Below are positions 1-64,000 of a stretch of 64,000 bases of DNA, in pieces (position 1 is the first letter of the stretch; the number at the start of each line of letters is the position of its first letter). Position numbers and translations under genes: made by a program. The notes under the pieces are model-generated. The model ran no database searches. It had not been told where the DNA came from and was given only the letters and a program-made list of their open reading frames with translations. Origin of the DNA: Sphingomonas kyeonggiensis (GTDB taxonomy: Bacteria > Pseudomonadota > Alphaproteobacteria > Sphingomonadales > Sphingomonadaceae); the NCBI RefSeq assembly GCF_014204495.1, contig NZ_JACHLN010000002.1, positions 806,001-870,000 of the forward strand, given 5' to 3'.

Positions 1-3000
1 CTGTTCCCCGATGCCATCCACAATCCGCGCTCGCCGGCACTGCGTATCGTGATCCAGCATGCGCCGGGCCAGGCAGTCGCGCTGACGCTCAACGGCCAGC
101 GGACCGATCCGCTGGCTTATGACGGCAGCGACGAGGATGTCGCGCGCGGCGTCACGGTCTCGCGCTGGACCGGCCTGCCACTGATCGAAGGCGACAATCA
201 TCTCCAGGCCCGCGTGCTCGATGCCCAGGGCAATCTGGTCGCGACGCTCGACCGCACCATCCACTATGCCAACACGCCTGTGCAGCTGACCTATGTCGCC
301 GAACGCTCGCAGCTCGCCGCGGACGGCCTCCGCCAGCCGCAGATCGCCGTCCGTGTCACCGATCGCGACGGCAAGCCCGTGCGCGCCGGGGCGATCGTCG
401 CTTTCCGCGTCGATCAGCCCTATGCCGCTGCCCAGGCCGGCGCCGCCGAACAGACGCGCCAGCTGGCCGGGTTCGACCGCGCCGAGGCGACCGCCCGCGT
501 CACCGGCGACGAGGGCATCGCCCTGCTTGCGCTCGCGCCGACCACCCAGGCCGGCACGGCCCGCATCGCGGTCACACTGCAGGGTGCGGACGGCGAGAAG
601 CATGTAACCGAGATCCGCCCCTGGCTCTCGGCGCCGGCGCGCGACTGGGTGATCGTCGGCTTCGGCAAGGGCACGATCGGCTATCAGACGCTGAGCAAGC
701 ACAGCAATCCGGCGGTCCGCACCCATGACGTCGTCACCGACGGTCAGCTTGCGCTCTATGCCAAGGGCCGGATCAAGGGCAGCTGGCTGCTCACCCTCGC
801 CTACGACAGCGATCACCGCTTCGATCGTGATCGCGGCCTGCTCGGCAAGATCGACCCGGACCGCTACTACACCGTCTATGGCGACGGCACCGCCCAGGGC
901 TATGACGCCGCCACCCGCGGCAAGCTCTATCTCCGCCTGGAGCACAAGGCATTCTACGCGCTGTTCGGCGATTTCGAGACCGGCTTCACCGACACCCGCC
1001 TCGCCCGCTACAGCCGCACGCTGAACGGCGCCAAGGCCGAATATGCCCGGGACGGCGCACACGTCACCGTGTTCGCCGCCAATGTCGACGAGCGCTATGC
1101 CCGGGACGAGATCCAGGGCAACGGCCTGTCGGGACCTTATCGCCTGTCGCAGCAGGACATCGTGCCCAACAGCGACAAGCTGCGGCTCGAGACGCGCAAC
1201 CGCTATCGCCCCGACCAGGTTCTGGAGAGCACCACGCTGACCCGCCATATCGATTACGACATCGATCCCATCGCCGGCACGATCCGGTTCCACGAGCCGG
1301 TGCTGAGCCGCGACGGCGCGCTCAACCCGGTGTTCATCGTGGTGGATTACGAAACCTATGGTCCGGGCAAGAAGCGCGTCGGCGGCGCGCGGGCGTCGGT
1401 CACCGCCGCCAAGGGGAAGGCCGAATTCGGCGCAACCATCCTGCATGACGAGACGATCGGCAGCGCCACCGTTGCCGCGATCGATCTCAAGGTCCGCCCG
1501 CTCCAGGGCACCGAGATCCGCGCCGAGGCGGCGACCGGCGGCAAGGGTGGACTCAAGGCCGGCCAGGCCTTCTCCGCGGAGATCGAGCATCATGGCAAGA
1601 GCCTCGATCTCCTCGCCTATATGCACCAGCAGGATGCCGGTTTCGGCCTCGGCCAGCAGAATTTCGGCGAAGCCGGAACGCGCAAGATCGGCACCGACGG
1701 CCGGCTGCGCATCGGCGAGCGGCTCAGCGCATCGCTCTCCGCCTGGGTCCAGGACGACCTGGTGACCGGTGCCAGCCGTGTCGCCGCCGATGGCCGTATC
1801 GAATATCGCCGCGACAACGGCACCGTCTTCGTCGGCGGCCAGTTCGCTTCGGACGTCGGCACCGACGGCAAGCGGCGTGTCTCGCAGCTGTTCACCGTGG
1901 GCGCGACCCAGAAACTGTTCGGCGGCGATGTCGAGCTGCAGGGCCAGGGCCAGGTCGCGCTGGGCGGCAAGGATGAGAGCACCGACTTCCCGGCCCGCCA
2001 GCAGATCGGCGCCACCTGGAAGATCACCAGGGATATCCGCCTGCTCGGTCTCTACGAGATCGCCAGGGGCGACACCTATACCGCGCACGCCGCGCGACTG
2101 GGCTTCGACGTGGCGCCCTGGGCCGGCGCCCGGCTGATGTCGAGCATCAACCAGCAGGCAATGGGCGAGAACGGCACGCGCACCTATGCTCAATATGGCC
2201 TCAGCCAGTCGCTGCCGGTGAGCAAGCGCTGGACGATCGATGCCACGCTGGATGCCAGCGGCACGCTTTCGGGGCATATCGATCCCGCGGCGACGATCAG
2301 CCCGTTCCAGCCGCGTGCCACTGGCGGCGTCCTCGGCCAGGACAGCCGCGACGGCGATTTCGTCGCGGTAACGCTGGGCGCGACCTATCGCGGCAATCGT
2401 TGGTCGTGGACCGGCCGTGCCGAATATCGCAATTCGGACCTGAGCCGCCGCGTGGGTCTCACCAGCAGCCTGCTGCGCACGCTCGGCGAAGGCAGCACGC
2501 TCGCATCGAGCGTCAACGCCTATCGCGTCACCGACAAGAACGGCGCCACCGTATCCTACGCCACCGCCGACCTCGCCCTCGCCATCCGTCCGGCCGACAG
2601 CCGCTGGGCGGTGCTCGAGCGCTTCCAGCTCCGCCACGAACAGGCCGATGCCGGTGTCTCCTCGCGCAACGTGCTGGCGGTGCCGACCTTCGCGATCGGC
2701 GACCAGTCGACGCTCCGCGCGGTGAACAACGTCGCGCTCAGCTACCGCACCGGACCTGAGGGTGCGTCGCATGGTTTCGAGGCAAGCCTCTATTACGGTG
2801 CGAAATTCGTCCGCGGTCGCTATGCCGATGAGACGATCGACGGGTTCATCGACGTGGTTGGCGTCGAGGTTCGCAAGGATCTGCGCCGCAACCTCGACAT
2901 CGGCGTTTCCGCCAGCGTCCAGCATAGCTGGTCGAGTGGCAACGCCACCTTCTCCTATGGCCCTTCACTCGGCTTCTCGCCGGGCGGCAACACCTGGATC

Positions 3001-3144
3001 AGCGCGGGCTACAATGTCTCGGGCTATCGCGACCGCGATTTCGAGGATTCGCGCTACACCCGCCAGGGCCCCTATCTCACCATGCGCGTCCGGCTCGACA
3101 AGTCCCTGTTCGAGCAGGCCGGCCAGTTGTTCGGAGGCAAGTGA
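1..3144 (+). CDS. Large surface/outer-membrane protein, 5' partial
   Basis: The frame is open from the first base, so the gene starts upstream; 1047 residues are visible before TGA. The visible N-terminal part (about residues 15-215) looks like Ig-like beta-sandwich domains, with short segments of the type QIAVRVTDRDGKPVRAGAIV. The rest is long and rich in alternating aromatic/polar strands (for example YLRLEHKAFYALFGDFETGF), as expected of an outer-membrane beta barrel, and the protein ends in a strand rich in R/L/F. The stop overlaps the start of the DUF11-like gene, so the two are translationally coupled and probably work together at the surface. No enzymatic motif is visible. Substrate and exact family are unknown; large DUF11/Ig-repeat envelope proteins of proteobacteria are the closest match I can name. 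The barrel is inferred from sequence texture only. Confidence 0.75.
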   Translation: MFPDAIHNPRSPALRIVIQHAPGQAVALTLNGQRTDPLAYDGSDEDVARGVTVSRWTGLPLIEGDNHLQARVLDAQGNLVATLDRTIHYANTPVQLTYVAERSQLAADGLRQPQIAVRVTDRDGKPVRAGAIVAFRVDQPYAAAQAGAAEQTRQLAGFDRAEATARVTGDEGIALLALAPTTQAGTARIAVTLQGADGEKHVTEIRPWLSAPARDWVIVGFGKGTIGYQTLSKHSNPAVRTHDVVTDGQLALYAKGRIKGSWLLTLAYDSDHRFDRDRGLLGKIDPDRYYTVYGDGTAQGYDAATRGKLYLRLEHKAFYALFGDFETGFTDTRLARYSRTLNGAKAEYARDGAHVTVFAANVDERYARDEIQGNGLSGPYRLSQQDIVPNSDKLRLETRNRYRPDQVLESTTLTRHIDYDIDPIAGTIRFHEPVLSRDGALNPVFIVVDYETYGPGKKRVGGARASVTAAKGKAEFGATILHDETIGSATVAAIDLKVRPLQGTEIRAEAATGGKGGLKAGQAFSAEIEHHGKSLDLLAYMHQQDAGFGLGQQNFGEAGTRKIGTDGRLRIGERLSASLSAWVQDDLVTGASRVAADGRIEYRRDNGTVFVGGQFASDVGTDGKRRVSQLFTVGATQKLFGGDVELQGQGQVALGGKDESTDFPARQQIGATWKITRDIRLLGLYEIARGDTYTAHAARLGFDVAPWAGARLMSSINQQAMGENGTRTYAQYGLSQSLPVSKRWTIDATLDASGTLSGHIDPAATISPFQPRATGGVLGQDSRDGDFVAVTLGATYRGNRWSWTGRAEYRNSDLSRRVGLTSSLLRTLGEGSTLASSVNAYRVTDKNGATVSYATADLALAIRPADSRWAVLERFQLRHEQADAGVSSRNVLAVPTFAIGDQSTLRAVNNVALSYRTGPEGASHGFEASLYYGAKFVRGRYADETIDGFIDVVGVEVRKDLRRNLDIGVSASVQHSWSSGNATFSYGPSLGFSPGGNTWISAGYNVSGYRDRDFEDSRYTRQGPYLTMRVRLDKSLFEQAGQLFGGK

Positions 3145-3650
3145 TGCGGCGCCTTCTCTCCCTGCCCCTCATGCTCGTCCTGCTGGTCGCCGCAGTGCCG
3201 CTGACGATCACCAAGACATCGAGCGTCGTCTCGGATCCGACCAATCAGCTCTTTCCGAAGGCGATCCCCGGTGCGCTGGTCGACTACACGATCACGATCA
3301 CCAATCCGGCGGCCAATTCGCTGACGACGGTGAAGACGATCGACTTCAAGGACGCGGTGCCGGCCAAGACCAAGCTCTATGTGGCGGATCTGAACGGCAA
3401 CAACAGTGGCCCGATGGTGTTCACGGGCAGCATCGTCCCCGGCACCGGGCTCACCTATTCCTTTCTCGGCCGCGGGAACATGTCCGACAGCCTGTCCTTC
3501 TCCTCGGACAATGGCGCGACCTGGACCTATATCCCCTCGCTCGACGCCGATGGCTGCGACGCGGCGGTCACCAATATCCGCGTCCAGCCGACCGGAAACC
3601 AGACGGCGGGCAGCAATTTCACCCTGCGTTTCCGCGTGATGATCAAGTGA
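3144..3650 (+). CDS. Secreted DUF11-like protein
   Basis: 168 residues. The start is ATG at 3144, overlapping the upstream TGA (TGATG) with GGAGG six bases before; a GTG three bases upstream is in frame but too close to that site. A short hydrophobic leader (LLSLPLMLVLLVAAVP) is followed by a single beta-rich domain containing GALVDYTITITNPA, the hallmark of DUF11/isopeptide-type surface repeats. Two residues that often close such folds are absent: only one Cys is present (DGCDAAV). It is probably exported and associated with the upstream large surface protein, with which it forms a two-gene unit. A hairpin terminator is not evident, because the convergent autotransporter gene ends only 12 bases away. 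Function beyond envelope localisation is not known. Confidence 0.75.
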   Translation: MRRLLSLPLMLVLLVAAVPLTITKTSSVVSDPTNQLFPKAIPGALVDYTITITNPAANSLTTVKTIDFKDAVPAKTKLYVADLNGNNSGPMVFTGSIVPGTGLTYSFLGRGNMSDSLSFSSDNGATWTYIPSLDADGCDAAVTNIRVQPTGNQTAGSNFTLRFRVMIK

Positions 3651-3662
3651 CCCGCCGCCCGG

Positions 3663-6600
3663 TCAGAATGCCAGGCGAAGCCCGCCAACGCCCTTGAGAC
3701 TGTAGCTCTTGGCGAAGTCGTGGATCGCGGTGTTGGCGGAGAGCTCGCTGAACAAGGTGACGCGGCCCACCGCCACGCTGCCGCCCAGGCCGAGTTCGCT
3801 CCACAGCCGCTCGTTGCTGCGCGCGATCGGCGTGCCCGAGACCTCGGTCACGGTGCCATCGAGCCACTCGTAGCTGAGGTTGACCACGCCATAAATGTGG
3901 CTGCGGGCGTCCTGGCGATCGAGCGAGATGCCCCAGCGCGTTTTCAAGCTGTCGCCGAGGCGCGACGAGATCGTTGCGCCGTTCGGATCGGTGAAGCGAT
4001 CGAACCCGACGGTCGAATAGGCCATCTGGATCTGCGGCGTCACCGACAGGCTCCCCGACAGCGGCGAGCGCTTGCCGACTTCGACGCTGTAAGCCTGGCC
4101 GGTGCCGTTGTTACTATCGGCCAATTTGCCAAGAACGGTCGATTTAAGCTTGCTATCGAACCAGGTGAACTGCGCCCGGCTGTCGACATAGAAGCCTTCA
4201 GGGCCGAACCAGCTGAGCGTCGCACCGGCGCTGTAGCCCTGCGTCTTGATGCTGCCGTTGCCGAAGGGCGAAGCGATATTCGCCCGCGCTTCGCCATAGC
4301 CGCCGAGCAGGCCGACCACGAGGGTGGAGCCATCGCTGCGGGTACTGACGGTCCTGTCGACACCGAGCTCAACCGTCCAGCTGTCGACATTCACGCCGGA
4401 GAGGCTGGTCGATTGCACGGCATTGGGGCGCGAGCGAGCGCTCTCCATCCGGCCCCAGATACCCGAGGTACCATCGCTGCCCGCGCTCCAGCGGCGATTG
4501 CCGACGCGTTCCTGCATCGTGCCGATAGTGTTGAGCGTCGCCAGCGTCTGGCCATAGGCTTCGTAGACGGGAACGCCCGGCTGGTAGAGCGGCGTCGCCG
4601 GCGGCGCCACCGGGCTCAGCAGGCTCGAGCGGAGATACCAGTCGCCATCGGTCGGCGTGGAGACGCCGTTCTGGTAGAGCCGATAGCCATAGGCACCAGC
4701 GATCAGCGCCGGGGCACCCTCGAAGACATAGTCGCCGTCGAGCGTGAACACGCCGTTCGAGGCCCCCGCGACATCGACGATCTTGATGCCCTCGACAGTA
4801 GGTGCGCCCGTACCGCCCAGATTGGTAACCTTGACCAATGTGGTGCCCGCGGTGGCACCACCGACGACGAGGCGGTCAGCCCGCGCGCCGTCGCCGCCAA
4901 GCTCGGCCTCGATCTCAAGCGTGCCATTGGCGCCGGTATAGTTGCCGGTAAGGGTGAGCGTGCCGACCCCGGAAAGGCCCGGCGCGATCGTGCCCGCATT
5001 GGTGACCACGCCTACCGTGCCGGTGCCCTCGAGACGACCGGCAGCGTCGACATTGACGGTGCCGCCAAGGGCGCCCGTTACCGCCAGTGTGCCCGCCGCT
5101 ACCCGGGTGGTGCCTGCATAACCGGTGCTGGTGCCGCCCAGAACCAGCGTGCCGGCCCCGGCCTTGGTGAGATTGCCCGCGCCCGAAAGCAGGCCGCTCA
5201 GGGTGAAGCTCGTTCCGGTGGCTGTCGAAACCGTGCCCGCGCCCTGGAGGACGAGGTTGCGGGCACTGGCGAGCGTCGCGTTGGTGGCAAGGGTGCCGCC
5301 ATCGAGAGTGACGCCACCCGAAGCCGCGCCCAGATTGGCGTCGCTTACGATCTGCACGGTTCCGCCGGTGATCAGCGTGCCGCCGGTGTAGCTGTTGGTA
5401 CCGCCGAGGACGAGCGTACCCGCATCGGTCTTGACCAACTGGCTCGCGCCGGTGAGCGCAGCATTGATCGTCGCGGTATAGCCCGCACCCGCGGTGCTGC
5501 CGTCGCCGACGCGGATCACCGCCTGGGCACCGGTGAGCAGGATCGCACCGCCGGCAACAGTGTAGCCGCCCACCGTGAACTGCATGCCCGAAGCAGCGAC
5601 CTGGCCAAGACCGTTGTCGACCGTGACTGTACCGGCGGTGCCGCCGAACACTGCGAAGGCGCCGTTGCTATAGGGTGCGTTGACCGCGCCCGAGGCATCG
5701 GCCCAGTTGTCGTTGCCGGTGCTGCCCTGCCAGGTGCCGGTGCCGCCGTTGATCGCGCCATTGTTCTTGGGGCCGGCGGCGCCGTCCCAGAAGTTCAGCG
5801 TGAGGCCGGCGAAGTTGACCAGATTGACCTGGCCGGCAATCGAAGTCTGCACCGCGACATTGCTGCCGGCCGGCAGCGCGCCGAGCGTCAGACCATTGTC
5901 GGTGAGCGTGCCGCCATAGTTGAAGACGCGATAGACCCCGGCGCTGAACAGACCGCCCGCAGTCTGGCTTGCGTTGATCGTGCCGTCGAGGACCAGGTTG
6001 CCGCCGACATTGACCAGATCGTTGAGGGTGCCGCCTGCGACATTCGCCGAGCCGAATTCATAGCCAAGTGTCGCGCCCTGGGCGATCGACAGGTTGCCGC
6101 CGATCGTCAGGGTTCCCGCACCGCCGGCACCAGGCGTCAGCGTGCCGTTCAAGGTCACGTTACCGCCGAGCGTGCCGGTACCGCCGAGTGTTACACCAGC
6201 GGCGATGCTGGTAGTGCCGGTCGCAGCGGCATAGTTGCCGTTCACCAGCAACGTTCCCTGCGCGACCTGGATGCCACCGGTGAAGCTGCCGGTGCCGCCA
6301 AGCGCCAGCGTACCGGTGCCGGTCTTGCCGAGGTTGCCCGTGCCGGTAATCGCGCCGGTCAAGGTCAGCGTCGTGCCCGCATCGGTGGAGAACACACCCT
6401 GCCCAGCGAGGGCGACGGCGCGTGCGGAGCTGATATTGGTGGTGGTGTTGAGCGTGCCGCCATTGAAGCTGAGGCCGCCCGAAGCCGCGCCCAGATTGGC
6501 GTCGCTGGCAATCTGCAGCACACCGCCGTTGATCGCGGTGCCGCCGGTATAGATATTGGTGCCGCCCAGGATGAGCCGGCCGATATCGGTCTTCACCAGC

Positions 6601-9600
6601 TGGGTGTTGCCGGCGATCACCGACTGGATGTCGGCAATGAAACCATTGCCCGCCGCGCTGCCATCGCCGACGCGGATCACCGATTGCGGGCCGGTGAGGG
6701 TCATCGCACCACCCTGGATGACATAGGAGCCGGTGGCCGCGAACTGCAGGCCGGCGGCAGTCACCGCGCCCTGGCTATTGTCGATAGTCACCGTGCCGGC
6801 CGTGCCGGCGAAGATCGCGACTGCACCGTTGTCGAACGCCGCGTTCACCGCGCCGCTTACATCTGTCCAGTTGTCGGCGCCGGTCGCCTGCCACACGCCG
6901 CTGCCGCCGGCGATCACGCCGTCGAACTTCGGGCCGGCAGCGCCGTCCCAGAAGTTGAGCACCGCCGAGCCGGTGTTGACCAGGTTGACCTGGCCCGCGA
7001 TCGCGGTCTGCACGCTGAGCTCGGCGCCCGCCGGAATCGTCCCGATGACGAGGCCGTTATCGGTCAGCGCGCCACCATAGTTGGCGATCCGGTAGAGACC
7101 GATATCGAACGCGCCGCCCGCGCTAACCGCCACGTTGATCGTGCCATCGAGCACCAGGTTGCCGCCGACATTGACCAGGTCGTTGAGCGGGCTGCCGACC
7201 GCGTTGGCCGCACCGAACTCATAGGCCAGGGTCGAACCCGTCGACAGGGTCAGCCCGCCATTGATGGTGAGCGTGCCCGGGCTGTTGCCCGGTGCGAGGG
7301 TACCGCCGTCCGCTATCAGAACGTCGCCGCCGAGGATGCCCGAGCCACCCAGCGTCGCGCCGCTACCGATGCTGGTGAAGCCGGTCGCCGCCGACTGGTT
7401 GCCATTGACCAGCAACGTACCGCCGGTGACGCTGGTGGTACCGGTATAGCTGTTCGCGCCCGAGAAGGTGATGGTGCCTCCGCCGGACTTCACCAGGCCG
7501 CCGCTGCCCGAGATCGTACCGGCGAAGCTGGTGCTGTTGGCGGTGCCGAAGCTCAGCACGTTGCCACCGAGCGCAATCGCGCCCGCGCCCGACAGGTCGC
7601 CGATCACGGTGCCCGGGCCGGTGACGCCGCTGATGTCGAACGCCGCGCCGGTGTTCACCGCCACCGCCCCGCCCGCATAGAGCGCACCATCGCCGATCAG
7701 CGCGAGCGTGCCGCCATTGACAGTGGTGCCGCCGGAGTAGCTCTGCGCCGTATAGAAGCGCACCGCGCCGCTCGGCGCCTGGATCACCACGCTGCCGCCC
7801 GTGCCGCCGGCGATGCCGCCATCGGCGATGCTACCCGACCAGTCGCTGAACGAGAGGGTGGCACCAAGCGTCAGCACCTTGGCGCCAAGCGCGATCGTGC
7901 CCGCCGCACCGCTGTTCAGCTGGATAACCCGCGCGCCCGTGTTCGCCTGCGAAATGTCGAACACGGTGCCCGCGCCGACGATCAGGTTGCCCGCGCCGAT
8001 CGTACCCGCGCCCGACAGGGCCAGCGTGCCCGCCGCGATCAGGGTGCGGTTCGAATAGCTGTTCACGCCAGTGAGCGTCAGCGTGCCGGTGCCCAGCTTG
8101 TCGAGGAAGTTACCCGTCATGTTGCCAGCGCCGTTGCCGATCACGCCGCCCAGCGTGACATCGAAGCCTTGGACATCGATCCGGTTGGAAGTGCCGCTGC
8201 CGAGCGTGATCGCACGGTTCGAAGTGAAGGAGGCACCGGCACGTAGCGTGCCGCCCTGTAGCGCCAGCAGGCCGGTGGTTGCGCCGAGATTGGCGTCGCT
8301 CGAGATCTGCAGGATGCTCGAACCGGTGATCGTGGTGCCGCCGGCATAGCTGTTCACACCGTTCAGGATCAGCGTGCCGCCGCCCGATTGGGTTAGCGTG
8401 CCGCTGCCCGAGATCGCCCCGTCCAGCGCCAGCGTGCCGGTGCGGTTCACCGCCAGCGCGGCGTTGTTCACCACGTCGCCGGTGATGCTGCCGCCATTGC
8501 CGATCTGGAGCGTGCCGCCCTCGATCCGGGTACCGCCCGCATAGTTGTTGGCGCCCGTCAGCACGAGCGTACCGAGATCGGTCTTCACGAGCTGGCTCGC
8601 GCCGGTCAGAGCACTCGCGATCGTCGCAGTATAGCTCGCGCCCGCAGCAGTGCCGTCTCCCACGCGGATCACCGCCTGGGTGCCGGTAAGCGTTACTGCA
8701 TCGCCGGTGATCGCATAGCCGTTGGTGGCGAACTGCATGCCCGAGGCGGTCACCGCGCCCTGGCTGTTGTCAACCGTTACCGTACCCGCATTTGCGGTGA
8801 AGATGGCGATCGCGCCGTCCGAGAAGCCGGCGTTGAGCGCGCCGCTCAGCTCGGTCCAGTTGTCGTTGCCACTATGCGCCTGCCAGACGCCGTTACCGCC
8901 GGCAATCGCGCCGTCGAACTTCGGACCGGCAGCGCCGTCCCAGAAGTTCAGCGTCAGCCCGCCGATATTGACCAGGTTCACCTGGCCCGCGACCGAAGTC
9001 TGGACGAAGGTGTCCGCCCCCGCCGGCTGGCTGCCGATGACGAGCCCGTTGTTGGTAAGCGAACCCGTATAGTTGAGGATACGGTAGATACCGACGTCGA
9101 AGCTTCCGCCCGTCGAGGTCGCTACGTCGACCGTGCCATCGAGCACCAAATTGCCGCCGACATTGACCAGATCGTTGAGCGGTCCGCCCACCGTATAGGC
9201 CTGGCCCAGCTCGAAGGCGAGGTGCGCGCTCGAAGCCAGGTTGAGGTCGCCGTTGATCGTCAGCGTGCCGACGCCGTTCGAACCGGCCGCCAGCGTGCCG
9301 GCCAGGTCGACGCCGCCGCCAATGATGCCGGTGCCACCCAGCGTGCCCGCCGCACCCACCGTGGTGAGGCCGGTCGCCGCGGACTGGTCGCCGTTGATCA
9401 GCAACGTGCCGCCAGTGACGTTGGTGACGCCGCTATAGCCGTTGGCGCCGCTCAGGATCGTCGTGCCGGCGGTCTGGTTGAGACTTCCCGTGCCGCTCAG
9501 CAACGTGGCGAAGGCATAAGCCGGATCGGTATGGTTGAAGTTGATCCGCGAGGTCGTGCTGCCCAGGTTGAGCGCCCCCGGACCGAACAGGCCCACCGCG

Positions 9601-12600
9601 GCCGCCGCCGCGCCCTCGCCGCCGCCGATGTTGAGCACGCCGGTGGCCCCGGCATTGTCGGCCAGGGTGAAGGTACCGCCCACGGCGATGCTGCCGCCAT
9701 CGGCAAGGGTGAGCACGCCGGTACCCGCCCCGGTGCCGACCGTCAGGTCGCCGCTCGTGGTGAAGACGGAGGCCGGGCCCGAGACCAGCATCGCGGCCGG
9801 CCGCGTGGTGGCCGATCCGATCACCGCAGAGGTGAAGCTCGCCGCGCCGCCGTCGAGCAGCGAGAAGTTGCCATTGGTCATCGCCAGCGTGCCGGTGCTG
9901 GTCCAGTTCGAACCGGTGCCGGTGATCGTGAGCGTGGGAACGATGACGTTGCCCACCGCTGCGCCTACCAGGTTGGCGCCGGTGGAACGCAGCGCACCGC
10001 CGCCGCTGATCGTGACGTTCCCGATCGACGTCCCTGCGCTGCTGGCGACGGTCAGCGGGCCGAGCAGGTCGGCCAGCGAGCCAGCGCCAGTGATGTTGAG
10101 GTTCGCTGCGGCAGCGGGCGCCGGCGGACCGGACCGGAGGGCAAGACCGCCCAGCGTGGTCCGCAGCACGCCGCCATTTTCTACGTTGATGGTCGATACG
10201 CCGTTGCCGCTACCCGTTACGTTGACGAACCCGGTCGTGAAGGTTGATCCGACACCGGAAACGGTGAGCGTTCCGCCGTTGGTGATCCCCGTCTGGTTCG
10301 CCGCGGTGACGCTGTTGCCACTGGCAACCCGAAGCTCGCCGTTCTGGATCAGCGCCGAGCCGGTCCAGGTGCTGTTGCTGGAGAGATTCAGTTGTCCGGC
10401 GCCGAGCTTGCTGAAATTGCCCGAACCGGTGATCGAACCGGCAAAAGTGGAGGCATCCGCGCGATTGAACTGGATATTGGCGTTGTTGACGATGCTACCC
10501 GCGATCGTGCCGCTGGTGCCGCCATTGCCGATGAGCAGTGAGCCGGTACCGGTGATCGTGGTGCCGCCGGTGTGCGCGACGTCCCCGGTCAGCGTCACGG
10601 TGTTGTCGGTGCTGATCGTGAGCGCGCCGGCCCCGCCGACATCGCCGGTCAGCACCCAGTCCGATCCCGCACTGGTGGTCACGGTCCCCGCCCCCGCCAG
10701 CACCATGCCGCGGTTCGAGGTCATGTCGCCGGCGACCCGCAGCGTGCCGTTGCTGAAGCTCAGCCCGCCCGCCGCGTCGCCCAGGCTGGCGTCGCTCGCC
10801 ACCTGCAGCGTGCCGCCGTTGATCGCGGTGCCGCCCGCATAGCTGTTGGCCCCGGTCAGCACGAGCGTGCCGAGATCCGTCTTCACCAGCTGGCCAGATC
10901 CGCCCAGCGCGCTGGCGATCGTCGCGGTGTAGCCCGCCCCCGCCGCAGTGCCGTCGCCCACCCGGACGATCGATTGCGGCGCGACCAGCCCGATCCCGTC
11001 GCCGGTGACCAGATAGCCGCTGCTGGCGAACTGCATGCCCGACGCGTTCACCGCGCCCAGACCGGCATCGACCGTCACCGTGCCCGGCGCAGCCATGAAG
11101 ATCGCGAAATTGCCGTCGGTATAGGCGCTGTTGGCCGCGCCGGTATCGAGCGTCCAGTTGTCGTTGCCGCCACCGGCCTGCCACACGCCGTTGCCGCCGG
11201 TGATCACGCTGTCGCCGCGCGCACCGTTGCCGTCCCAGAAATTGAGCGCGGCACCGGCATAGTTGACCAGGTTGACCTGCCCGGCGACCGAGGTCTGGGC
11301 CACGACGATGCCGCCTGCCGGCACCGTGCCGATATTCAGGCCATTGTCGGTGAGCGACCCGCCATAGCTCAGCACCCGGTAGACGCCGATGCCGAACTCG
11401 CCACCCGGCGTGACGGTAACGTCGATGGTACCGTCGAGCGTCAGGTTCCCGCCGACTTGCGTGAGATCGTTGAGCGGGCCGCCGACCACGTCGGAATGGC
11501 CGAACTCGTAATCGAGCAGCGAATTGTTCCCAAGGCTGAGATCGCCCGCGATGGTGAGCGTACCCGGGCTGTTGCCCGGGGCCAGGATGCCGTCGGTGAC
11601 GACGACATTGCCGCCGATCGTTCCGGCGCCGCCCAGCCGGCCGCCATTCGACACATTGACCAGGCTGGTCGCATTACCCAGTGTGCCGTTGACGCGAAGC
11701 GTGCTGCCGTTGCCGGTGCTGTTCGAGACGTTCACGGTGCCGGCAAAGGCGCTGCTGTTGCCGGTGAGGTTGGTGGTGCCCTCCAGCTGGTTGATCACGC
11801 CCGCGCCCGAGATCGCGGCGCTGAACAGATAGTCGCCGGCGGTGTGATTGAAGCTGAGGCGCGAGGTGGCGCTGCCCAGGATGACCGCCGGCGCGGTGAA
11901 CGCACCCGCCGCGACACCGTTCTGACCCTCGGCCGCGCCGATGCTGAGTACGCCGGTCGCCGTGGCGCTGTCCGCAAGCACCAGCGACCCGGCGAGGTTC
12001 ACCGAGGCGCCATCGCTGAGAACGAGTTCGCCGGTGCCCGCGCCGCTGCCGATAACCAGGTCGCCGCTGGTGGTGGTGAAGCTCGAATTGGCGCCCGAGA
12101 TGCTCAGCTTCGCCCTGGACGATGAGGACACCGTACCGAAGGTGGCGTTGGTGAAGCTCGCGGCACCGCCCTGTGCCAAGGTGAAATTGCCATTGGTCGC
12201 CAGCAGCGAGCTGGTGCTCGTCCAGTTCGAGCCCGCACCGGTGATCGTCACGTCGAGCAGGCGGGCGCCGCCATTCTGGACATTGCCGGTCGCCGCACCC
12301 ATCGTGCTGGCGCTCGCGGTGCGAAGCGTGCCGCCGCCACTGATTGTCACCGCGCCGCCGCCGGTCGCGGCGGTGGCGAGGCTCAGACCGCCAGTCATGT
12401 CGAACAGCGAGCCCGCGCCGTCGATATTGAGCCGGGCCGTGCCGAGCACGGTGCGGAGCGTCAGGCCGCCGGCCGTCAGCGCGAGATGGCCGCCATTGCT
12501 GAGGTTGACGGCCATGACCCGGCTGGCGTTGCTTCCCGCCACGTTCAACGACGCGGTGCTGAAGCTGGAGCCGGTTCCATCGACGGCAAGGGTGGCGCTG

Positions 12601-14555
12601 TTGTTGGTCATCGCCGTCAGGCCACCGGATACGACCGTACCGCCCGCGGCCACCAGAAACTGACCGGTCGAGATGCTCGTGTTGCCACCATAGCTGCTCT
12701 GGCCTGTGAGCGTCAGTCCACCGAGGCCGTTCTTGGTCAAGGTGCCGGTGCCGGTGATCGCGCCGGCATAGCTGTAATCATCCGACCGGCTGAAGCTCAG
12801 CGCGCCGTTATTGACGATGTTGCCCAGGACCGACCCGGTGGTGCCGCCATTGCCGATGTTCAGCGCGCCGGCGGCGATCGTCGTGCCGCCGGTATAGGTG
12901 TTGTCGCCCAACAGGGTGAGCCCGCCGCTGCCCGACTTGACCAGCGCGCCGCCGGCTAGCAGCGGCTGCGCGATCGTCAGGCCAGCGCCTGCGGTGATTT
13001 CGAAGCCGCCGCCATTCGTTCCCCAATTGATCGTCCGGGCGATGCTGCCGGTTCCGGTCCACTGCAGCACGCCGCCGTCGATCGTAAGCGCGCCGGAGAC
13101 GTCGCCAAGGCCGCCATCCGAGGCAACCGACAGCGTGCCGGCGGTGATCAGGGTGCCGCCGCTATAGGTGTTGGTATTCCCGACCAGCGTCGTCGTGCCG
13201 GTGCCGATCTGGCGGATCGACCCAGTGCCGCTGAGCGCGCCGCTTACGGAATTCGCGATGCTGCTGTTGAAGATCAGCGTGCCGTCATTGACCACCTGGC
13301 GGAACGCCACGCTGGCGGCACCGCCATCGCCGACCCGCAGCGTGCCCTGGCTGATGGTCCAGTCCATCGCCATCGCGTTGGTGCCGGTCAGCGTCCAGGT
13401 GCTGGTGCCGTTCTTCTCGTACCGATCGGTGCTGGTGAAGTTGCGGTACTTGCCCGTGGGCGAGACCTGGGAGATGTCGAAGCTCGCGTCGGTGGGGCCG
13501 CCAAAGCCCAGGACTTCGGTGCCGCTTACGCTGGCGACCACATTCCCTTCGATGTTCGAGGTCGCCCACAGCTCGAGGTACAGGCGCGTGCCACCATTGG
13601 TGTCCATGCGGATCGCATCGGTACCGCCGGCGCCTGCCCGGATCGTGCCCGTATTGATGATCTTGACCGACCAGGCCTGGTCAAAGGCCTGGATCGCCGC
13701 GGCCCCGTTGCCGCCTTCGATCGTACCCGCATTGGTGAGGGTCAGCAGCGAGGAGCCGAAGCCGCGGATCGCCGCGCCGCCGGTGAAGGCGGGATCGCTG
13801 TTCGATCCGCCGCGGATCGTCCCGTTGTTGATGATGAAGGACGTCTGGCCGATGTTGCGCGAGTAGACCGCAAAGCCATCGCTGCCGCTCTGGCCATTCG
13901 AGCCCTGGATCAGGTTGTTGTTGATCAGCGTACCGCCGCTCAGGATCGATACGGCCGTGCCCGAATTGTCGCCGGTCGGGGTCAGCGTATAGGAAATCGA
14001 GTCGCCGGCCAGGATCGAGCCGTTGTTCACGAAGGTACCGGTACCGTTCAGGCTGAGAGCGATGCCCGGGTCCTGACCCGCGCTGCCCATCGAGCTGCCA
14101 CGGATCGTCGCCGTACTGGTGACGGTGCCCGTGCCGTTCAGCGACAATGTGCCCGAGGTAATCCCGTTATTACCGCCGAAATTGCCCGCAAGGACCAGCG
14201 TATTGCTGCCCGAGGGCCCCGCAATGAGCGTGCCCTGCCCACTGGTCGGGCCGGTCAGGACGAAGCCCTGGGTATCGATGGTGACCGGCTTGTTCGGCAG
14301 CGTGAAGGTCGCGGTCGACACGCTGAAGCTCGCGCCGAGCACGATCCGGGGATTGGGGTCCGCATTGCCGGCAATGACGGTCAGCGCCGCCTGCAGCTCC
14401 GCTTCGCTGGTCACGACATAGTCGTCGGCCCAGGCCGCCGAGGGAAGGAAAAGCGCCAGGGTCAGCGCCGCGCCGCCGGCACCCGCGAGCAATTTCCGGC
14501 GGCGAGCCGGAGATACATTCGAGGCCTTGCAGATCGATCCTGCGGTCGTGAACAT
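3663..14555 (-). CDS. Giant type V autotransporter adhesin-like protein
   Basis: About 3630 residues. ATG at 14555 sits six bases after AGGAGG; the preceding in-frame ATG (14558) is only three bases away, so the second Met is preferred. An N-terminal signal region contains RRRKLLAGAGG then a hydrophobic stretch ending AAWADD. The passenger is dominated by autotransporter-associated beta-strand (PATR) repeats of the type GTLVLTGANSYAGGT, predicting a very long beta-helix. Four copies of a module of about 260 residues with GQVNLVN, LNFWDG and DNWT interrupt it. The last ~280 residues (GIWGRMESAR onward) form the translocator barrel and end in the expected terminal Phe (GGLRLAF). It is secreted across the outer membrane by its own barrel and probably mediates adhesion or aggregation. 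Family assignment is secure; ligand unknown. Confidence 0.93.
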   Translation of the reverse strand: MFTTAGSICKASNVSPARRRKLLAGAGGAALTLALFLPSAAWADDYVVTSEAELQAALTVIAGNADPNPRIVLGASFSVSTATFTLPNKPVTIDTQGFVLTGPTSGQGTLIAGPSGSNTLVLAGNFGGNNGITSGTLSLNGTGTVTSTATIRGSSMGSAGQDPGIALSLNGTGTFVNNGSILAGDSISYTLTPTGDNSGTAVSILSGGTLINNNLIQGSNGQSGSDGFAVYSRNIGQTSFIINNGTIRGGSNSDPAFTGGAAIRGFGSSLLTLTNAGTIEGGNGAAAIQAFDQAWSVKIINTGTIRAGAGGTDAIRMDTNGGTRLYLELWATSNIEGNVVASVSGTEVLGFGGPTDASFDISQVSPTGKYRNFTSTDRYEKNGTSTWTLTGTNAMAMDWTISQGTLRVGDGGAASVAFRQVVNDGTLIFNSSIANSVSGALSGTGSIRQIGTGTTTLVGNTNTYSGGTLITAGTLSVASDGGLGDVSGALTIDGGVLQWTGTGSIARTINWGTNGGGFEITAGAGLTIAQPLLAGGALVKSGSGGLTLLGDNTYTGGTTIAAGALNIGNGGTTGSVLGNIVNNGALSFSRSDDYSYAGAITGTGTLTKNGLGGLTLTGQSSYGGNTSISTGQFLVAAGGTVVSGGLTAMTNNSATLAVDGTGSSFSTASLNVAGSNASRVMAVNLSNGGHLALTAGGLTLRTVLGTARLNIDGAGSLFDMTGGLSLATAATGGGAVTISGGGTLRTASASTMGAATGNVQNGGARLLDVTITGAGSNWTSTSSLLATNGNFTLAQGGAASFTNATFGTVSSSSRAKLSISGANSSFTTTSGDLVIGSGAGTGELVLSDGASVNLAGSLVLADSATATGVLSIGAAEGQNGVAAGAFTAPAVILGSATSRLSFNHTAGDYLFSAAISGAGVINQLEGTTNLTGNSSAFAGTVNVSNSTGNGSTLRVNGTLGNATSLVNVSNGGRLGGAGTIGGNVVVTDGILAPGNSPGTLTIAGDLSLGNNSLLDYEFGHSDVVGGPLNDLTQVGGNLTLDGTIDVTVTPGGEFGIGVYRVLSYGGSLTDNGLNIGTVPAGGIVVAQTSVAGQVNLVNYAGAALNFWDGNGARGDSVITGGNGVWQAGGGNDNWTLDTGAANSAYTDGNFAIFMAAPGTVTVDAGLGAVNASGMQFASSGYLVTGDGIGLVAPQSIVRVGDGTAAGAGYTATIASALGGSGQLVKTDLGTLVLTGANSYAGGTAINGGTLQVASDASLGDAAGGLSFSNGTLRVAGDMTSNRGMVLAGAGTVTTSAGSDWVLTGDVGGAGALTISTDNTVTLTGDVAHTGGTTITGTGSLLIGNGGTSGTIAGSIVNNANIQFNRADASTFAGSITGSGNFSKLGAGQLNLSSNSTWTGSALIQNGELRVASGNSVTAANQTGITNGGTLTVSGVGSTFTTGFVNVTGSGNGVSTINVENGGVLRTTLGGLALRSGPPAPAAAANLNITGAGSLADLLGPLTVASSAGTSIGNVTISGGGALRSTGANLVGAAVGNVIVPTLTITGTGSNWTSTGTLAMTNGNFSLLDGGAASFTSAVIGSATTRPAAMLVSGPASVFTTSGDLTVGTGAGTGVLTLADGGSIAVGGTFTLADNAGATGVLNIGGGEGAAAAAVGLFGPGALNLGSTTSRINFNHTDPAYAFATLLSGTGSLNQTAGTTILSGANGYSGVTNVTGGTLLINGDQSAATGLTTVGAAGTLGGTGIIGGGVDLAGTLAAGSNGVGTLTINGDLNLASSAHLAFELGQAYTVGGPLNDLVNVGGNLVLDGTVDVATSTGGSFDVGIYRILNYTGSLTNNGLVIGSQPAGADTFVQTSVAGQVNLVNIGGLTLNFWDGAAGPKFDGAIAGGNGVWQAHSGNDNWTELSGALNAGFSDGAIAIFTANAGTVTVDNSQGAVTASGMQFATNGYAITGDAVTLTGTQAVIRVGDGTAAGASYTATIASALTGASQLVKTDLGTLVLTGANNYAGGTRIEGGTLQIGNGGSITGDVVNNAALAVNRTGTLALDGAISGSGTLTQSGGGTLILNGVNSYAGGTTITGSSILQISSDANLGATTGLLALQGGTLRAGASFTSNRAITLGSGTSNRIDVQGFDVTLGGVIGNGAGNMTGNFLDKLGTGTLTLTGVNSYSNRTLIAAGTLALSGAGTIGAGNLIVGAGTVFDISQANTGARVIQLNSGAAGTIALGAKVLTLGATLSFSDWSGSIADGGIAGGTGGSVVIQAPSGAVRFYTAQSYSGGTTVNGGTLALIGDGALYAGGAVAVNTGAAFDISGVTGPGTVIGDLSGAGAIALGGNVLSFGTANSTSFAGTISGSGGLVKSGGGTITFSGANSYTGTTSVTGGTLLVNGNQSAATGFTSIGSGATLGGSGILGGDVLIADGGTLAPGNSPGTLTINGGLTLSTGSTLAYEFGAANAVGSPLNDLVNVGGNLVLDGTINVAVSAGGAFDIGLYRIANYGGALTDNGLVIGTIPAGAELSVQTAIAGQVNLVNTGSAVLNFWDGAAGPKFDGVIAGGSGVWQATGADNWTDVSGAVNAAFDNGAVAIFAGTAGTVTIDNSQGAVTAAGLQFAATGSYVIQGGAMTLTGPQSVIRVGDGSAAGNGFIADIQSVIAGNTQLVKTDIGRLILGGTNIYTGGTAINGGVLQIASDANLGAASGGLSFNGGTLNTTTNISSARAVALAGQGVFSTDAGTTLTLTGAITGTGNLGKTGTGTLALGGTGSFTGGIQVAQGTLLVNGNYAAATGTTSIAAGVTLGGTGTLGGNVTLNGTLTPGAGGAGTLTIGGNLSIAQGATLGYEFGSANVAGGTLNDLVNVGGNLVLDGTINASQTAGGLFSAGVYRVFNYGGTLTDNGLTLGALPAGSNVAVQTSIAGQVNLVNFAGLTLNFWDGAAGPKNNGAINGGTGTWQGSTGNDNWADASGAVNAPYSNGAFAVFGGTAGTVTVDNGLGQVAASGMQFTVGGYTVAGGAILLTGAQAVIRVGDGSTAGAGYTATINAALTGASQLVKTDAGTLVLGGTNSYTGGTLITGGTVQIVSDANLGAASGGVTLDGGTLATNATLASARNLVLQGAGTVSTATGTSFTLSGLLSGAGNLTKAGAGTLVLGGTSTGYAGTTRVAAGTLAVTGALGGTVNVDAAGRLEGTGTVGVVTNAGTIAPGLSGVGTLTLTGNYTGANGTLEIEAELGGDGARADRLVVGGATAGTTLVKVTNLGGTGAPTVEGIKIVDVAGASNGVFTLDGDYVFEGAPALIAGAYGYRLYQNGVSTPTDGDWYLRSSLLSPVAPPATPLYQPGVPVYEAYGQTLATLNTIGTMQERVGNRRWSAGSDGTSGIWGRMESARSRPNAVQSTSLSGVNVDSWTVELGVDRTVSTRSDGSTLVVGLLGGYGEARANIASPFGNGSIKTQGYSAGATLSWFGPEGFYVDSRAQFTWFDSKLKSTVLGKLADSNNGTGQAYSVEVGKRSPLSGSLSVTPQIQMAYSTVGFDRFTDPNGATISSRLGDSLKTRWGISLDRQDARSHIYGVVNLSYEWLDGTVTEVSGTPIARSNERLWSELGLGGSVAVGRVTLFSELSANTAIHDFAKSYSLKGVGGLRLAF
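5340..6130 (-). repeat. Autotransporter passenger module, copy A (most C-terminal)
   Basis: Approximate limits. Encodes the ordered motifs VGGTLNDLVNVGGNLVLDGT, YRVFNYGGTLTDNGL, GQVNLVN, LNFWDGAAGPK, DNW, VIRVGDGS and LVKTDAGTLVLGGTNSYTGG. The same order recurs in copies B, C and D of this gene. Confidence 0.8.
6510..7290 (-). repeat. Autotransporter passenger module, copy B
   Basis: Approximate limits. Same motif order as copy A, with GNSPGTLTI, VGSPLNDLVNVGGNLVLDGT, LNFWDGAAGPKFDG, DNWTDVSGA and VIRVGDGSAAG. The strand matches the host gene. Confidence 0.8.
8495..9280 (-). repeat. Autotransporter passenger module, copy C
   Basis: Approximate limits. Contains VGGPLNDLVNVGGNLVLDGT, YRILNYTGSLTNNGL, LNFWDGAAGPKFDG and VIRVGDGTAAG. 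Copies B and C share an identical LNFWDGAAGPKFDG segment, which suggests recent duplication or gene conversion. Confidence 0.8.
10795..11585 (-). repeat. Autotransporter passenger module, copy D (most N-terminal)
   Basis: Approximate limits. Contains GNSPGTLTI, VGGPLNDLTQVGGNLTLDGT, YRVLSYGGSLTDNGL, LNFWDGNGARGD, DNWTLDTGA and IVRVGDGTAAGAGYTATI. This is the most divergent copy. Confidence 0.8.
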
Positions 14556-15107
14556 CATTACCCTCCTGACGCTACGCGGACATGCAAACGCGTCCTCCGC
14601 GGCAAGCCGGGAAGACTGGGACGATCGTGGGGACCGCCCATCACACAGTTCGTTCGAGAGGCACTCGTGACATGGGTGAAACGTTCGATGTCCCGGTGCG
14701 GCACAAGGTGTTAACGCAATCTAAATCGACCGCGTTGAGACGCATTTACCCTACGTTTTTCAGGAAAAATCGCCCTATCGGGAGCCCGAGGACCGACACG
14801 ATCCGCGCGGTTCGCAAGCCCGGGCACTGGACGACCCTTCTCCTCCGAAGGGCCGTCCAGAGAATGCGGATCACCTCGATCCGCGACGATTCTGGGTCCG
14901 GCAATGCTCCGAATCGAGACGATGCGCGGCCGGCGAAAGTTCGGACGAAAATAAAGCGAATGATATCAGATCATTGATCTGTGTATTATCGATGTAATAC
15001 GCAATTACCGACATGTGGAAGACCACAAGTTCTACCTAACGGTTTGTTCACCATCCTTCTGAGCAAGGCGCGATGCCGAGAGTGTCGCGAACCAGAAGGG
15101 TGAGGAC
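14556..15107. other. Divergent intergenic region, autotransporter / fimbrial operon
   Basis: About 550 bases with no convincing gene; one 131-codon open frame has no ribosome site and arginine-rich shadow composition. The region is clearly more AT-rich than its flanks, especially 14700-14775 and 14940-15060. It must hold the promoters of the giant autotransporter (leftward) and of the fimbrial operon (rightward). Visible structure includes an inverted repeat TTTTTC-AG-GAAAAA at 14756-14769 and the dyad cluster at 14967-15008. Confidence 0.7.
14967..15008. promoter_or_regulatory. Cluster of three dyads upstream of the fimbrial operon
   Basis: Three inverted repeats lie head to tail: CAGATCA-T-TGATCTG at 14967-14981, GTATTA-N6-TAATAC at 14983-15000, and GTAAT-N5-ATTAC at 14994-15008. 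The last two overlap. They lie 100-140 bases before the first fimbrial start codon, a position suited to an activator or repressor. The identity of the regulator is inferred only from the nearby FixJ-like gene. Confidence 0.5.
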
Positions 15108-15710
15108 ATGCGCACAAGGACGCATCTGGCATTCGCGGTCTGCATGGGGTGGGTCTCCGCCGCCTCTGCCCAAACAACCGCATATTCCCCCGATTCGGGC
15201 CGCACGCCCAATCAGATCGTCCTGTCGATCCCGGTCACGGCCTCAGTCGGCGGCCGATGCGGCTTCGGCACGGGCGGCACGCCGAGCGGCTCCTACAACC
15301 AGAATGATTTCGACGTGAACGGGCTGCAGCACGACTTCGCCTTCGTGCTCGATTGCACCGGCCCTTCGCGCGTCGCGGTAGTGTCGCAAAATGGCGGCCT
15401 GCTCACCACGGGAACCGCGCCGACCGGCTATACCGTTCGCGCGCCCTATGATGTGAGCCTGCATCTCGTCGCCAATGGCGGCGGGACGACGGCGGACGCC
15501 ACCTGCGCCGCATCGACGCTGCCCACCGGCTCCACCTGCAGCTTCCTCGGCCCGGCAAGCACCGCGCAGGGGCTGCGCCTATCCGCCGCATCGACGCTGC
15601 AGGCAGGCTCGTACCTGCGCGTATCCGCCCCACCCTATGCCGGCGCATCGGCGCTGGTGAACGGTACCTATTCCGACGTCCTGACGGTGACGCTCAGCGC
15701 ATCGCCCTGA
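15108..15710 (+). CDS. SCPU-type (spore coat U) secreted fimbrial subunit
   Basis: 200 residues; ATG preceded by GTGAGGAC. The signal peptide ends near SAASAQTT. The mature part has the features of spore coat U / Csu-type pilin-like proteins: an N-terminal strand LSIPVTASVGGRCGF with the first Cys, a second Cys after LDCTGPS, GYTVRAPYDVSLHL in the centre, and a C-terminal donor-type strand GTYSDVLTVTLSASP. It opens the fimbrial cluster but is separated from the next gene by 120 bases, so it may be expressed separately or at a different level. Function as a fimbrial or tip-proximal subunit is inferred from the chaperone and usher downstream. Confidence 0.8.
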   Translation: MRTRTHLAFAVCMGWVSAASAQTTAYSPDSGRTPNQIVLSIPVTASVGGRCGFGTGGTPSGSYNQNDFDVNGLQHDFAFVLDCTGPSRVAVVSQNGGLLTTGTAPTGYTVRAPYDVSLHLVANGGGTTADATCAASTLPTGSTCSFLGPASTAQGLRLSAASTLQAGSYLRVSAPPYAGASALVNGTYSDVLTVTLSASP

Positions 15711-15830
15711 CGGCGACCTGCCGGTTCGGCCCGGCGGCCGGCGCCAGATACCCCGGGCTTCTACCCCAAGTGAAAAATGGCAGCCGCGCCGCTCCGGCCT
15801 GACCTGCCCGACTTCAAATAGGAGAGCATT

Positions 15831-16391
15831 ATGAAGAAGCTTCTGTTCACCGCCCTTCTCGCCGGTTCGGCGCTGGCGGCGGTCCCGGCAGCCGCGCAGA
15901 GCGTGTCGGGCAATGTCACGGTGACCGGCACGGTCGCCGCCAAATGCACTTCCGCGGGCGGCCTGAACGGCAGCATCAACCTGGGCGAACTCGCCGTTGC
16001 CGACGGCAAGGTCAATCCGACCTTCTCGGCGAATGTGGGTGGCCTGAGCCGGTCGTTCACGGTCACCTGCACGAGTGCCAATCCGCAGATCTCGGTGGAT
16101 GCCTCGGCCCTGGTCAACTCCGCGATCGTGACCCCGACCGCCGGCTATACCAACACGGTGCACTACACCGCGACGATGGTCGCCTCGAAAGCGGCCGGGG
16201 GCACGACCTCGGCGATCGACACCTCGAACGTCGCCGGCGCGACCACCGCGCTTGTCGGCGATCACCTGGCCAATGCGCCGAACAACATCGTCCTCACGGT
16301 CTCGAACGGCAACACCACCACCGCGACCGACATGCTGGAGGCCGGAAATTACTCGGGTGTGATCGCGCTCACCGTGAGCCCGTCCGCCTGA
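15831..16391 (+). CDS. Major pilin-like chaperone-usher subunit
   Basis: 186 residues; ATG preceded by TAGGAG. Signal peptide MKKLLFTALLAGSALAAVPA, cleavage near AAAQS. The mature protein starts with alternating strands VSGNVTVTGTVAAKC and ends with GNYSGVIALTVSPSA, the pattern of subunits that complete their Ig-like fold by donor-strand exchange. Two Cys (in VAAKCTS and TVTCTS) could form the conserved disulfide. High Ala/Thr/Val content and its early position in the operon suggest it is the main shaft subunit; this is inference. The strong ribosome site fits abundant expression. Confidence 0.78.
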   Translation: MKKLLFTALLAGSALAAVPAAAQSVSGNVTVTGTVAAKCTSAGGLNGSINLGELAVADGKVNPTFSANVGGLSRSFTVTCTSANPQISVDASALVNSAIVTPTAGYTNTVHYTATMVASKAAGGTTSAIDTSNVAGATTALVGDHLANAPNNIVLTVSNGNTTTATDMLEAGNYSGVIALTVSPSA

Positions 16392-16458
16392 CCCGTGCTG
16401 GGCGAGGGAGGCCGCCCCCTCTCCTCCCTCGTCCAGACATTTCTGCTGGAGAACGACC

Positions 16459-17010
16459 ATGCGCATCTCTTTCCTGCTCGCCGTTCCGGCCGCGCTGGTC
16501 GCGACTCCGGCGCTGGCGCAGTCGACTGGCACGGTGAACGTGAACGGATCCGTCGCCGATCGCTGCCTCTTCACCGTCCCCTCCGCGGTCATCGCGCTCG
16601 GGGAGATCTCGCAGAGCGGCACCGGCGCGGCTGCCGGCAGGCTCGACACCGCCCGCGTCGACAACCAGTTCCGCGATCTGGTCGGCTGGTGCAACGGCAC
16701 CGCGGCGACCATGACGGTCGAGGCGCAGCCGCTGCTCAACCTCGACTATGGCGGCCCCGCCATCTCCGGTTTCGACACCCGGGTCGACTATCTCGCCACG
16801 GCGGCGGCCAACAGCACCTCGACGACCGACAGTTCGCTGGCAGCGAGCCCGGGTCCGGGCGGCGCCGTCAATGTCGGGCTCTTCTCGGGCAACATCCGGG
16901 TGACGCTGTCCCAGTCCTCGACGCCGGGGAGCGGCCTGCTCGTCGCCGGCAATTATGGCGGCCAGGTGATCGTCACCCTCACGCCCAACTTCAGTGGCGG
17001 CGGAGACTGA
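16459..17010 (+). CDS. Pilin-like fimbrial subunit
   Basis: 183 residues; GGAGA precedes the ATG. Signal peptide ends at TPALAQS. Mature part begins TGTVNVNGSVADRCLF and ends AGNYGGQVIVTLTPNFSGG, the same layout as the preceding gene, with Cys residues in DRCLF and GWCNG. It sits 67 bases downstream of the putative major pilin and 40 bases before the next subunit gene, on the same strand, consistent with a single transcript. Probably a minor subunit or second shaft component; the individual role cannot be read from sequence. Confidence 0.75.
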   Translation: MRISFLLAVPAALVATPALAQSTGTVNVNGSVADRCLFTVPSAVIALGEISQSGTGAAAGRLDTARVDNQFRDLVGWCNGTAATMTVEAQPLLNLDYGGPAISGFDTRVDYLATAAANSTSTTDSSLAASPGPGGAVNVGLFSGNIRVTLSQSSTPGSGLLVAGNYGGQVIVTLTPNFSGGGD

Positions 17011-17050
17011 TCCCGCCAGGCACCTCACCCGACCGAATTGGGAGGCTAGC

Positions 17051-17614
17051 ATGAACAAGCATATGGTTTTCCGCGCTGCCCTGACCGCCTCGATGGTCAT
17101 CTGCGCGCCGGCATGGGCCCAGACCACGGGCACCACCTCCAGCGGTACGGTTACGGTGACCGGCACGGTACCCTCGCTCTGCTTCGGCGGGACGCTGACG
17201 GGCGGCAGTAACATCGATCTCGGCGTGCTCATCGACACGTCGACCGGATTGCTGCGCACCGACCTGCCGGCGCCGACCCGGACCCTGACCGGGGCGTTCT
17301 GCAGCACCCGCAGCGTGATCTCGGTCGAGGCGACGCCGCTATTGTCGCAGAACGCGACGGGCACGCCGCCGGCCGGCTTCTCGCGGACGGTGAACTACCG
17401 CGCCGCCGCCAGCGGCTGGACCCCGACATCCGCGGTCTTCACCACGGGCGCCGCCAGCAACCCGGCCGCCTCGCAGAACCGCGCCACCGCGTTCCAGAGC
17501 GACATCACCATCACGCTCGACAACTTCCTGACCGGCGGAGGCACCGGGCTGCGGCTCGTCTCCGATCCGCTGTATCGCGGCGCGGTCACGGTGACGCTGT
17601 CGGTGGCCGATTGA
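17051..17614 (+). CDS. Pilin-like fimbrial subunit
   Basis: 187 residues. ATG at 17051 follows GGAGG by five bases; an upstream in-frame extension starting at 16994 overlaps the previous gene and would bury the signal peptide, so it was not used. Signal peptide ends near PAWAQTT. The mature part begins SGTVTVTGTVPSLCFGG and ends YRGAVTVTLSVAD, with a second Cys in GAFCSTRS. This is a third paralogous donor-strand subunit in a row. Sequence similarity among the paralogs is limited to the terminal strands and Cys positions, so they are not recent duplicates. Confidence 0.75.
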   Translation: MNKHMVFRAALTASMVICAPAWAQTTGTTSSGTVTVTGTVPSLCFGGTLTGGSNIDLGVLIDTSTGLLRTDLPAPTRTLTGAFCSTRSVISVEATPLLSQNATGTPPAGFSRTVNYRAAASGWTPTSAVFTTGAASNPAASQNRATAFQSDITITLDNFLTGGGTGLRLVSDPLYRGAVTVTLSVAD

Positions 17615-17627
17615 GGGAGTGCACGAC

Positions 17628-18212
17628 ATGCGCAGCCACCCCTTGTTCGCGATCGCGGTCCTGCTCCCGTTCCCCGCCGTCGCGCAGACGATCAGCGAGG
17701 TCCGGGCAATGGACGTGACCGGCCAGGTGCCAGGCACCTGCACGCTCGGCGCTCCGCGGCTGGGTGGCGCCCAGGCCAATTTCCGCGGGATCAACGGCAA
17801 CAGCCTGCCGATCGATCAGCTGGTCGACGGGACGACATTGTCGACCCGCCCGGCATCGGCCGAGATCAGCTTCGACGCGGTCTGCGCGTTCCCGCACCTG
17901 CTGCGGGTGGAGAGCCAGAACAACGGGCTCTGGCGCACCAGCGAGCGGGTGGGCAACGCCCCGGAAGGGTTCGGCGACGCGGTCCCCTACCGCGCCACGC
18001 TCTACTGGGCATCGCAGACCCTCGCGTTGTTCGCCGATGCCCGGCTGCGCCGCATGGCCGAGACCAGCCTCTTCGTCAGCGAAACCGCGACCGGAACGCT
18101 GCAGCTCCGCCTCGAGATCGATGCCGGTGCCACCAATCACCGCGCAAACGCGCCGCTTGTCGCCGGCACCTATGGCGACACGCTGCGCATTACCCTGGAG
18201 CCGCAGCAATGA
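17628..18212 (+). CDS. SCPU-like fimbrial subunit
   Basis: 194 residues from ATG 17628, eight bases after GAGGGAG; a GTG at 17619 lies inside that ribosome site. Signal peptide MRSHPLFAIAVLLPFPAVAQ. Mature part contains MDVTGQVPGTCTLG, AVCAFPHLLRVESQNNGL and the C-terminal strand GTYGDTLRITLEPQQ. The central NNGLWRT and VPYRATLYW segments resemble the following gene (GNGGLRRD, LPYRLGVRW), so the two form a subfamily distinct from the three preceding pilins. Its stop overlaps the next start (ATGA), indicating coupling and probably a fixed ratio. Confidence 0.75.
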   Translation: MRSHPLFAIAVLLPFPAVAQTISEVRAMDVTGQVPGTCTLGAPRLGGAQANFRGINGNSLPIDQLVDGTTLSTRPASAEISFDAVCAFPHLLRVESQNNGLWRTSERVGNAPEGFGDAVPYRATLYWASQTLALFADARLRRMAETSLFVSETATGTLQLRLEIDAGATNHRANAPLVAGTYGDTLRITLEPQQ

Positions 18213-18775
18213 AGAGGATCCTGATCCCCGTCGCGCTGGCAATGCTTCCGGCAGCCGCCCTGGCCCAGAACCAGCCGCAGCCGGTCACCGGCCACCTCGA
18301 CATCATCGGTGAAGCGCCGGCCGCCTGCCTGATGAAATCGCCCGCGGGCACCAGCGGCACCAATGCCAGCTTCGATCCGGTGTCGTCCGGTACCGGCCGC
18401 ATCCGGATCGACCAGCTGGCGAGCCTGAACGATGCGACGCCCCTGGCGGCGGCGATCCGGGTCGAGCTGCCGGTCATCTGCAACGCGCCCCATCGCATCG
18501 TGCTGCGCAGCGGCAATGGCGGACTGCGGCGGGACGGCGCGGCGGTGGCGAGCGTCGCCCCCTTCCGCCAGCTGCTGCCCTATCGGCTGGGTGTCCGCTG
18601 GGGCGCCGACCAGGCCGAGCGCGGCACCGATGACGGCACGCCGATCACCATCGACGCAAGTAGCGCCCGCTCGGGCGACCTTGCGGTCCTTTTCACCCTC
18701 GCCAGCGGCGGCGCCCCCCTCGTGGCGGGCAACTACACCGACGAGATCGTCCTGGAGATCCAGGTCGCCGACTGA
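18209..18775 (+). CDS. SCPU-like fimbrial subunit
   Basis: 188 residues; ATGA overlap with the preceding gene and GGAG upstream. Signal peptide ends at AALAQNQ. Contains GHLDIIGEAPAACLM, PVICNAPHRIVLRSGNGGL and a final strand GNYTDEIVLEIQVAD. The paired Cys and the NGGL/YRLGVRW segment match the preceding subunit. Likely a minor or adaptor subunit; assignment to SCPU rests on architecture and gene order. Confidence 0.75.
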   Translation: MKRILIPVALAMLPAAALAQNQPQPVTGHLDIIGEAPAACLMKSPAGTSGTNASFDPVSSGTGRIRIDQLASLNDATPLAAAIRVELPVICNAPHRIVLRSGNGGLRRDGAAVASVAPFRQLLPYRLGVRWGADQAERGTDDGTPITIDASSARSGDLAVLFTLASGGAPLVAGNYTDEIVLEIQVAD

Positions 18776-18805
18776 CGCACCCCACGCATACCGGGAGGAA
18801 AACAG

Positions 18806-19564
18806 ATGAAGAAATGGGTCCGTGGTCTCGCTCTTGGTCCGGCACTGGCCGCCGCCATGCTCGCGAGCAGTCCGCTGGTACAGGCGGAAACGGTGCAACC
18901 GGTCGTCGTCGACCTGACGCCCACCGGCAGCGGAATGAGCCAGACGATCACGGTGGAGAACACCTTCACCCAGCCGCTTCCGGTGGAGCTGCGCGTCGAG
19001 GAACTCACCTTCGACCAGGCCGGGCTTCACGGCACCGGCAAGGACTCCGGCGACCTGCTGATCTTCCCGCCCCAGGCGATCATCCAGCCCGGCCAGACCC
19101 AGTCCTTCCGCGTGCAATATATCGGCGACCCCGCCCTTGCCCGCAGCAAGCACTATTACGTCACCGTCGCCCAGCTGCCGGTGCAGCTGCCCCAGGGCCA
19201 GTCCGCCATCCAGATCCTGTACAACTTCCAGGTGCTGGTGAGCGTGAAGCCGGCCGGCGCCAAGCCCGAACTCAAGATCGCCAAGAGCGAAGTCGCGCTC
19301 GACGAAAAGGGGCAGGCGATCGCCGCGATCACCCTGACCAACGACAGCCCCGCCCATGGCTATCTCTCCAAGGGCCGGCTGCGGATCGTCGAGCGCGATC
19401 GCAGCGGCAAGGAAGTGTTCCGTCGCACGCTCGCCGGGCCCGAGATCCAGCAGACCGTAGGCTTCGGCCTGGTCGGCGCGGGTCAGACCCGCCGGCTGCT
19501 CATCCCCATCCAGCTCCCCACCAGTGAAGGCACGATCGATGCCCAATTCACGCCCGAGGGCTAG
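18806..19564 (+). CDS. PapD-like periplasmic fimbrial chaperone
   Basis: 252 residues; GGGAGG upstream of ATG. Signal peptide ends at PLVQAET. Two Ig-like domains: the first (about 30-150) has TITVENTFTQPLPVELRVEE, the FPPQAIIQPGQTQSFRVQY motif of the chaperone G1/F1 region and ALARSKHYYVTVAQLPV; the second (about 160-250) is shorter. It captures subunits in the periplasm by donor-strand complementation and delivers them to the usher. It lies between the last subunit and the usher, overlapping the latter by 26 bases. Family is secure; the relaxed motif fits the Csu/SCPU-type branch rather than classical FGS chaperones. Confidence 0.92.
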   Translation: MKKWVRGLALGPALAAAMLASSPLVQAETVQPVVVDLTPTGSGMSQTITVENTFTQPLPVELRVEELTFDQAGLHGTGKDSGDLLIFPPQAIIQPGQTQSFRVQYIGDPALARSKHYYVTVAQLPVQLPQGQSAIQILYNFQVLVSVKPAGAKPELKIAKSEVALDEKGQAIAAITLTNDSPAHGYLSKGRLRIVERDRSGKEVFRRTLAGPEIQQTVGFGLVGAGQTRRLLIPIQLPTSEGTIDAQFTPEG

Positions 19565-22097
19565 GCGCCCCCTGCGCTGGTTCGCCATCGTCCTGATGGC
19601 GGGCTGCGCGCCCATCATCCTCTCACCGGCGGCCCACGCCAATGAGGATGGGCCCAAACAGACCAGCCAGGAGCAGGAGCGCCACATCGTCCTGCCCAAG
19701 CCCGCGACCAGCGGCGAGCCGCAAGCCCGGATCAACACGACGGGCAAGGCGATAACGCTGACGGTCGCCGCCAAGGACGGCCCGGTCTATCTTGGTGACA
19801 TCGTCGTCACCATCCAGCCGGATGACTCGATCGAGTTCTCGTCGCGGCGGCTGATGGACCTGCTTTCCAACGTGCTCGACCCCGACGTGCTGCGCAATCT
19901 GCAGGCGAGCTTCGCAGGCAAGACCGCGCTGGGGCCGGACGCGTTCCAGGCATCCGGTATCCAGATCCGCTACGATCCGCAGCAGCTGGCGATCGCGCTG
20001 GACATCGCCAGCGAGCGTCGCGCCACGCGCACCGTGATGGTGAGCCCGCTGGATCGCGATCGGATCGGCACCTATGTCAAACCCGCCGAATTCAGCGCCT
20101 ATCTCAATATCCGCGGCAACGTGGATTATCTGTGGAGCGGCCCGGACAAGGGCGTGCAATCGCCGGTGCTGTTCCTGGACGGCGCAATGCGGGCGCTCGG
20201 CGCCGTGCTCGAGAGCCAGGCCGTCTGGCAGCCGGGCAGCAACGCCACCGACTTCCAGCGGCTCGGTACCCGCCTCGTCTATGACGATCCCAAGCGGCTG
20301 GTCCGCTGGACGCTGGGCGACCTGCAGCCGGTCACGCGCGGCTTCCAGTCGGTCCCCGATATCGCCGGCCTGTCGGTCTTCCGCTCGTACAGCGTGCTGC
20401 AACCGCAGGAGATCGTCCGTCCGCGCGGCGATCGCAGCTTCCAGCTCACCCGCCCGTCGACCGTCGAAGTCTATGTCAACGGCGAGCTCGTCCGGCGGCT
20501 CCAGCTCGCCCCGGGTACCTATAACCTGCGCGACTTCCCGTTCACCCAGGGCGCGAACGACGTGCGCCTGTCGATCCTCGACGATGCCGGGCGCAGCGAG
20601 ATCCTGCGGTTCAACGTCTTCCTCGACCAGTCGCAACTGGCATCGGGCCTGAGCGAGTTCGGCCTGTATGCGGGCGTGATGGCGCCGCTCGAGGCGCACG
20701 GCCCCAACTACACCAGCAAGCCCGCGGTCTCCGCCTTCTTCCGGCACGGCATGAGCGACGCGCTCACCCTTGGAGCCAATATCCAGGCGGACAGCCGGGT
20801 TGTGATGGGCGGCGTCGAGGCGGTGTGGGGCACGAAGCTCGGCACCTTCTCCGGCAGCCTCTCGCTGTCGCAGATCGACGGCATCGGCCACGGCCGCGCC
20901 GCGCTGGCAACCTTCCAGCGGCTGATCCAGCGTCCCAATGGCCGCTCGGACTCGATCACGCTCTTCTTCGAAAGCCGCAGCAGGAATTTCGGGCCGATCG
21001 GCACGGTGATCCCGCGCAACCCCTTCAGCTGGGAAGCAGGCGGCGGTTATTCGCACACCTTCACCGACTATCTCTACGGCGGCATCGACGGGCGGTACTC
21101 CCGCGGACGCGACAGCCAGCGCGACCTGTACACGGCGCGCGCCACCATGGGCTGGCGGATCAATGATCGCCTGACCCTGACCGGCGACCTGCGCTACGAG
21201 CGCGACAATGTCCGCAAGGGGCTGGGCGGACTGCTCAGCCTGACCCTGCGCCTCGGCCGCTATTCCAACTTCCGTGCCGACTATGACACGCGGACCGAAC
21301 GGGCACGCCTGTCGTACAACATGATGCACGGCCAGGGCGTCGGCTCCTATAACATCGCGGCCGATATCGAGCGCGACAGGAATGGTGCGGGCGTCAGCGT
21401 CGCCGGCAATTATGTGGGCAACCGCGCCGATCTCGGCTTCAGCCATTTCGGCACGTTCGACGACGATTTCGGCCGCTCCACCGGGCAGCGGACTTCGTTC
21501 CGCTTCGGCACCGCGATCGCGCTCGCCGACGGCGCGCTCACCATCGGCCGGCCGATCTATGACAGCTTCGCGGTGGTCAAGGGCCATGAGAGCCTGAAGG
21601 GCGCCAATATCCGCGTCGATCCGACCGAGTTCGGCTACACCGCCTCGACCGGCGCGCTCGGCACCGCCCTGCAACCGAGCCTCAGCTCCTATGCGGAGCG
21701 CACGGTCAAGATCGACTCGCCGAACGCACCCGCCGGATATGATCTTGGCCAGGGCGCCTATCGCCTCTTCCCGCCCTATCGCAGCGGATATCGGCTGGAA
21801 GTCGGCTCGGGCTACAACCTGACGGCAATGGGCCGGATGACCGATCGCAACGGCGATCCCGTTTCGCTGGTCACCGGCAAGGCAACCGAGCTGGCGCATC
21901 CGGAACGCGAGCCCGTGGTGGTGTTCACCAACCGGGAGGGACGCTTCGCCGCCACCGGCCTCGCCGCCGGGCGCTGGCGGATCGACATGCTCGACACCGA
22001 AAAGAGCAGCTACGTCATTGATATTGCGGAGAAGGCCGAAGGCGTAGTCCGCCTTGGCGAGCTCACGCCTGCAGCTAAGGACGGAACCAAGCCATGA
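19539..22097 (+). CDS. Outer-membrane fimbrial usher (FimD/PapC family)
   Basis: 852 residues from ATG 19539; GTG 19524 is an in-frame alternative. The start lies inside the chaperone gene. A basic N-terminus and hydrophobic segment (WFAIVLMAGCAPIILSP) serve as signal. An N-terminal periplasmic domain (about 60-150) is followed by a long barrel with strands such as FRADYDTRTERARLSYNMMH and the plug-side region VEVYVNGELVRRLQLAPGTY. The C-terminus has GYNLTAMGRMTDRNGDPV and FTNREGRFAATGLAAGRW, typical usher C-terminal domains. It is the secretion pore and assembly platform for the pilus and ends with a 4-base overlap into the tip-protein gene. Confidence 0.93.
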   Translation: MPNSRPRARRPLRWFAIVLMAGCAPIILSPAAHANEDGPKQTSQEQERHIVLPKPATSGEPQARINTTGKAITLTVAAKDGPVYLGDIVVTIQPDDSIEFSSRRLMDLLSNVLDPDVLRNLQASFAGKTALGPDAFQASGIQIRYDPQQLAIALDIASERRATRTVMVSPLDRDRIGTYVKPAEFSAYLNIRGNVDYLWSGPDKGVQSPVLFLDGAMRALGAVLESQAVWQPGSNATDFQRLGTRLVYDDPKRLVRWTLGDLQPVTRGFQSVPDIAGLSVFRSYSVLQPQEIVRPRGDRSFQLTRPSTVEVYVNGELVRRLQLAPGTYNLRDFPFTQGANDVRLSILDDAGRSEILRFNVFLDQSQLASGLSEFGLYAGVMAPLEAHGPNYTSKPAVSAFFRHGMSDALTLGANIQADSRVVMGGVEAVWGTKLGTFSGSLSLSQIDGIGHGRAALATFQRLIQRPNGRSDSITLFFESRSRNFGPIGTVIPRNPFSWEAGGGYSHTFTDYLYGGIDGRYSRGRDSQRDLYTARATMGWRINDRLTLTGDLRYERDNVRKGLGGLLSLTLRLGRYSNFRADYDTRTERARLSYNMMHGQGVGSYNIAADIERDRNGAGVSVAGNYVGNRADLGFSHFGTFDDDFGRSTGQRTSFRFGTAIALADGALTIGRPIYDSFAVVKGHESLKGANIRVDPTEFGYTASTGALGTALQPSLSSYAERTVKIDSPNAPAGYDLGQGAYRLFPPYRSGYRLEVGSGYNLTAMGRMTDRNGDPVSLVTGKATELAHPEREPVVVFTNREGRFAATGLAAGRWRIDMLDTEKSSYVIDIAEKAEGVVRLGELTPAAKDGTKP

Positions 22098-23101
22098 GCA
22101 AGAAGATACCGCTGCTCGCAGCTATCTGCGGCGTCCTGAGCGTCGCCGGGGCCGCGCCAGCCTGGGCGCAGGGCAAGGGAACCTGCGGTGTGTCCGGCCA
22201 GGCACTGGCCTCGCCGACAATCACCTATGACCCCTTCTCGCCCACCGGGCTGACCCAGGTGACGATCCCGCTGATCCTGACCCGCTTCGGAACCGGCGCG
22301 GCGAAGACCCAGACGGTCAACTTCGTGCTGACCAAGCCGGTGGGCACCCCCAACTACCAGATCCTCTACAATGGCACGAGCATCCTCTACACAGAGGGCA
22401 ACACCATGGGGCACCCGACGATCAACTCGCAGTCGGCGGGTGAGATCAACTACAATTTCGGTGGCGCCTCGCAGCCCGACCAGTCGACGCCGTTCAACCT
22501 GGTCGTCACGGTGCCGGCGAATGTCGATCTGTCGGCTGGACTGCCGATCGACTTCGACATCCTCTATGTCTGCAACGGCACCGGCGGCATGGCGGATGTG
22601 GTCACGCCGACCAAGCTGTCGAGCGCGATCCATATCAACGTCAATGTGCTGAGTGCGCTGCAGGCAAGCTACGCGGGCCCCGCGCTCGATTTCGGGGAAG
22701 TCGGAGACAAGACCGATGCCGATGTGACGAGCACGCCGATCATCCGCACCGGCTATGTCCGGGTCGCAAGTTCGGGTCCCTATTCCATCGATGTCACATC
22801 GCAGAATGGGTATCGGCTGACCTTCCCGGGCGGCAACCCGGCGAATGCGACCCAGTCGATGGGATATTCGGCGACCTTTGTCGGGCAGACGCGCAACCCG
22901 TCCAATACGACCCCGATCACGCGGACCTGCACCCGCGCCGGCCTGGCCGGATCGCCGCCGAACCAGGGCATTCTGCTGCCGGTCGATGTACGCCTGCTGC
23001 AAGGGGGGCAGACGCGAACGCCCGCCCCCAATTATCAGGACATATTGACCGTCACCATCTCCCCGCTGGCCGCGGGTACGCCGGGAACGATCTGCTCCTG
23101 A
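22094..23101 (+). CDS. Two-domain SCPU-type tip/adhesin-like subunit
   Basis: 335 residues; ATGA overlap with the usher. Signal peptide ends at APAWAQGK. The length is nearly twice that of the other subunits: an N-terminal domain (about 26-190, with Cys in GTCGVSG and LYVCNGTG) and a C-terminal pilin-like domain (about 195-335) ending YQDILTVTISPLAAGTPG plus a terminal Cys. In chaperone-usher systems a two-domain subunit encoded last is commonly the tip adhesin, so I infer that role here. The stop codon lies within a hairpin (23099-23120) that closes the operon. Confidence 0.78.
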   Translation: MSKKIPLLAAICGVLSVAGAAPAWAQGKGTCGVSGQALASPTITYDPFSPTGLTQVTIPLILTRFGTGAAKTQTVNFVLTKPVGTPNYQILYNGTSILYTEGNTMGHPTINSQSAGEINYNFGGASQPDQSTPFNLVVTVPANVDLSAGLPIDFDILYVCNGTGGMADVVTPTKLSSAIHINVNVLSALQASYAGPALDFGEVGDKTDADVTSTPIIRTGYVRVASSGPYSIDVTSQNGYRLTFPGGNPANATQSMGYSATFVGQTRNPSNTTPITRTCTRAGLAGSPPNQGILLPVDVRLLQGGQTRTPAPNYQDILTVTISPLAAGTPGTICS

Positions 23102-23120
23102 TCCAGCCTGGGCTGGATCA
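23099..23120. terminator. Hairpin between convergent fimbrial and SCPU genes
   Basis: Perfect 9-bp stem TGATCCAGC / GCTGGATCA with loop CTGG. The left arm starts with the TGA stop of the tip gene, and the right arm ends just after the end of the convergent gene. There is no T-run, so it would act as a bidirectional stem or a factor-assisted terminator. Confidence 0.55.
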
Positions 23121-23561
23121 GAGCGCCGTGACGCGGATCGACAGCGTGCCGTTGGCCTGACCGTTCTCGGTGACCAGCGACACCTTGTGCGCCGCGATGC
23201 CCGGCTGCGCGGCACCCGAGATGACCGTCGAACCGGCGTCCGAGAGGCGCACGGCATTGCCGTCGATCATCAGGGTCGCGCCAGCCAGCTCGGGCGAGTG
23301 ATCGACCGTCACCTGATAGCCATTCGCGCTGTTGCAGAATTCGTGCAGCGTGCCGAGATCGACCTGGTTGCCGTTCGACGCCGCAACCGAGTTGTCGAGG
23401 TTCGCGCGGCAGACCACCGGCACATAGCCGCTGACCGTCAGCCGGTAGCCGTCCTGCGACGGATCGGCAAAGGCCGCCGGCGTCGCCGCGATCAGTGCGC
23501 CGAAAGCGGCCGCTGCGCCAACCCGGCGCACGAAGGAAGAAACGCTGTTGTTGTACTGCAT
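23118..23561 (-). CDS. Lone SCPU/pilin-like secreted protein
   Basis: 147 residues from ATG 23561, with GGGAG about nine bases upstream; a TTG at 23597 is in frame but has no ribosome site. Signal peptide ends at TPAAFADPS. The mature part begins GYRLTVSGYVPVVCRANLD and ends GQANGTLSIRVTAL, with a second Cys in HEFCNSANGYQVTV, matching the donor-strand subunit pattern. It is transcribed toward the fimbrial operon and lies between that operon and the FixJ-like regulator, so it may be an accessory subunit of the same pilus. No chaperone of its own is present. Confidence 0.72.
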   Translation of the reverse strand: MQYNNSVSSFVRRVGAAAAFGALIAATPAAFADPSQDGYRLTVSGYVPVVCRANLDNSVAASNGNQVDLGTLHEFCNSANGYQVTVDHSPELAGATLMIDGNAVRLSDAGSTVISGAAQPGIAAHKVSLVTENGQANGTLSIRVTAL

Positions 23562-23631
23562 GTTGAAGAACTCCCGCCAGAACGGTTCTTTCTTCAACGA
23601 AAGCGGTTGATGTCCGGTTAAACCCGGCCTC

Positions 23632-23666
23632 CGTAACCCGACGCATCGGGTGCGTAACGGCGTAAT
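23632..23666. promoter_or_regulatory. Repeated CGTAA(C/T) motif and hairpin upstream of lone SCPU gene
   Basis: CGTAAC at 23632 and 23653 (21 bp apart, two helical turns) and CGTAAT at 23661. ACCCGA-CGCA-TCGGGT (23636-23651) forms a stem between the first two. The cluster lies 70-105 bases upstream of the SCPU start and just after the stop of the FixJ-like gene. It could be a regulator site, a terminator, or both. Confidence 0.45.
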
Positions 23667-23699
23667 TCTGCGGGTTTCGGGAGGAGTGTGGCTGGATTG

Positions 23700-24347
23700 C
23701 TACGCTCTCGGCGCCACGGAAAGCACTGGCCGCCCCTGGCCCATTCCGGCCGCGAAGGCAATGCGCAACGCTTCGGACAGGCTGCGCGCATGCAGCTTGG
23801 CCATGATGTTGGCGCGGTGCACCTCGACGGTGCGGCAGCTTATGCCGAGGTCGAACGCGATCGTCTTGTTGGGCAGCCCCTGCGCCAGCCGCTCGAGCAC
23901 CTCGCGCTCGCGGCAGCTCAGGATACCGAGCACCACGCCGGCCTCGGCGACCCGGGCACTGATGTCCTTGCCTGCCGTGATCCGGTCGAAAGCCCGGCCG
24001 ATCGCGTCCAGAAGCGCATCGGTGTCGAAGGGCTTCTCGAGGAAATCGACTGCGCCCGCCTTCATCGCCTTCACCGCAACCGACACGTCGCCATGGCCGG
24101 TCAGCACGATGACAGGCATCGTCACGCCGCGCGCGCCGAGCTGCTGCTGCACCTCGATGCCGTCCATTTCAGGCATGCGGATATCAAGCAGGATGCAGCC
24201 GGGCTCCACGTGGCGAACCTCTTTCAGGAAGGCGATGCCGGACGACCATACGCGAACCGCATAGCCGGAGGCGCTCAGGAAGAACTTGGCGCCGCGGCGC
24301 ACGCTTTCTTCGTCATCGATGACATGGACCAACGGTTTGTCGCTCAT
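23700..24347 (-). CDS. FixJ-like response regulator (REC + LuxR/GerE HTH)
   Basis: 215 residues. Receiver domain (about 1-125) has the acidic pair D11-D12, phospho-acceptor D55 in LLDIRMPEMDG, T83 and K105 in FLEKPF. The C-terminal GerE-type helix-turn-helix (about 140-205) has LSCREREVLERLAQGLPNK and CRTVEVHRANIMAKL. The start overlaps the kinase stop by four bases (ATGA), so this is its cognate partner. It should bind DNA after phosphorylation; candidate targets are the neighbouring SCPU gene and the fimbrial operon. The target assignment is inference from position. Confidence 0.93.
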   Translation of the reverse strand: MSDKPLVHVIDDEESVRRGAKFFLSASGYAVRVWSSGIAFLKEVRHVEPGCILLDIRMPEMDGIEVQQQLGARGVTMPVIVLTGHGDVSVAVKAMKAGAVDFLEKPFDTDALLDAIGRAFDRITAGKDISARVAEAGVVLGILSCREREVLERLAQGLPNKTIAFDLGISCRTVEVHRANIMAKLHARSLSEALRIAFAAGMGQGRPVLSVAPRA

Positions 24348-26218
24348 TCCAGAGACTCCGCATCGGCATGAACAAGGGTGAAATGAAAACGGGCGCCGTC
24401 GCCGCTGTCCGGCTCCAGCCAGATGCGTCCGCCATTGGCTTCGACGATCGTCCGGCAGATCGACAGCCCCAGCCCCATTCCACTGCTCTTGGTGCTGTGG
24501 AAGGCGCGGAACAGATTCTCGGCGATCCCCGGCGGAACCCCGGGTCCGGTATCGGCGACGCTGACGCGGACAAAGCCGGGATCGTCGGGCGCGGTCGATA
24601 TGGTAAGCGAGCGCCGGGGCGCCCCGATCATCGCCTCGATGGCATTGCGCATGAGATTGATCAGAACCTGCTGGATCTGGATGCGGTCGACGAGGACGCT
24701 GTCCACCGACAGGTCCAGCCGGAAGCTCGCCTCCACGCCCCTTTCTCGCGCGCCGATCAGCGCCAGCTCGGAAGCGTCCTCGACCAGCGCGGAAAGCGCC
24801 TCGATCGACTTCTCGACCTCACCGCGCGCCACGAACTCGCGCAGCCGCCGTACGATGCTGCCGGCCCGAAGCGCTTCCTCGAACGCTTCGTCCAGGCCCT
24901 CCTCGATCGTCTCCCGGTCCTCGGCATTGCCGTCACGCAGCATGTTCCGGGCACCGCGCACGAAGGTGACCACGGCGGTTATCGGCTGGTTCAATTCATG
25001 GGCCAGCGTGGATGCCATGGTACCCATCGCGCTCACGCGTGCGGCATGGACCAGCTCGGAACGCAGCGCCTCGATCCGCTCCTCGTCCGCAACCTTCTCG
25101 GTAAGGTCGCGGATGAAGCCGATGAAGACGCGGCCGCCCTCGGACGTGGCCTCGCCGACCGACAGGTCCATCGGGAAGGTCGTACCGTCGTGGCGCTGCC
25201 CCAGCACGATCCCGCCGACCCCGATCATCCGGGCCTCGCCCGTCTCGAGATATCGCCGAAGATAGTCGTCGTGCCGATCGCGGTCCGGGGCCGGCATCAG
25301 CCGGCTGACATTGGAACCGACGACATCGGCCTCGCACACGCCGAACAGTTTCTCCGCCGCGGCGCTGAACGACAGGATCTTGCCCGTCTCGTTGATCACC
25401 ACCATCGCATCGGGCACCGCCGCCAGGATGGAGCGGAACTGCGCCGCGCTCGCCTGGAGATGCCGTTCCGCCGCGCGTTGCTCGGTCACGTCGCGAACGA
25501 CCTTGGCAAAGCCCCGCAGCGCGCCTTGCTCGTCATAGAGCGGCGTAAGCATGGTGTGGGCAAGGAACTCCGAGCCGTTCTTGCGAACGCACCAGTCTTC
25601 CTCCTCCAGGCACCCCTCGGCGCGGGCGCGATCGAGGTCATGCTGCGGCTTGTCGAGCGCCAGCGCCGTGTCGGGATAGAAGATCGAACAGTGCCTGCCG
25701 ACGACTTCGCGCTCGCTCCAACCCTTCAGCCGTTCGGCCGCCTTGTTCCAGATCGTTATCCGCCCATCCGGATCGAGCATGTAGATGCCATATCCCTCGG
25801 CACCGTCGATCAGCAGGTTCAGCGTCTCCGCCAGATCATGCGCGCGATTTGCCCGGCGTTCCGCCACCTGCTCGCTGGCGCGCAACCGCCATTGCAGGCG
25901 CATGATATAGGATACGACGAGGATGATGACCGAGCAGGCGAACAGGAAGACGACTCGCTCGAGAATGGCGGCCTCGCCGCTTGCCCAGCCCATCAGGGCA
26001 ACCGCCGCCACCGATGCGAGGGCGGCTGCCAAGGCGGGCCCTGAGCCGGCAAAGGCCCCGGTGACGAGCACCGCCACCGCATAGAGCAGATAATGTCCGT
26101 GACCGCTCAGCCAGGGCTCGAGGGCCCAGCGCAGAAGCGTGGCGACTACGACCGAGCCTACCGCCAGACCATAGGCGGCAGCGAGGTCGCGCGCCGATGT
26201 GCGTGGGGCACCGGCCAC
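24344..26218 (-). CDS. FixL-like membrane sensor histidine kinase with two PAS domains
   Basis: 624 residues. The N-terminal 110 residues hold four hydrophobic segments (DUF4118/MASE-like). PAS1 spans about 133-245 and PAS2 about 256-375, followed by HisKA with H407 (TLAHELNQPI) and HATPase with N-box N525, DTGPG 556-560 and GMGLGL 580-585. PAS2 aligns by eye with the haem PAS of rhizobial FixL: H316 in DRHDDYLRRY matches the haem-ligand His200, and R322 matches Arg206. The distal Arg220 position is G336 (IGVGGIV). It therefore may bind haem with altered ligand sensing, or may be a non-haem relative. It forms an overlapping operon with the FixJ-like regulator. Confidence 0.92.
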   Translation of the reverse strand: MAGAPRTSARDLAAAYGLAVGSVVVATLLRWALEPWLSGHGHYLLYAVAVLVTGAFAGSGPALAAALASVAAVALMGWASGEAAILERVVFLFACSVIILVVSYIMRLQWRLRASEQVAERRANRAHDLAETLNLLIDGAEGYGIYMLDPDGRITIWNKAAERLKGWSEREVVGRHCSIFYPDTALALDKPQHDLDRARAEGCLEEEDWCVRKNGSEFLAHTMLTPLYDEQGALRGFAKVVRDVTEQRAAERHLQASAAQFRSILAAVPDAMVVINETGKILSFSAAAEKLFGVCEADVVGSNVSRLMPAPDRDRHDDYLRRYLETGEARMIGVGGIVLGQRHDGTTFPMDLSVGEATSEGGRVFIGFIRDLTEKVADEERIEALRSELVHAARVSAMGTMASTLAHELNQPITAVVTFVRGARNMLRDGNAEDRETIEEGLDEAFEEALRAGSIVRRLREFVARGEVEKSIEALSALVEDASELALIGARERGVEASFRLDLSVDSVLVDRIQIQQVLINLMRNAIEAMIGAPRRSLTISTAPDDPGFVRVSVADTGPGVPPGIAENLFRAFHSTKSSGMGLGLSICRTIVEANGGRIWLEPDSGDGARFHFTLVHADAESLE

Positions 26219-26315
26219 CGCAATCTCCGCCGCTGAAGCACCCGAGCCACACCCGATAGTGGGTTCCCTCGTTCAGCGGGTCGGATGTCGATAGCACGAA
26301 AGAAATTGGTCGGAA

Positions 26316-26331
26316 ATGGTTTGGAAACCAT
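26316..26331. promoter_or_regulatory. Dyad upstream of the sensor kinase
   Basis: ATGGTTT-GG-AAACCAT, perfect 7-bp arms, about 100 bases upstream of the kinase start, in the 159-base gap after the single-domain receiver gene. It could be an operator or a terminator of the upstream gene; no T-run follows on the minus strand. Confidence 0.4.
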
Positions 26332-26377
26332 CCGGACACACCAAATCGCGCGACCGATGCCGCGAAATGGGACGCAG

Positions 26378-26767
26378 TTAGACTATCGGCTCGGCGACTC
26401 GGGCTAGTTCCTCGAGCAGTACGTCATCGCGAAACGGCTTGGGCAGCACTTCGACGAAACCGGCGGAGATCGCTTCGCTTCGCAGGCTTTCGGAAAAATG
26501 CGCGGTGATCAGCACCGCAACGCCGTCCCAGCCCCTCTCCTGGAGCGTGCGGAGGGATTCGATACCGTCACAGTAGGGCATCGAATAATCGACCACGAGA
26601 TGTGTTGCCTCGACCGATACGGGATCGGCGAGCGCGGCGGCGGCGCTGGCGAAGGCGATGACCTGATATCCCGCGCCCTGGAGCATGAGCTGCAGCCCCC
26701 GGCGCACCGAGGCATCATCCTCGATCAGGAGCAGCGGCGGCATGTTCTTCTTCCGCGACGACGTCAT
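26378..26767 (-). CDS. Single-domain response regulator
   Basis: 129 residues, or 121 from the internal Met9 (26743), which has a purine-rich GGAAGAAG upstream; the choice is open. It is a receiver domain only: acidic D17-D18, phospho-acceptor D60 in LVVDYSMPYCDG, T93 in VLITAHF and a Lys in LPKPF. No output domain follows. Such CheY/FixT-like proteins act as phosphate sinks, or as intermediates or inhibitors of a kinase. It lies upstream of the FixL-like kinase on the same strand, separated by 159 bases, so a role in that pathway is likely but inferred. Confidence 0.88.
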   Translation of the reverse strand: MTSSRKKNMPPLLLIEDDASVRRGLQLMLQGAGYQVIAFASAAAALADPVSVEATHLVVDYSMPYCDGIESLRTLQERGWDGVAVLITAHFSESLRSEAISAGFVEVLPKPFRDDVLLEELARVAEPIV

Positions 26768-27101
26768 TACAACCTGCGCCTAGCTAGCGGGTTCGACACT
26801 GCAACGGGCTTCGCGCGATTCCCGCGCCCGGTTACCATATCAGCCTTCGGGGAGGTGGCGAACAGGGCAATGCACCAAACCGGTCCCGATACGCCACACG
26901 AGCCTAAGGCGAGCACCGAACATATGGCGATTGGTAGTCTTACTTACACGTGCCCCTCCGCCTCGATCCGTCCCGCCCAACCCTCGCGCCGCCGCTTGAC
27001 AGCGCCAGCCCGCTGGGCTCTTTTCGAGCCATGGGGAACGCGATCTCCCCACGAGGCGTCAGCCGAAGCATCGCGTCCTGTTCCGCAATGAAGGACGCCC
27101 C
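26768..27101. other. Divergent intergenic region, receiver gene / chrB
   Basis: 334 bases with no supported gene. It contains TTGACA at 26996-27001 followed after 17 bases by the weak box TCTTTT at 27019-27024, a possible chrB promoter. It also contains a small hairpin GGCTC-TTTTC-GAGCC ending near 27029. A 197-codon plus-strand frame crossing into the receiver gene looks like a shadow. Confidence 0.5.
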
Positions 27102-27926
27102 ATGCCCACGCCCAACAGCATAGCCGCTGACAAGCTGTCACGCCTGATCGGCACCGCCGCCGCCCCAATGCTCCTCGACCTGCGCGAGGATCGCGGCACC
27201 ACGCTGATACCCGCCTCCCTCCCCGTCCCCGCCGGCGCGATCGGAGAATGGACCGCCCGCCTGACCGGCCGCGCCGCAATCATCATCGACGAGGACGGCA
27301 CGCGCACCGCGCCCGGCCTGGCCGCCTGGCTGCGCAGCGACGGGATCGATGCCGAAATCCTGGAGGGCGGTTTCGCCGCCTGGCAGGCCGCCACCCTGCC
27401 CCTGCTCGCGACCGAGCGGCTCCCGGGGCGCGACGCCCAGGGCCGGACGCTCTGGGTCACCCGCGCGCGGCCCAAGGTCGACCGCATCGCCTGCCCCTGG
27501 CTGATCCGGCGCTTCGTCGACCCCGCCGCACGCTTCCTGTTCGTCGCCCCCGGCGACGTGATCGAGACCGCCCGGCGCTTCGACGCCGCCGCCTTCGACG
27601 TGGCGCATGACGACGTGTTCTGGAGCCATCGCGGCGAGCGCTGCACCTTCGACCTGATGGTCGAGACCTTCGGCCTCACGGCCTTCCCCGCACTCGAACA
27701 TCTGGCGACGATCGTGCGCGGCGCCGACACCGCCCGGCCCGACATCGTGCCCGAGGCAGCCGGCCTGCTCGCCCTCTCGCTTGGCCTCTCCCGCGTCCAT
27801 GCCGACGACCTGGAGCAGCTCGAGGCCGGCATGCCGATCTACGACGCGCTCTACCGCTGGTGCCGCGACGCGCGATCGGAAACGCACGACTGGACCTCGC
27901 ACAAGCCGCGCGCGGTGCAGGCATGA
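27102..27926 (+). CDS. chrB: ChrB-type chromate resistance protein with rhodanese-like domain
   Basis: 274 residues. N-terminal rhodanese-like fold (about 10-105) with LLDLRED and the C-terminal rhodanese signature ILEGGFAAW, but the active-site loop reads DEDGTRTAPG with no Cys, so sulfurtransferase activity is unlikely. The C-terminal ChrB domain (about 118-265) has LWVTRARPKVDRIACPWLI, FDVAHDDVFWSHRGERCTFD and GLSRVHADD. ChrB proteins are linked to chromate-dependent control or enhancement of ChrA. It overlaps chrA by four bases (ATGA). This domain arrangement is recurrent next to chrA in proteobacteria. Confidence 0.88.
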   Translation: MPTPNSIAADKLSRLIGTAAAPMLLDLREDRGTTLIPASLPVPAGAIGEWTARLTGRAAIIIDEDGTRTAPGLAAWLRSDGIDAEILEGGFAAWQAATLPLLATERLPGRDAQGRTLWVTRARPKVDRIACPWLIRRFVDPAARFLFVAPGDVIETARRFDAAAFDVAHDDVFWSHRGERCTFDLMVETFGLTAFPALEHLATIVRGADTARPDIVPEAAGLLALSLGLSRVHADDLEQLEAGMPIYDALYRWCRDARSETHDWTSHKPRAVQA

Positions 27927-29323
27927 GCGCGGCGGCTCTCGACGGGGCCGCAGCCCCGGCCCGACCTGCTCCCGTCACGCTTGGTCAGGCCTTCTGGGTG
28001 TGGCTGCGGATCGCAGCGCTCTCCTTTGGCGGACCGGCCGGGCAGATCGCGGTGATGCACCGCATCCTGGTCGAGGAGAAACGCTGGATCGGCGAGCAGC
28101 GATTTCTGCACGCGCTCAACTATTGCATGCTGCTGCCCGGCCCCGAGGCGCAGCAGCTCGCCACCTATATCGGCTGGCTGCTGCACAAGACGAAGGGCGG
28201 CGTGATCGCCGGCACGCTTTTCGTGCTGCCGGGCATGGTCTCGATCATGGCGCTGAGCTGGATCTATGTCCTGTACGGCAAGCTCGGCTTCGTCGCGGCG
28301 CTGTTCTTCGGATTGAAGGCCGCAGTGCTGGCGGTGGTGCTCCAGGCGGTCGTCCGGATCGGCGGACGGGCGCTGCGCAGCGGCGCGTCACGGGCGCTGG
28401 CGGCCGCCGCCTTCGTCCTGATCTTCTTCCTGGGCGTGCCCTTCCCGCTCATCATCCTCGCCGCCGGCCTGATCGGCTGGTGGACCGGGCGCAGCGGTTC
28501 GAATGCGTTCAAGGGCGGCGGGCATGGCGGGCCGAAAGGAGGTGCCGTGGTCGCGGATGCCGATACCCTGCTGGGCGAGGAACTGCCGGCACACGCCCAT
28601 GCCTCGTGGCGCGAAACGTCGCGAACGGTGGTGACCTGCCTGCTGCTATGGCTGGTGCCGGTCGCCGCGCTGGTGCTGCTGCTCGGGCCGACCAACACCT
28701 TCTCCAGCATCGCGATCTTCTTCTCGAAGATGGCGGTGGCAACGTTCGGCGGCGCCTATGCGGTGCTCGCCTATGTCGCGCAGCAGGCAGTGGAGGAATA
28801 TCACTGGCTCACCCCGGGCGAGATGCTCGACGGGCTCGGCATGGCCGAGACCACGCCGGGGCCGCTGATCATGGTGCTGCAGTTCGTCGGCTTCCTCGGC
28901 GCCTATCGCACACCGGGCATGCTCTCTCCGCTGCTCGCCGGCACGCTGGGCGGGCTGCTCGCGACCTGGGTGACCTTCCTGCCCTGCTTCCTGTGGATCT
29001 TCCTGGGGGCGCCCTATATCGAGCGGCTGCGCGGCAACGCGGCCGTATCGGGCGCGCTTTCGGCGATCACGGCGGCGGTGGTGGGCGTGGTGCTCAACCT
29101 TGCCATCTGGTTCGCGATCCACACGCTGTTCCGCCAGACGCTGCCGGTCGAGCTTGGGCCGATCCGCTTCGCCGCACCCGTGGCCGCGAGCATCGATCTG
29201 TGGGCGCTGGTGCTGGCCGGTGCGGCGATCGTGGCGGTGTTCGTGCTGCGGGCCGGCGTCATCGTGACGCTGGCGGCTACATCGGCGGCGGGCATCGCGC
29301 TGCACCTGCTCGGGCTGCTCTGA
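27923..29323 (+). CDS. chrA: Chromate efflux transporter ChrA
   Basis: 466 residues from the ATG overlapping the chrB stop; an upstream in-frame start inside chrB was rejected. It is a two-domain CHR-family carrier. The N-terminal half has LRIAALSFGGPAGQIAVMHR and LNYCMLLPGPEAQQLATYIG; the C-terminal half repeats the plan with MAVATFGGAYAVLAYV and MAETTPGPLIMVLQFVG. About ten to twelve hydrophobic segments are visible, with a hydrophilic Gly-rich linker (about 190-235) between the halves. It exports chromate from the cytoplasm using the proton gradient. A strong hairpin follows at 29417. Confidence 0.95.
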   Translation: MSAAALDGAAAPARPAPVTLGQAFWVWLRIAALSFGGPAGQIAVMHRILVEEKRWIGEQRFLHALNYCMLLPGPEAQQLATYIGWLLHKTKGGVIAGTLFVLPGMVSIMALSWIYVLYGKLGFVAALFFGLKAAVLAVVLQAVVRIGGRALRSGASRALAAAAFVLIFFLGVPFPLIILAAGLIGWWTGRSGSNAFKGGGHGGPKGGAVVADADTLLGEELPAHAHASWRETSRTVVTCLLLWLVPVAALVLLLGPTNTFSSIAIFFSKMAVATFGGAYAVLAYVAQQAVEEYHWLTPGEMLDGLGMAETTPGPLIMVLQFVGFLGAYRTPGMLSPLLAGTLGGLLATWVTFLPCFLWIFLGAPYIERLRGNAAVSGALSAITAAVVGVVLNLAIWFAIHTLFRQTLPVELGPIRFAAPVAASIDLWALVLAGAAIVAVFVLRAGVIVTLAATSAAGIALHLLGLL

Positions 29324-29416
29324 CTTCTGCCCGGAAAATCAAGGACGTCGCGAAAACCCGCACCGCAAATGTGACGCCAAGCCGTCCAAGATGTGCGCGT
29401 GGTTCCAATAACTTGA

Positions 29417-29448
29417 GCGCCGTGCCGGCCATGGGTGCGGCACGGCGC
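29417..29448. terminator. Hairpin after chrA
   Basis: Perfect 11-bp stem GCGCCGTGCCG / CGGCACGGCGC with a 10-base loop, 94 bases after the chrA stop and 74 bases before the next gene. There is no T-run. It probably insulates chrBA from the autotransporter gene. Confidence 0.5.
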
Positions 29449-29522
29449 CCTCGACTCACCCCCATATGGCGTATTGACTCCTGTTCGCCGTGGGTAATGG
29501 CTCCCTGAAAGGGGGAATTTTC

Positions 29523-32500
29523 ATGGCCAGCAGCATCGAGTCGTCCGGGATCCTGAGCATCGCGGGGCGGAAATCGCACAAGGGCGTCCGTCCGGGACGC
29601 TATCGCAGCGCGACGGCGCTGGCCGGCGGCCTGGCCGCGACCATCCTCCTCGCGGTGCCCGCGATGGCGCAGGATACGCGCGGCGGCGGCGGCGGCCAGG
29701 GCAACAGCGCGCCTGGACCAATCGGTGGCACCAGCAGCAGCACCGGCGCGGGCGGTGCCGGCGCAGGCACCAGCGAAAGCTATGAGGGCGCCGCCGGCGG
29801 CGGTGCCGGCGTGACCGGCGGAAATGGCGGCAACGCTTCGGATGGCGGCCTGGGTGGCGCAGGCGGCGCCACCGCCGGCGCAGCGGGCGGCGACGGCGTG
29901 GGTGGCGGCATCGGAAGCCGCGCGAGCGGCGGCGGCGGCGGCGCGCATGGCGCCTATCTTTCCGGCGCACCAGGCTCGGCAGTGAGCGGCGGCAAGGGCG
30001 GCGCGGGCGGCACCTCGAGCGATGGCGACGGCGGCGGCGGCGGTGCGGGCGGCTATGGCGCGGTGGCGACCGGTACCGGCACGATATTCTTCAACTATGC
30101 GATCACCGGCGGCAATGGCGGCGATGGCGGCGGCGGCTATTTCTATGGCGGCAGCGGCGGTGATGGCGGCTATGGCCTGGTGTTCACCGGCACCGGCGCC
30201 ACCGCCTCGATCAGTGGCGCGATCACCGGCGGCAATGGCGGCGTGCGCGGTGGCTTCTCGGCCGCCGGCTGCTGCGCGGTCGGCCAGAACGGTGCGGGCG
30301 GAATCGGCCTGGTCGGCAGCGATGTGGCCATTGTCCTTCATGCCACGATCAGTGGCGGCCTCAATGGTAACGGCGTTACGCGCGCGCTTGCGATGCGACT
30401 GGGCGGGGTCAACCAGATCGCGCTCGCCAGCGGCTGGGGCCTGGTCGGCGGCATCGAGATCGCAGGGACCAGCCTGGAATTCGTGCAGGGCAACAACCAG
30501 ACGCTGTCGAACGACATTTCCGGTGTCGGCAAGCTGATCAAGAGCAGCATCGGCAACCTGACGCTGAGCGGCAACAACAGCTATGCCGGCGGCACCGAAA
30601 TCCGCGGCGGCACGCTGACGATGGGCAATGGCGGCACCACCGGCGTGCTCGGCAGCGGGCTGGTCAGCATTTCCAGCGGCGCCGAGCTGGCCTTCAACCG
30701 CTCCGACAACATCACCGTCGCCCACCAGATCACCGGCGACGGCCAGTTGCGCAAGCTCGGCACGAACACGCTGACGCTCGGCAACAGCGGGAACAATTAT
30801 ACGGGCGGGACGATCGTCGACGCCGGCACGCTGGCGCTCAACAACGCCACGGCGGCCGGCACGGGCACGATCTGGCTCCGCGACGGCACCACGCTTCGCA
30901 ATCTGGTGACGAGCGGCACGCCCTATTACGCCAATGCGATCCGGATCGACGCCGGCGAGAGCGCGACCATCAACGGCAACACAAGCGCCGGCGCCGCTTT
31001 CAACGGCGCGGTCACCGGCGGCGGCGACCTGACGATCTCCGGCCTGGTCGCGCTGCTCAACACCAACAGCTACGGCGCGACCACGATCGACAGCAACTCG
31101 CAGCTGCGGGTGGGGGTCACGACTTCGGGAACGCTGGGCAGCGGCAACGTCACCAATAACGGCCTGCTGGTATTCGGACGGTCGGACACGGTGACCGTCT
31201 CGAACGAAATCAGCGGTTCCGGAGACGTGCGGAAGACCAATGGCGGCACGGCGATCCTGACCGGCGACAACAGCTATCTGGGCACCACCACCATCACCAG
31301 CGGCACCCTCCAGGTCGGCGATGGCGGCACCACCGGCTCGCTTGGATCCGGCAATGTCTCCAATTCCGGCAACCTGGTCTTCAACCGGGCCGATGACATC
31401 ACCGTCGCCAACGCTATCGGCGGCACCGGCACCCTGACCAAGCTGGGCGCCGGCATGCTGACCCTGAGCGGCAACAGCAACTATCTCGGCAACACCACGA
31501 TCAGCGCGGGCACGCTGCTGCTTGGCAGCGCCAATGCCTTTGGCAACGGCAGCATCCTGCTCGACGGCGGCACGCTCGATGTCGGCGATATCGCCTTCAA
31601 CCTCGCCCGCCTGGGCAGCGGCAACGGCACGATCGCCGCTTCCGGCACCGGCAGCCTGAATGTCGGCGCCGGCCAGACGGTAACGTTCGGCAGCACGGGC
31701 AATTCGATCGACTCCGATGTCATGCTGACGATCGACCCGAGCGGCACGCTGACGCTGCTCGGCAACAACGCACTGACCGGCGGCATCACCCTGGCCGGCC
31801 GGCTGGTGATCGGCGAAAGCGGCGCGGCCGGCGGCGCCGGCAATACGATCTTCACCGCCGGATCGGTGATCAGCTATGCCGACGGCGTCGACAATGGCAC
31901 GGCGATCGGGCTCGGCTCCGACACCACCCAGTTCGAAGTACTCGGCGCCGATGTCGCCACCCAGAGCGGCGCGATCTACGAGGACCTGCAGAGCCGCGGC
32001 TTCGAGAAGATCGGCGCGGGCACGCTGATCCTGACCGCAGCCAACAGCTATACCGGCACGACCCTGGTCTCCGCCGGCACGCTGGGCCTGGGCGACGACT
32101 TCGCGGCGGGCACCGGCTCGATCGAGCTGGCCAGCGGGACCACCCTGCTCAACGCCGGCAGCTGTGGCTGCGGGCTGGCGCTGGCCAATGCCATAAACGT
32201 CATCACCACGGCGACGATCGACAGCGGCGGCGGCCAGACCTATCTCGACGGCCCGCTGACCGGCGGCGGTATCCGCTTCGCCGACAGCAGCGGCGGCGGC
32301 ACCATCACCCTGACCGCGGACAACAGCTATGGCGACACCGTGGTGGGCACGCTGGCGACGCTGGTCGTCGGCGAAGGCGGCACCACCGGCACGCTCGGCA
32401 CCGGCAGCATCACGGTCGAGGACCTGGCGATGCTGGCGTTCGACCGATCGGACACGGTCACGCTGGCGGCGGAGGTTTCGGGCGACGGCCTGATCGGCCA

Positions 32501-35500
32501 GTTCGGCAGCGGCACGCTGATCCTGACCGGCAACAACAGCAATGCCGGCGGCACGGTGATCCTCAATCCCGACGGCATCCTGCAGGTGGGCGATGGCGGC
32601 ACCAGCGGCGCGCTGGGCGCCGGCACGGTCTTCAACATGGGCCAGCTGGTGTTCAACCGCTCCGACGACATCACCGTCGCGCAGGAGATCGCCGGCGACG
32701 GGCGGATCACCAAGCTGGGCGCGAACACGCTGACGCTGAGCGGCGACAATCTCAACGGCAGCTACGGGCCGTTCGCGGGCACCGTCTCGGTCCAGGGCGG
32801 CACGCTGGCGATCACCCAGTTCGCGCTGGGCGCCAGCGAGCTGCTCGAGATCGACAATGGCGCGCAGGTGAAGCTGCTCGAGGACAGCTATGCCGGCAGC
32901 ATGGCGATCCTCTCGGGCGGTGGCACGATCGATACCGGCGCCTATACGCTCGAGGCGTTCGGCGGGGTGGATTTCCAGGGCGAGCTGACCAAGACCGGCT
33001 CGGGCACGCTGCTGCTCGTCGACTTCCCGGAGGAAGGCACCGGCAGCGGCGGGATCAACGTCATCGCCGGTACGCTCGGGCTGGGCAGCGACTTCGCGGC
33101 GGGCACCGGCACGATCAAGCTGGCCGACGGCACGACGCTGCTGAGCTGCGGCTGCGGGCTGCTGACGGTGGGCAATGCGATCCAGGTCGCGCCTGGCGGC
33201 ACCGCGACGATCAGCGGCGACGGCGGCGACATCGACCTGACCGGCGCGATCAGCGGCGGCGATGTCAGCTTCAGCGCGGGCAGCAGCCCGGGCGCCGCGA
33301 GCACCTTCACGCTGACCAACGCGAACAGCTATGGCGCCACCCGGATCGGCGCCAATGTCGAGCTGGTGCTGGCGGGCGGCACGCTGGGCACCGGCGACCT
33401 CGTCTTCGACGCGGCGCCTTCGGATCCGGGCTCGCCGGCTAAGGTCCGCTTCGAGAACAGCAGCGACTATGGCTTCGGCGGCAGGATCGTCGGCAGCGGG
33501 ATCGTCGACATCGATCCGGACGCGGCGGCGAAGGTGACGCTGACCGGCTCGAACAGCGCGGCGGAGAACTTCACCGGGACGCTGAACCTGCTCCAGGGCA
33601 CGCTGGTGCTGAACGGCGCTATCGGCGACATGGTCGGCAACAGCGCCACGCTCAGCATCGCCGGCGGCACGCTGGGGGGCAGCGGCAGCTTCCATGGCAG
33701 CGTGGACATCGACAATGCCGCGCTCAACCCCGGCAACAGCCCGGGCACGCTGGCGATCGCCGGCAATCTGACGCTCGGCGCGGGCACGATCCTCAACTTC
33801 GAGCTCGGCGCGCCGGGCACGGTCGGCGGGGCGAGCAACGACCTCGTCACCGTCGGCGGCAACCTGCGGCTCGACGGCACGCTCAACGTCGCCGCCTGGG
33901 GCGCGGGCTATGGGCCGGGCTATTACCGGCTGTTCAACTATGGCGGCAACCTGGACGACCAGGGGCTGGACATCGGCACGATCGCCGGCGGCCTCGCCCC
34001 GCAGCTCCTGACCAATATCGGCGGCCAGGTGAACATCCGCCTGGGCGGGGCACAGGCCATCCAGTACTGGGACGGCGCCGACATGGGCTCGACCACCGGC
34101 GTGGCGGGCGGCACCGGCGACTGGAAGGGCGCGAACACCAACTGGACCGGCCCGACCGGCTTCGCGATCAACGACGCCTGGCAGGGCCAGGTCGGCGTGT
34201 TCGGCGGCGCGGCGGGCGGCACGGTCACCGTCTTCGGCACCCCGTCCTTCGAGGAACTGCGCTTCGTCACCGACGGCTATGTGCTGCGCCCCTCCGACGC
34301 GAGCGCGCGGCTGAACACCACTGGCGGCTTCTCGATCATCGACGTCGCGAGCGGCGTCACCGCCGATATCGGCGTGGTGATCCAGGGCAATGCGGGCCTC
34401 GACAAGACCGGCACCGGCACGCTGATCCTCTCGGCGGCCAACAGCTATGAAGGCGCGACCGATGTCGCGGCGGGCACGCTGCGGCTGGGCGCCAACAACG
34501 CGATCGCCCAGCAATCCGCGCTCAACGTCCAGTCGGGCGCGACGCTCGACCTGGCCGGCTTCGACACCAAGTCCGGATCGATCGCCGGCGCGGGCGCGAT
34601 CCTGCTAGGCGGCGGCCAGCTCGAGACGGGCTACGACAACAGCTCGACCATCTTCAGCGGCACGATGACGGGCGCCGACGGCAGCGAATCCACCCTCATC
34701 AAGAATGGCATCGGCACGCTGACCGTAAGCGGCACCGTGGCGCTGGGCAACGGCGGAGGCGCCCTGAAGTCCTTCACCCAGATCAATGCCGGCACACTCC
34801 AGATCACCGGCACCGGCAATTTCGGCGTTGACCAGGTCCAGAACCTCGCGACGGTCGAGAACAGCGGCATGATCAATGCCCATGCTACCCTGCAGAACTT
34901 CGGCACGGTGACCAATGGCGCCGTCGGAACGATCAACGGTACCACCCAGAATTTCGGCACTGTCGACAATTACGGCACGATGGGTCCGCTGATCTCGCTG
35001 GGCGGCACGGCCACCAACTACGCCACCGGCACCATCAACGGCGCGGTCCAGAACTTCGCCAGCTTCACCAGCGCCGGCATCATCAACGGCGACCTCAGCA
35101 ACTTCGGGACGATGCAGCTCGAAGGCCAGCTGAACGGAGCGCTGCTCAATCTGGGCACCGGCGCCAGCGCAACGCTGACCGCGGCGGTTACCGGCATCAC
35201 CCGTTACGAGGGCGGGACCAGCGCCACCTTCGACCTCGCCGGCATCGATACCCAGGTCGGCGGCCTTGCCGGCACCGGCGAGATCGACCTCGGCAGCGGC
35301 CGCCTGACGGTGGACGGCGGCAACGGCAACTGGAGCTTCGAAGGCGCGATCAACGGCAGCGGCGGTCTGACCAAGACCGGCACCGGCACGCTGACGCTGG
35401 GCGGCGCAAGCAACTATGGCGGCACGACGTCGATCAGCGGCGGCACGCTCTCGCTGTCGGGCACGATCGGCAGCGGCGCGATTTCGAACAATGCCACGCT

Positions 35501-38500
35501 GGACCTCAGCGGGGCGACCGACCGCGTCTTCGCCAACAGCATCACCGGCACCGGCAAGCTGACCAAGAACGACAGTGGCGTGGTGACGCTGACGGGCGCC
35601 AGCGCCTATGGCGGCGGTACCCAGGTTCTCGGCGGTACGATCGGCTTCAACAACGGCCAGTCGCTCGGCGGCGGCGGCGTCGAATTGTCCGACGGCACCG
35701 CGCTGCGCAACGTCCAGGCGGGCGCCGTGACGCTGGCGAATAGCATCGCCATCGTCTCCGGGACCGCGACGCTTGAGGGTGTGGGCGGATCGAGCACGGT
35801 ACTGGGCGGGCCGATCACCGGCGGCAATGTCAGCTTCGGGGTATCGGGCGCGGGCAGCGCCAGCTTCACGCTGACCGGTACCAACAGCCATGCCGGCACC
35901 CAGATCGGCGCAGGCGCCACGGTGAACCTGGCCAGCGGGACGCTCGGCACCGGCAACCTCGTCCTGGCCGACAGCAGCGCGACGATCAACTTCACCAACG
36001 GCGCGAACTACAGCTATGCCGGCGTGATCTCGGGCAACGGGCATATCGGCGTTAACACCGCCGGCGGCGCCTCGGTAACTCTCTCCGGCTCGAACGCGGC
36101 GGGCAGCGACTTCACCGGCACGGTCTCCGTGGATGCCGGCAAACTGGTGCTCAATGGCGATTTCGGCGACGTGACGGGCAACACCGCCAGCCTGACGCTG
36201 AACGGCGGCACGCTGGGCGGCGGCGGCACCTTCCATGGCGACATGACCCTGGGAGCCGCCTCGCTGAATCCCGGCAACAGCCCGGGCACGCTCAGCATCG
36301 CCGGCAACCTGACCCTCGGCGCCGGCACCATCCTCAACTTCGAGCTGGGCGAAGCCGGTACCGTGGGCGGCGCCAATAACGACCTGGTCAATGTCGGCGG
36401 CAACCTGACGCTCGACGGCACGCTTAACGTCGCGGCGCTGACCGGGTTCGGCGAAGGCTATTACCGACTGTTCAACTATGGCGGCACGCTGACCGACAAC
36501 GGCCTGCTCTTCGGCGCGCTGCCGGGCGGCTATAGCAGCACGCTGCTCACCAATATCGGCGGCCAGGTGAACATCCTGTTCGCCAGCAGCCCGCAGGCGA
36601 TCCAATATTGGGATGGCAGCGACCTGACCGGCAGCTCCGCCGCGAGCGGAGGCAATGGCGGCGCGGGCGTGTGGAGCAGCACCAGCACCAACTGGACCGC
36701 GCCGACCGGCTATGGCGTCAACGACAGCTGGCACGGCCAGGTCGCGGTATTCGGCGGCACGGCCGGCGGCGCCGTCACTGTCCAGGGCAGCCAGGTCTTC
36801 CAGGAACTGCGCTTCACCACCGGCGGCTATACGATCAGCGGCGCGACGGCAGCCGCAGGGCTGGCGACGACCGGTGGCTTCTCGGTGATCGACGTCGCAA
36901 CCGGGATCGGCGCCACGATCAACGCCACCATCTCCGGTACGGGCGGTCTGACCAAGACAGGCACCGGCACACTCAGCCTGGGCGGCGCAAACAGCTATGC
37001 CGGCGTCACCACCGTCTCCGCCGGCACCCTTATGCTGACCGCGGGCGGTTCGCTGGCCGGGGCGGTCCAGAACAATGCGACGTTCAACAACGCCGGCACC
37101 GTTGCGGGGGCCGTCACCAATACGGGCACACTGACCAACACCGGCACGCTATCGGGCGCGGTCCAGAACAACACGACGTTCAGCAATAGCGGCACGGTCG
37201 CCGGGCTCGTCACCAACGCCGGCACCCTGACCAGCACCGGCACACTCGCCGGTGGGCTGCTCAACAACGGCACCGCGACGCTGACGGGCACGATCGGCAC
37301 CGGCATCGTCAACAACGGCACGATCAGCCTGAGCGGCACGACCTCGATCGCGGCGCTGCAGCAGGCCGCCGCGGGCAGCTTCAACCTGGCCGGCTTTGGC
37401 ACATCGGTCGGCACGCTGACCGGTTCGGGCGCGATCACCCTGGGCAGCGGCACGCTCAGCATCGGCGCGGGCAACGGCAACTCGTCCTTCGCCGGCACGA
37501 TCGCGGGCGCGGGCAGCCTGGCCAAGACCGGCACCGGCACGCTCGTCCTCACCGGCGCCGCGACGCAGACGGGCGGCACGACGATCTCGGGCGGCACGCT
37601 GCAGATCGGCAATGGCGGCACCACCGGCTCGCTTGCCGGCGCGATCACCAACAACGGCGTGCTCGCGATCAGCCGCAGCGACGCGGTGACGCTGGCCAAT
37701 GTGATGTCGGGCACCGGCGGCTTCGTCCAGGCGGGCAGCGGCACCACCACCCTTACCGGGGCCAACAGCTATAGCGGCGGCACGCTCGTCTCGGCCGGCC
37801 GGCTGCGCGGCGATGTCGCCTCGCTCCAGGGCGCGATCCGGATCGACGGCGCGCTCGAGTTCGCCCAGACCGGTGCCGGCACCTATGCCGGCAGCCTGTC
37901 CGGCGCGGGGCTGTTCGAGAAGACCGGCACCGGCACGCTGACGCTTACCGGCAACAGCGCGACCTTTAGCGGCGCGAGCAATGTGCTGGCCGGCACGCTG
38001 GCGGTGAACGGACTGCTCACCCGCTCGCTCGTCACCGTCTCCAGCGGCGCCACGCTGGTTGGCACCGGCACGGTCGGCGGCATCACGGTGCAGAGCGGCG
38101 GCACGCTGGCGCCGGGCAACGGGGTCGGCACGCTCAACGTCGCGGGCAATGTGCTGTTCCAGGCCGGCTCGCTCTTCGCGGCCGAAGTCCAGGCGAGCGG
38201 TGCCGACAAGGTGCAGGCGACGGGCACCGCCCAGCTCGGCGGCACACTGCAGGTGCTCAACCTGGGCGGCAGCTATGCGATCAACAGCACCTATGTGCTG
38301 CTTCATGCCGATGCCGGCGTCAGCGGCACCTTCGCGGTGACCAACTTGGCCAGCTTCGGCCTCGCCTACCGCCCGAAGATTATCTACACCGCCAACGAGG
38401 TGCAGCTGTTCCTCGCGGCCAACCAGCTTTCCGCGGTGCTCGGCACCGGCGTGGCGCTGACCTACAACCAGGCGAGCGCGATCAGCCGGCTCGATGCCGC

Positions 38501-39539
38501 GGTCGTCTCCGGCGGTTATGATCCGTCGGCGCTCAGCGCGCTCTACAGCCTCGCCCCCGCGGCGATCCCCGCCGCGCTCGACCAACTCTCCGGCGAGATC
38601 TACGCCGATGCGACGCGCGCCGCGCTCGAGGACGAGCGGGTGGTGCGCGAGGCGGTGCTCGGGCGGCTCGGCGAAGCCGCCGATACTGGGCTCGCCGGCA
38701 CGGGCAGCTGGGGCCAGGTGATCGGCAGCTGGGGTGGTGTCGACAGCGACGGCAATGCCGCCGGCTATGACGTGGATCGCACCGGCATGATGATGGGCAT
38801 CGACAATGGCGCGGAGACCGACACCGGATCGTGGCGCGCCGGCGTGATGGGCCATTATACCCGCATCACCCTGCCCGCCGACGCGCGCGGCAGCCGCGCG
38901 ACGATCGATCGCACCGGCGGCGGTGTCTATGCCGGCGTCGCGGTGAACAACTGGCGGATCCGCGCCGGCGCCTCGCTGTCGCTGCTCGACATGAAGGCGC
39001 GGCGCGCGATCGCCGTGCCCGGCCTGACCACCAGCGAGCGCGGCAAGGCGCGCGGCGTGATGCTGCAGAGCTTCGCCGAGATCAGCTACCGCATCGATGC
39101 CGGCGGGAAGGCGTTCGTCGAGCCCTATCTGGCGGGCAGCGCGACGCGGGTGACCTTCGGGCAGTTCGCCGAAAGCAGCGGCCCGGTGGCGCTGCTGGTC
39201 CATGACCAGAAGAGCGTGCTCGGCATCGGCGAGCTGGGCCTGCGCGGCGAGACCGCGCTGGTGGGTGGCGACAAGGGCAGCGTGCGACTGGGCGGCAATA
39301 TCGGCCTGCGCACCGCATTCGGCGACCGCGCGCCCGATCCGGCGATCGCGCTGGCGGCGGCACCCAGCCTGGCGTTCAACATCCGCTCGGCGGAGATCGA
39401 TCGCTTCTCCGCGGTGGCGAACCTGAACCTGACCGTCGATGTCAACGACAAGCTCAGCCTGCGGCTCGGCTATAGCGGCGTGCAGGGAGCGGGCGTGCAT
39501 GAGCATGGCGGCCGCGCCACGCTGAGCCTCAGGTTCTGA
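29523..39539 (+). CDS. Second giant autotransporter, Gly-rich N-terminus
   Basis: About 3338 residues. ATG 29523 follows AGGGGGA; an in-frame GTG at 29490 lacks a site. An extended signal region contains KSHKGVRPGRYRSATALAGG then a hydrophobic run ending AMAQDTR. Residues about 50-290 are extremely Gly-rich. The passenger then consists of PATR beta-strand repeats, two copies of a module with NIGGQVNI and IQYWDG, and two stretches of short NxGT repeats (about 34800-35150 and 37060-37330). The last ~280 residues (GSWGQVIGSWGGVDSDG onward) form the barrel, ending LSLRF. It is related in plan, but not closely in sequence, to the autotransporter at 3663-14555. An adhesive or aggregation role is inferred. 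Confidence 0.93.
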   Translation: MASSIESSGILSIAGRKSHKGVRPGRYRSATALAGGLAATILLAVPAMAQDTRGGGGGQGNSAPGPIGGTSSSTGAGGAGAGTSESYEGAAGGGAGVTGGNGGNASDGGLGGAGGATAGAAGGDGVGGGIGSRASGGGGGAHGAYLSGAPGSAVSGGKGGAGGTSSDGDGGGGGAGGYGAVATGTGTIFFNYAITGGNGGDGGGGYFYGGSGGDGGYGLVFTGTGATASISGAITGGNGGVRGGFSAAGCCAVGQNGAGGIGLVGSDVAIVLHATISGGLNGNGVTRALAMRLGGVNQIALASGWGLVGGIEIAGTSLEFVQGNNQTLSNDISGVGKLIKSSIGNLTLSGNNSYAGGTEIRGGTLTMGNGGTTGVLGSGLVSISSGAELAFNRSDNITVAHQITGDGQLRKLGTNTLTLGNSGNNYTGGTIVDAGTLALNNATAAGTGTIWLRDGTTLRNLVTSGTPYYANAIRIDAGESATINGNTSAGAAFNGAVTGGGDLTISGLVALLNTNSYGATTIDSNSQLRVGVTTSGTLGSGNVTNNGLLVFGRSDTVTVSNEISGSGDVRKTNGGTAILTGDNSYLGTTTITSGTLQVGDGGTTGSLGSGNVSNSGNLVFNRADDITVANAIGGTGTLTKLGAGMLTLSGNSNYLGNTTISAGTLLLGSANAFGNGSILLDGGTLDVGDIAFNLARLGSGNGTIAASGTGSLNVGAGQTVTFGSTGNSIDSDVMLTIDPSGTLTLLGNNALTGGITLAGRLVIGESGAAGGAGNTIFTAGSVISYADGVDNGTAIGLGSDTTQFEVLGADVATQSGAIYEDLQSRGFEKIGAGTLILTAANSYTGTTLVSAGTLGLGDDFAAGTGSIELASGTTLLNAGSCGCGLALANAINVITTATIDSGGGQTYLDGPLTGGGIRFADSSGGGTITLTADNSYGDTVVGTLATLVVGEGGTTGTLGTGSITVEDLAMLAFDRSDTVTLAAEVSGDGLIGQFGSGTLILTGNNSNAGGTVILNPDGILQVGDGGTSGALGAGTVFNMGQLVFNRSDDITVAQEIAGDGRITKLGANTLTLSGDNLNGSYGPFAGTVSVQGGTLAITQFALGASELLEIDNGAQVKLLEDSYAGSMAILSGGGTIDTGAYTLEAFGGVDFQGELTKTGSGTLLLVDFPEEGTGSGGINVIAGTLGLGSDFAAGTGTIKLADGTTLLSCGCGLLTVGNAIQVAPGGTATISGDGGDIDLTGAISGGDVSFSAGSSPGAASTFTLTNANSYGATRIGANVELVLAGGTLGTGDLVFDAAPSDPGSPAKVRFENSSDYGFGGRIVGSGIVDIDPDAAAKVTLTGSNSAAENFTGTLNLLQGTLVLNGAIGDMVGNSATLSIAGGTLGGSGSFHGSVDIDNAALNPGNSPGTLAIAGNLTLGAGTILNFELGAPGTVGGASNDLVTVGGNLRLDGTLNVAAWGAGYGPGYYRLFNYGGNLDDQGLDIGTIAGGLAPQLLTNIGGQVNIRLGGAQAIQYWDGADMGSTTGVAGGTGDWKGANTNWTGPTGFAINDAWQGQVGVFGGAAGGTVTVFGTPSFEELRFVTDGYVLRPSDASARLNTTGGFSIIDVASGVTADIGVVIQGNAGLDKTGTGTLILSAANSYEGATDVAAGTLRLGANNAIAQQSALNVQSGATLDLAGFDTKSGSIAGAGAILLGGGQLETGYDNSSTIFSGTMTGADGSESTLIKNGIGTLTVSGTVALGNGGGALKSFTQINAGTLQITGTGNFGVDQVQNLATVENSGMINAHATLQNFGTVTNGAVGTINGTTQNFGTVDNYGTMGPLISLGGTATNYATGTINGAVQNFASFTSAGIINGDLSNFGTMQLEGQLNGALLNLGTGASATLTAAVTGITRYEGGTSATFDLAGIDTQVGGLAGTGEIDLGSGRLTVDGGNGNWSFEGAINGSGGLTKTGTGTLTLGGASNYGGTTSISGGTLSLSGTIGSGAISNNATLDLSGATDRVFANSITGTGKLTKNDSGVVTLTGASAYGGGTQVLGGTIGFNNGQSLGGGGVELSDGTALRNVQAGAVTLANSIAIVSGTATLEGVGGSSTVLGGPITGGNVSFGVSGAGSASFTLTGTNSHAGTQIGAGATVNLASGTLGTGNLVLADSSATINFTNGANYSYAGVISGNGHIGVNTAGGASVTLSGSNAAGSDFTGTVSVDAGKLVLNGDFGDVTGNTASLTLNGGTLGGGGTFHGDMTLGAASLNPGNSPGTLSIAGNLTLGAGTILNFELGEAGTVGGANNDLVNVGGNLTLDGTLNVAALTGFGEGYYRLFNYGGTLTDNGLLFGALPGGYSSTLLTNIGGQVNILFASSPQAIQYWDGSDLTGSSAASGGNGGAGVWSSTSTNWTAPTGYGVNDSWHGQVAVFGGTAGGAVTVQGSQVFQELRFTTGGYTISGATAAAGLATTGGFSVIDVATGIGATINATISGTGGLTKTGTGTLSLGGANSYAGVTTVSAGTLMLTAGGSLAGAVQNNATFNNAGTVAGAVTNTGTLTNTGTLSGAVQNNTTFSNSGTVAGLVTNAGTLTSTGTLAGGLLNNGTATLTGTIGTGIVNNGTISLSGTTSIAALQQAAAGSFNLAGFGTSVGTLTGSGAITLGSGTLSIGAGNGNSSFAGTIAGAGSLAKTGTGTLVLTGAATQTGGTTISGGTLQIGNGGTTGSLAGAITNNGVLAISRSDAVTLANVMSGTGGFVQAGSGTTTLTGANSYSGGTLVSAGRLRGDVASLQGAIRIDGALEFAQTGAGTYAGSLSGAGLFEKTGTGTLTLTGNSATFSGASNVLAGTLAVNGLLTRSLVTVSSGATLVGTGTVGGITVQSGGTLAPGNGVGTLNVAGNVLFQAGSLFAAEVQASGADKVQATGTAQLGGTLQVLNLGGSYAINSTYVLLHADAGVSGTFAVTNLASFGLAYRPKIIYTANEVQLFLAANQLSAVLGTGVALTYNQASAISRLDAAVVSGGYDPSALSALYSLAPAAIPAALDQLSGEIYADATRAALEDERVVREAVLGRLGEAADTGLAGTGSWGQVIGSWGGVDSDGNAAGYDVDRTGMMMGIDNGAETDTGSWRAGVMGHYTRITLPADARGSRATIDRTGGGVYAGVAVNNWRIRAGASLSLLDMKARRAIAVPGLTTSERGKARGVMLQSFAEISYRIDAGGKAFVEPYLAGSATRVTFGQFAESSGPVALLVHDQKSVLGIGELGLRGETALVGGDKGSVRLGGNIGLRTAFGDRAPDPAIALAAAPSLAFNIRSAEIDRFSAVANLNLTVDVNDKLSLRLGYSGVQGAGVHEHGGRATLSLRF
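33665..34430 (+). repeat. Autotransporter-2 passenger module, copy 1
   Basis: Approximate limits. Ordered motifs GTLGGSGSFHG, GNSPGTLAIAGNLTLGAG, VGGASNDLVTVGGNLRLDGT, YRLFNYGG, NIGGQVNI, IQYWDGADM and DKTGTGTL. Copy 2 at 36203 has the same order. Confidence 0.8.
36203..36975 (+). repeat. Autotransporter-2 passenger module, copy 2
   Basis: Approximate limits. Contains GTLGGGGTFHG, GNSPGTLSIAGNLTLGAG, VGGANNDLVNVGGNLTLDGT, YRLFNYGGTLTDNGL, NIGGQVNI, IQYWDGSDL and TKTGTGTL. Confidence 0.8.
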
Positions 39540-39551
39540 GGCTTGCCGGTT

Positions 39552-39584
39552 GGCGCCGGCGCGGGACGGTCCCGCACCGGCGCC
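39552..39584. terminator. Strong hairpin between convergent genes
   Basis: GGCGCCGG-C-GCGGGA / TCCCGC-A-CCGGCGCC: 8 and 6 bp stems separated by one mismatch, loop CGG. It fills nearly the whole 52-base gap between the autotransporter and the convergent membrane-protein gene, so it can stop transcription from both sides. There is no T-run. Confidence 0.6.
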
Positions 39585-39591
39585 GAACGGG

Positions 39592-40374
39592 TCAGGCGAA
39601 GATCGCCTCGAGATCGGAAGGCGCAATGCCTTCCTTGAGCTGGCGCAGCTCGACATAGACGCTGGCCTGCACCGCCACCATCAGCATGCTGTAGAGCGCA
39701 TTCACCGCGCCTCCGACCAGGGCGACCAGGAAGAGGTTGCCCGTCGCGGTCATCGCGGCGTTGAGGAAGCTCACCGGGATGCTGAGCACCCAGATCAGGA
39801 CGAGGACGATCAGCATCGTCAGGAAGATCCGCCAGCGCGACCCGCTGGTCAGCGCGGCGCTGCGGCTGAATGCCTCCAAGACGCCGATCTTCTCCTGGAC
39901 ATAGGCCGGGGTGACGACGCTCCAGACCAGCCAGAGGATGATGCCGGGGACGATCAGCAGCGCGAAGCCGACGATCAGGCCGATGCCCATGAGGATGCCA
40001 ATGCCGATCATCGGCAGGATCAGGCTGATGCCCACCGCCAGGCACGGGCCGAACTGCGGGGTTTCCCCCGACAGGCTCATCACCGTCGCGCGGGTGAGCG
40101 AGGCCTGGAGGATGGCATTGGCCACGACGCCGACCAGCATGGCGACCAGGATGGGTGTCCAATAGGCGGACGTGAAGAAATAGGAGCCATCGACCAGATT
40201 GGCGTTCAGGCCGATATTGGTCGCCTGCCAGAAGCCCAGCAGGAATTGCGGAATGCCGGCCAGCACGAGCGCGAGCCCGCAGAACAGCACGATATTCGAT
40301 CCGATCGTCTCGAACGCGCGCGATATGACCGCGCCAATCTCGAAACGCGCTTCACCAAATTCAGAGTCAGCCAT
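39592..40374 (-). CDS. Integral membrane protein, unknown function
   Basis: 260 residues from ATG 40374, preceded by AGAGGGGAAC; an in-frame ATG at 40389 lies before this site and was rejected. A short acidic cytoplasmic N-terminus (FEIGAVISRAFETIGSN) is followed by about six hydrophobic segments. The segment LIVPGIILWLVWSVVTPAYV, with downstream EAFSRSAALTSGSRWR, resembles YciC/DUF975-type or glycerophosphodiesterase-associated membrane domains. The Pro-Gly-Ile core with a following amphipathic helix is typical of those families. No catalytic residues are visible. It is transcribed divergently from the MoxR operon. Confidence 0.75.
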   Translation of the reverse strand: MADSEFGEARFEIGAVISRAFETIGSNIVLFCGLALVLAGIPQFLLGFWQATNIGLNANLVDGSYFFTSAYWTPILVAMLVGVVANAILQASLTRATVMSLSGETPQFGPCLAVGISLILPMIGIGILMGIGLIVGFALLIVPGIILWLVWSVVTPAYVQEKIGVLEAFSRSAALTSGSRWRIFLTMLIVLVLIWVLSIPVSFLNAAMTATGNLFLVALVGGAVNALYSMLMVAVQASVYVELRQLKEGIAPSDLEAIFA

Positions 40375-40503
40375 GTTCCCCTCTTTCATCGAAGTCCTTC
40401 GACGCCGGAGAAAAGCTGACCAAAAACGGTTCTAAAGTCCAGTGTCGGCGGGCTTTCCTGCGACACAGGCTTCCGGTAGCACTACGAGTGTGGGGGATTC
40501 GGC

Positions 40504-41121
40504 GTGAGCGTACAGGGACCGGCTGCACAGTCCGTCGCCAGGGCGCATGAGGCGCTGCGGGCGCGATCCGATATCCAGTTCGAGATGGCGACGGCCAAGC
40601 CGCCCGAGATTCCGCCCTGGATGCGCTGGCTGGGGCGGCAGCTGGCCGAGGTTTCGCCCTATCTGGGCTGGATCCTGCTGGGCGTGCTGCTGCTCGTCCT
40701 CGCGATCTTCCTGTTCATGCTGTTCACCACCTTCGTGCGCGGCCGCGCCTCGCGCGATGCCCAGGCCGAGACGGCGCAGGACGCCGCGGGCTGGCGCCCG
40801 ACCGAGACGGCGGCCCGCGCGCTGCTGGCCGAGGCCGAGGCGCTGGCCGGGCGCGGCGACTATGCGGAAGCCGTCCACCTGCTGCTCCAGCGCAGCCTGG
40901 AGGATATCCAGCGCCACCGCCCGCGGCTGCTCCGCCCTGCCCTCACCAGCCGCGAGATCGCCGGATCGGACTGGATGCCCGACATCGTCCGCCGGGCCTT
41001 CGCCGCGATGGCGGCGCCGGTCGAGCGCAGCCTGTTCGGCGGCCGCAGTCTGGTGCGCAGCGACTGGGAAGAGGCGCGCGCCGCCTATGGCGAATTCGCG
41101 CTGCCAAAGGCCTGGAAATGA
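40504..41121 (+). CDS. DUF4129 domain protein, first gene of MoxR operon
   Basis: 205 residues; GTG start at 40504 with GGGGGA eight bases upstream. One central transmembrane segment (about 53-78, GWILLGVLLLVLAIFLFMLF) separates a short N-terminus from a cytoplasmic DUF4129 domain with ALLAEAEALAGRGDYAEAVH, LLQRSLEDIQRHRP and ALTSREI. DUF4129 proteins occur with transglutaminase-like or MoxR/DUF58 clusters. This gene overlaps the next by four bases and opens a six-gene unit in which every junction overlaps. Biochemical role unknown. Confidence 0.82.
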   Translation: MSVQGPAAQSVARAHEALRARSDIQFEMATAKPPEIPPWMRWLGRQLAEVSPYLGWILLGVLLLVLAIFLFMLFTTFVRGRASRDAQAETAQDAAGWRPTETAARALLAEAEALAGRGDYAEAVHLLLQRSLEDIQRHRPRLLRPALTSREIAGSDWMPDIVRRAFAAMAAPVERSLFGGRSLVRSDWEEARAAYGEFALPKAWK

Positions 41122-42252
41122 GCGCGGACACCACCGCCTCGCCCTTCACGATGCGCACCGTGCTGGTGCTGGTCGCGCTCGGCGTGGTCGGCTTCCTGTC
41201 GTTCCTGCTGATGACCGCCTATGGCGAGGACCTGCAGCCAAGCCAGCGCCCGGGCAACCACGCGCTCGCCACGTCGGCGATCGGCTTCTTCGGCGCGGCG
41301 GAACTGGTACGGCAGGTGCATGGATCGGCGCGCATGGTGCGGCGCGACGGAGCTCTCGATACCTCCGACACGCTGGTAATCACGCTGGAGCCGACCACCG
41401 ATCCGGAAACGGTCGAGAAGCTGATCAAGCGCCGCGCGAGCCAGCCGACGATCCTGGTCCTGCCGAAATGGCTGACCATGCCGCGGCGCGGCAAGCCCGC
41501 CTGGGTGACGTCCTTCGGCACGATCCCGACCCGGACGGTGGCACAGCAGATCGCCAAGGTGGCGGACGCCAGCATTTCGGAAACCCCGAACGACCTGCGC
41601 ACGATCAGCGGCACAGGGCTGGAGCCGGTGCTAGAGGACAGCAGCGGCAAGGCGCTGGTCGTCACCATGAAGGATCAGCCGACGCTGATCGTCGCGGATC
41701 CCGACCTGCTCGACAATCAGGGGCTGAAGACGCTCAAGGATGCGAAGCGCGCGATGGAAGTGCTCGACTGGTTCGATGACGGCCAGCGCGGCATCGCCTT
41801 CGACCTCACCCTGCACGGCTTCTCCAGCAATCCGAACCTGCTCAAGCTCGCCTTCGAGGCGCCGTTCCTGCCGCTGACCCTGTGCCTGCTGGTCGCCGCG
41901 CTGCTCGCCGGCTGGCACGCGCTGCTGCGCTTCGGCCCCGCCTTGCCCGAACTGCGCGGCGTCGCCTTCGGCAAGCGCGCGATCGCCGAGAACGGCGCGG
42001 CGCTGCTCCGCCTCGCCGGCCGCCGCCACCGCACGGGCGACCGCTATGCCGCGCTGATCCGCGACAGTGCCGCCGGCGCCACCGGCGCGCCGCCCAACCT
42101 GCCGCCCGAGGCGCTCGACCGCTATCTCGACCGGCTCGACAAGGACGGCGAACCCTTCACCGCCATGGCCGAACGGGCGAGCCATGCCCAGGACACGCGC
42201 GCGCTGCTCGATGCCGCCCGCGCCCTCTATCAATGGAAAAGGACCGTCACGC

Positions 42253-42263
<11 letters not shown>
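41118..42263 (+). CDS. DUF4350 domain membrane protein
   Basis: 381 residues; ATGA overlap with the DUF4129 gene. Transmembrane segments at about 13-33 ([16 protein letters not shown]) and about 253-275 ([16 protein letters not shown]) flank a large extracytoplasmic domain. The domain begins with [20 protein letters not shown] and includes [19 protein letters not shown], a fold like the GATase/DUF4350 domain. The C-terminal cytoplasmic tail has [23 protein letters not shown]4350 proteins sit beside MoxR and DUF58 in many bacteria. It is likely part of the membrane complex served by the MoxR ATPase; this is inference from operon conservation. Confidence 0.8.
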
Positions 42264-43205
<942 letters not shown>

Positions 43206-43209
<4 letters not shown>

Positions 43210-44498
43210 TCCGACCCAGCATCCGCTGCGTGCTGCTGATGGCCGCGGGGGCGCCGCTGGCGCTGCTCGTCGGCGTGTTCGCGCCGCAGTTCTGGTTTGC
43301 CGGGCTGGCCTGGGTGCCGATGATCCTCGCCTTCGCCGCGATCGACGCCGCACTGGCCCCGCGCGCGCCGGCGCTGAGGACGAGCTGCCCGGGCTCGATC
43401 GAGATCGGTGCGCCGCTGATCGTCGAGATCACCGTGGCGGACCGGCCCATCGACGGGCTGGAGCTCGCCGTGGCGACCGGCCCGAAGCTCGCACCGCGCG
43501 CCGAAGGTCGCATCCGCCTGGGCAAGCGCGAGAACCACGCGGCGATCGCCTTCCTCCCCGTGCGCCGCGGCACCGACAAGGTCGAGGCGCTGTGGAGCCG
43601 CTGGACCGGCCCGTTCGGCATGATCTGGCGCCAGCGTGTCGAGAAGCTCGACCGGACGGTGGTGATCACGCCCGATATCCGCCCGGTGCGCAACTCGGCG
43701 CACCTGCTGCTCCGCGACGCCCAGATGGGCGAGATGGCCCGCGTGGATCGCGGCGAGGGCAGCGAATTCGAGGCGCTGGCCGAATGGAAATCCGGCATGG
43801 AGCGCCGGACGATCGACTGGAACCACAGCGCCCGCCACCTCAAGCTGCTCGCGCGCGAGAACCGGATCGAGCGCAACAATCAGGTCGTCTTCGCGATCGA
43901 TACCGGCCGGGTGATGTGCGAGCCGATCGACGGGCTGCCCCGCGTCGACCGCGCGATCACCGCCGCATTGCTCGGTGCCTATGCCGCGCTCAAGCTCGGC
44001 GACCGGGTGGCGCTGTTCGGCTTCGACTCCCAACCACGCGTCGCCTCGGGCGCAGTCTCGGGCACCCGCGCCTTTCCGCTGATGCAGCGCCTCGCCGGGC
44101 AGCTCGACTACAGCAGTGTCGAGACCAACTACACGCTCGCCCTTGCCACCCTGGCCGGCGACCTGACCCGGCGTTCGCTGGTGGTGATCTTCACCGAGTT
44201 CACCGATCCCACCGGCGCCGAGCTGATGATCCGCGCCGCGACCAACCTGCTGCGCGGCCATCTCGTGCTGTTCGTGATCCTCGCCGATGACGAGCTGGAA
44301 GACCTGGCCGGCGCCGAGCCGGCAGCGATCGACGATGTCTCGCGTGCGGTGATCGCCGCTTCGATGCTGCGCGAACGCCGGATCGTCGCCGCGCGGCTGC
44401 GCCATGCCGGTATCCATGTGCTGGAGGCGAAGCACGACCAGGTCGGCGCCGCGCTGGTCCGCCAATATCTCGATTTCAAGCGGAGGAACCTGCTGTGA
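43206..44498 (+). CDS. DUF58 (VWA-like) protein
   Basis: 430 residues; TTG start overlapping the MoxR stop (TTGA), with GAGG upstream. The N-terminus has two hydrophobic segments ([20 protein letters not shown] and [18 protein letters not shown]). The DUF58 core includes [19 protein letters not shown] and [13 protein letters not shown] degenerate VWA fold starts at [11 protein letters not shown] (a MIDAS-like DTG instead of DxSxS). MoxR and DUF58 proteins form a conserved pair. The fold and operon make the assignment solid; substrate unknown. Confidence 0.93.
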
Positions 44499-45508
44499 GC
44501 AGCGCCGCATCGAGGCAGTTCGCCAGCGCACGCTTCCGCGAGGAGCGCACGGTCGACTGGCTGGAGCTGGAGCAGCGCATTCTGGAGATCGAGCGCGGCC
44601 GCGCCCGCACCTTGTCGGACGAGGATTTGCTCGAGCTGCCGGTGCTGTATCGCGCCGCGCTCTCCTCGCTTTCGGTGGCGCGCGAGACTTCGCTCGACGC
44701 CGATCTGGTCGCCTATCTGGAGGCGCTGTGCGCCCGCGCCTATTTCGTCCTCTACGGCGTCCAGCCGCCGCTCCGCCGGCGCATCGCGGCCTTCTTCCTC
44801 TCGGGCTGGCCGCTGGCGATGCGGTCGATCGCGCGCGAGACGCTGATCGCGGTGCTGATGATGGCCCTGGGCGCGGTCGCCGCCTATTGCCTCGTCGCCA
44901 GCGATCCGAGCTGGTACCATTCGATCGTGCCCGAAGGGCTTGCCGGCGGCCGCGGCCCGCAATCGAGCGCGGCCGAGCTGCGCCAGGGCCTGTATGACGG
45001 CGGCGGCTCCGGCCTGCTCGGCGCCTTCGCCACCTATCTCTTCACGCACAACGCCCAGATCTCGCTGATGTGCTTCGCGCTCGGCTTCGCGTTCGGCGTG
45101 CCGACATTGCTGCTGCTCGTCTATAACGGCTGCATTCTCGGGGCATTCATGGCGGTGTTCGCGTCAAAGGGCCTTGCCCTGCCCCTCTCCGCCTGGCTGG
45201 CGATCCATGGCACCACCGAACTGTTCGCCATCGCCATCGCCGGTGCCGCCGGCATCCGCATCGGCATGGCCCTCGCCTTTCCCGGCAAGCTCTCGCGCAC
45301 CGCCGCCACTGCCAAGGCCGGCCGCACCGCCGCCTTCGCCATGATCGGCGTGGTGCTGATGCTCGCCGTCGCCGGCGTGCTCGAAGGCGTCGGGCGCCAG
45401 GTCATCACTTCGGACGTGATCCGCGTCGCGATCGGCGGCACGGCATTGCTCGGCTGGCTCGCCTATTTCTACCTGATCCCCGTACGCGGCGAGGCGCTGG
45501 ATGGCTGA
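44495..45508 (+). CDS. SpoIIM/DUF95-like integral membrane protein
   Basis: 337 residues; GTGA overlap with the DUF58 gene. The N-terminal soluble part (about 1-105) has REERTVDWLELEQRILEIE and the ARAYFVLYG segment typical of DUF95 proteins. Five to six transmembrane segments follow, including the glycine-rich FALGFAFGVPTLLLLVYNGC-type region and IHGTTELFAIAIAGAAGIRI. The HGxxE motif is the hallmark of the stage II sporulation protein M family, which also occurs in non-sporulating bacteria next to MoxR/DUF58. The role in this organism cannot be sporulation. Confidence 0.9.
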   Translation: MSSAASRQFASARFREERTVDWLELEQRILEIERGRARTLSDEDLLELPVLYRAALSSLSVARETSLDADLVAYLEALCARAYFVLYGVQPPLRRRIAAFFLSGWPLAMRSIARETLIAVLMMALGAVAAYCLVASDPSWYHSIVPEGLAGGRGPQSSAAELRQGLYDGGGSGLLGAFATYLFTHNAQISLMCFALGFAFGVPTLLLLVYNGCILGAFMAVFASKGLALPLSAWLAIHGTTELFAIAIAGAAGIRIGMALAFPGKLSRTAATAKAGRTAAFAMIGVVLMLAVAGVLEGVGRQVITSDVIRVAIGGTALLGWLAYFYLIPVRGEALDG

Positions 45509-46385
45509 GGTTCGCACGGCGTCCGGCAAGGGGCACGACCAGGACAGGAATCGCCGCACCTTCGTCACGCCCGAAGGGGTGGACCTGAAGCTCGACATCG
45601 CCACGGTGGGCGAGCGCATCGGCGCGTTCATGATGGACCTGGTGCTGATCGTGCTGACGCTGGTGCTGTTCACCATCGCGCTGCTGTTCATCCTTGCCGG
45701 CACCGGCGCCGTGCTTGCCCAGGCGCTGATCATGGTCTGGCTGCTCGGCTTCTTCGCGCTCCGGAACGGCTATTTCGCAGCGTTCGAGCTCGGCCCGCGC
45801 GCCGCTACCCCGGGCAAGCGGCTGATGAAGATGCGGGTGGTGTCGCGCGACGGCGCGCGGCTGCGCGGGCACCAGATCGTCGCCCGCAACGCGATGCGCG
45901 AGCTGGAGCTGTTCCTGCCACTCTCCTTCCTCGGCTATCAGAGCGCGCAGGGCATGGCGAGCTTCGCCACCGGCCTGTTCGGGCTGCTCTGGACCGGCAT
46001 CTTCGCCTTCTTCCCCTTCTTCAACCGCGACCGGCTGCGCGTGGGCGACCTGATCGCCGGCACCTGGGTGGTCCGCATGCCACGCCGGACGCTGAGCAAC
46101 AGCGTCGCAGCGCGCGTCGTGTCCGAGGAGGCGCGCTACAGCTTCAGCGACGCCCAGCTCAGCGTCTATGGCGAGTTCGAGCTGCAGAAGCTGGAGGAAG
46201 TGCTGCGGCGGAACGACGAATATTCGATGATCGTCGTCGCCCGCACGATCCGCGAGCGGCTGGGCATGGAAGATGATGGCGGCGGCGACCACGCCTTCCT
46301 CGAGGCCTATTACACCGCGCTGTGCCAGCGGCTGGAACGCGGCATGCTGTTCGGCAAGCGCAAGAAGGACAAGTATCAGCGCTAG
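45501..46385 (+). CDS. RDD family membrane protein, last gene of MoxR operon
   Basis: 294 residues; overlaps the SpoIIM-like gene by eight bases. RDD signatures are VGERIGAFMMDLVLI (Arg and first Asp) and ATPGKRLMKMRVVSRDGARL. About four hydrophobic segments span residues 35-170, and the remaining C-terminal ~115 residues are soluble and charged (YSFSDAQLSVYGEFELQKLE). The protein thus combines an RDD membrane part with an extra cytoplasmic tail. RDD proteins are common partners in DUF58/MoxR clusters; some are linked to ion homeostasis, but no such function is shown here. Confidence 0.88.
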   Translation: MAEVRTASGKGHDQDRNRRTFVTPEGVDLKLDIATVGERIGAFMMDLVLIVLTLVLFTIALLFILAGTGAVLAQALIMVWLLGFFALRNGYFAAFELGPRAATPGKRLMKMRVVSRDGARLRGHQIVARNAMRELELFLPLSFLGYQSAQGMASFATGLFGLLWTGIFAFFPFFNRDRLRVGDLIAGTWVVRMPRRTLSNSVAARVVSEEARYSFSDAQLSVYGEFELQKLEEVLRRNDEYSMIVVARTIRERLGMEDDGGGDHAFLEAYYTALCQRLERGMLFGKRKKDKYQR

Positions 46386-46406
46386 GTGGGGAGCGCCCTT
46401 ACCTCC

Positions 46407-46495
46407 GTCATGCTGAACTTGTTTCAGCATCCAAACCTCCCCAACCGAAGCCGTCGCCAGTGGAGGGTTGGACCCTGAAACAAGTTCAGGGTGAC
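46407..46495. repeat. Paired inverted repeat (CTGAACTTGTTTCAG)
   Basis: CTGAACTTGTTTCAG at 46413-46427 and its exact complement at 46475-46489, between convergent genes. Each 26-base copy also folds alone: the flanking pair is TG/CA in the first copy and CC/GG in the second, so the stem is preserved by compensatory change. It may double as terminator for both neighbours. Confidence 0.8.
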
Positions 46496-46514
46496 GAGCA
46501 TTTGGGTGACTACA

Positions 46515-46934
46515 TCAAACCGCGAACAGCTGCCCCAGATCCCGGAACGCCTTGAACTCCAGCGCATTGCCGGCGGGATCGAAGAAGAACATTGTCGCCT
46601 GCTCGCCCGGCTTGCCGACGAAGCGGACATGCGGCTCGATCACGAACTCGGTCCCCGCCGCGCGCAGCCGCTCTGCCAGCGCCTCCCATTCCGCCCAGCC
46701 GAGCACCAGCCCGAAATGCGGCACCGGCACGGCATCGCCGTCCACCGCGTTCCGCGCCCTCACCCCGGCTCCTTCAGCCTTGTGGACGACGAGCTGGTGA
46801 CCGCGGAAATCGAAGTCGATCCAGTGGCCCGGGTCCTCGCGCCCCTGCGGGCAACCGAGCGTGCCGCCATAGAAGGCGCGCGCCGCCTCGATATCGTTGA
46901 CGGGAATGGCAAGGTGGAAGAGCGGTGCGGTCAT
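46515..46934 (-). CDS. VOC-fold (glyoxalase-like) protein
   Basis: 139 residues. One VOC unit pair: [20 protein letters not shown] at the N-terminus, [20 protein letters not shown] in the middle and [16 protein letters not shown] near the end. The potential metal ligands H7, H73 (VPHFG) and E126 (ALEFK) are in the usual places, so a metal-dependent lyase, isomerase or dioxygenase activity is plausible. Substrate cannot be predicted. The ribosome site is weak, and the gene is divergent from the purine permease gene 67 bases away. Confidence 0.88.
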
Positions 46935-47001
46935 GTGCGCCAGCCTAGGCCGATGCGCGCGCCCGCGCTATGCTCGTCTCCGGGCTATTGGGGGACGGAA
47001 A

Positions 47002-48330
47002 ATGGCGGAAAGCCGGATCGAGCGCCACTTCGCGCTGGCCGAGCGCGGCACCACGGTGCGCACCGAAGTGCTGGCGGGCGGGACGACCTTCCTCACCATG
47101 GGCTATATCATCGTGGTCAACCCCGCGATCCTCGGCGCGGCGGGCATGCCGGTGGCCGCGGTCGCCGCCGCGACCTGCCTTGCCGCCGGGCTTGCCAGCA
47201 TCCTGATGGGGCTCACGGCCAATGTGCCGCTCGCACTGGCGCCGGGCATGGGGCTCAACGCCTATTTCGCCTTCACCGTGGTGCAGGGCATGGGGGTGCC
47301 CTGGCCGGTCGCGCTGGGTTGCGTGTTCCTGTCCGGCATTGCCTTCCTGCTGCTCACCTTTGCCGGCATCCGCCAGCTCATCATCGCCGCGATCCCGCCC
47401 CAGCTGTTCGCGGCGGTCGCGGGCGGCATCGGCCTGTTCATCGGCCTGATCGGCCTGAAGAACGCCGGGATCATCGTCACCAGCCCGGCGACTTCGGTGA
47501 CGCTGGGCGACCTCCATGCCCCCGGCGCGGCGCTCGCATTGTTCGGGCTGGTCCTCACCGCCGGGCTGGCGGCGTGGAAGATACGCGGCGCGATCCTGAT
47601 CGGCATCGCCGCCACCACGCTGGCCGGATGGGCAACCGGCCAGGTTTCCTTCAAGCCCGAACCCTATGACCTAACCGCGATCGGCCAGGTCGCCTTCCAT
47701 CTCGACCTTGCCGGCGTGTTCGGCCTGTCGGGCAGCCATGGCCTGGGGCTGTTCGAGATCCTGTTCGTCTTCCTCTTCGTCGATCTTTTCGACAATGTCG
47801 GCACGCTGGTCGGCGTCACCCGCCGCGCCGGGCTGATCGACGAACAGGGGCGCATTCCGCGGCTCAACCGCATATTGTTCACCGATGCCGTGGCGAGCAT
47901 CGCCGGCAGCCTCGCCGGCACCAGCACCGTCACTTCCTATGTCGAGAGCGCTGCCGGCGTGCAGGCGGGCGGACGCACGGGCCTCACCGCCGTGGTCACG
48001 GGCATCCTCTTCCTGCTCGCGATGTTCGTCGCGCCCTGGGCGCAGCTGGTGCCGCTGGCGGCGACCGCGCCGGCCTTGGTGCTGGTCGGCGGGCTGATGA
48101 TGGCGCCGCTTGCGGACGTGGACTGGGACGATGCCGAAATCGCAATACCGGCCTTCCTCACCGTCGCGATGATCCCCTTCACCTTTTCGATCGCCAACGG
48201 GCTGGCCTTCGGGATCACAGCATATGCGCTCATCCGCTTGATTAGAGGCAAGATTACTGCCGGAGACTGGCTGCTGCTGGTGCTTGCCGGGCTGTTCGTG
48301 ATCCGCTTCGCCTGGCTGGCGGCCGGCTGA
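47002..48330 (+). CDS. NCS2/AzgA-type purine permease
   Basis: 442 residues from ATG 47002, preceded by GGGGGA; a start 105 bases upstream lies in the divergent gene and was rejected. The protein has about twelve or more transmembrane segments. AzgA/PbuG-branch signatures are GTTFLTMGYIIVVNPAIL, ALAPGMGLNAYFAFTVV, FLFVDLFDNVGTLVGV and GTSTVTSYVESAAGVQAGGR. This branch imports adenine, guanine or hypoxanthine with protons. No purine-metabolism gene is adjacent, and no purine riboswitch structure is seen in the short leader. Confidence 0.93.
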   Translation: MAESRIERHFALAERGTTVRTEVLAGGTTFLTMGYIIVVNPAILGAAGMPVAAVAAATCLAAGLASILMGLTANVPLALAPGMGLNAYFAFTVVQGMGVPWPVALGCVFLSGIAFLLLTFAGIRQLIIAAIPPQLFAAVAGGIGLFIGLIGLKNAGIIVTSPATSVTLGDLHAPGAALALFGLVLTAGLAAWKIRGAILIGIAATTLAGWATGQVSFKPEPYDLTAIGQVAFHLDLAGVFGLSGSHGLGLFEILFVFLFVDLFDNVGTLVGVTRRAGLIDEQGRIPRLNRILFTDAVASIAGSLAGTSTVTSYVESAAGVQAGGRTGLTAVVTGILFLLAMFVAPWAQLVPLAATAPALVLVGGLMMAPLADVDWDDAEIAIPAFLTVAMIPFTFSIANGLAFGITAYALIRLIRGKITAGDWLLLVLAGLFVIRFAWLAAG

Positions 48331-48340
48331 CGCTACGTAG

Positions 48341-48356
48341 TGGAAACCGGTTTCCA
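48341..48356. promoter_or_regulatory. Perfect 16-bp palindrome, LacI-type operator
   Basis: TGGAAACCGGTTTCCA is its own reverse complement and has the central CG typical of LacI/GalR-family operators. It ends 30 bases before the uxaA start. A TATAT-like box at 48373-48378 would place the palindrome over the -35 region, fitting repression. No LacI-family gene is in the window. Confidence 0.8.
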
Positions 48357-48386
48357 TGCGGCCGGCGCGGACCTATATCGGCGCAC

Positions 48387-49844
48387 ATGACGCTCGCCCT
48401 GTTCCGCATTGCCCCCAATGACAGCACCGCCACGGCGCTGCGCGACCTCGAAGCCGGCGAGCAGGCGCTGGGCGTGACGCTCGCCGCCCCGGTGGCGAAG
48501 GGGCACAAGGTTGCGGTCAAGCCGATCGCGGCGGGCGAACCCGTGCTCAAGTTCGGCTTCCCGATCGGCGTCGCCACCCGCGACATCGCGCCGGGCGAGC
48601 ATGTCCACACGCATAATGTCTCGACCGCGCTCAGGGGCAGCGGCGACTATGTCTTCGCGCCCTCCATGCACGACGATGCCGGCTTCGAGGGCCCGGGCTT
48701 CCTGGGCTATCGCCGCGCCAATGGCCGGGTCGGCACCCGCAACGAGATCTGGGTGATCCCCACGGTCGGCTGTGTCGGGCGCACCGCCCAGAAGATCGCC
48801 GAGCGCGCCGCGGTGCTGCACGCCGGCAAGATCGACGGCGTCCACGCGTTCCCGCATCCGTTCGGCTGCTCGCAGCTCGGCGATGATCTCCAGGGCACCC
48901 GCGCGATCCTGTCGGCGCTTGCCAACCATCCCAATGCCGGCGGCGTGCTGATCGTCGGGCTCGGCTGCGAGAACAACCAGATCAAGGGGATGCTGGAAGG
49001 CATCGACCACCCGAACCTGCGCACCCTCGGCGCCCAGATGGCAAGCGACGAGATCGAGGAAGGCCTGGCGCTGGTCGAGGAACTCGTCGCCGGTGCCCAG
49101 GCCGAGCGCACCCCCGCCCCGCTTTCCGAGCTGGTGCTCGGCGTGAAGTGCGGCGGCTCGGACGGTTTCTCGGGCCTCACCGCCAATCCGCTGGTCGGGC
49201 GCATGGCCGATGCGGTCACCGGCGCCGGCGGCACCGCGATCCTCACCGAGATCCCCGAGATCTTCGGCGCCGAGCAGCTGCTGATGGCCCGCGCCAGCGA
49301 CGAAGCGGTGTTCGACGGCATCGTCCACCTGGTCAATGACTTCAAAGACTATTTCGTCCGCAACGGCGAGCCGGTCTCGGAGAACCCCTCGCCCGGCAAC
49401 ATCGCCGGCGGCATCACCACGCTCGAGGAGAAGTCGCTGGGTGCGGTGCAGAAGGCCGGGCATGCCATTGTCACGGACGTGATCCCCTATGGCGGGCAGG
49501 TCCGGCGCAAGGGGCTGACCCTGCTCGAGGCGCCCGGCAACGACGCCGTCTCCTCGACCGCGCTGGCCGCCGCGGGCGCGACCGCGATCCTGTTCACCAC
49601 CGGCCGCGGCACCCCGCTGGGCTTCCCGGTGCCGACGATCAAGATCGCCTCGAACCATGATCTCGCCACCCGCAAGCCCGGCTGGATCGACTTCGACGCG
49701 GGCCAGGTGCTCGAAGACGGCATGGACAGCGCCGCCGATGCGCTGCTCGATACGATCGCCGCGATCGCATCAGGCAAGGAAACCGCCGCCGAGCGCAATG
49801 GCGAGCGCGAAATCGCGATCTGGAAGCGCGGCGTAACGCTCTGA
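48387..49844 (+). CDS. uxaA: Altronate dehydratase (UxaA family)
   Basis: 485 residues. N-terminal SAF domain (about 1-95) with APNDSTATALRDLEAGE and GEHVHTHNVST. The catalytic domain has GYRRANGRVGTRNEIWVIPT, the Cys/His segments VGCVGRTAQ and HPFGCSQLGDD, GLGCENNQIKG, LGVKCGGSDGFSGLTANPL and PSPGNIAGGITTLEEKSLG. The family dehydrates D-altronate to 2-keto-3-deoxygluconate in hexuronate catabolism using iron. The length is normal. No Shine-Dalgarno is visible, and a promoter-like TATAT lies nine bases before ATG, so the mRNA may be nearly leaderless. The neighbouring palindrome points to sugar-acid control by a LacI-type repressor. Confidence 0.93.
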   Translation: MTLALFRIAPNDSTATALRDLEAGEQALGVTLAAPVAKGHKVAVKPIAAGEPVLKFGFPIGVATRDIAPGEHVHTHNVSTALRGSGDYVFAPSMHDDAGFEGPGFLGYRRANGRVGTRNEIWVIPTVGCVGRTAQKIAERAAVLHAGKIDGVHAFPHPFGCSQLGDDLQGTRAILSALANHPNAGGVLIVGLGCENNQIKGMLEGIDHPNLRTLGAQMASDEIEEGLALVEELVAGAQAERTPAPLSELVLGVKCGGSDGFSGLTANPLVGRMADAVTGAGGTAILTEIPEIFGAEQLLMARASDEAVFDGIVHLVNDFKDYFVRNGEPVSENPSPGNIAGGITTLEEKSLGAVQKAGHAIVTDVIPYGGQVRRKGLTLLEAPGNDAVSSTALAAAGATAILFTTGRGTPLGFPVPTIKIASNHDLATRKPGWIDFDAGQVLEDGMDSAADALLDTIAAIASGKETAAERNGEREIAIWKRGVTL

Positions 49845-49902
49845 ATTAGCCTCACCCGTTTCGGAACGGACGAGTCATGACTGTGCGCCCGCTCCATTTC
49901 TG

Positions 49903-49910
49903 TTAACCAT
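49903..49910 (+). promoter_or_regulatory. TTAACCAT half-site (CtrA-like)
   Basis: TTAACCAT, 27 bases before the start of the Cys-rich membrane protein gene. It matches the half-site used by CtrA in some alphaproteobacterial promoters, but no second TTAA is seven bases away. Confidence 0.3.
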
Positions 49911-49936
49911 ATCCTCCGCGACTCAGGGGGGATGAC

Positions 49937-50866
49937 GTGGCGACTATTCTGGCTTCGATCGGCAACCTGGCGACGAGCGCGACCAAGGCCGCCGCCGCCC
50001 AGCCGATCAGCGCCGATGCGATCTACTGGCCGGCCTGGATCCTGGTCGGCGGCGTGCTGCTCGCGCTGCTCGCGGTGATCGGCATCCTCACCTCGCTCAA
50101 GGCCGCCTTGCTCGCCAAGCCGAAGAAGCGCGATGAGGAATTCACCCGGATGCTGGCCCGACAGGTGTGGAAGCACACCGCGACGGTCACCGACATCTTC
50201 GCCCAGCGCCTGCGCCAGCCGCAGCGCGACGTGGTGACGCTGCGCGTGCTGCTCCGCCTGCTGCGCGAGGACATTGCCGGTCCGGTCAATTTCGTCGAGC
50301 AGATGCGCCCGCACGCCCCGGCGAGCTGGCCCGATTACGAGCTGTTCGCCGCCTTCAACAACTGGAGCGGGCAGATCGCGGCGATGGAATCGCAGCTCGC
50401 CGACATGCAGCAGATGCTGAGCTATCCGGCTGTCCGCGAGCCGGTCGACGCGCACCGCGACGCGATGCTCGTCCATTTCTACGCCACCGAGCAGGTCGCG
50501 ATGGGCCAGACCGTCTCGACGCTCGGCAACCACGCCATCGCCGTGTGCGAGGCGGCAAAGAAAGTGCTGAAGAAAGAGCCCGGCGGTTTCAAGTTCGGCG
50601 GCGCCGGCCACGATCCTGACGAGGAGCACGACCATGGCTGCCCGGCCTGTGGCGGTGGCCCGCACAGCGCCTATGCCGGCGCCAATGCGCGCGATCTGCT
50701 GCCGCTGCCCGATCCGCCCGAGAAGCCGAAGAAGAAGGAAGAGCCCAAGCCGGCCGCCGCGCAGCTCTGCTACTGCGTGACGCCGCAGCCCTGCCATGTC
50801 TGCACGCCGGTGCCCTGCGCCTGCACGTGCAGCTGCAAATCGGCCCCCGCGACGGCGCATCACTAG
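49937..50866 (+). CDS. Membrane protein with Cys/His-rich C-terminus
   Basis: 309 residues; GTG start with GGGGGGA upstream (the ATG at 49932 is out of frame). One transmembrane segment at about 32-58 (AWILVGGVLLALLAVIGI) is followed by a helical, probably cytoplasmic region (about 65-215). The last ~75 residues hold ten Cys and several His: HDHGCPACGGG, a Lys/Pro-rich linker (PPEKPKKKEEPKP), then LCYC, CHVC and CACTCSC. This spacing is suited to metal binding or disulfide clusters. I do not recognise a family. The gene is monocistronic, with a CtrA-like half-site before it. Confidence 0.75.
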   Translation: MATILASIGNLATSATKAAAAQPISADAIYWPAWILVGGVLLALLAVIGILTSLKAALLAKPKKRDEEFTRMLARQVWKHTATVTDIFAQRLRQPQRDVVTLRVLLRLLREDIAGPVNFVEQMRPHAPASWPDYELFAAFNNWSGQIAAMESQLADMQQMLSYPAVREPVDAHRDAMLVHFYATEQVAMGQTVSTLGNHAIAVCEAAKKVLKKEPGGFKFGGAGHDPDEEHDHGCPACGGGPHSAYAGANARDLLPLPDPPEKPKKKEEPKPAAAQLCYCVTPQPCHVCTPVPCACTCSCKSAPATAHH

Positions 50867-50977
50867 GTCGTTTCGGCGGCGGCGAAACCTTGCTGCACTG
50901 CGATAAACCGGAGGTGCCCGGCATTGAAGCGTTAACCCTCGTCCCCTAGAGTCCCCCGGGGATTTTGGGGTGGGTTG

Positions 50978-51208
50978 ATGACCGAGTTTCTCGTCTTCGC
51001 ATATGCAATGCTGGCCATGTTCGTGATCCAGTCGATGGCGCGCAACCATCGCGAGCAGCGTGCCAATTCGCAGGTGGTGACGATGGTCGGCTGGGGCCTG
51101 TTCTCGCTCTCCTCGACGCTGGCGGTGCTGCTCGGTGCGGTTGCGCTGGCACTGGCGATGGGCGCCAACATTCCGCTTCCCCAGGGCTTCGAAGCGCCGC
51201 TATTCTGA
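50978..51208 (+). CDS. Small two-helix membrane protein
   Basis: 76 residues; ATG 50978 preceded by GGGGTGGG (a TTG just before it is in frame). Two hydrophobic segments (FLVFAYAMLAMFVIQ and LFSLSSTLAVLLGAVALALAMG) flank a basic loop RNHREQRANSQ. Codon use is normal for the window. It ends five bases before the carbonic anhydrase start, so the two are probably cotranscribed. No family recognised. Confidence 0.7.
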   Translation: MTEFLVFAYAMLAMFVIQSMARNHREQRANSQVVTMVGWGLFSLSSTLAVLLGAVALALAMGANIPLPQGFEAPLF

Positions 51209-51213
51209 GCGGC

Positions 51214-51738
51214 ATGCCGCTATACGAATTTGCCGGGCGCCGCCCGCTTGTCGCCGAGGATGCCTGGATCGCGCCGAGCGCGGACCTGATCGGCGACGTC
51301 CATCTCGCCGCGCTCGCCTCGGTCTGGTTCGGCGCCGTGATCCGCGCCGACAACACCCCGATCCTGGTCGGCGCCCGTTCGAACATCCAGGACGGCGCGA
51401 TGCTCCATTCCGATCCCGGCACCCCCTGCACCGTGGGGGAAGACGTCACCGTCGGCCATCACGCGATCCTGCACGGCTGCACCATCGGAAACCGCACGCT
51501 GATCGGCATGGGCGCGACGATCCTCAACCGCGCGGTGATCGGCGAGGATTGCCTGGTCGGCGCCGGCGCGCTGGTCACCGAGGGCAAGGAGTTCCCCGCA
51601 GGCCATCTGATCGTCGGCAGCCCCGCCAAGGCGATCCGCCCGCTCGACGACATGCAGAAGGCGATGCTCAAGGCCAGCGCCGCCCTCTACGCCGCCAAGC
51701 AGCGCGAATATGCCGCCGGATTGAAGCGGATCGACTGA
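51214..51738 (+). CDS. Gamma-class carbonic anhydrase family protein
   Basis: 174 residues from ATG 51214; longer in-frame starts overlap the small membrane gene in another frame. Left-handed beta-helix hexapeptide repeats (IGDVHLAALASVWFGAVIR, IGNRTLIGMGATILNRAVIG) are present. The zinc-ligand triad is H65 (MLHSDPG), H82 and H87 (GHHAILHG). The C-terminal helix is MQKAMLKASAALYAAKQREY. Family members interconvert CO2 and bicarbonate or bind acyl-CoA (YrdA/PaaY-like); a complete His triad keeps catalysis possible. Confidence 0.92.
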   Translation: MPLYEFAGRRPLVAEDAWIAPSADLIGDVHLAALASVWFGAVIRADNTPILVGARSNIQDGAMLHSDPGTPCTVGEDVTVGHHAILHGCTIGNRTLIGMGATILNRAVIGEDCLVGAGALVTEGKEFPAGHLIVGSPAKAIRPLDDMQKAMLKASAALYAAKQREYAAGLKRID

Positions 51739-51807
51739 GCCGCTTACCGACAACCGTCACATTGCCGGTCTAGCCCAAGCCCTGGATTCGGTTTCGGGAG
51801 GTGCGCG

Positions 51808-52221
51808 ATGGGCTTGTTCGACTGGTTGAAGCGCTTCGCCAAGGCACCCGCCACCGCTGCGGCGGAGCCCACCCCGCCCGTGCCTGCATCCGAGCCGGAG
51901 AGCGGCTGGCACACCGGCTGCGAAGGCGAAACGCTCTGGGTGCTCGATCCCGAGGGCAAGCGCCACACGCTGCCGCTCTCGCATCTCCACGCGGTCGCGA
52001 TCGAGACCAGCGACACCGGCCCGCTGGGCGACGATTTCTGGTGGCTGTTCTACGGCCCGGACGAGGACGTCGCCTTCACCCTGCCCGGCGGCGCGAGCGG
52101 CGAAGGCGCGATGGCGGAGAAGATCGCTGCCCTGCCCGACTTCCACCACGACATGTATGCCGCCGCGATCCGCTCGACCGATGTCGATACCTTCGTCGTC
52201 TGGCAGCGGCCCTTCGACTAA
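51808..52221 (+). CDS. Hypothetical acidic protein
   Basis: 137 residues; GGGAGG seven bases before ATG. The N-terminus MGLFDWLKRFAKAP is amphipathic, followed by a Pro/Ala-rich linker (about 15-32). A compact domain (about 33-137) contains GETLWVLDPEGKRHTLPLSH, DDFWWLFYGPDEDVAFTLPG and TFVVWQRPFD. No signal peptide or membrane segment is visible. The family is not recognised. Its TAA stop shares two bases with the stop of the opposite 55-residue gene. Confidence 0.75.
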   Translation: MGLFDWLKRFAKAPATAAAEPTPPVPASEPESGWHTGCEGETLWVLDPEGKRHTLPLSHLHAVAIETSDTGPLGDDFWWLFYGPDEDVAFTLPGGASGEGAMAEKIAALPDFHHDMYAAAIRSTDVDTFVVWQRPFD

Positions 52222-52385
52222 TTGTCGAGCCGCTTGGTCACCTCATAGCCCGCCTTGCGCAGCGCCATCACCGCGGCCAGCGCCTGGTAATGGCTCTCCT
52301 GCCCCGGCTCGTAGAGCTGGCCGCTCTGCTGGCCGGCGGCTTTGATCGCGTCGCGGACGATGATGTAGATCTCGTTGGTGACCAT
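52218..52385 (-). CDS. Small 55-residue hypothetical protein
   Basis: A short frame read directly: ATG at 52385 with GGGGAGCG before it, stop TAG at 52220-52218. The product begins MVTNEIYIIVRDAIKAAGQ and ends GYEVTKRLDN. It has mixed, balanced composition, helix-turn-helix-like amphipathicity and strongly G/C-ending codons like real neighbours, and it fills an otherwise empty stretch. It converges on the acidic hypothetical gene and overlaps its stop codon by two bases. Function unknown. Confidence 0.7.
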   Translation of the reverse strand: MVTNEIYIIVRDAIKAAGQQSGQLYEPGQESHYQALAAVMALRKAGYEVTKRLDN

Positions 52386-52563
52386 GGCGCTCCCCGGAAC
52401 CGTTGCGTGCCCTGGAAATGGGGAAGCCTCGGGCAGGCTTCAATGCGATTCGGTCCGAGTCGGCCCTATCGCTGCACTGCAGCATGCGCGCGCAAGCCGC
52501 GCTTACGTAGCGTCGCCTGCACCGGGCTGGACGGCCATTCCGGTTTCGCTACAAAACTGATCC

Positions 52564-53508
52564 ATGGCATTGCCTCCGCTCTTCGATCGCCTCCGGCTCC
52601 CGGTCATCGGCTCGCCGCTGTTCATCATCTCGGTGCCCGAGCTGGTCATCGCCCAGTGCAAGGCGGGGATCGTCGGATCCTTCCCGGCGCTGAACGCCCG
52701 GCCGGACACCCGGCTCGACGAATGGCTGCACCAGATCACCGAGGAGCTGGCCGCCTGGGACCGCGACAATCCGGACACCCCGGCCGCGCCCTTCGCGGTC
52801 AACCAGATCGTCCACCGCTCCAACCCGCGGCTCGAGCATGACGTCGCCGCCTGCGCCAAGTGGAAGGTGCCGATCGTCATCACCTCGCTCGGCGCCCGGC
52901 CCGAACTGAACGACGCGGTGCACAGCTGGGGCGGCATCACCCTGCACGACGTGATCGACGATCGCTTCGCCCACAAGGCCGTGGAAAAGGGCGCGGACGG
53001 CCTGATCCTCGTCGCCACCGGCGCCGGCGGCCATGCCGGCCGGCTCAGCCCCTTCGCGCTCGTCCAGGAAGTGCGCGAATGGTTCGACGGGCCCGTGATC
53101 CTGTCGGGCGCGATCGCCAATGGCCGCTCGGTGCTGGCCGCCCAGGCGATGGGCGCCGACCTCGCCTATATCGGCTCGCCCTTCATCGCGACCGACGAGG
53201 CCAATGCCCAGCCCGACTACAAGCAGGGCATCGTCGACGGCACCGCCGACGACATCGTCTATTCGAACCTCTTCACCGGCGTGCACGGCAACTACCTCAA
53301 GGCGTCGATCGTCAATGCCGGGCTCGATCCCGACAATCTGCCCGAGAGCGATCCGAGCGCGATGAACTTCGGCGGCGCCAAGGCCTGGAAGGACATCTGG
53401 GGCTCAGGCCAGGGCATCGGCGCGGTCCATGCGATCGAGCCGGCCGCGGTGAAGATCGAGCGGATGAAGGCGGAATACGCCGCGGCCAAGGCTGCGCTCT
53501 GCGGCTAG
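52564..53508 (+). CDS. Nitronate monooxygenase / enoyl reductase-like flavoprotein
   Basis: 314 residues. TIM-barrel FMN protein of the 2-nitropropane dioxygenase family: PVIGSPLFIISVPELV at the N-terminus, GIVGSFPALNARP, VITSLGARPE, GADGLILVATGAGGHAGR with H157 in the GGH motif, GPVILSGAIANGRS and GADLAYIGSPFIAT for phosphate binding. The C-terminal third (DPSAMNFGGAKAWKDIWGSG) is usual for the longer family branch. It probably oxidises nitronates or reduces an unsaturated substrate using FMN. It is a single gene, and an inverted repeat pair follows it. Confidence 0.9.
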   Translation: MALPPLFDRLRLPVIGSPLFIISVPELVIAQCKAGIVGSFPALNARPDTRLDEWLHQITEELAAWDRDNPDTPAAPFAVNQIVHRSNPRLEHDVAACAKWKVPIVITSLGARPELNDAVHSWGGITLHDVIDDRFAHKAVEKGADGLILVATGAGGHAGRLSPFALVQEVREWFDGPVILSGAIANGRSVLAAQAMGADLAYIGSPFIATDEANAQPDYKQGIVDGTADDIVYSNLFTGVHGNYLKASIVNAGLDPDNLPESDPSAMNFGGAKAWKDIWGSGQGIGAVHAIEPAAVKIERMKAEYAAAKAALCG

Positions 53509-53524
53509 CCGCGTTCTGGCAGCG

Positions 53525-53624
53525 GTTCCCCGGCGAAGGCCGGGGTCCAATTGCCGTGCGCTCCGAGAGGCTACCGCGCCATCGATAGCGCGCCGAGACT
53601 AGGCCCCGGCCTTCGCCGGGGAAC
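53525..53624. repeat. Paired inverted repeat (CCCCGGCGAAGGCCGGGG)
   Basis: Copies at 53525-53548 and, inverted, 53602-53624, between convergent genes. Each copy is itself a hairpin with a 7-bp GC stem and GAAG or CTTC loop. Same arrangement as the other four pairs in the window. Confidence 0.8.
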
Positions 53625-53673
53625 TGAGAAGAAACGAACGTCGCTCTACCCCTCCCAGAGGAGGGAAACGGAT

Positions 53674-54132
53674 TTAGAAAGCAGCCGCCAGCCGGTCCAT
53701 CATGCTGCGCGCCGGGCTTTCGATCACGACATTCTCGTCGAGCGTCTCGTCGAGCCGGGCGACGCGGCGATACAGGTCGATGCTGGTGGTGATGATCCCC
53801 ACCGCGTTCGGCGGCATTGCGTCCAGCAGCGCCTCCTCGGTCTCCGGTGCGTCGCCCAGCCGGCGCGACGGCATCAGCGCGTCCCCGGGCTGGATCTCGC
53901 CGGCGTCGACCGCGCGCTGGGTGAGCAGCCAGGCGATGATGTGCATCAGCCGCGTGGTCACCTTGAGCGACTCGCAGGAGAAGGCGACGCGATTGAGCGC
54001 TTCCAGTGACTCGCGCTCGTCCCGGCCCAGCTCGTCGAAATAGCCGCGGGCCTCGTCGGCCAGCAGCATGGCCTCGACATAGAGCGAGTCGATCAGCTTT
54101 CGGTGAATCTGCGCGGTGCCCTGTTTCCCCAT
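53674..54132 (-). CDS. rcdA: RcdA-like protease adaptor (DUF1465)
   Basis: 152 residues, all-helical: LIDSLYVEAMLLADEARGYF, LEALNRVAFSCESLKVTTRL, MHIIAWLLTQRAVDAGEI and the DUF1465 signature VGIITTSIDLYRRVARLDE. In Caulobacter, RcdA helps ClpXP degrade CtrA and other cell-cycle proteins. The length is slightly below that of the Caulobacter protein, whose C-terminal tail is longer. A dyad CGAAAT-N5-ATTTCG lies upstream at 54163-54179. The family is clear; the role in CtrA turnover here is inferred by homology. Confidence 0.88.
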   Translation of the reverse strand: MGKQGTAQIHRKLIDSLYVEAMLLADEARGYFDELGRDERESLEALNRVAFSCESLKVTTRLMHIIAWLLTQRAVDAGEIQPGDALMPSRRLGDAPETEEALLDAMPPNAVGIITTSIDLYRRVARLDETLDENVVIESPARSMMDRLAAAF

Positions 54133-54213
54133 ATGGCAACGCTGCCACAGCCTCGATGGTAACGAAATGCTTAATTTCGCAGTGATTTCGTCCCGATCCG
54201 GATCAGGGCCGAA

Positions 54214-54411
54214 TCAGGCGATGATATCGGGGATAAGCTGGTCCTCCAGCTGCACGATTTCATCGCGCAGCATCAGCTTGCGCTTCTTGAGCCGGGCAAC
54301 CTGAAGCTGGTCGGAGGTGCCGGTGGCGAGCAGTGCATCGATTGCCGCATCCAGATCGCGATGCTCGGTCCGCACCGCTTCGAGCCGACGCACAATCTCT
54401 TTCTCGTCCAT
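54214..54411 (-). CDS. YdcH-like DUF465 coiled-coil protein
   Basis: 65 residues from ATG 54411; a longer frame from 54447 lacks a ribosome site and adds sequence atypical for the family. Two antiparallel helices: MDEKEIVRRLEAVRTEHRDL and LKKRKLMLRDEIVQLEDQLI, linked by TGTSDQLQVAR. The second helix KKRKLxLKDEI is the DUF465 hallmark. Function in the family is not established. It is upstream of rcdA on the same strand and divergent from a second, shorter member of the same family. Confidence 0.88.
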   Translation of the reverse strand: MDEKEIVRRLEAVRTEHRDLDAAIDALLATGTSDQLQVARLKKRKLMLRDEIVQLEDQLIPDIIA

Positions 54412-54578
54412 CGCGAACGCCCCCGTACTCAGATCTCCCTGCACCACGCCGGAAAGCTCCGCAACGGATCATCGCGCTAATTTTGCATATCGTCGATTCG
54501 GCAAGATTCACCCGCGACAAAGCTGTGGAAAAGTGATCTATTCGCAGGTTCCGGCCACCGATGAAGGAGACTGCTTCC

Positions 54579-54734
54579 ATGCAGAACGCGCATTTCTCGG
54601 CACTCTCGGCCAAGCACTCCGTGCTCGACCAGCGAATCGCCGCCGAATCGCAAAGGCCCCAGCCGGACCATCTGGTCCTGGCGTCCCTGAAGAAGCAGAA
54701 GCTTCGGCTCAAGGAAGAGATGGCGCGCCCCTAG
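54579..54734 (+). CDS. Second small YdcH-like DUF465 protein
   Basis: 51 residues, found by reading the sequence; ATG 54579 follows AAGGAGA by nine bases (an in-frame ATG at 54561 lacks a site). The first helix includes LSAKHSVLDQRIAAES, and the second has HLVLASLKKQKLRLKEEMAR, matching the KKxKLxLKEE signature of the divergent neighbour. Divergent paired arrangement with that gene suggests a duplicated family sharing a promoter region. Function unknown. Confidence 0.82.
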   Translation: MQNAHFSALSAKHSVLDQRIAAESQRPQPDHLVLASLKKQKLRLKEEMARP

Positions 54735-54845
54735 GCAGCGCCGCGCAAACAGGGGTGTGGCCAGGCCGCACCCCGACGGCGCGAGATCATCGGAAAAGCA
54801 CGCTCCAAGGTGAGGGCCACCCCTTCGCCCATGCTCCCTTCACCC

Positions 54846-54981
54846 GTCATTCCCGCGAAGGCGGGAATCCAGGGTAGCTTGGGACCTGGTAAGCAATGGA
54901 ACGCCGCCCTCTTCGGAGACGGCAAAGCGAGCCCTGCGTCAATCGCGCCGGGCTCTGGATCCCCGCCTTCGCGGGGATGAC
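54846..54981. repeat. Paired inverted repeat (TCCCGCGAAGGCGGGA type)
   Basis: GTCATTCCCGCGAAGGCGGG at 54846, and its inverted relative ending 54981. The stem pairs TTCCC/GGGAA in the first copy and TCCCC/GGGGA in the second, a compensatory change. The core resembles the neisserial dRS3 repeat (ATTCCC-N8-GGGAAT). The 291-base gap 54735-55025 holds nothing else I can support. Confidence 0.8.
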
Positions 54982-55025
54982 GACCTGAATGGAAAATCCC
55001 GAACAGCGAAAGCCGCAGGCGCGAC

Positions 55026-55400
55026 TCAGCGCCGGGTGAAGATCGGCTTCACGAAGGCCGGCGTATGCGTGCCGCCGCCCACCGGCTTGCGCGCCAGCAT
55101 CGGGTCGATCGGTGTATCGAAGGCAACGCCTACCCGGCCATCGGTTGCCCAGGCGATGCGGCCGCTGACCCAGCCAACGCCGCGGACCTCGACTTCGACG
55201 GTAGCGCCCCGCTCGATCGGCAGGGCGTATTCGGCCATCAGCCCGCCCTGGGAGAGGTTGCGGACCCGCACCTGCTCGACCGGCCGTCCCGCCACGCGGA
55301 ACTGCGCCGCCAGCATCAGGCTGTCACGCGAGCCGCTGCGCTGGCTGGAGAAATCGTCCGCCGACAGCGCCGTCAGGGGATCAAAGGAAAACTGGTCCAT
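55026..55400 (-). CDS. PilZ domain protein
   Basis: 124 residues. The c-di-GMP binding signature is complete: R21-x3-R25 (QRSGSRDS) and N48-x-S50-x2-G53 (RNLSQGG). The following strands VEVEVRGVGWVSGRIAWATD and VGVAFDTPID complete the beta barrel. Stand-alone PilZ proteins bind cyclic di-GMP and change motility, adhesion or polysaccharide output; here the many surface adhesins make that relevant, but no target is visible. It lies downstream of the DksA-like gene, on the same strand, 136 bases away. Confidence 0.88.
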   Translation of the reverse strand: MDQFSFDPLTALSADDFSSQRSGSRDSLMLAAQFRVAGRPVEQVRVRNLSQGGLMAEYALPIERGATVEVEVRGVGWVSGRIAWATDGRVGVAFDTPIDPMLARKPVGGGTHTPAFVKPIFTRR

Positions 55401-55536
55401 CGTGTCGCTCGAAACGCAAGGGGGTTACGCGCGGAGAATACACCCGCAAACCTTGTCGAAAGCGTAAACAAAAGACGAAAATGTGCCCCCACGGCTGTCC
55501 CGCGGAGGCACAAAAAAGGAGGCCGTGAGCCCCCTG

Positions 55537-56004
55537 CTATTCTTCCCGCGATACCTTCTCGTTGCGCTCGTGCCGCTCCTGTGCCTCGAGCGTCATCGTC
55601 GCGATCGGCCGGGCTTCAAGGCGACCGAGGCTGATCGGCTCGCCGGTCACCTCGCAATAGCCATATTCGCCGTCCTCGATCCGCCGCAGCGCCGCGTCGA
55701 TCTTGGAGATCAGCTTGCGCTGGCGATCGCGGGTGCGCAGCTCGATCGACCAGTCGGTCTCGCTCGAAGCGCGATCGGTGAGATCGGCCTCGCGCAGGGA
55801 ATCCGTCTGGAGCTGATTGAGCGTGCCCGCGGCTTCGCGGAAGATATCGTCCTTCCACGCGTTCAGCTTGTCACGGAAATATTCCAGCTGACGCGGGTTC
55901 ATGAAGGGTTCGTCGTTGCTCGGCCGATAGCCGTTATCGCCGTCATTTGCGGCGGGAGGAACGCGTTTACCCGGTTCGTCGAAGCGATCCAAAACAGTAG
56001 CCAT
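55537..56004 (-). CDS. dksA: DksA-like RNA polymerase regulator, degraded zinc finger
   Basis: 155 residues from ATG 56004, preceded by GGAGAG; the 56028 start has no site. Coiled coil (about 38-112) with the catalytic tip motif D74-x2-D77-x-A79 (DLTDRAS). The C-terminal globule keeps only C117 of the four zinc Cys; the others read T120, T138 and A141 (CEVT, MTLEA). Alphaproteobacterial single-Cys DksA paralogs, such as RSP2654 of Rhodobacter, function without classical C4 zinc binding. It probably modulates stringent transcription with ppGpp by entering the RNA polymerase secondary channel. The family is clear; orthology to dksA versus a paralog is uncertain. Confidence 0.88.
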   Translation of the reverse strand: MATVLDRFDEPGKRVPPAANDGDNGYRPSNDEPFMNPRQLEYFRDKLNAWKDDIFREAAGTLNQLQTDSLREADLTDRASSETDWSIELRTRDRQRKLISKIDAALRRIEDGEYGYCEVTGEPISLGRLEARPIATMTLEAQERHERNEKVSREE

Positions 56005-56418
56005 CCCCACTCTCCACTCCGGTCCCATTCGGCCCGAGCCGTACGGAGACCGTTTGCCCTGCGCGGCCCTATACTTTCGCGCGAGGACGTTAACAAGCGT
56101 GTGGTTGTTTTAATCCACAGGTCTAATTGCCCGTAAATGGAAGGAAATTACCGGGGGCTGAACCGCGCGGGAAACCGGCGGGGATTCACCATGAATGTTC
56201 ACACTTGGCCGTGCAGGAAACTGCTCGATCGTACCGAAGTTGAACATTAACCATCGCAGAAGAAATCCACCGCCCCGAAATCGACCGTAAATATGGTTAA
56301 GCATCACTTACCGCGTTGCACTTAACAGTTTGTTTTGCACTTTTCCGGCATTGAGAGGCGTGAAGCTGCTGACGATCCTGTGGGGAGCGGCACGCCAGCA
56401 ACAGGAAGAGTGGGGACA
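56005..56418. other. Divergent AT-rich intergenic region
   Basis: 414 bases with no supported gene, clearly more AT-rich than the surroundings. It holds TTAACCAT at 56247-56254 and the same octamer on the other strand at 56293-56300, plus TTAA-N7-TTAC at 56297-56311. Promoters of the DksA-like and Ser-rich genes must be here. Confidence 0.6.
56247..56311. promoter_or_regulatory. Inverted TTAACCAT pair and near-complete CtrA-like box
   Basis: TTAACCAT (+) at 56247-56254, ATGGTTAA (that is, TTAACCAT on the minus strand) at 56293-56300, and TTAAGCATCACTTAC at 56297-56311, which is one base from TTAA-N7-TTAA. Suggests cell-cycle control; unproven. Confidence 0.35.
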
Positions 56419-57474
56419 ATGTCGGTTCGCATGGCCTTGGCTAAACTGTGCGCCTGCACTTGCGGGGGCGCGGTGATTGGCGGCGGTGGCGTCTATGTCA
56501 CCGAACGCATCCACCAGCCGCGTGTCGTCAAGCAGGTAACCGTCGCGAAGAAGCGAGTCGTGAAGCGCACGGTGGCACGCCCCGTGAAGCGAGTCGTCAA
56601 GCGCACGGTCACCACCACCACCCAGGGCCAGCCCCAGGTCGTCGTGGTCACGGCACAGGGCGCGCCGATCCCGACGCCCCCGCCCTATTTCGGCGGCGAG
56701 ATGCCGGTCGTGTCGTCGAGCAGCAGCGGTTCGTCCTCCGGCGCCGTGATCGGCGGTTCGGGCGGCGGCGGCTTCATGGGCGGCTTCTTCGCCGGTGGGT
56801 TCTTCGGCGGTTCTTCCTCGTCGGGCAGCTCCGGCGGCTCGAGCGGCATCAATATCGAGATCTCGTCGTCCAACTCGTCCTCGTCGGGCGGCTCGACTTC
56901 CACCTCCACCGGTGGCTCGTCGACCTCGACGGGCGGTTCCTCGACTTCGACGTCGACCGGTGGCTCCTCGACTTCCACGTCGAGCGGCCAGGTCAGCTCC
57001 ACCTCGTCCTCGGGCGAGATCAGTTCGACTTCGTCCAGCTCGACCTCGAGCGGCCAGGTGAGCTCGACCTCGTCGTCGAGCGGCGACGTGTCTTCGTCGA
57101 CCTCGTCGTCGTCCAGCGGCGATGTCTCGTCCTCGACGAGCTCGTCCACCAGCTCCTCATCGAGCGGCGACGTGTCGAGCTCCTCGTCCAATTCCTCGTC
57201 GACCAGCTCGTCAAACTCGTCGTCGACCTCGTCCTCGTCGAACGGTTCCAGCAGCCACTGGAGCAATTCGAGCGGCTGGGGATCGAGCGGCCATCACGGC
57301 TCGAGCAGCTGGGGCGGCAGCAGCTGCGGTCGCGGCTGCGGCGGCAGCAGCTCGGGCGGCCCGGCTCCCGTGCCGGCACCGCCGATGATCCTGCTGTTCG
57401 GCGGCGCCGCCGCGGCGCTGGTCGCCCGCAAGCGCTTCGCCAAGAAGAAGCCGGACGACTCGACCAGCGAATAA
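56419..57474 (+). CDS. Serine-rich low-complexity protein with PEP-CTERM-like tail
   Basis: 351 residues from ATG 56419, with GTGGGGAC before it. The N-terminus MSVRMALAKLCACTCGG is followed by a Gly-rich hydrophobic run, then a Lys/Arg/Val repeat region (about 35-70, VVKRTVARPVKRVVKRTV). From about 95 to 315 it is almost entirely Ser, Thr and Gly, with spaced SGDVSS / SGQVSS units. The C-terminus reads PAPVPAPPMILLFGGAAAAL then VARKRFAKKKP: a VPxPP motif, a hydrophobic helix and a basic tail, the layout of PEP-CTERM/exosortase sorting signals. No exosortase gene is in the window. Possibly a heavily modified surface protein; function unknown. Confidence 0.8.
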   Translation: MSVRMALAKLCACTCGGAVIGGGGVYVTERIHQPRVVKQVTVAKKRVVKRTVARPVKRVVKRTVTTTTQGQPQVVVVTAQGAPIPTPPPYFGGEMPVVSSSSSGSSSGAVIGGSGGGGFMGGFFAGGFFGGSSSSGSSGGSSGINIEISSSNSSSSGGSTSTSTGGSSTSTGGSSTSTSTGGSSTSTSSGQVSSTSSSGEISSTSSSSTSSGQVSSTSSSSGDVSSSTSSSSSGDVSSSTSSSTSSSSSGDVSSSSSNSSSTSSSNSSSTSSSSNGSSSHWSNSSGWGSSGHHGSSSWGGSSCGRGCGGSSSGGPAPVPAPPMILLFGGAAAALVARKRFAKKKPDDSTSE

Positions 57475-57486
57475 CCGCAAAAACAA

Positions 57487-57563
57487 CCGTCATCCCGGCG
57501 AAAGCCGGGATCTCGTGCGATGGCGCCTGCGGCCTGAGATCCCGACTTTCGTCGGGATGACGG
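57487..57563. repeat. Paired inverted repeat (GTCATCCCGGCGAAAGCCGG type)
   Basis: Copies at 57487-57514 and, inverted, 57536-57563, between convergent genes. The first has GGC-GAAA-GCC, the second (complement) GAC-GAAA-GTC, a compensatory G:C to A:T swap in the stem. Confidence 0.82.
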
Positions 57564-57570
57564 AAAGAGG

Positions 57571-58029
57571 TTACTCCGCCCGGAGCAGCGCCTGCTCGAT
57601 CTCCGAGACCGGATGATCGGTCAGGTCCTTGGCAAGCTCGCCAGCCAGCCGGTCGCTCACTTCCTTGTGATAATGTTTGCGCAGCTCGCCCAGCGTCTTG
57701 GGCGGCGCGATGATGATCAGCGACTCGAAGTCCTGGCGAAGCGCCCGCTCCTTGAGCAGCGCGGCGGTGTCGGCGGCGAAGCGGTCCTCCTCCAGCTGGT
57801 GGAAATCGACTTCGTCCATGTTGCCGCCGCCCCATTGCGCGCCCGAGGTCCGCGTGCCCATCGCGCCGCCGGCTAGGTCGGTCGCCTGATCGTGATGCGC
57901 GGGATTGTGCTTGTCGACGACCTTCTTCTCGACCTGCAGGTTCGGATATTGCGCGTCGCCCTCGTTCCTCAGGAACAGCATCTTGCGCCCATCCGCCACC
58001 ACCACGACTGCGTCATGCGGAACCTGCAT
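57571..58029 (-). CDS. Host attachment protein family
   Basis: 152 residues from ATG 58029, preceded by AGAGGAG; a longer frame from 58071 has no site. Starts VPHDAVVVVADGRKMLFLRN, the family start motif. The middle has TRTSGAQWGGGNMDEVDFHQ and EEDRFAADTAALLKERA. The end has FESLIIIAPPKTLGELRKH and KEVSDRLAGELAKDLTDHPV. The family (Protein required for attachment to host cells) was named from plant-associated Agrobacterium; the fold resembles eRF1/Pelota-like nucleic-acid proteins, and the true activity is not established. No signal peptide is present, so a direct surface role is doubtful. Confidence 0.9.
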   Translation of the reverse strand: MQVPHDAVVVVADGRKMLFLRNEGDAQYPNLQVEKKVVDKHNPAHHDQATDLAGGAMGTRTSGAQWGGGNMDEVDFHQLEEDRFAADTAALLKERALRQDFESLIIIAPPKTLGELRKHYHKEVSDRLAGELAKDLTDHPVSEIEQALLRAE

Positions 58030-58118
58030 CTCGATTCTCCTCTGGTTTGATATCTCCGTAAACGCCCCCATGCGCGCCAGGGTTGCGCCGCGACGGGAGC
58101 GGAGCCATACGCCCGGCC

Positions 58119-59390
58119 ATGCACGATATCCGCGCCATCCGTGAGAACCCCGCAGCCTTTGACGCCGGCCTTGCTCGCCGCGGGCTGGAACCGCAGTCCG
58201 CCGCGCTGCTGGCGCTGGACGAGAAGCGCCGCGCGCTGATCACCGAGGCGCAGGCCGCGCAGACCCGCCGCAACGAGGCATCCAAGGCGATCGGCGCCGC
58301 CAAGGCGCGCCGCGACGACCCCACCGACCTGATGGCCGAAGTCGCCGAGCTCAAGGAGCGGATGCCGCAGATCGACGCCGAGGAGAAGGCCGTCGGCGCG
58401 GAGCTGACCACGCTGCTCGCCGCGCTCCCCAACATTCCCTACGCCGATGTCCCCAAGGGCGCCGACGAGGAAGACAACCAGCTGGTCGCCACTGTCGGCG
58501 AACCGACCGTCCTCCCCTTCGAAGCCAAGGAGCATGACGCATTCGGCCCGGCGCTCGGCCTGGACTTCGAGACCGGCGCCAGGCTCTCCGGCACGCGCTT
58601 CACCCTGGTCCGCGGTGCTGCCGCCAAGCTCCACCGCGCGCTCGGCCAGTTCATGCTCGATACGCTCGAAGCGCATGGCTATGAGCAGGCGATCCCGCCG
58701 CTGCTGGTGCGCGAGGAGACGATGTTCGGCACCGGCCAGCTGCCCAAGTTCGCCGAGGACAGCTTCCAGACCACCGACGGCCGCTGGCTGATCCCCACCG
58801 CCGAAGTGAGCCTGACCAACATCGTCCGCGAGCAGATCCTGTCCGAGGAGGAGCTGCCGCTGCGCTTCGCCGCGCTCACTGCCTGTTTCCGCTCGGAAGC
58901 CGGCTCGGCGGGCCGCGACACGCGCGGCTTCATCCGCCAGCACCAGTTCGAGAAGTGCGAGATGGTGTCGATCACCACGCCCGAGCAGAGCGAGGCGGAG
59001 CACGAGCGCATGACCCAGTGCGCGGAGGGCATCCTCACCGCGCTCGGCCTGCCCTTCCGCCGGATGAAGCTGTGCAGCGGCGACATGGGCTTCACCGCGG
59101 CGCGCACCTATGATCTCGAAGTGTGGCTGCCCGGCCAGGCCCGCTACCGCGAGATCTCGTCCTGCTCGACCTGCGGCGATTTCCAGGCGCGGCGGATGAA
59201 CGCGCGCTTCCGCCCGGCCGGCGAGAAGGGCACGCGCTTCGTCCACACGCTCAACGGCTCGGGCCTCGCGGTCGGCCGCACCCTCGTCGCGGTGCTGGAG
59301 AACTATCAGCAGGAAGACGGTTCGGTGCGCGTTCCCGACGTGCTCAAGCCCTATCTGGGCGGCCTGGAAGTGCTCGCACCGGCAAACTGA
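58119..59390 (+). CDS. serS: Seryl-tRNA synthetase
   Basis: 423 residues from ATG 58119 ([20 protein letters not shown]), the usual family start; the ribosome site is weak. N-terminal tRNA-binding coiled coil (about 25-100: [34 protein letters not shown]). The class II core has [12 protein letters not shown] and motif 2 [21 protein letters not shown]-terminal motif 3 is [20 protein letters not shown] followed by [19 protein letters not shown]. It charges tRNA-Ser (and tRNA-Sec precursor) with serine. Downstream is the NlpD-like gene, an arrangement common in alphaproteobacteria, usually with surE and pcm between, which are absent here. Confidence 0.98.
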
Positions 59391-59476
59391 GACACCTCCG
59401 CATTCAGACGTACCTGACGCGCGCGGAAATGCGCGCTATGGAGCGTCGGAGTATAGTTAATGCGGGGGTCGTTTCG

Positions 59477-60589
59477 ATGGCGGTAAAGCGGATGGCGCCG
59501 GTGGCGCTGCTGTTGCTCGCTGCCTGTATTCCACAGCGCGGCACTGCCTATGAAGAGCCCGGCTACCGCCCCGCCCCGCCGTCGCGCCAGGATCGCTATC
59601 CCCAGCCGCAGCAGGAGCGCTGGGAACGCCCCGCGCTCGGCAACGAGCAGGACGTGCGCCGCCTCCCCGCCCCGCCGCCGGCCTGGCAGGCGCGCAAGGT
59701 CCAGGCGGATTCGCGCGTCATCTCGGGGCGCACCTACACCGTCCAGCCCGGCGACTCGCTCCGCTCGATCTCGGGCAAGACCGGCGCCGGATCGGAAGCG
59801 ATCGCGCGCGCCAACAACATCCCCTCGCCCTTCGTCATCCGCGTCGGGCAGAAGCTGGTCATCCCGGGCGGCCGCTATCACCTGGTCCGCGACGGCGAGA
59901 CCGGCATCGCCATTGCGGTGGCCTACGGCGTCGCCTGGTCGCGGATCATCGCGGTCAACGACCTCGAGGAGCCGTATATCCTGCGCACCGGCCAGCGCCT
60001 GCTGATCCCGGACGACGCGATCCCGCCCTCCGGCCGACCCGAGACGATCGAGCAGCGCGCCGCGCGCTTCCATCTCGATCTGGGCGTCGACGACATCGTC
60101 ACCGGCGGCCAGCCCGCCATCGCCGAAAAGGCGAAGCCCGCCGCGCCGACCGCTTCCTCGGCCCGCATATTGTCGCCGACCACTCCGGTCGCCGCACCCG
60201 CGCGACTCGCCGGCGGCTTCCAATGGCCGCTCAAGGGCAATGTCGTGAAGCGCTTCGGCCCCGGCGCGAGCGGCGAGCGCAACGACGGCATCAAGATCGC
60301 CACGCCGCTCGACACCCCCGTGCTCGCCTCGGCCGACGGCGTCGTCGCCTATGTCGGCTCGGACATCCCGGCGCTCGGCGGCCTCGTCATCCTGCGCCAT
60401 GGCGACGGCTGGACGACCGTATACGGCCATGCCGGCCAGCTGCTCGTCCAGCGTGGCCAGGCGGTGAAGAAGGGCCAGATGATCGCGCTGTCCGGAAATT
60501 CAGGCTTCGCCGACCGTCCGGAGCTCCATTTCGAGATCCGCCAGGGCCGTACCCCGGTCGACCCGCTGCCCCGGCTTCCCGCCCGCTAA
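59477..60589 (+). CDS. NlpD-like lipoprotein, two LysM domains and LytM domain
   Basis: 370 residues from ATG 59477, eight bases after GGGGGT. Lipobox LLLLAACIPQ (Cys21), then a Pro/Arg-rich linker. LysM 1 (about 93-136: YTVQPGDSLRSISGKTG), LysM 2 (about 138-182: YHLVRDGETGIAIAVAYGV). The C-terminal M23/LytM fold (about 255-370) ends LHFEIRQGRTPVDPLPRLP. In place of the metal motif HxxxD it reads NDGIKIAT, so it lacks zinc ligands, as in E. coli NlpD; it is expected to activate a cell-wall amidase rather than cleave peptidoglycan. Outer-membrane location is inferred from the lipobox. Confidence 0.92.
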   Translation: MAVKRMAPVALLLLAACIPQRGTAYEEPGYRPAPPSRQDRYPQPQQERWERPALGNEQDVRRLPAPPPAWQARKVQADSRVISGRTYTVQPGDSLRSISGKTGAGSEAIARANNIPSPFVIRVGQKLVIPGGRYHLVRDGETGIAIAVAYGVAWSRIIAVNDLEEPYILRTGQRLLIPDDAIPPSGRPETIEQRAARFHLDLGVDDIVTGGQPAIAEKAKPAAPTASSARILSPTTPVAAPARLAGGFQWPLKGNVVKRFGPGASGERNDGIKIATPLDTPVLASADGVVAYVGSDIPALGGLVILRHGDGWTTVYGHAGQLLVQRGQAVKKGQMIALSGNSGFADRPELHFEIRQGRTPVDPLPRLPAR

Positions 60590-60615
60590 GCCCTCGTCCC
60601 GACTGCGAATCGCGT

Positions 60616-60634
60616 CGGCGGACACCCTCCGCCG
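60616..60634. terminator. Short hairpin after the NlpD-like gene
   Basis: CGGCGGA-CACCC-TCCGCCG, perfect 7-bp stem, 27 bases after the stop. No T-run follows. The remaining ~140 bases before the OmpA-family gene hold no gene. Confidence 0.4.
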
Positions 60635-60773
60635 GCTCCATTCGTCGCGCCCCAGGCCCGAACCACCCGCTCCGGCACGACCCTTGCCGGGTACGTTCAT
60701 CTGCGGGACAGCTTCCCCCGAACAGGCATGAGGCAAGCCGGCGGGGGCAGTCAGTTTAGAGGAGGTTGCCTCA

Positions 60774-61646
60774 ATGCGTGTTGTTTCCAAAAAAACCGGG
60801 GTTCGCTTCCTGGTCGCCATGCTGGCCATCTCGGCCGCGCCCAGTGCATTCGCGCAGCAGGACCAGAATACCAGCCGCGACGACATCGTCGTCAACGGCG
60901 CGGCCCAGGGTCCGATGACCGAGGGTCCCGAGATCAAGGGCGTCATCGCCGCGCGCAGCGGCGACCGGGTGAAGATCGCCACGGCCGACGGCGCCACCAC
61001 CACCGTCGCGATCACCGAAGCCACCCGCATCAAGACCGGTGGCGGCCTGTTCGGCGGCGGCAACAAGCTCGCGTCGAACCAGCTGCTCAACGGCCTGCCG
61101 ATCACCGTCAAGACGATGCAGTCGCCCGGGGGCGGTGACCTGGTCGCCAGCCAGATCAGCCTCAAGAAGAACGACCTGCGCACCGCGACGATGATCCAGA
61201 CCGGTACCTCGCAGCGCTTCGACGAGCAGGCCGCGGCGACCGAGGCCCTGCGCGGCCGCATGGGCGATATCGACAAGTACAACATCAAGAGCACCACCAA
61301 TGTGCACTTCGATGTGGGCCGTGCCGACATCTCGGCGCAGGACAAGGCGCAGCTCTGCAGCACCGCCAACCAGGCCACCCAGACCGAGAACGCGCTGATG
61401 CTGGTGGTCGGCTATACCGACTCGACCGGTGGCGAGGACCTCAACCAGGCGCTCAGCGAGAAGCGCGCGGCCAAGGTCATCAACTATCTGCAGCAGGCTT
61501 GCGGCTGGAAGCCGTACCGCATGCTGACGCCGACCGGCATGGCCACCGCCGATCCGCTGGCCAGCAACGACACGCCGGAGGGCAAGGCCCAGAACCGTCG
61601 CGTCGCGGTGAACATCCTGGTCAGCAAGAGCGTCGACGGCCTCTGA
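60774..61646 (+). CDS. OmpA-family outer-membrane/peptidoglycan-binding protein
   Basis: 290 residues; GAGGAGG precedes the ATG. Signal peptide ends at PSAFAQQD. The N-terminal half (about 50-160) is a small beta domain with EIKGVIAARSGDRVKIATAD and TTTVAITEATRIKTGGG, resembling DUF5666-type repeats rather than an eight-strand barrel. The C-terminal OmpA domain (about 175-288) has NVHFDVGRADISAQDKAQL, LMLVVGYTDSTGGEDLNQAL and SEKRAAKVINYL, which bind peptidoglycan. It contains two Cys (QLCSTA, QQACGW) that may form a disulfide. The protein is thus periplasmic or peptidoglycan-anchored. Confidence 0.9.
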   Translation: MRVVSKKTGVRFLVAMLAISAAPSAFAQQDQNTSRDDIVVNGAAQGPMTEGPEIKGVIAARSGDRVKIATADGATTTVAITEATRIKTGGGLFGGGNKLASNQLLNGLPITVKTMQSPGGGDLVASQISLKKNDLRTATMIQTGTSQRFDEQAAATEALRGRMGDIDKYNIKSTTNVHFDVGRADISAQDKAQLCSTANQATQTENALMLVVGYTDSTGGEDLNQALSEKRAAKVINYLQQACGWKPYRMLTPTGMATADPLASNDTPEGKAQNRRVAVNILVSKSVDGL

Positions 61647-61656
61647 GCCACATTTC

Positions 61657-61679
61657 GGGGGCGAGCCCGGCTCGTCCCC
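61657..61679. terminator. Hairpin after OmpA-family gene
   Basis: GGGG-G-CGAG / CTCG-T-CCCC with loop CCCGG: a 9-bp stem with one G:T pair, ten bases after the stop. No T-run. Confidence 0.45.
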
Positions 61680-61793
61680 ACTTGGCCCGGGAGCGGCAGC
61701 GCCCTCCCGGCCATATTCGCCATGGCCACGGTCCGATGACCGTGTATGGTCCCGCTGACCGGCCGTTCGCGGCCAGCCAGTGAGAAGGGCCGG

Positions 61794-61850
61794 ATGATCG
61801 CGCTTTACGGCACTGCCGCCGATCCGCTGCCGGGTCCGTCCGCCCGCTGA
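61794..61850 (+). CDS. 18-codon leader ORF coupled to K+ channel gene
   Basis: MIALYGTAADPLPGPSAR then TGA, whose last base is the first base of the channel ATG (TGATG). AGAAGGG lies six bases before this ORF, whereas the channel gene itself has no ribosome site. This is the expected form of a translational-coupling leader; the peptide itself may be inert. Confidence 0.5.
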   Translation: MIALYGTAADPLPGPSAR

Positions 61851-62857
61851 TGGCGCTCAAGCCCCCCGCCACGCTCAAGCGCAAGTCGAGCATGCCCGTC
61901 TGGGCCTCGATCGGCTGGCGCGTGCTCGCCGTGGTCGGGCTGCTGGCGCTTGCCGTCGGCGTCCACTGGATCGAGCGCGACGGGCTCAAGGACACGGCCG
62001 ACGGCCATGTCAGCTTCCTCGACATCCTCTATTTCACGTCGATCTCGGTGACGACCACCGGCTATGGCGACATCGTGCCGGTCAGCAATTCGGCGCGGAT
62101 GTTCGATGCGTTCGTCGTCACCCCGATCCGCGTCTTCGTGGTGCTGCTCTTCCTGGGCACCGCCTATAATTTCGTGCTCAAGCGCACCTGGGACAAATGG
62201 CATATGGCAGTGATCCAGCGGAACCTTGCGCGCCACATCATCGTGGCGGGCTATGGCACCACCGGTTCGGAGACGGTCGACGAGCTGATCGCCCGCGGCC
62301 GCGATCCCGGCAGCATCGTCGTGATCGACCAGAATGAGGGCAATATCGCCCGCGCCAAGGAATGCGGCTGCATCGTCCTCCAGGCTGACGCCACCCGCGA
62401 CCAGGTGCTGAACGACGTCCGCATCGGCACCGCCGAGTCGATGATCGTCTGCGCCGGACGCGACGACACTTCGATCCTGATCACCCTGACCGCCCGCCAT
62501 CTGGCGCCCGCGCTGCCGATCAGCGTGATCGTGCGCAACGAGGACAATGAGCTCCCCGCCCGCGCCGCCGGGGCCACCACCGTGGTCAACCCGGTGAGCT
62601 TCGCCGGACTGTTGCTCGCCAGCTCCTGCCAGGGCCCGCACCTCTCCGACTATCTGATGGACCTCGCCTCGATCCACGGCCAGGTCGAGCTGTCCGAGCG
62701 CAAGGTCCGCCCCGAGGAGATCGGCCAGCCGCTCTCTGCGATCGCCACCGGCCTGGGCGTCCAGATCTACCGCGACGGCCTGCCCCACAGCCACAAGGCC
62801 CCGGAGGCGCAGGCGCTGCTCGCGGGCGACACGATCCTGGAGATCGTGACGCGGTAG
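61850..62857 (+). CDS. Two-TM potassium channel with RCK/TrkA-N domain
   Basis: 335 residues. TM1 at about 22-40 (GWRVLAVVGLLALAVGVHW), pore loop with selectivity filter TTTGYGD at 67-74, TM2 at about 87-110. The RCK/TrkA-N domain (about 128-250) has the NAD-type GYGTTGS motif (G134, G136, G139) and VVIDQNEGNIARAKECG. The TrkA-C domain is at about 255-335. K+ flux is gated by cytoplasmic ligand. The frame before ATG has no other start down to a stop at 61781, so the ATG overlapping the leader stop is the start. Confidence 0.92.
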   Translation: MALKPPATLKRKSSMPVWASIGWRVLAVVGLLALAVGVHWIERDGLKDTADGHVSFLDILYFTSISVTTTGYGDIVPVSNSARMFDAFVVTPIRVFVVLLFLGTAYNFVLKRTWDKWHMAVIQRNLARHIIVAGYGTTGSETVDELIARGRDPGSIVVIDQNEGNIARAKECGCIVLQADATRDQVLNDVRIGTAESMIVCAGRDDTSILITLTARHLAPALPISVIVRNEDNELPARAAGATTVVNPVSFAGLLLASSCQGPHLSDYLMDLASIHGQVELSERKVRPEEIGQPLSAIATGLGVQIYRDGLPHSHKAPEAQALLAGDTILEIVTR

Positions 62858-62882
62858 GGCTGAACTAGGAAGGTCGGATATT

Positions 62883-63020
62883 CCCCTCCCTGCAAGGGAG
62901 GGGCAAGGGGTGGGTTAGAAAAGGTCGGGCTCGATGCCCGGCCTTTTCTTTTCCTCAAGCCGATTAGCTGAGCTCGCTACGCTCGCCACCCACCCCCAAC
63001 CCCTCCCTTGCAGGGAGGGG
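62883..63020. repeat. Paired inverted repeat (CCCTGCAAGGGAGGGG type) around a terminator
   Basis: CCCCTCCCTGCAAGGGAGGG from 62883 with GGGGTGGGTT extension, and its inverted relative ending 63020, between convergent genes. The space between the arms contains the rho-independent terminator at 62919. Confidence 0.8.
62919..62952 (+). terminator. Rho-independent terminator
   Basis: AAAAGGTCGGGC / GCCCGGCCTTTT stem of 12 bp (one T:G), loop TCGAT, followed by CTTTT. It can stop the K+ channel transcript and, because the stem starts with AAAA, also the convergent acetyltransferase transcript. Best terminator in the window. Confidence 0.8.
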
Positions 63021-63046
63021 AGGAAGAAGGCGCCCAGTCGTCAGCC

Positions 63047-63808
63047 TCAAAGGCTCTCCCGAGCCTCGTCGCACTCCTCGCAGTCCTCGTCGGCGCCGTG
63101 CAGGAATATCAGCGGATCGGCCTTCACCTTCGCCGCCGCGATCCGCACGAGGTCCTCCGCCTCCATCAGCCGCGCCTCGGCATGCCCTACCCGCCCGGCG
63201 CGCAATGCCCCCTCGGCGCGCAGCCAGCCGTCCGCCAGCTCGAACTTCTCGCAGCAGCTGTCATTCTCGCCATAATGGACCTCGCGGCCCGCATCATCGA
63301 TGTAGTGGAAATCGCTGCGATAAGGCGCGCCGCCGACCAGCTCGGCGAGGTGCAGCATCGTGTTGGCATGATGCCCCACGCCGAGCAGCAGCACCTGCCC
63401 ACCCGCCTGCCGGATGCGGTCGATCGCGCTTTCCGGCGCCGCCGGCGGCAGCACGAACGGCCCGCCGGTGATCCATTCCGCCTTGGGCCCGCGCGCGGAG
63501 ACCGCATCGAAATGCGGGCTGCGTACCACCCCCGGCATCCGCCAGAACAGGTCTGCGACGATCCCCAGATCGTCGCGATTGCCGGTGGTCGCCGGGTCGA
63601 AGACGGTCTCGTCGTCGCCCGTCGCCGAAGGCATCGCCAGTGTCCCTTCCGGCCCCAGTGCCTCGCCCAGCGCCGCGATCAGCCCTTCGGGCCCGCCCTC
63701 GACCGGCCGGACCTCGCGGAAGCTCATATGGACAAGCAGCACCCCGCCCGCGCGCACGCCGAGGTCCCGCAGCTGGCCGACCAGCGTCTCTTTCGAAATC
63801 GTCTCCAT
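63047..63808 (-). CDS. AAC(3)-fold N-acetyltransferase
   Basis: 253 residues. Starts METISKETLVGQLRDLGV with GGVLLVHMSFREVRPVEGGP, the AAC(3) start signature. The middle has GTLAMPSATGDDETVFDP and MPGVVRSPHFDAVSARGP; the acetyl-CoA/substrate segment is LLLGVGHHANTMLHLAEL. The C-terminal part has an unusual Cys/acidic tail (ADEDCEECDEARESL). The family acetylates the 3-amino group of aminoglycosides, but many chromosomal members have other substrates, so antibiotic resistance should not be assumed. It is divergent from the DUF486 gene, 35 bases away. Confidence 0.88.
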   Translation of the reverse strand: METISKETLVGQLRDLGVRAGGVLLVHMSFREVRPVEGGPEGLIAALGEALGPEGTLAMPSATGDDETVFDPATTGNRDDLGIVADLFWRMPGVVRSPHFDAVSARGPKAEWITGGPFVLPPAAPESAIDRIRQAGGQVLLLGVGHHANTMLHLAELVGGAPYRSDFHYIDDAGREVHYGENDSCCEKFELADGWLRAEGALRAGRVGHAEARLMEAEDLVRIAAAKVKADPLIFLHGADEDCEECDEARESL

Positions 63809-63843
63809 CTTGACCTTGATGCCATCCCGGCCAAGGTCGCGCC

Positions 63844-64000
63844 ATGTCCGAGATGCTCTTCGCCCGCCTTCTGCCGATCCTGCTGCTGATCGGCTCCAAC
63901 GTCTTCATGACGATCGCCTGGTACGGGCATCTCAAGTTCAAGAGCGCGCCGCTGCTGCTCGTGATCCTGGCGAGCTGGAGCATCGCGCTGGTCGAATATT
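63844..64000 (+). CDS. DUF486 (DMT-type) membrane protein, 3' partial
   Basis: 52 codons are visible before the window ends: MSEMLFARLLPILLLIGSNV, then FMTIAWYGHLKFKSAPLLLV and ASWSIALVEY. The GSNVFMTxAWYGHLK segment is the DUF486 signature; complete members are about 115 residues with four transmembrane helices. Probably a small drug/metabolite-type membrane protein of unknown substrate. The stop lies outside the window. Confidence 0.88.
   Translation, partial: MSEMLFARLLPILLLIGSNVFMTIAWYGHLKFKSAPLLLVILASWSIALVEY

Follow-up and report, generated by a model that had tools for sequence, protein, structure and literature searches.

A FixL-Type Kinase with Gly in Place of the Oxygen-Contacting Arg Adjoins an Archaic Pilus Operon in Sphingomonas kyeonggiensis

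Gene Organization of the Locus

We analyzed a 64,000-nucleotide stretch of Sphingomonas kyeonggiensis DNA, hereafter the window, in which a receiver–FixL–FixJ trio adjoins an archaic (Csu-type) chaperone–usher pilus operon. The operon lies on the (+) strand and begins with six putative pilus subunit genes, recognized as open reading frames with orthologues: S1 (15108–15710), S2 (15831–16391), S3 (16459–17010), S4 (16994–17614), S5 (17619–18212), and S6 (18209–18775). These are followed by genes for a periplasmic chaperone (18806–19564; PapD_N, 33.4 bits, cut-off 23) and an outer-membrane usher (19524–22097; Usher PF00577, 30.7 bits, cut-off 27.1; 78 named relatives), both of which exceed their Pfam cut-offs, and last by a gene for a two-domain protein (22094–23101). 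Subunits, PapD-like chaperone, usher, and two-domain tip protein stand in the order that marks archaic pilus operons. None of S1–S6, the tip protein, or the lone gene described below has a Pfam match at E ≤ 0.001.

An earlier sequence-only reading of this DNA labeled the operon as SCPU-type. Gene order and the alignment of the tip model's second domain with CsuA/B favor that label indirectly; no library match confirmed it. The SCPU family model itself found nothing here, a search that is uninformative because the model was also silent in all 14 control genomes. In structural alignments of the AlphaFold model of the tip protein with VIA-align, CsuA/B and CsuE were among the top rows, with Z about 8. 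CsuA/B (6fm5) aligned over 117 residues with Z 8.2 and rmsd 3.0, and CsuE (6fjy) gave Z 8.2 but rmsd 11.6; common folds reach Z scores close to these. Foldseek ranked an integrin first, followed by CfaB/CfaE and other pilus proteins, and a sequence profile of the tip protein found no PDB chain. Judged from its model, the operon's last protein is likely a CsuE-type tip adhesin.

A short pilin-like gene on the (−) strand (23118–23597) converges on the operon. A hairpin (23099–23120) spans the stop codons of both the tip gene and this lone gene, and the RNA from 23085 to 23135 folds at −24.1 kcal/mol (z −3.1); no terminator with a T-run was detected. As the sequence-only reading had described, the lone gene sits between the FixJ gene and the converging operon. 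That reading also took the gene as a link to FixJ, which did not hold up: a convergent homologue borders the pilus cluster in 60 of the 78 named usher loci, and the gene accompanies the cluster also where FixLJ is absent. It is part of the pilus cluster, not of FixLJ. In an alignment of the window copy with 40 of the 60 named homologues, 0 of 41 members matched Pfam. The lone-gene model gave no Foldseek row at E ≤ 0.001, its profile found nothing in a PDB sequence search, and VIA-align placed an RTX-like domain first and interspersed pilin domains with unrelated Ig-like folds, all of these fold matches being weak. In Sphingomonadales and Caulobacterales, the short convergent gene is conserved alongside these pili, and the Pfam searches yielded no family for it. 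Inspection by eye favors the ATG at 23561 as its start.

The kinase, regulator, and single-domain receiver all lie on the (−) strand, as previously noted from the reading frames and now confirmed with Pfam. The FixJ-like response regulator (23700–24347) has a receiver and a LuxR-type DNA-binding helix–turn–helix domain, and its acceptor Asp, Thr, and Lys are present in the alignment. The FixL-like histidine kinase (24344–26218) comprises a DUF4118 membrane part, a PAS domain, a haem-PAS domain (residues 255–385; 25064–25456, full-length alignment with the BjFixL haem domain), and HisKA/HATPase domains. The receiver (26378–26767, Pfam) adjoins FixL–FixJ in most related loci too. The kinase scores 510.2 bits against the NCBIfam FixL equivalog, which models rhizobial FixL and has a cut-off of 850; the regulator, at 245.4 bits, falls just under the FixJ equivalog cut-off of 255. 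Together with the phylogenetic trees described below, the Pfam and NCBIfam results support the proposed identity of the pair as FixLJ-derived.

Promoter Regions

The region 5′ of S1 (14967–15107) contains a hairpin (14967–14981), the dyad GTAAT-N5-ATTAC (14994–15008), and a block common to three genomes. The dyad is genuine, with a single occurrence in 184 kb of DNA from the same genome. Neither of the two further S. kyeonggiensis genomes preserves its left arm or the GTAA-N2-GCGTA site at 23654, upstream of the lone gene. A GTAA core is found at each promoter in all three genomes, a four-base match only. The GTA motifs pointed out in the sequence-only reading are therefore present in the window but not conserved in the form it described.

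The window was searched for three published FixJ site sequences. Two do not occur in it; the third is found once, with one mismatch, inside S6, as chance allows (0.8 occurrences expected). No published FixJ consensus sites were found at the pilus promoters, and that consensus is itself stressed as unsettled (PMC4999443). A GTA site shared by the S1 and lone-gene upstream regions was considered and rejected: the best local match of the conserved upstream columns, CCAGAA.GGT, is not a GTA site and falls in the S1 ribosome-binding-site area (none of 200 column shuffles did as well). Dyads were also sought in 180 FixLJ-locus upstream regions against 384 controls; the best p was 3e-6, judged not to survive correction for multiple dyads.

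An oxygen regulon in the same genome was likewise rejected as a candidate, since a search with the model of ccoN (cbb3 oxidase) gave no match. A Crp-type helix–turn–helix model had 10 matches in this genome, five of them above the cut-off.

The Haem Pocket of the Fimbria-Linked FixL

FixL is a standard example of an oxygen sensor, and mutational studies have addressed its R220. In the window copy, H316 (codon 25271–25273) aligns with the proximal haem ligand BjFixL H200, so that haem binding is predicted. Two other pocket residues are replaced: G336 (codon 25211–25213) stands in place of the O2-contacting Arg, BjFixL R220, and M331 (codon 25226–25228) in place of the distal Ile, BjFixL I215 or SmFixL I209. 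PMC10765370 states, citing Balland et al., that R220 hydrogen-bonds O2, a bond held to drive the change, and also that SmFixL I209M binds CO but has a much reduced affinity for O2.

Among 88 distinct His-bearing relatives, the R220 position is Gly in the three fimbria-linked copies only and Arg in the other 85; identical sequences were counted once, and 6 of 94 haem-PAS sequences without the His were left out. Across FixL residues 255–620, four of the columns with 90% or higher conservation in 21 same-clade relatives carry a change that is fixed in all three linked copies, among them the R220-equivalent Arg. The haem ligand and nearly all other conserved positions of this region are kept.

Classical oxygen sensing by the fimbria-linked FixL is unlikely because Gly replaces the Arg equivalent to R220 and Met the distal Ile. 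The oxygen response offered as a possibility in the sequence-only reading thus loses ground, insofar as it meant FixL-type sensing. With the oxygen-gripping residue lost, this FixL has probably become either a sensor of a different signal or a kinase that is always on; an oxygen-insensitive, NO/CO-responsive, or redox-responsive switch appears likelier from the alignment than classical oxygen sensing. We consider it quite unlikely that the pair is a true oxygen switch in which the pilus is made at falling oxygen and the pocket change creates a low-affinity sensor for higher oxygen levels. The kept haem ligand and the close relationship of the domain to BjFixL would suit such a switch, as would the Burkholderia FixLJ, which, according to PMC5234846, responds to low oxygen and affects biofilm. 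However, both residues reported as important for O2 binding in PMC10765370 are replaced, and PMC5234846 reports that deletion of fixLJ in B. dolosa gave more biofilm, not less.

It is very unlikely that the haem domain is decaying, with the kinase driven by the membrane part or the first PAS domain. Loss of a residue that the other 85 of 88 sequences keep would fit decay, but dN/dS among the three linked copies is 0.125–0.185, no frames are broken, and the haem ligand is retained along with nearly all conserved positions. At the level of sequence, these values indicate purifying selection on the linked copies.

Descent and Distribution of the Linkage

In the FixL tree, the three linked copies form one clade (100/100) within the Arg-bearing FixLs, and their sister is a stand-alone FixL, a join supported at 95/64. 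The pocket change maps to the branch that also carries the linkage to the pilus. The linked FixJ copies are nested in the FixJ clade in the same way. A ligase gene adjoining the stand-alone FixLJ was matched in all three stand-alone genomes tested; in the three linked genomes it had no match at E ≤ 1e-50. A gyrB tree, built on that single gene, covered 28 of the 30 genomes searched.

Across 295 genomes of the genus, a close FixL is found in 41 and a close usher in 20. As far as contigs show, the two lie side by side in only three, the window genome and two of Sphingomonas kyeonggiensis; linkage was read from contig coordinates, and contig breaks in drafts could hide it. In genome G075, for example, a contig end is no more than about 4 kb away both from FixL and from the usher. 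Misses at loci cut by contig ends (e.g., L108 and L193) are therefore not proof of absence. Of the 20 loci mapped, 18 have a FixLJ set on its own, a window-type FixJ occurs in 2 of the 78 named usher loci, and a close usher is missing from 31 of the 41 genomes in which a close FixL occurs. A dedicated pilus system would be expected to stay linked to the pilus genes; no such conserved linkage of this two-component system was found. The sequence-only reading had itself named lack of conservation beside such operons as evidence against a dedicated switch, and this is largely what emerged, because no more than three of the 295 genus genomes show the pair next to the pilus operon.

The FixLJ–pilus linkage arose once, in a single clade, and may therefore be an accident of rearrangement. 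FixLJ would then have merely moved beside the pilus genes and would still run its old regulon elsewhere, with the pocket change altering that regulon and not the pilus; we regard this as a real, if somewhat doubtful, possibility. It is consistent with the predominance of stand-alone FixLJ sets, with linkage in one clade only, with the absence of any FixJ-type or shared promoter site among those sought at the pilus, and with the recognition helix of FixJ, which is unchanged in the linked copies and would equally fit old targets. Against it, linkage and pocket change share a branch, and FixL and this pilus co-occur even when unlinked. A close FixL is present in 10 of 20 close-usher genomes versus 31 of 275 others (p = 6e-5, counting raw genomes and ignoring kinship and genome size), and the two co-occur in trans in 7 of 10 genomes of a smaller set; both figures are correlations only. 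Other usher classes show no co-occurrence with FixL (2/16 versus 20/135). In one of the co-occurring genomes (G064), FixJ is truncated.

Two-Component Pairs at Usher Loci

The excess of two-component pairs at ushers also argues against a chance neighborhood. A histidine-kinase/LuxR-type regulator pair is present at 9 of 28 genus usher loci and in 1 of 43 random control regions (44 minus L166, which overlaps L165). The pairs come from several lineages, and the excess persists when the syntenic clade is counted once (7 of 26 usher loci, p = 0.004). Two further counts have no matched controls: an adjacent kinase/regulator pair occurs in 12 of the 78 named loci, and a LuxR-type regulator lies in the stretch in only 10 of the 60 named loci with a convergent lone gene.

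Known Systems and Proposed Mechanism

The window pair shares domain order, haem-ligand His, kinase core, and FixJ-type regulator with FixL–FixJ of Bradyrhizobium and Sinorhizobium. It differs from them in the Arg-to-Gly and Ile-to-Met replacements, in adjoining pilus genes, and in belonging to a genome without a ccoN match. The operon resembles the Csu pilus of Acinetobacter baumannii in its subunits–chaperone–usher–tip order and in a tip model that aligns with CsuA/B. Unlike Csu, it comprises six subunit genes, and a short pilin-like gene converges on it; its subunits match no Pfam family, and its tip profile retrieves no PDB chain.

Control of archaic pili by two-component systems has precedents. 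In Burkholderia thailandensis, BfmSR activates the csu promoter, and the regulator BfmR, of the NarL/FixJ family, is encoded with its kinase in the archaic pilus subregion (csuFABCDE), as in the window; BfmS, however, is a hybrid kinase with a receiver and predicted HPt, whereas the window encodes kinase, regulator, and separate receiver. The part of PMC12124856 on which this comparison draws does not mention a haem-PAS domain for BfmS, and the window FixL has one. In Pseudomonas aeruginosa, the two-component system PprA–PprB likewise activates an archaic pilus of biofilms, cupE; it is not called FixLJ (PMC10104325). By analogy with these systems, control of the window pilus by the FixLJ pair is plausible. 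The proposal of a dedicated fimbrial switch thus gains from the precedents and from the pair excess at ushers, and it is weakened by adjacency in so few genomes and by the many FixL genomes without a close usher.

Building on the anatomy, descent, substitutions, purifying selection, and pair excess that the sequences attest, we propose the following. In the S. kyeonggiensis lineage, a membrane-bound FixL–FixJ with a single receiver, stand-alone elsewhere in the genus, has ended up next to an archaic pilus cluster of the Csu type. Along the branch leading to the linked copies, two positions of the haem pocket that hold and select oxygen changed (Arg to Gly and Ile to Met); the haem ligand, kinase core, FixJ phosphorylation site, and DNA-reading helix were retained. 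The kinase may still bind haem and no longer shut off in air; it could be on by default or answer NO, CO, the haem redox state, or a signal reaching its membrane part. Phosphorylated FixJ would switch on the pilus operon and might do the same for the lone pilin gene, with the receiver tuning phosphate flow. We advance this whole account of a relocated FixLJ, an altered haem pocket, and a FixJ-P-driven pilus tentatively, as falling a little short of an even chance. The narrower claim, that loss of the Arg in step with the move turned FixL from an oxygen sensor into another haem-ligand or redox sensor or a default-on kinase, with FixJ driving the pilus and the short pilin, is rather unlikely.

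If the proposed mechanism is true, a haem sensor would be tied directly to adhesion. Arg-bearing FixL-like kinases remain in the same genome as the fimbria-linked FixL. With these as internal controls, the natural loss of R220 would allow testing of how haem sensors change ligand.

A FixLJ-Derived Pair Adjoins a Putative Archaic Pilus Operon

Nine co-directional genes (15108-23101, + strand) encode six putative pilus subunits (S1-S6), a PapD-type chaperone, an usher, and a tip protein, and this operon converges on a short lone gene (23118-23597, - strand). Beyond the lone gene, also on the - strand, lie genes for a FixJ-like regulator, then a FixL-like kinase, and then a single-domain receiver. 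The surrounding 4.96 Mb genome is Sphingomonas-type. The SCPU-type label given to the operon in the sequence-only reading rests on context, because no pilus subunit matched Pfam. An AlphaFold model of the tip protein (mean pLDDT 84) contains two beta parts, the second of which aligns with the Acinetobacter baumannii Csu major subunit 6fm5 (Z 8.2, rmsd 3.0, 117 residues). CsuE is also in the top structural-alignment rows for this model, but with an rmsd of 11.6, and in Foldseek the top rank went to an integrin, followed by pilus proteins. The tip-model alignments and gene order point to a probable archaic, Csu-type chaperone–usher cluster as the best reading.

We examined 20 FixL loci in relatives (L063-L082, 20 kb each). 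FixL has a full FixJ beside it in 19, and the FixL-FixJ pair has a separate receiver beside it in 18 (exceptions L074, L080); an usher together with the lone gene is present only in L063 and L064, from S. kyeonggiensis DSM 101806 and DS2008. At L067 (genome G064), FixJ is cut to about its first 48 codons (8856-8998), and the kinase there seems to be without its former partner. Across 295 genus genomes, FixL was matched in 41 and the usher in 20 (each E ≤ 1e-190), with both in ten. By coordinates, the two are side by side in only three (the window genome and both S. kyeonggiensis strains), a count in which another case might be concealed by a contig break in a draft assembly (e.g., genome G075), so the gene order expected of a dedicated fimbrial switch is not conserved. 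Our verdict is that this is a lineage-specific, FixLJ-derived pair that has lost its oxygen-gripping residues and sits beside an archaic pilus. No report of this FixLJ–pilus arrangement was found in the literature searched, which takes in only a minority of subscription journals.

FixLJ sets away from pilus genes are often accompanied by some members of a group comprising universal-stress, BON-domain, flavodoxin-fold, cation-ATPase, and acyl-CoA-ligase genes, and L065, L066, L068, L070, L072, L078, L079, and L080 each contain several. This neighborhood resembles an island for low oxygen or stress. An acyl-CoA ligase match (E ≤ 1e-50) was present in 3/3 stand-alone genomes tested versus 0/3 fimbria-linked ones.

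Substitutions in the FixL Haem Pocket

The haem-PAS domain aligns over its full length with Bradyrhizobium FixL (BjFixL) and keeps the haem-ligand His (H316, at the H200 position). Gly336 occupies the position of R220, which contacts O2, and Met331 that of the distal I215. The ligand His is found in 88 of 94 distinct related PAS sequences from all loci examined; among these 88, Arg stands at the R220 position in 85 and Gly in the remaining three, namely, the window FixL and those of both S. kyeonggiensis strains (Arg 71, Gly 3 in a smaller first count, n = 74). Met at the I215 position is shared by these three and one other, from Parerythrobacter lutipelagi (L213), in which Arg is kept. The latter locus carries an independent FixLJ-type pair (2.5-4.3 kb), oriented divergently to a pilus cluster that belongs to the window's class.

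In a 77-row FixL tree, the fimbria-linked three form one clade (100/100) within Arg-bearing FixLs, and a stand-alone FixL joins this clade (95/64). Of the columns in residues 255-620 with 90% conservation or more among 21 relatives from the same FixL clade, four (298, 336, 351, and 366) carry a fixed change in the three, whose pairwise FixL dN/dS is 0.125-0.185. Other FixL-like kinases with the Arg remain in the window genome (L101, L102, L110). PMC10765370 describes, citing Balland et al., R220–O2 hydrogen bonding as driving the conformational change of BjFixL, and a Sinorhizobium FixL I209M variant that binds CO but whose O2 affinity is much lower. We infer a joint effect of Arg→Gly and Ile→Met on FixL sensing; classical oxygen sensing by the fimbria-linked FixL is quite unlikely.

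The acceptor Asp, switch Thr, and Lys are all retained in FixJ, which also has the same recognition helix (RTVEVHRAN) as stand-alone FixJs. The input of this FixLJ pair is altered and the reading head of FixJ unaltered. The GTA motifs noted in the sequence-only reading exist in the window but are not conserved: both S. kyeonggiensis genomes lack the left arm of the dyad at 14994-15008, and the site at 23654 was found in neither. FixJ sites listed in PMC4999443 differ from one another. Within the 64-kb window, neither GTAMGTAG nor TAAGTAATTTCCCTTA (up to three mismatches allowed) was found, and the sole match to GTAGTTTCCC, with one mismatch, falls within S6.

Does FixLJ Control the Pilus?

Adjacent kinase/LuxR-type regulator pairs occur in 9/28 same-genus usher stretches versus 1/43 random 20-kb stretches (p = 0.0007), or 7/26 with the syntenic clade counted once (p = 0.004), and in 12 of the 78 named loci, a count made without a control set. 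BfmSR, of the NarL/FixJ family, is reported to activate the csu operon in B. thailandensis (PMC12124856), and PprAB to activate cupE (PMC10104325). Control of the adjoining pilus by FixLJ is the likeliest single reading, held tentatively. Close behind ranks the possibility that FixLJ is a bystander that merely lies beside the pilus. Regulators near ushers come from several lineages. A close FixL is present in 10/20 genomes with a close usher versus 31/275 others, although this count takes no account of kinship, and no excess was seen with other usher classes (2/16 versus 20/135). When 28 genomes are placed on a gyrB tree, both traits look scattered.

One regulator lineage is built into the operon with a kinase and receiver-like gene at seven loci in Sphingopyxis and Sphingomonas (L200, L201, L206, L209, L212, L214, L215). 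These loci represent a second usher class, ordered subunit-tip-subunit-chaperone-usher, in which a LuxR-type regulator lies immediately upstream, with the kinase and receiver-like gene at one operon end. They make a stronger case than the window does for a two-component system built into a pilus operon.

The Lone Gene and Flanking Regions

Homologues of the lone gene converge on the usher/tip end in 60/78 named loci (by title Sphingomonas, Novosphingobium, Sphingopyxis, Caulobacter, Brevundimonas, and others) and in 9/28 same-genus usher loci. A LuxR-type regulator lies within the stretch in only 10 of these 60, so the lone gene, earlier tied to the FixJ regulator, goes with the pilus cluster instead. 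Alignment with 40 homologues revealed five invariant columns (two Cys, Asn, Gly, Tyr); all 41 members were without a Pfam match, and the family matched no PDB sequence. In the structural model, the beta core is confident and the N-terminal third poorly modeled. Its fold matches are weak, with pilin domains of PapG, FimH, FimG, and CsuE amid unrelated Ig-like folds and an RTX-like domain as the best row. We infer that the lone gene encodes a pilus subunit. A single hairpin is common to the stop codons of the tip and lone genes. Conserved short pilin-like genes convergent to archaic pilus operon ends recur in Sphingomonadales and Caulobacterales (e.g., L175, L181, L202, L235), and this family is perhaps a separately controlled subunit.

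ChrB-domain and chromate-transporter genes (27102-29323), for which the searched S. kyeonggiensis stretches gave no match, separate the receiver gene from the second of two very large autotransporter-like ORFs flanking the region (3663-14558, - strand, 3631 aa; 29490-39539, + strand, 3349 aa). The C-terminus of this second ORF has a 76% relative in S. kyeonggiensis DS2008, located roughly 12 kb away from the same block there.
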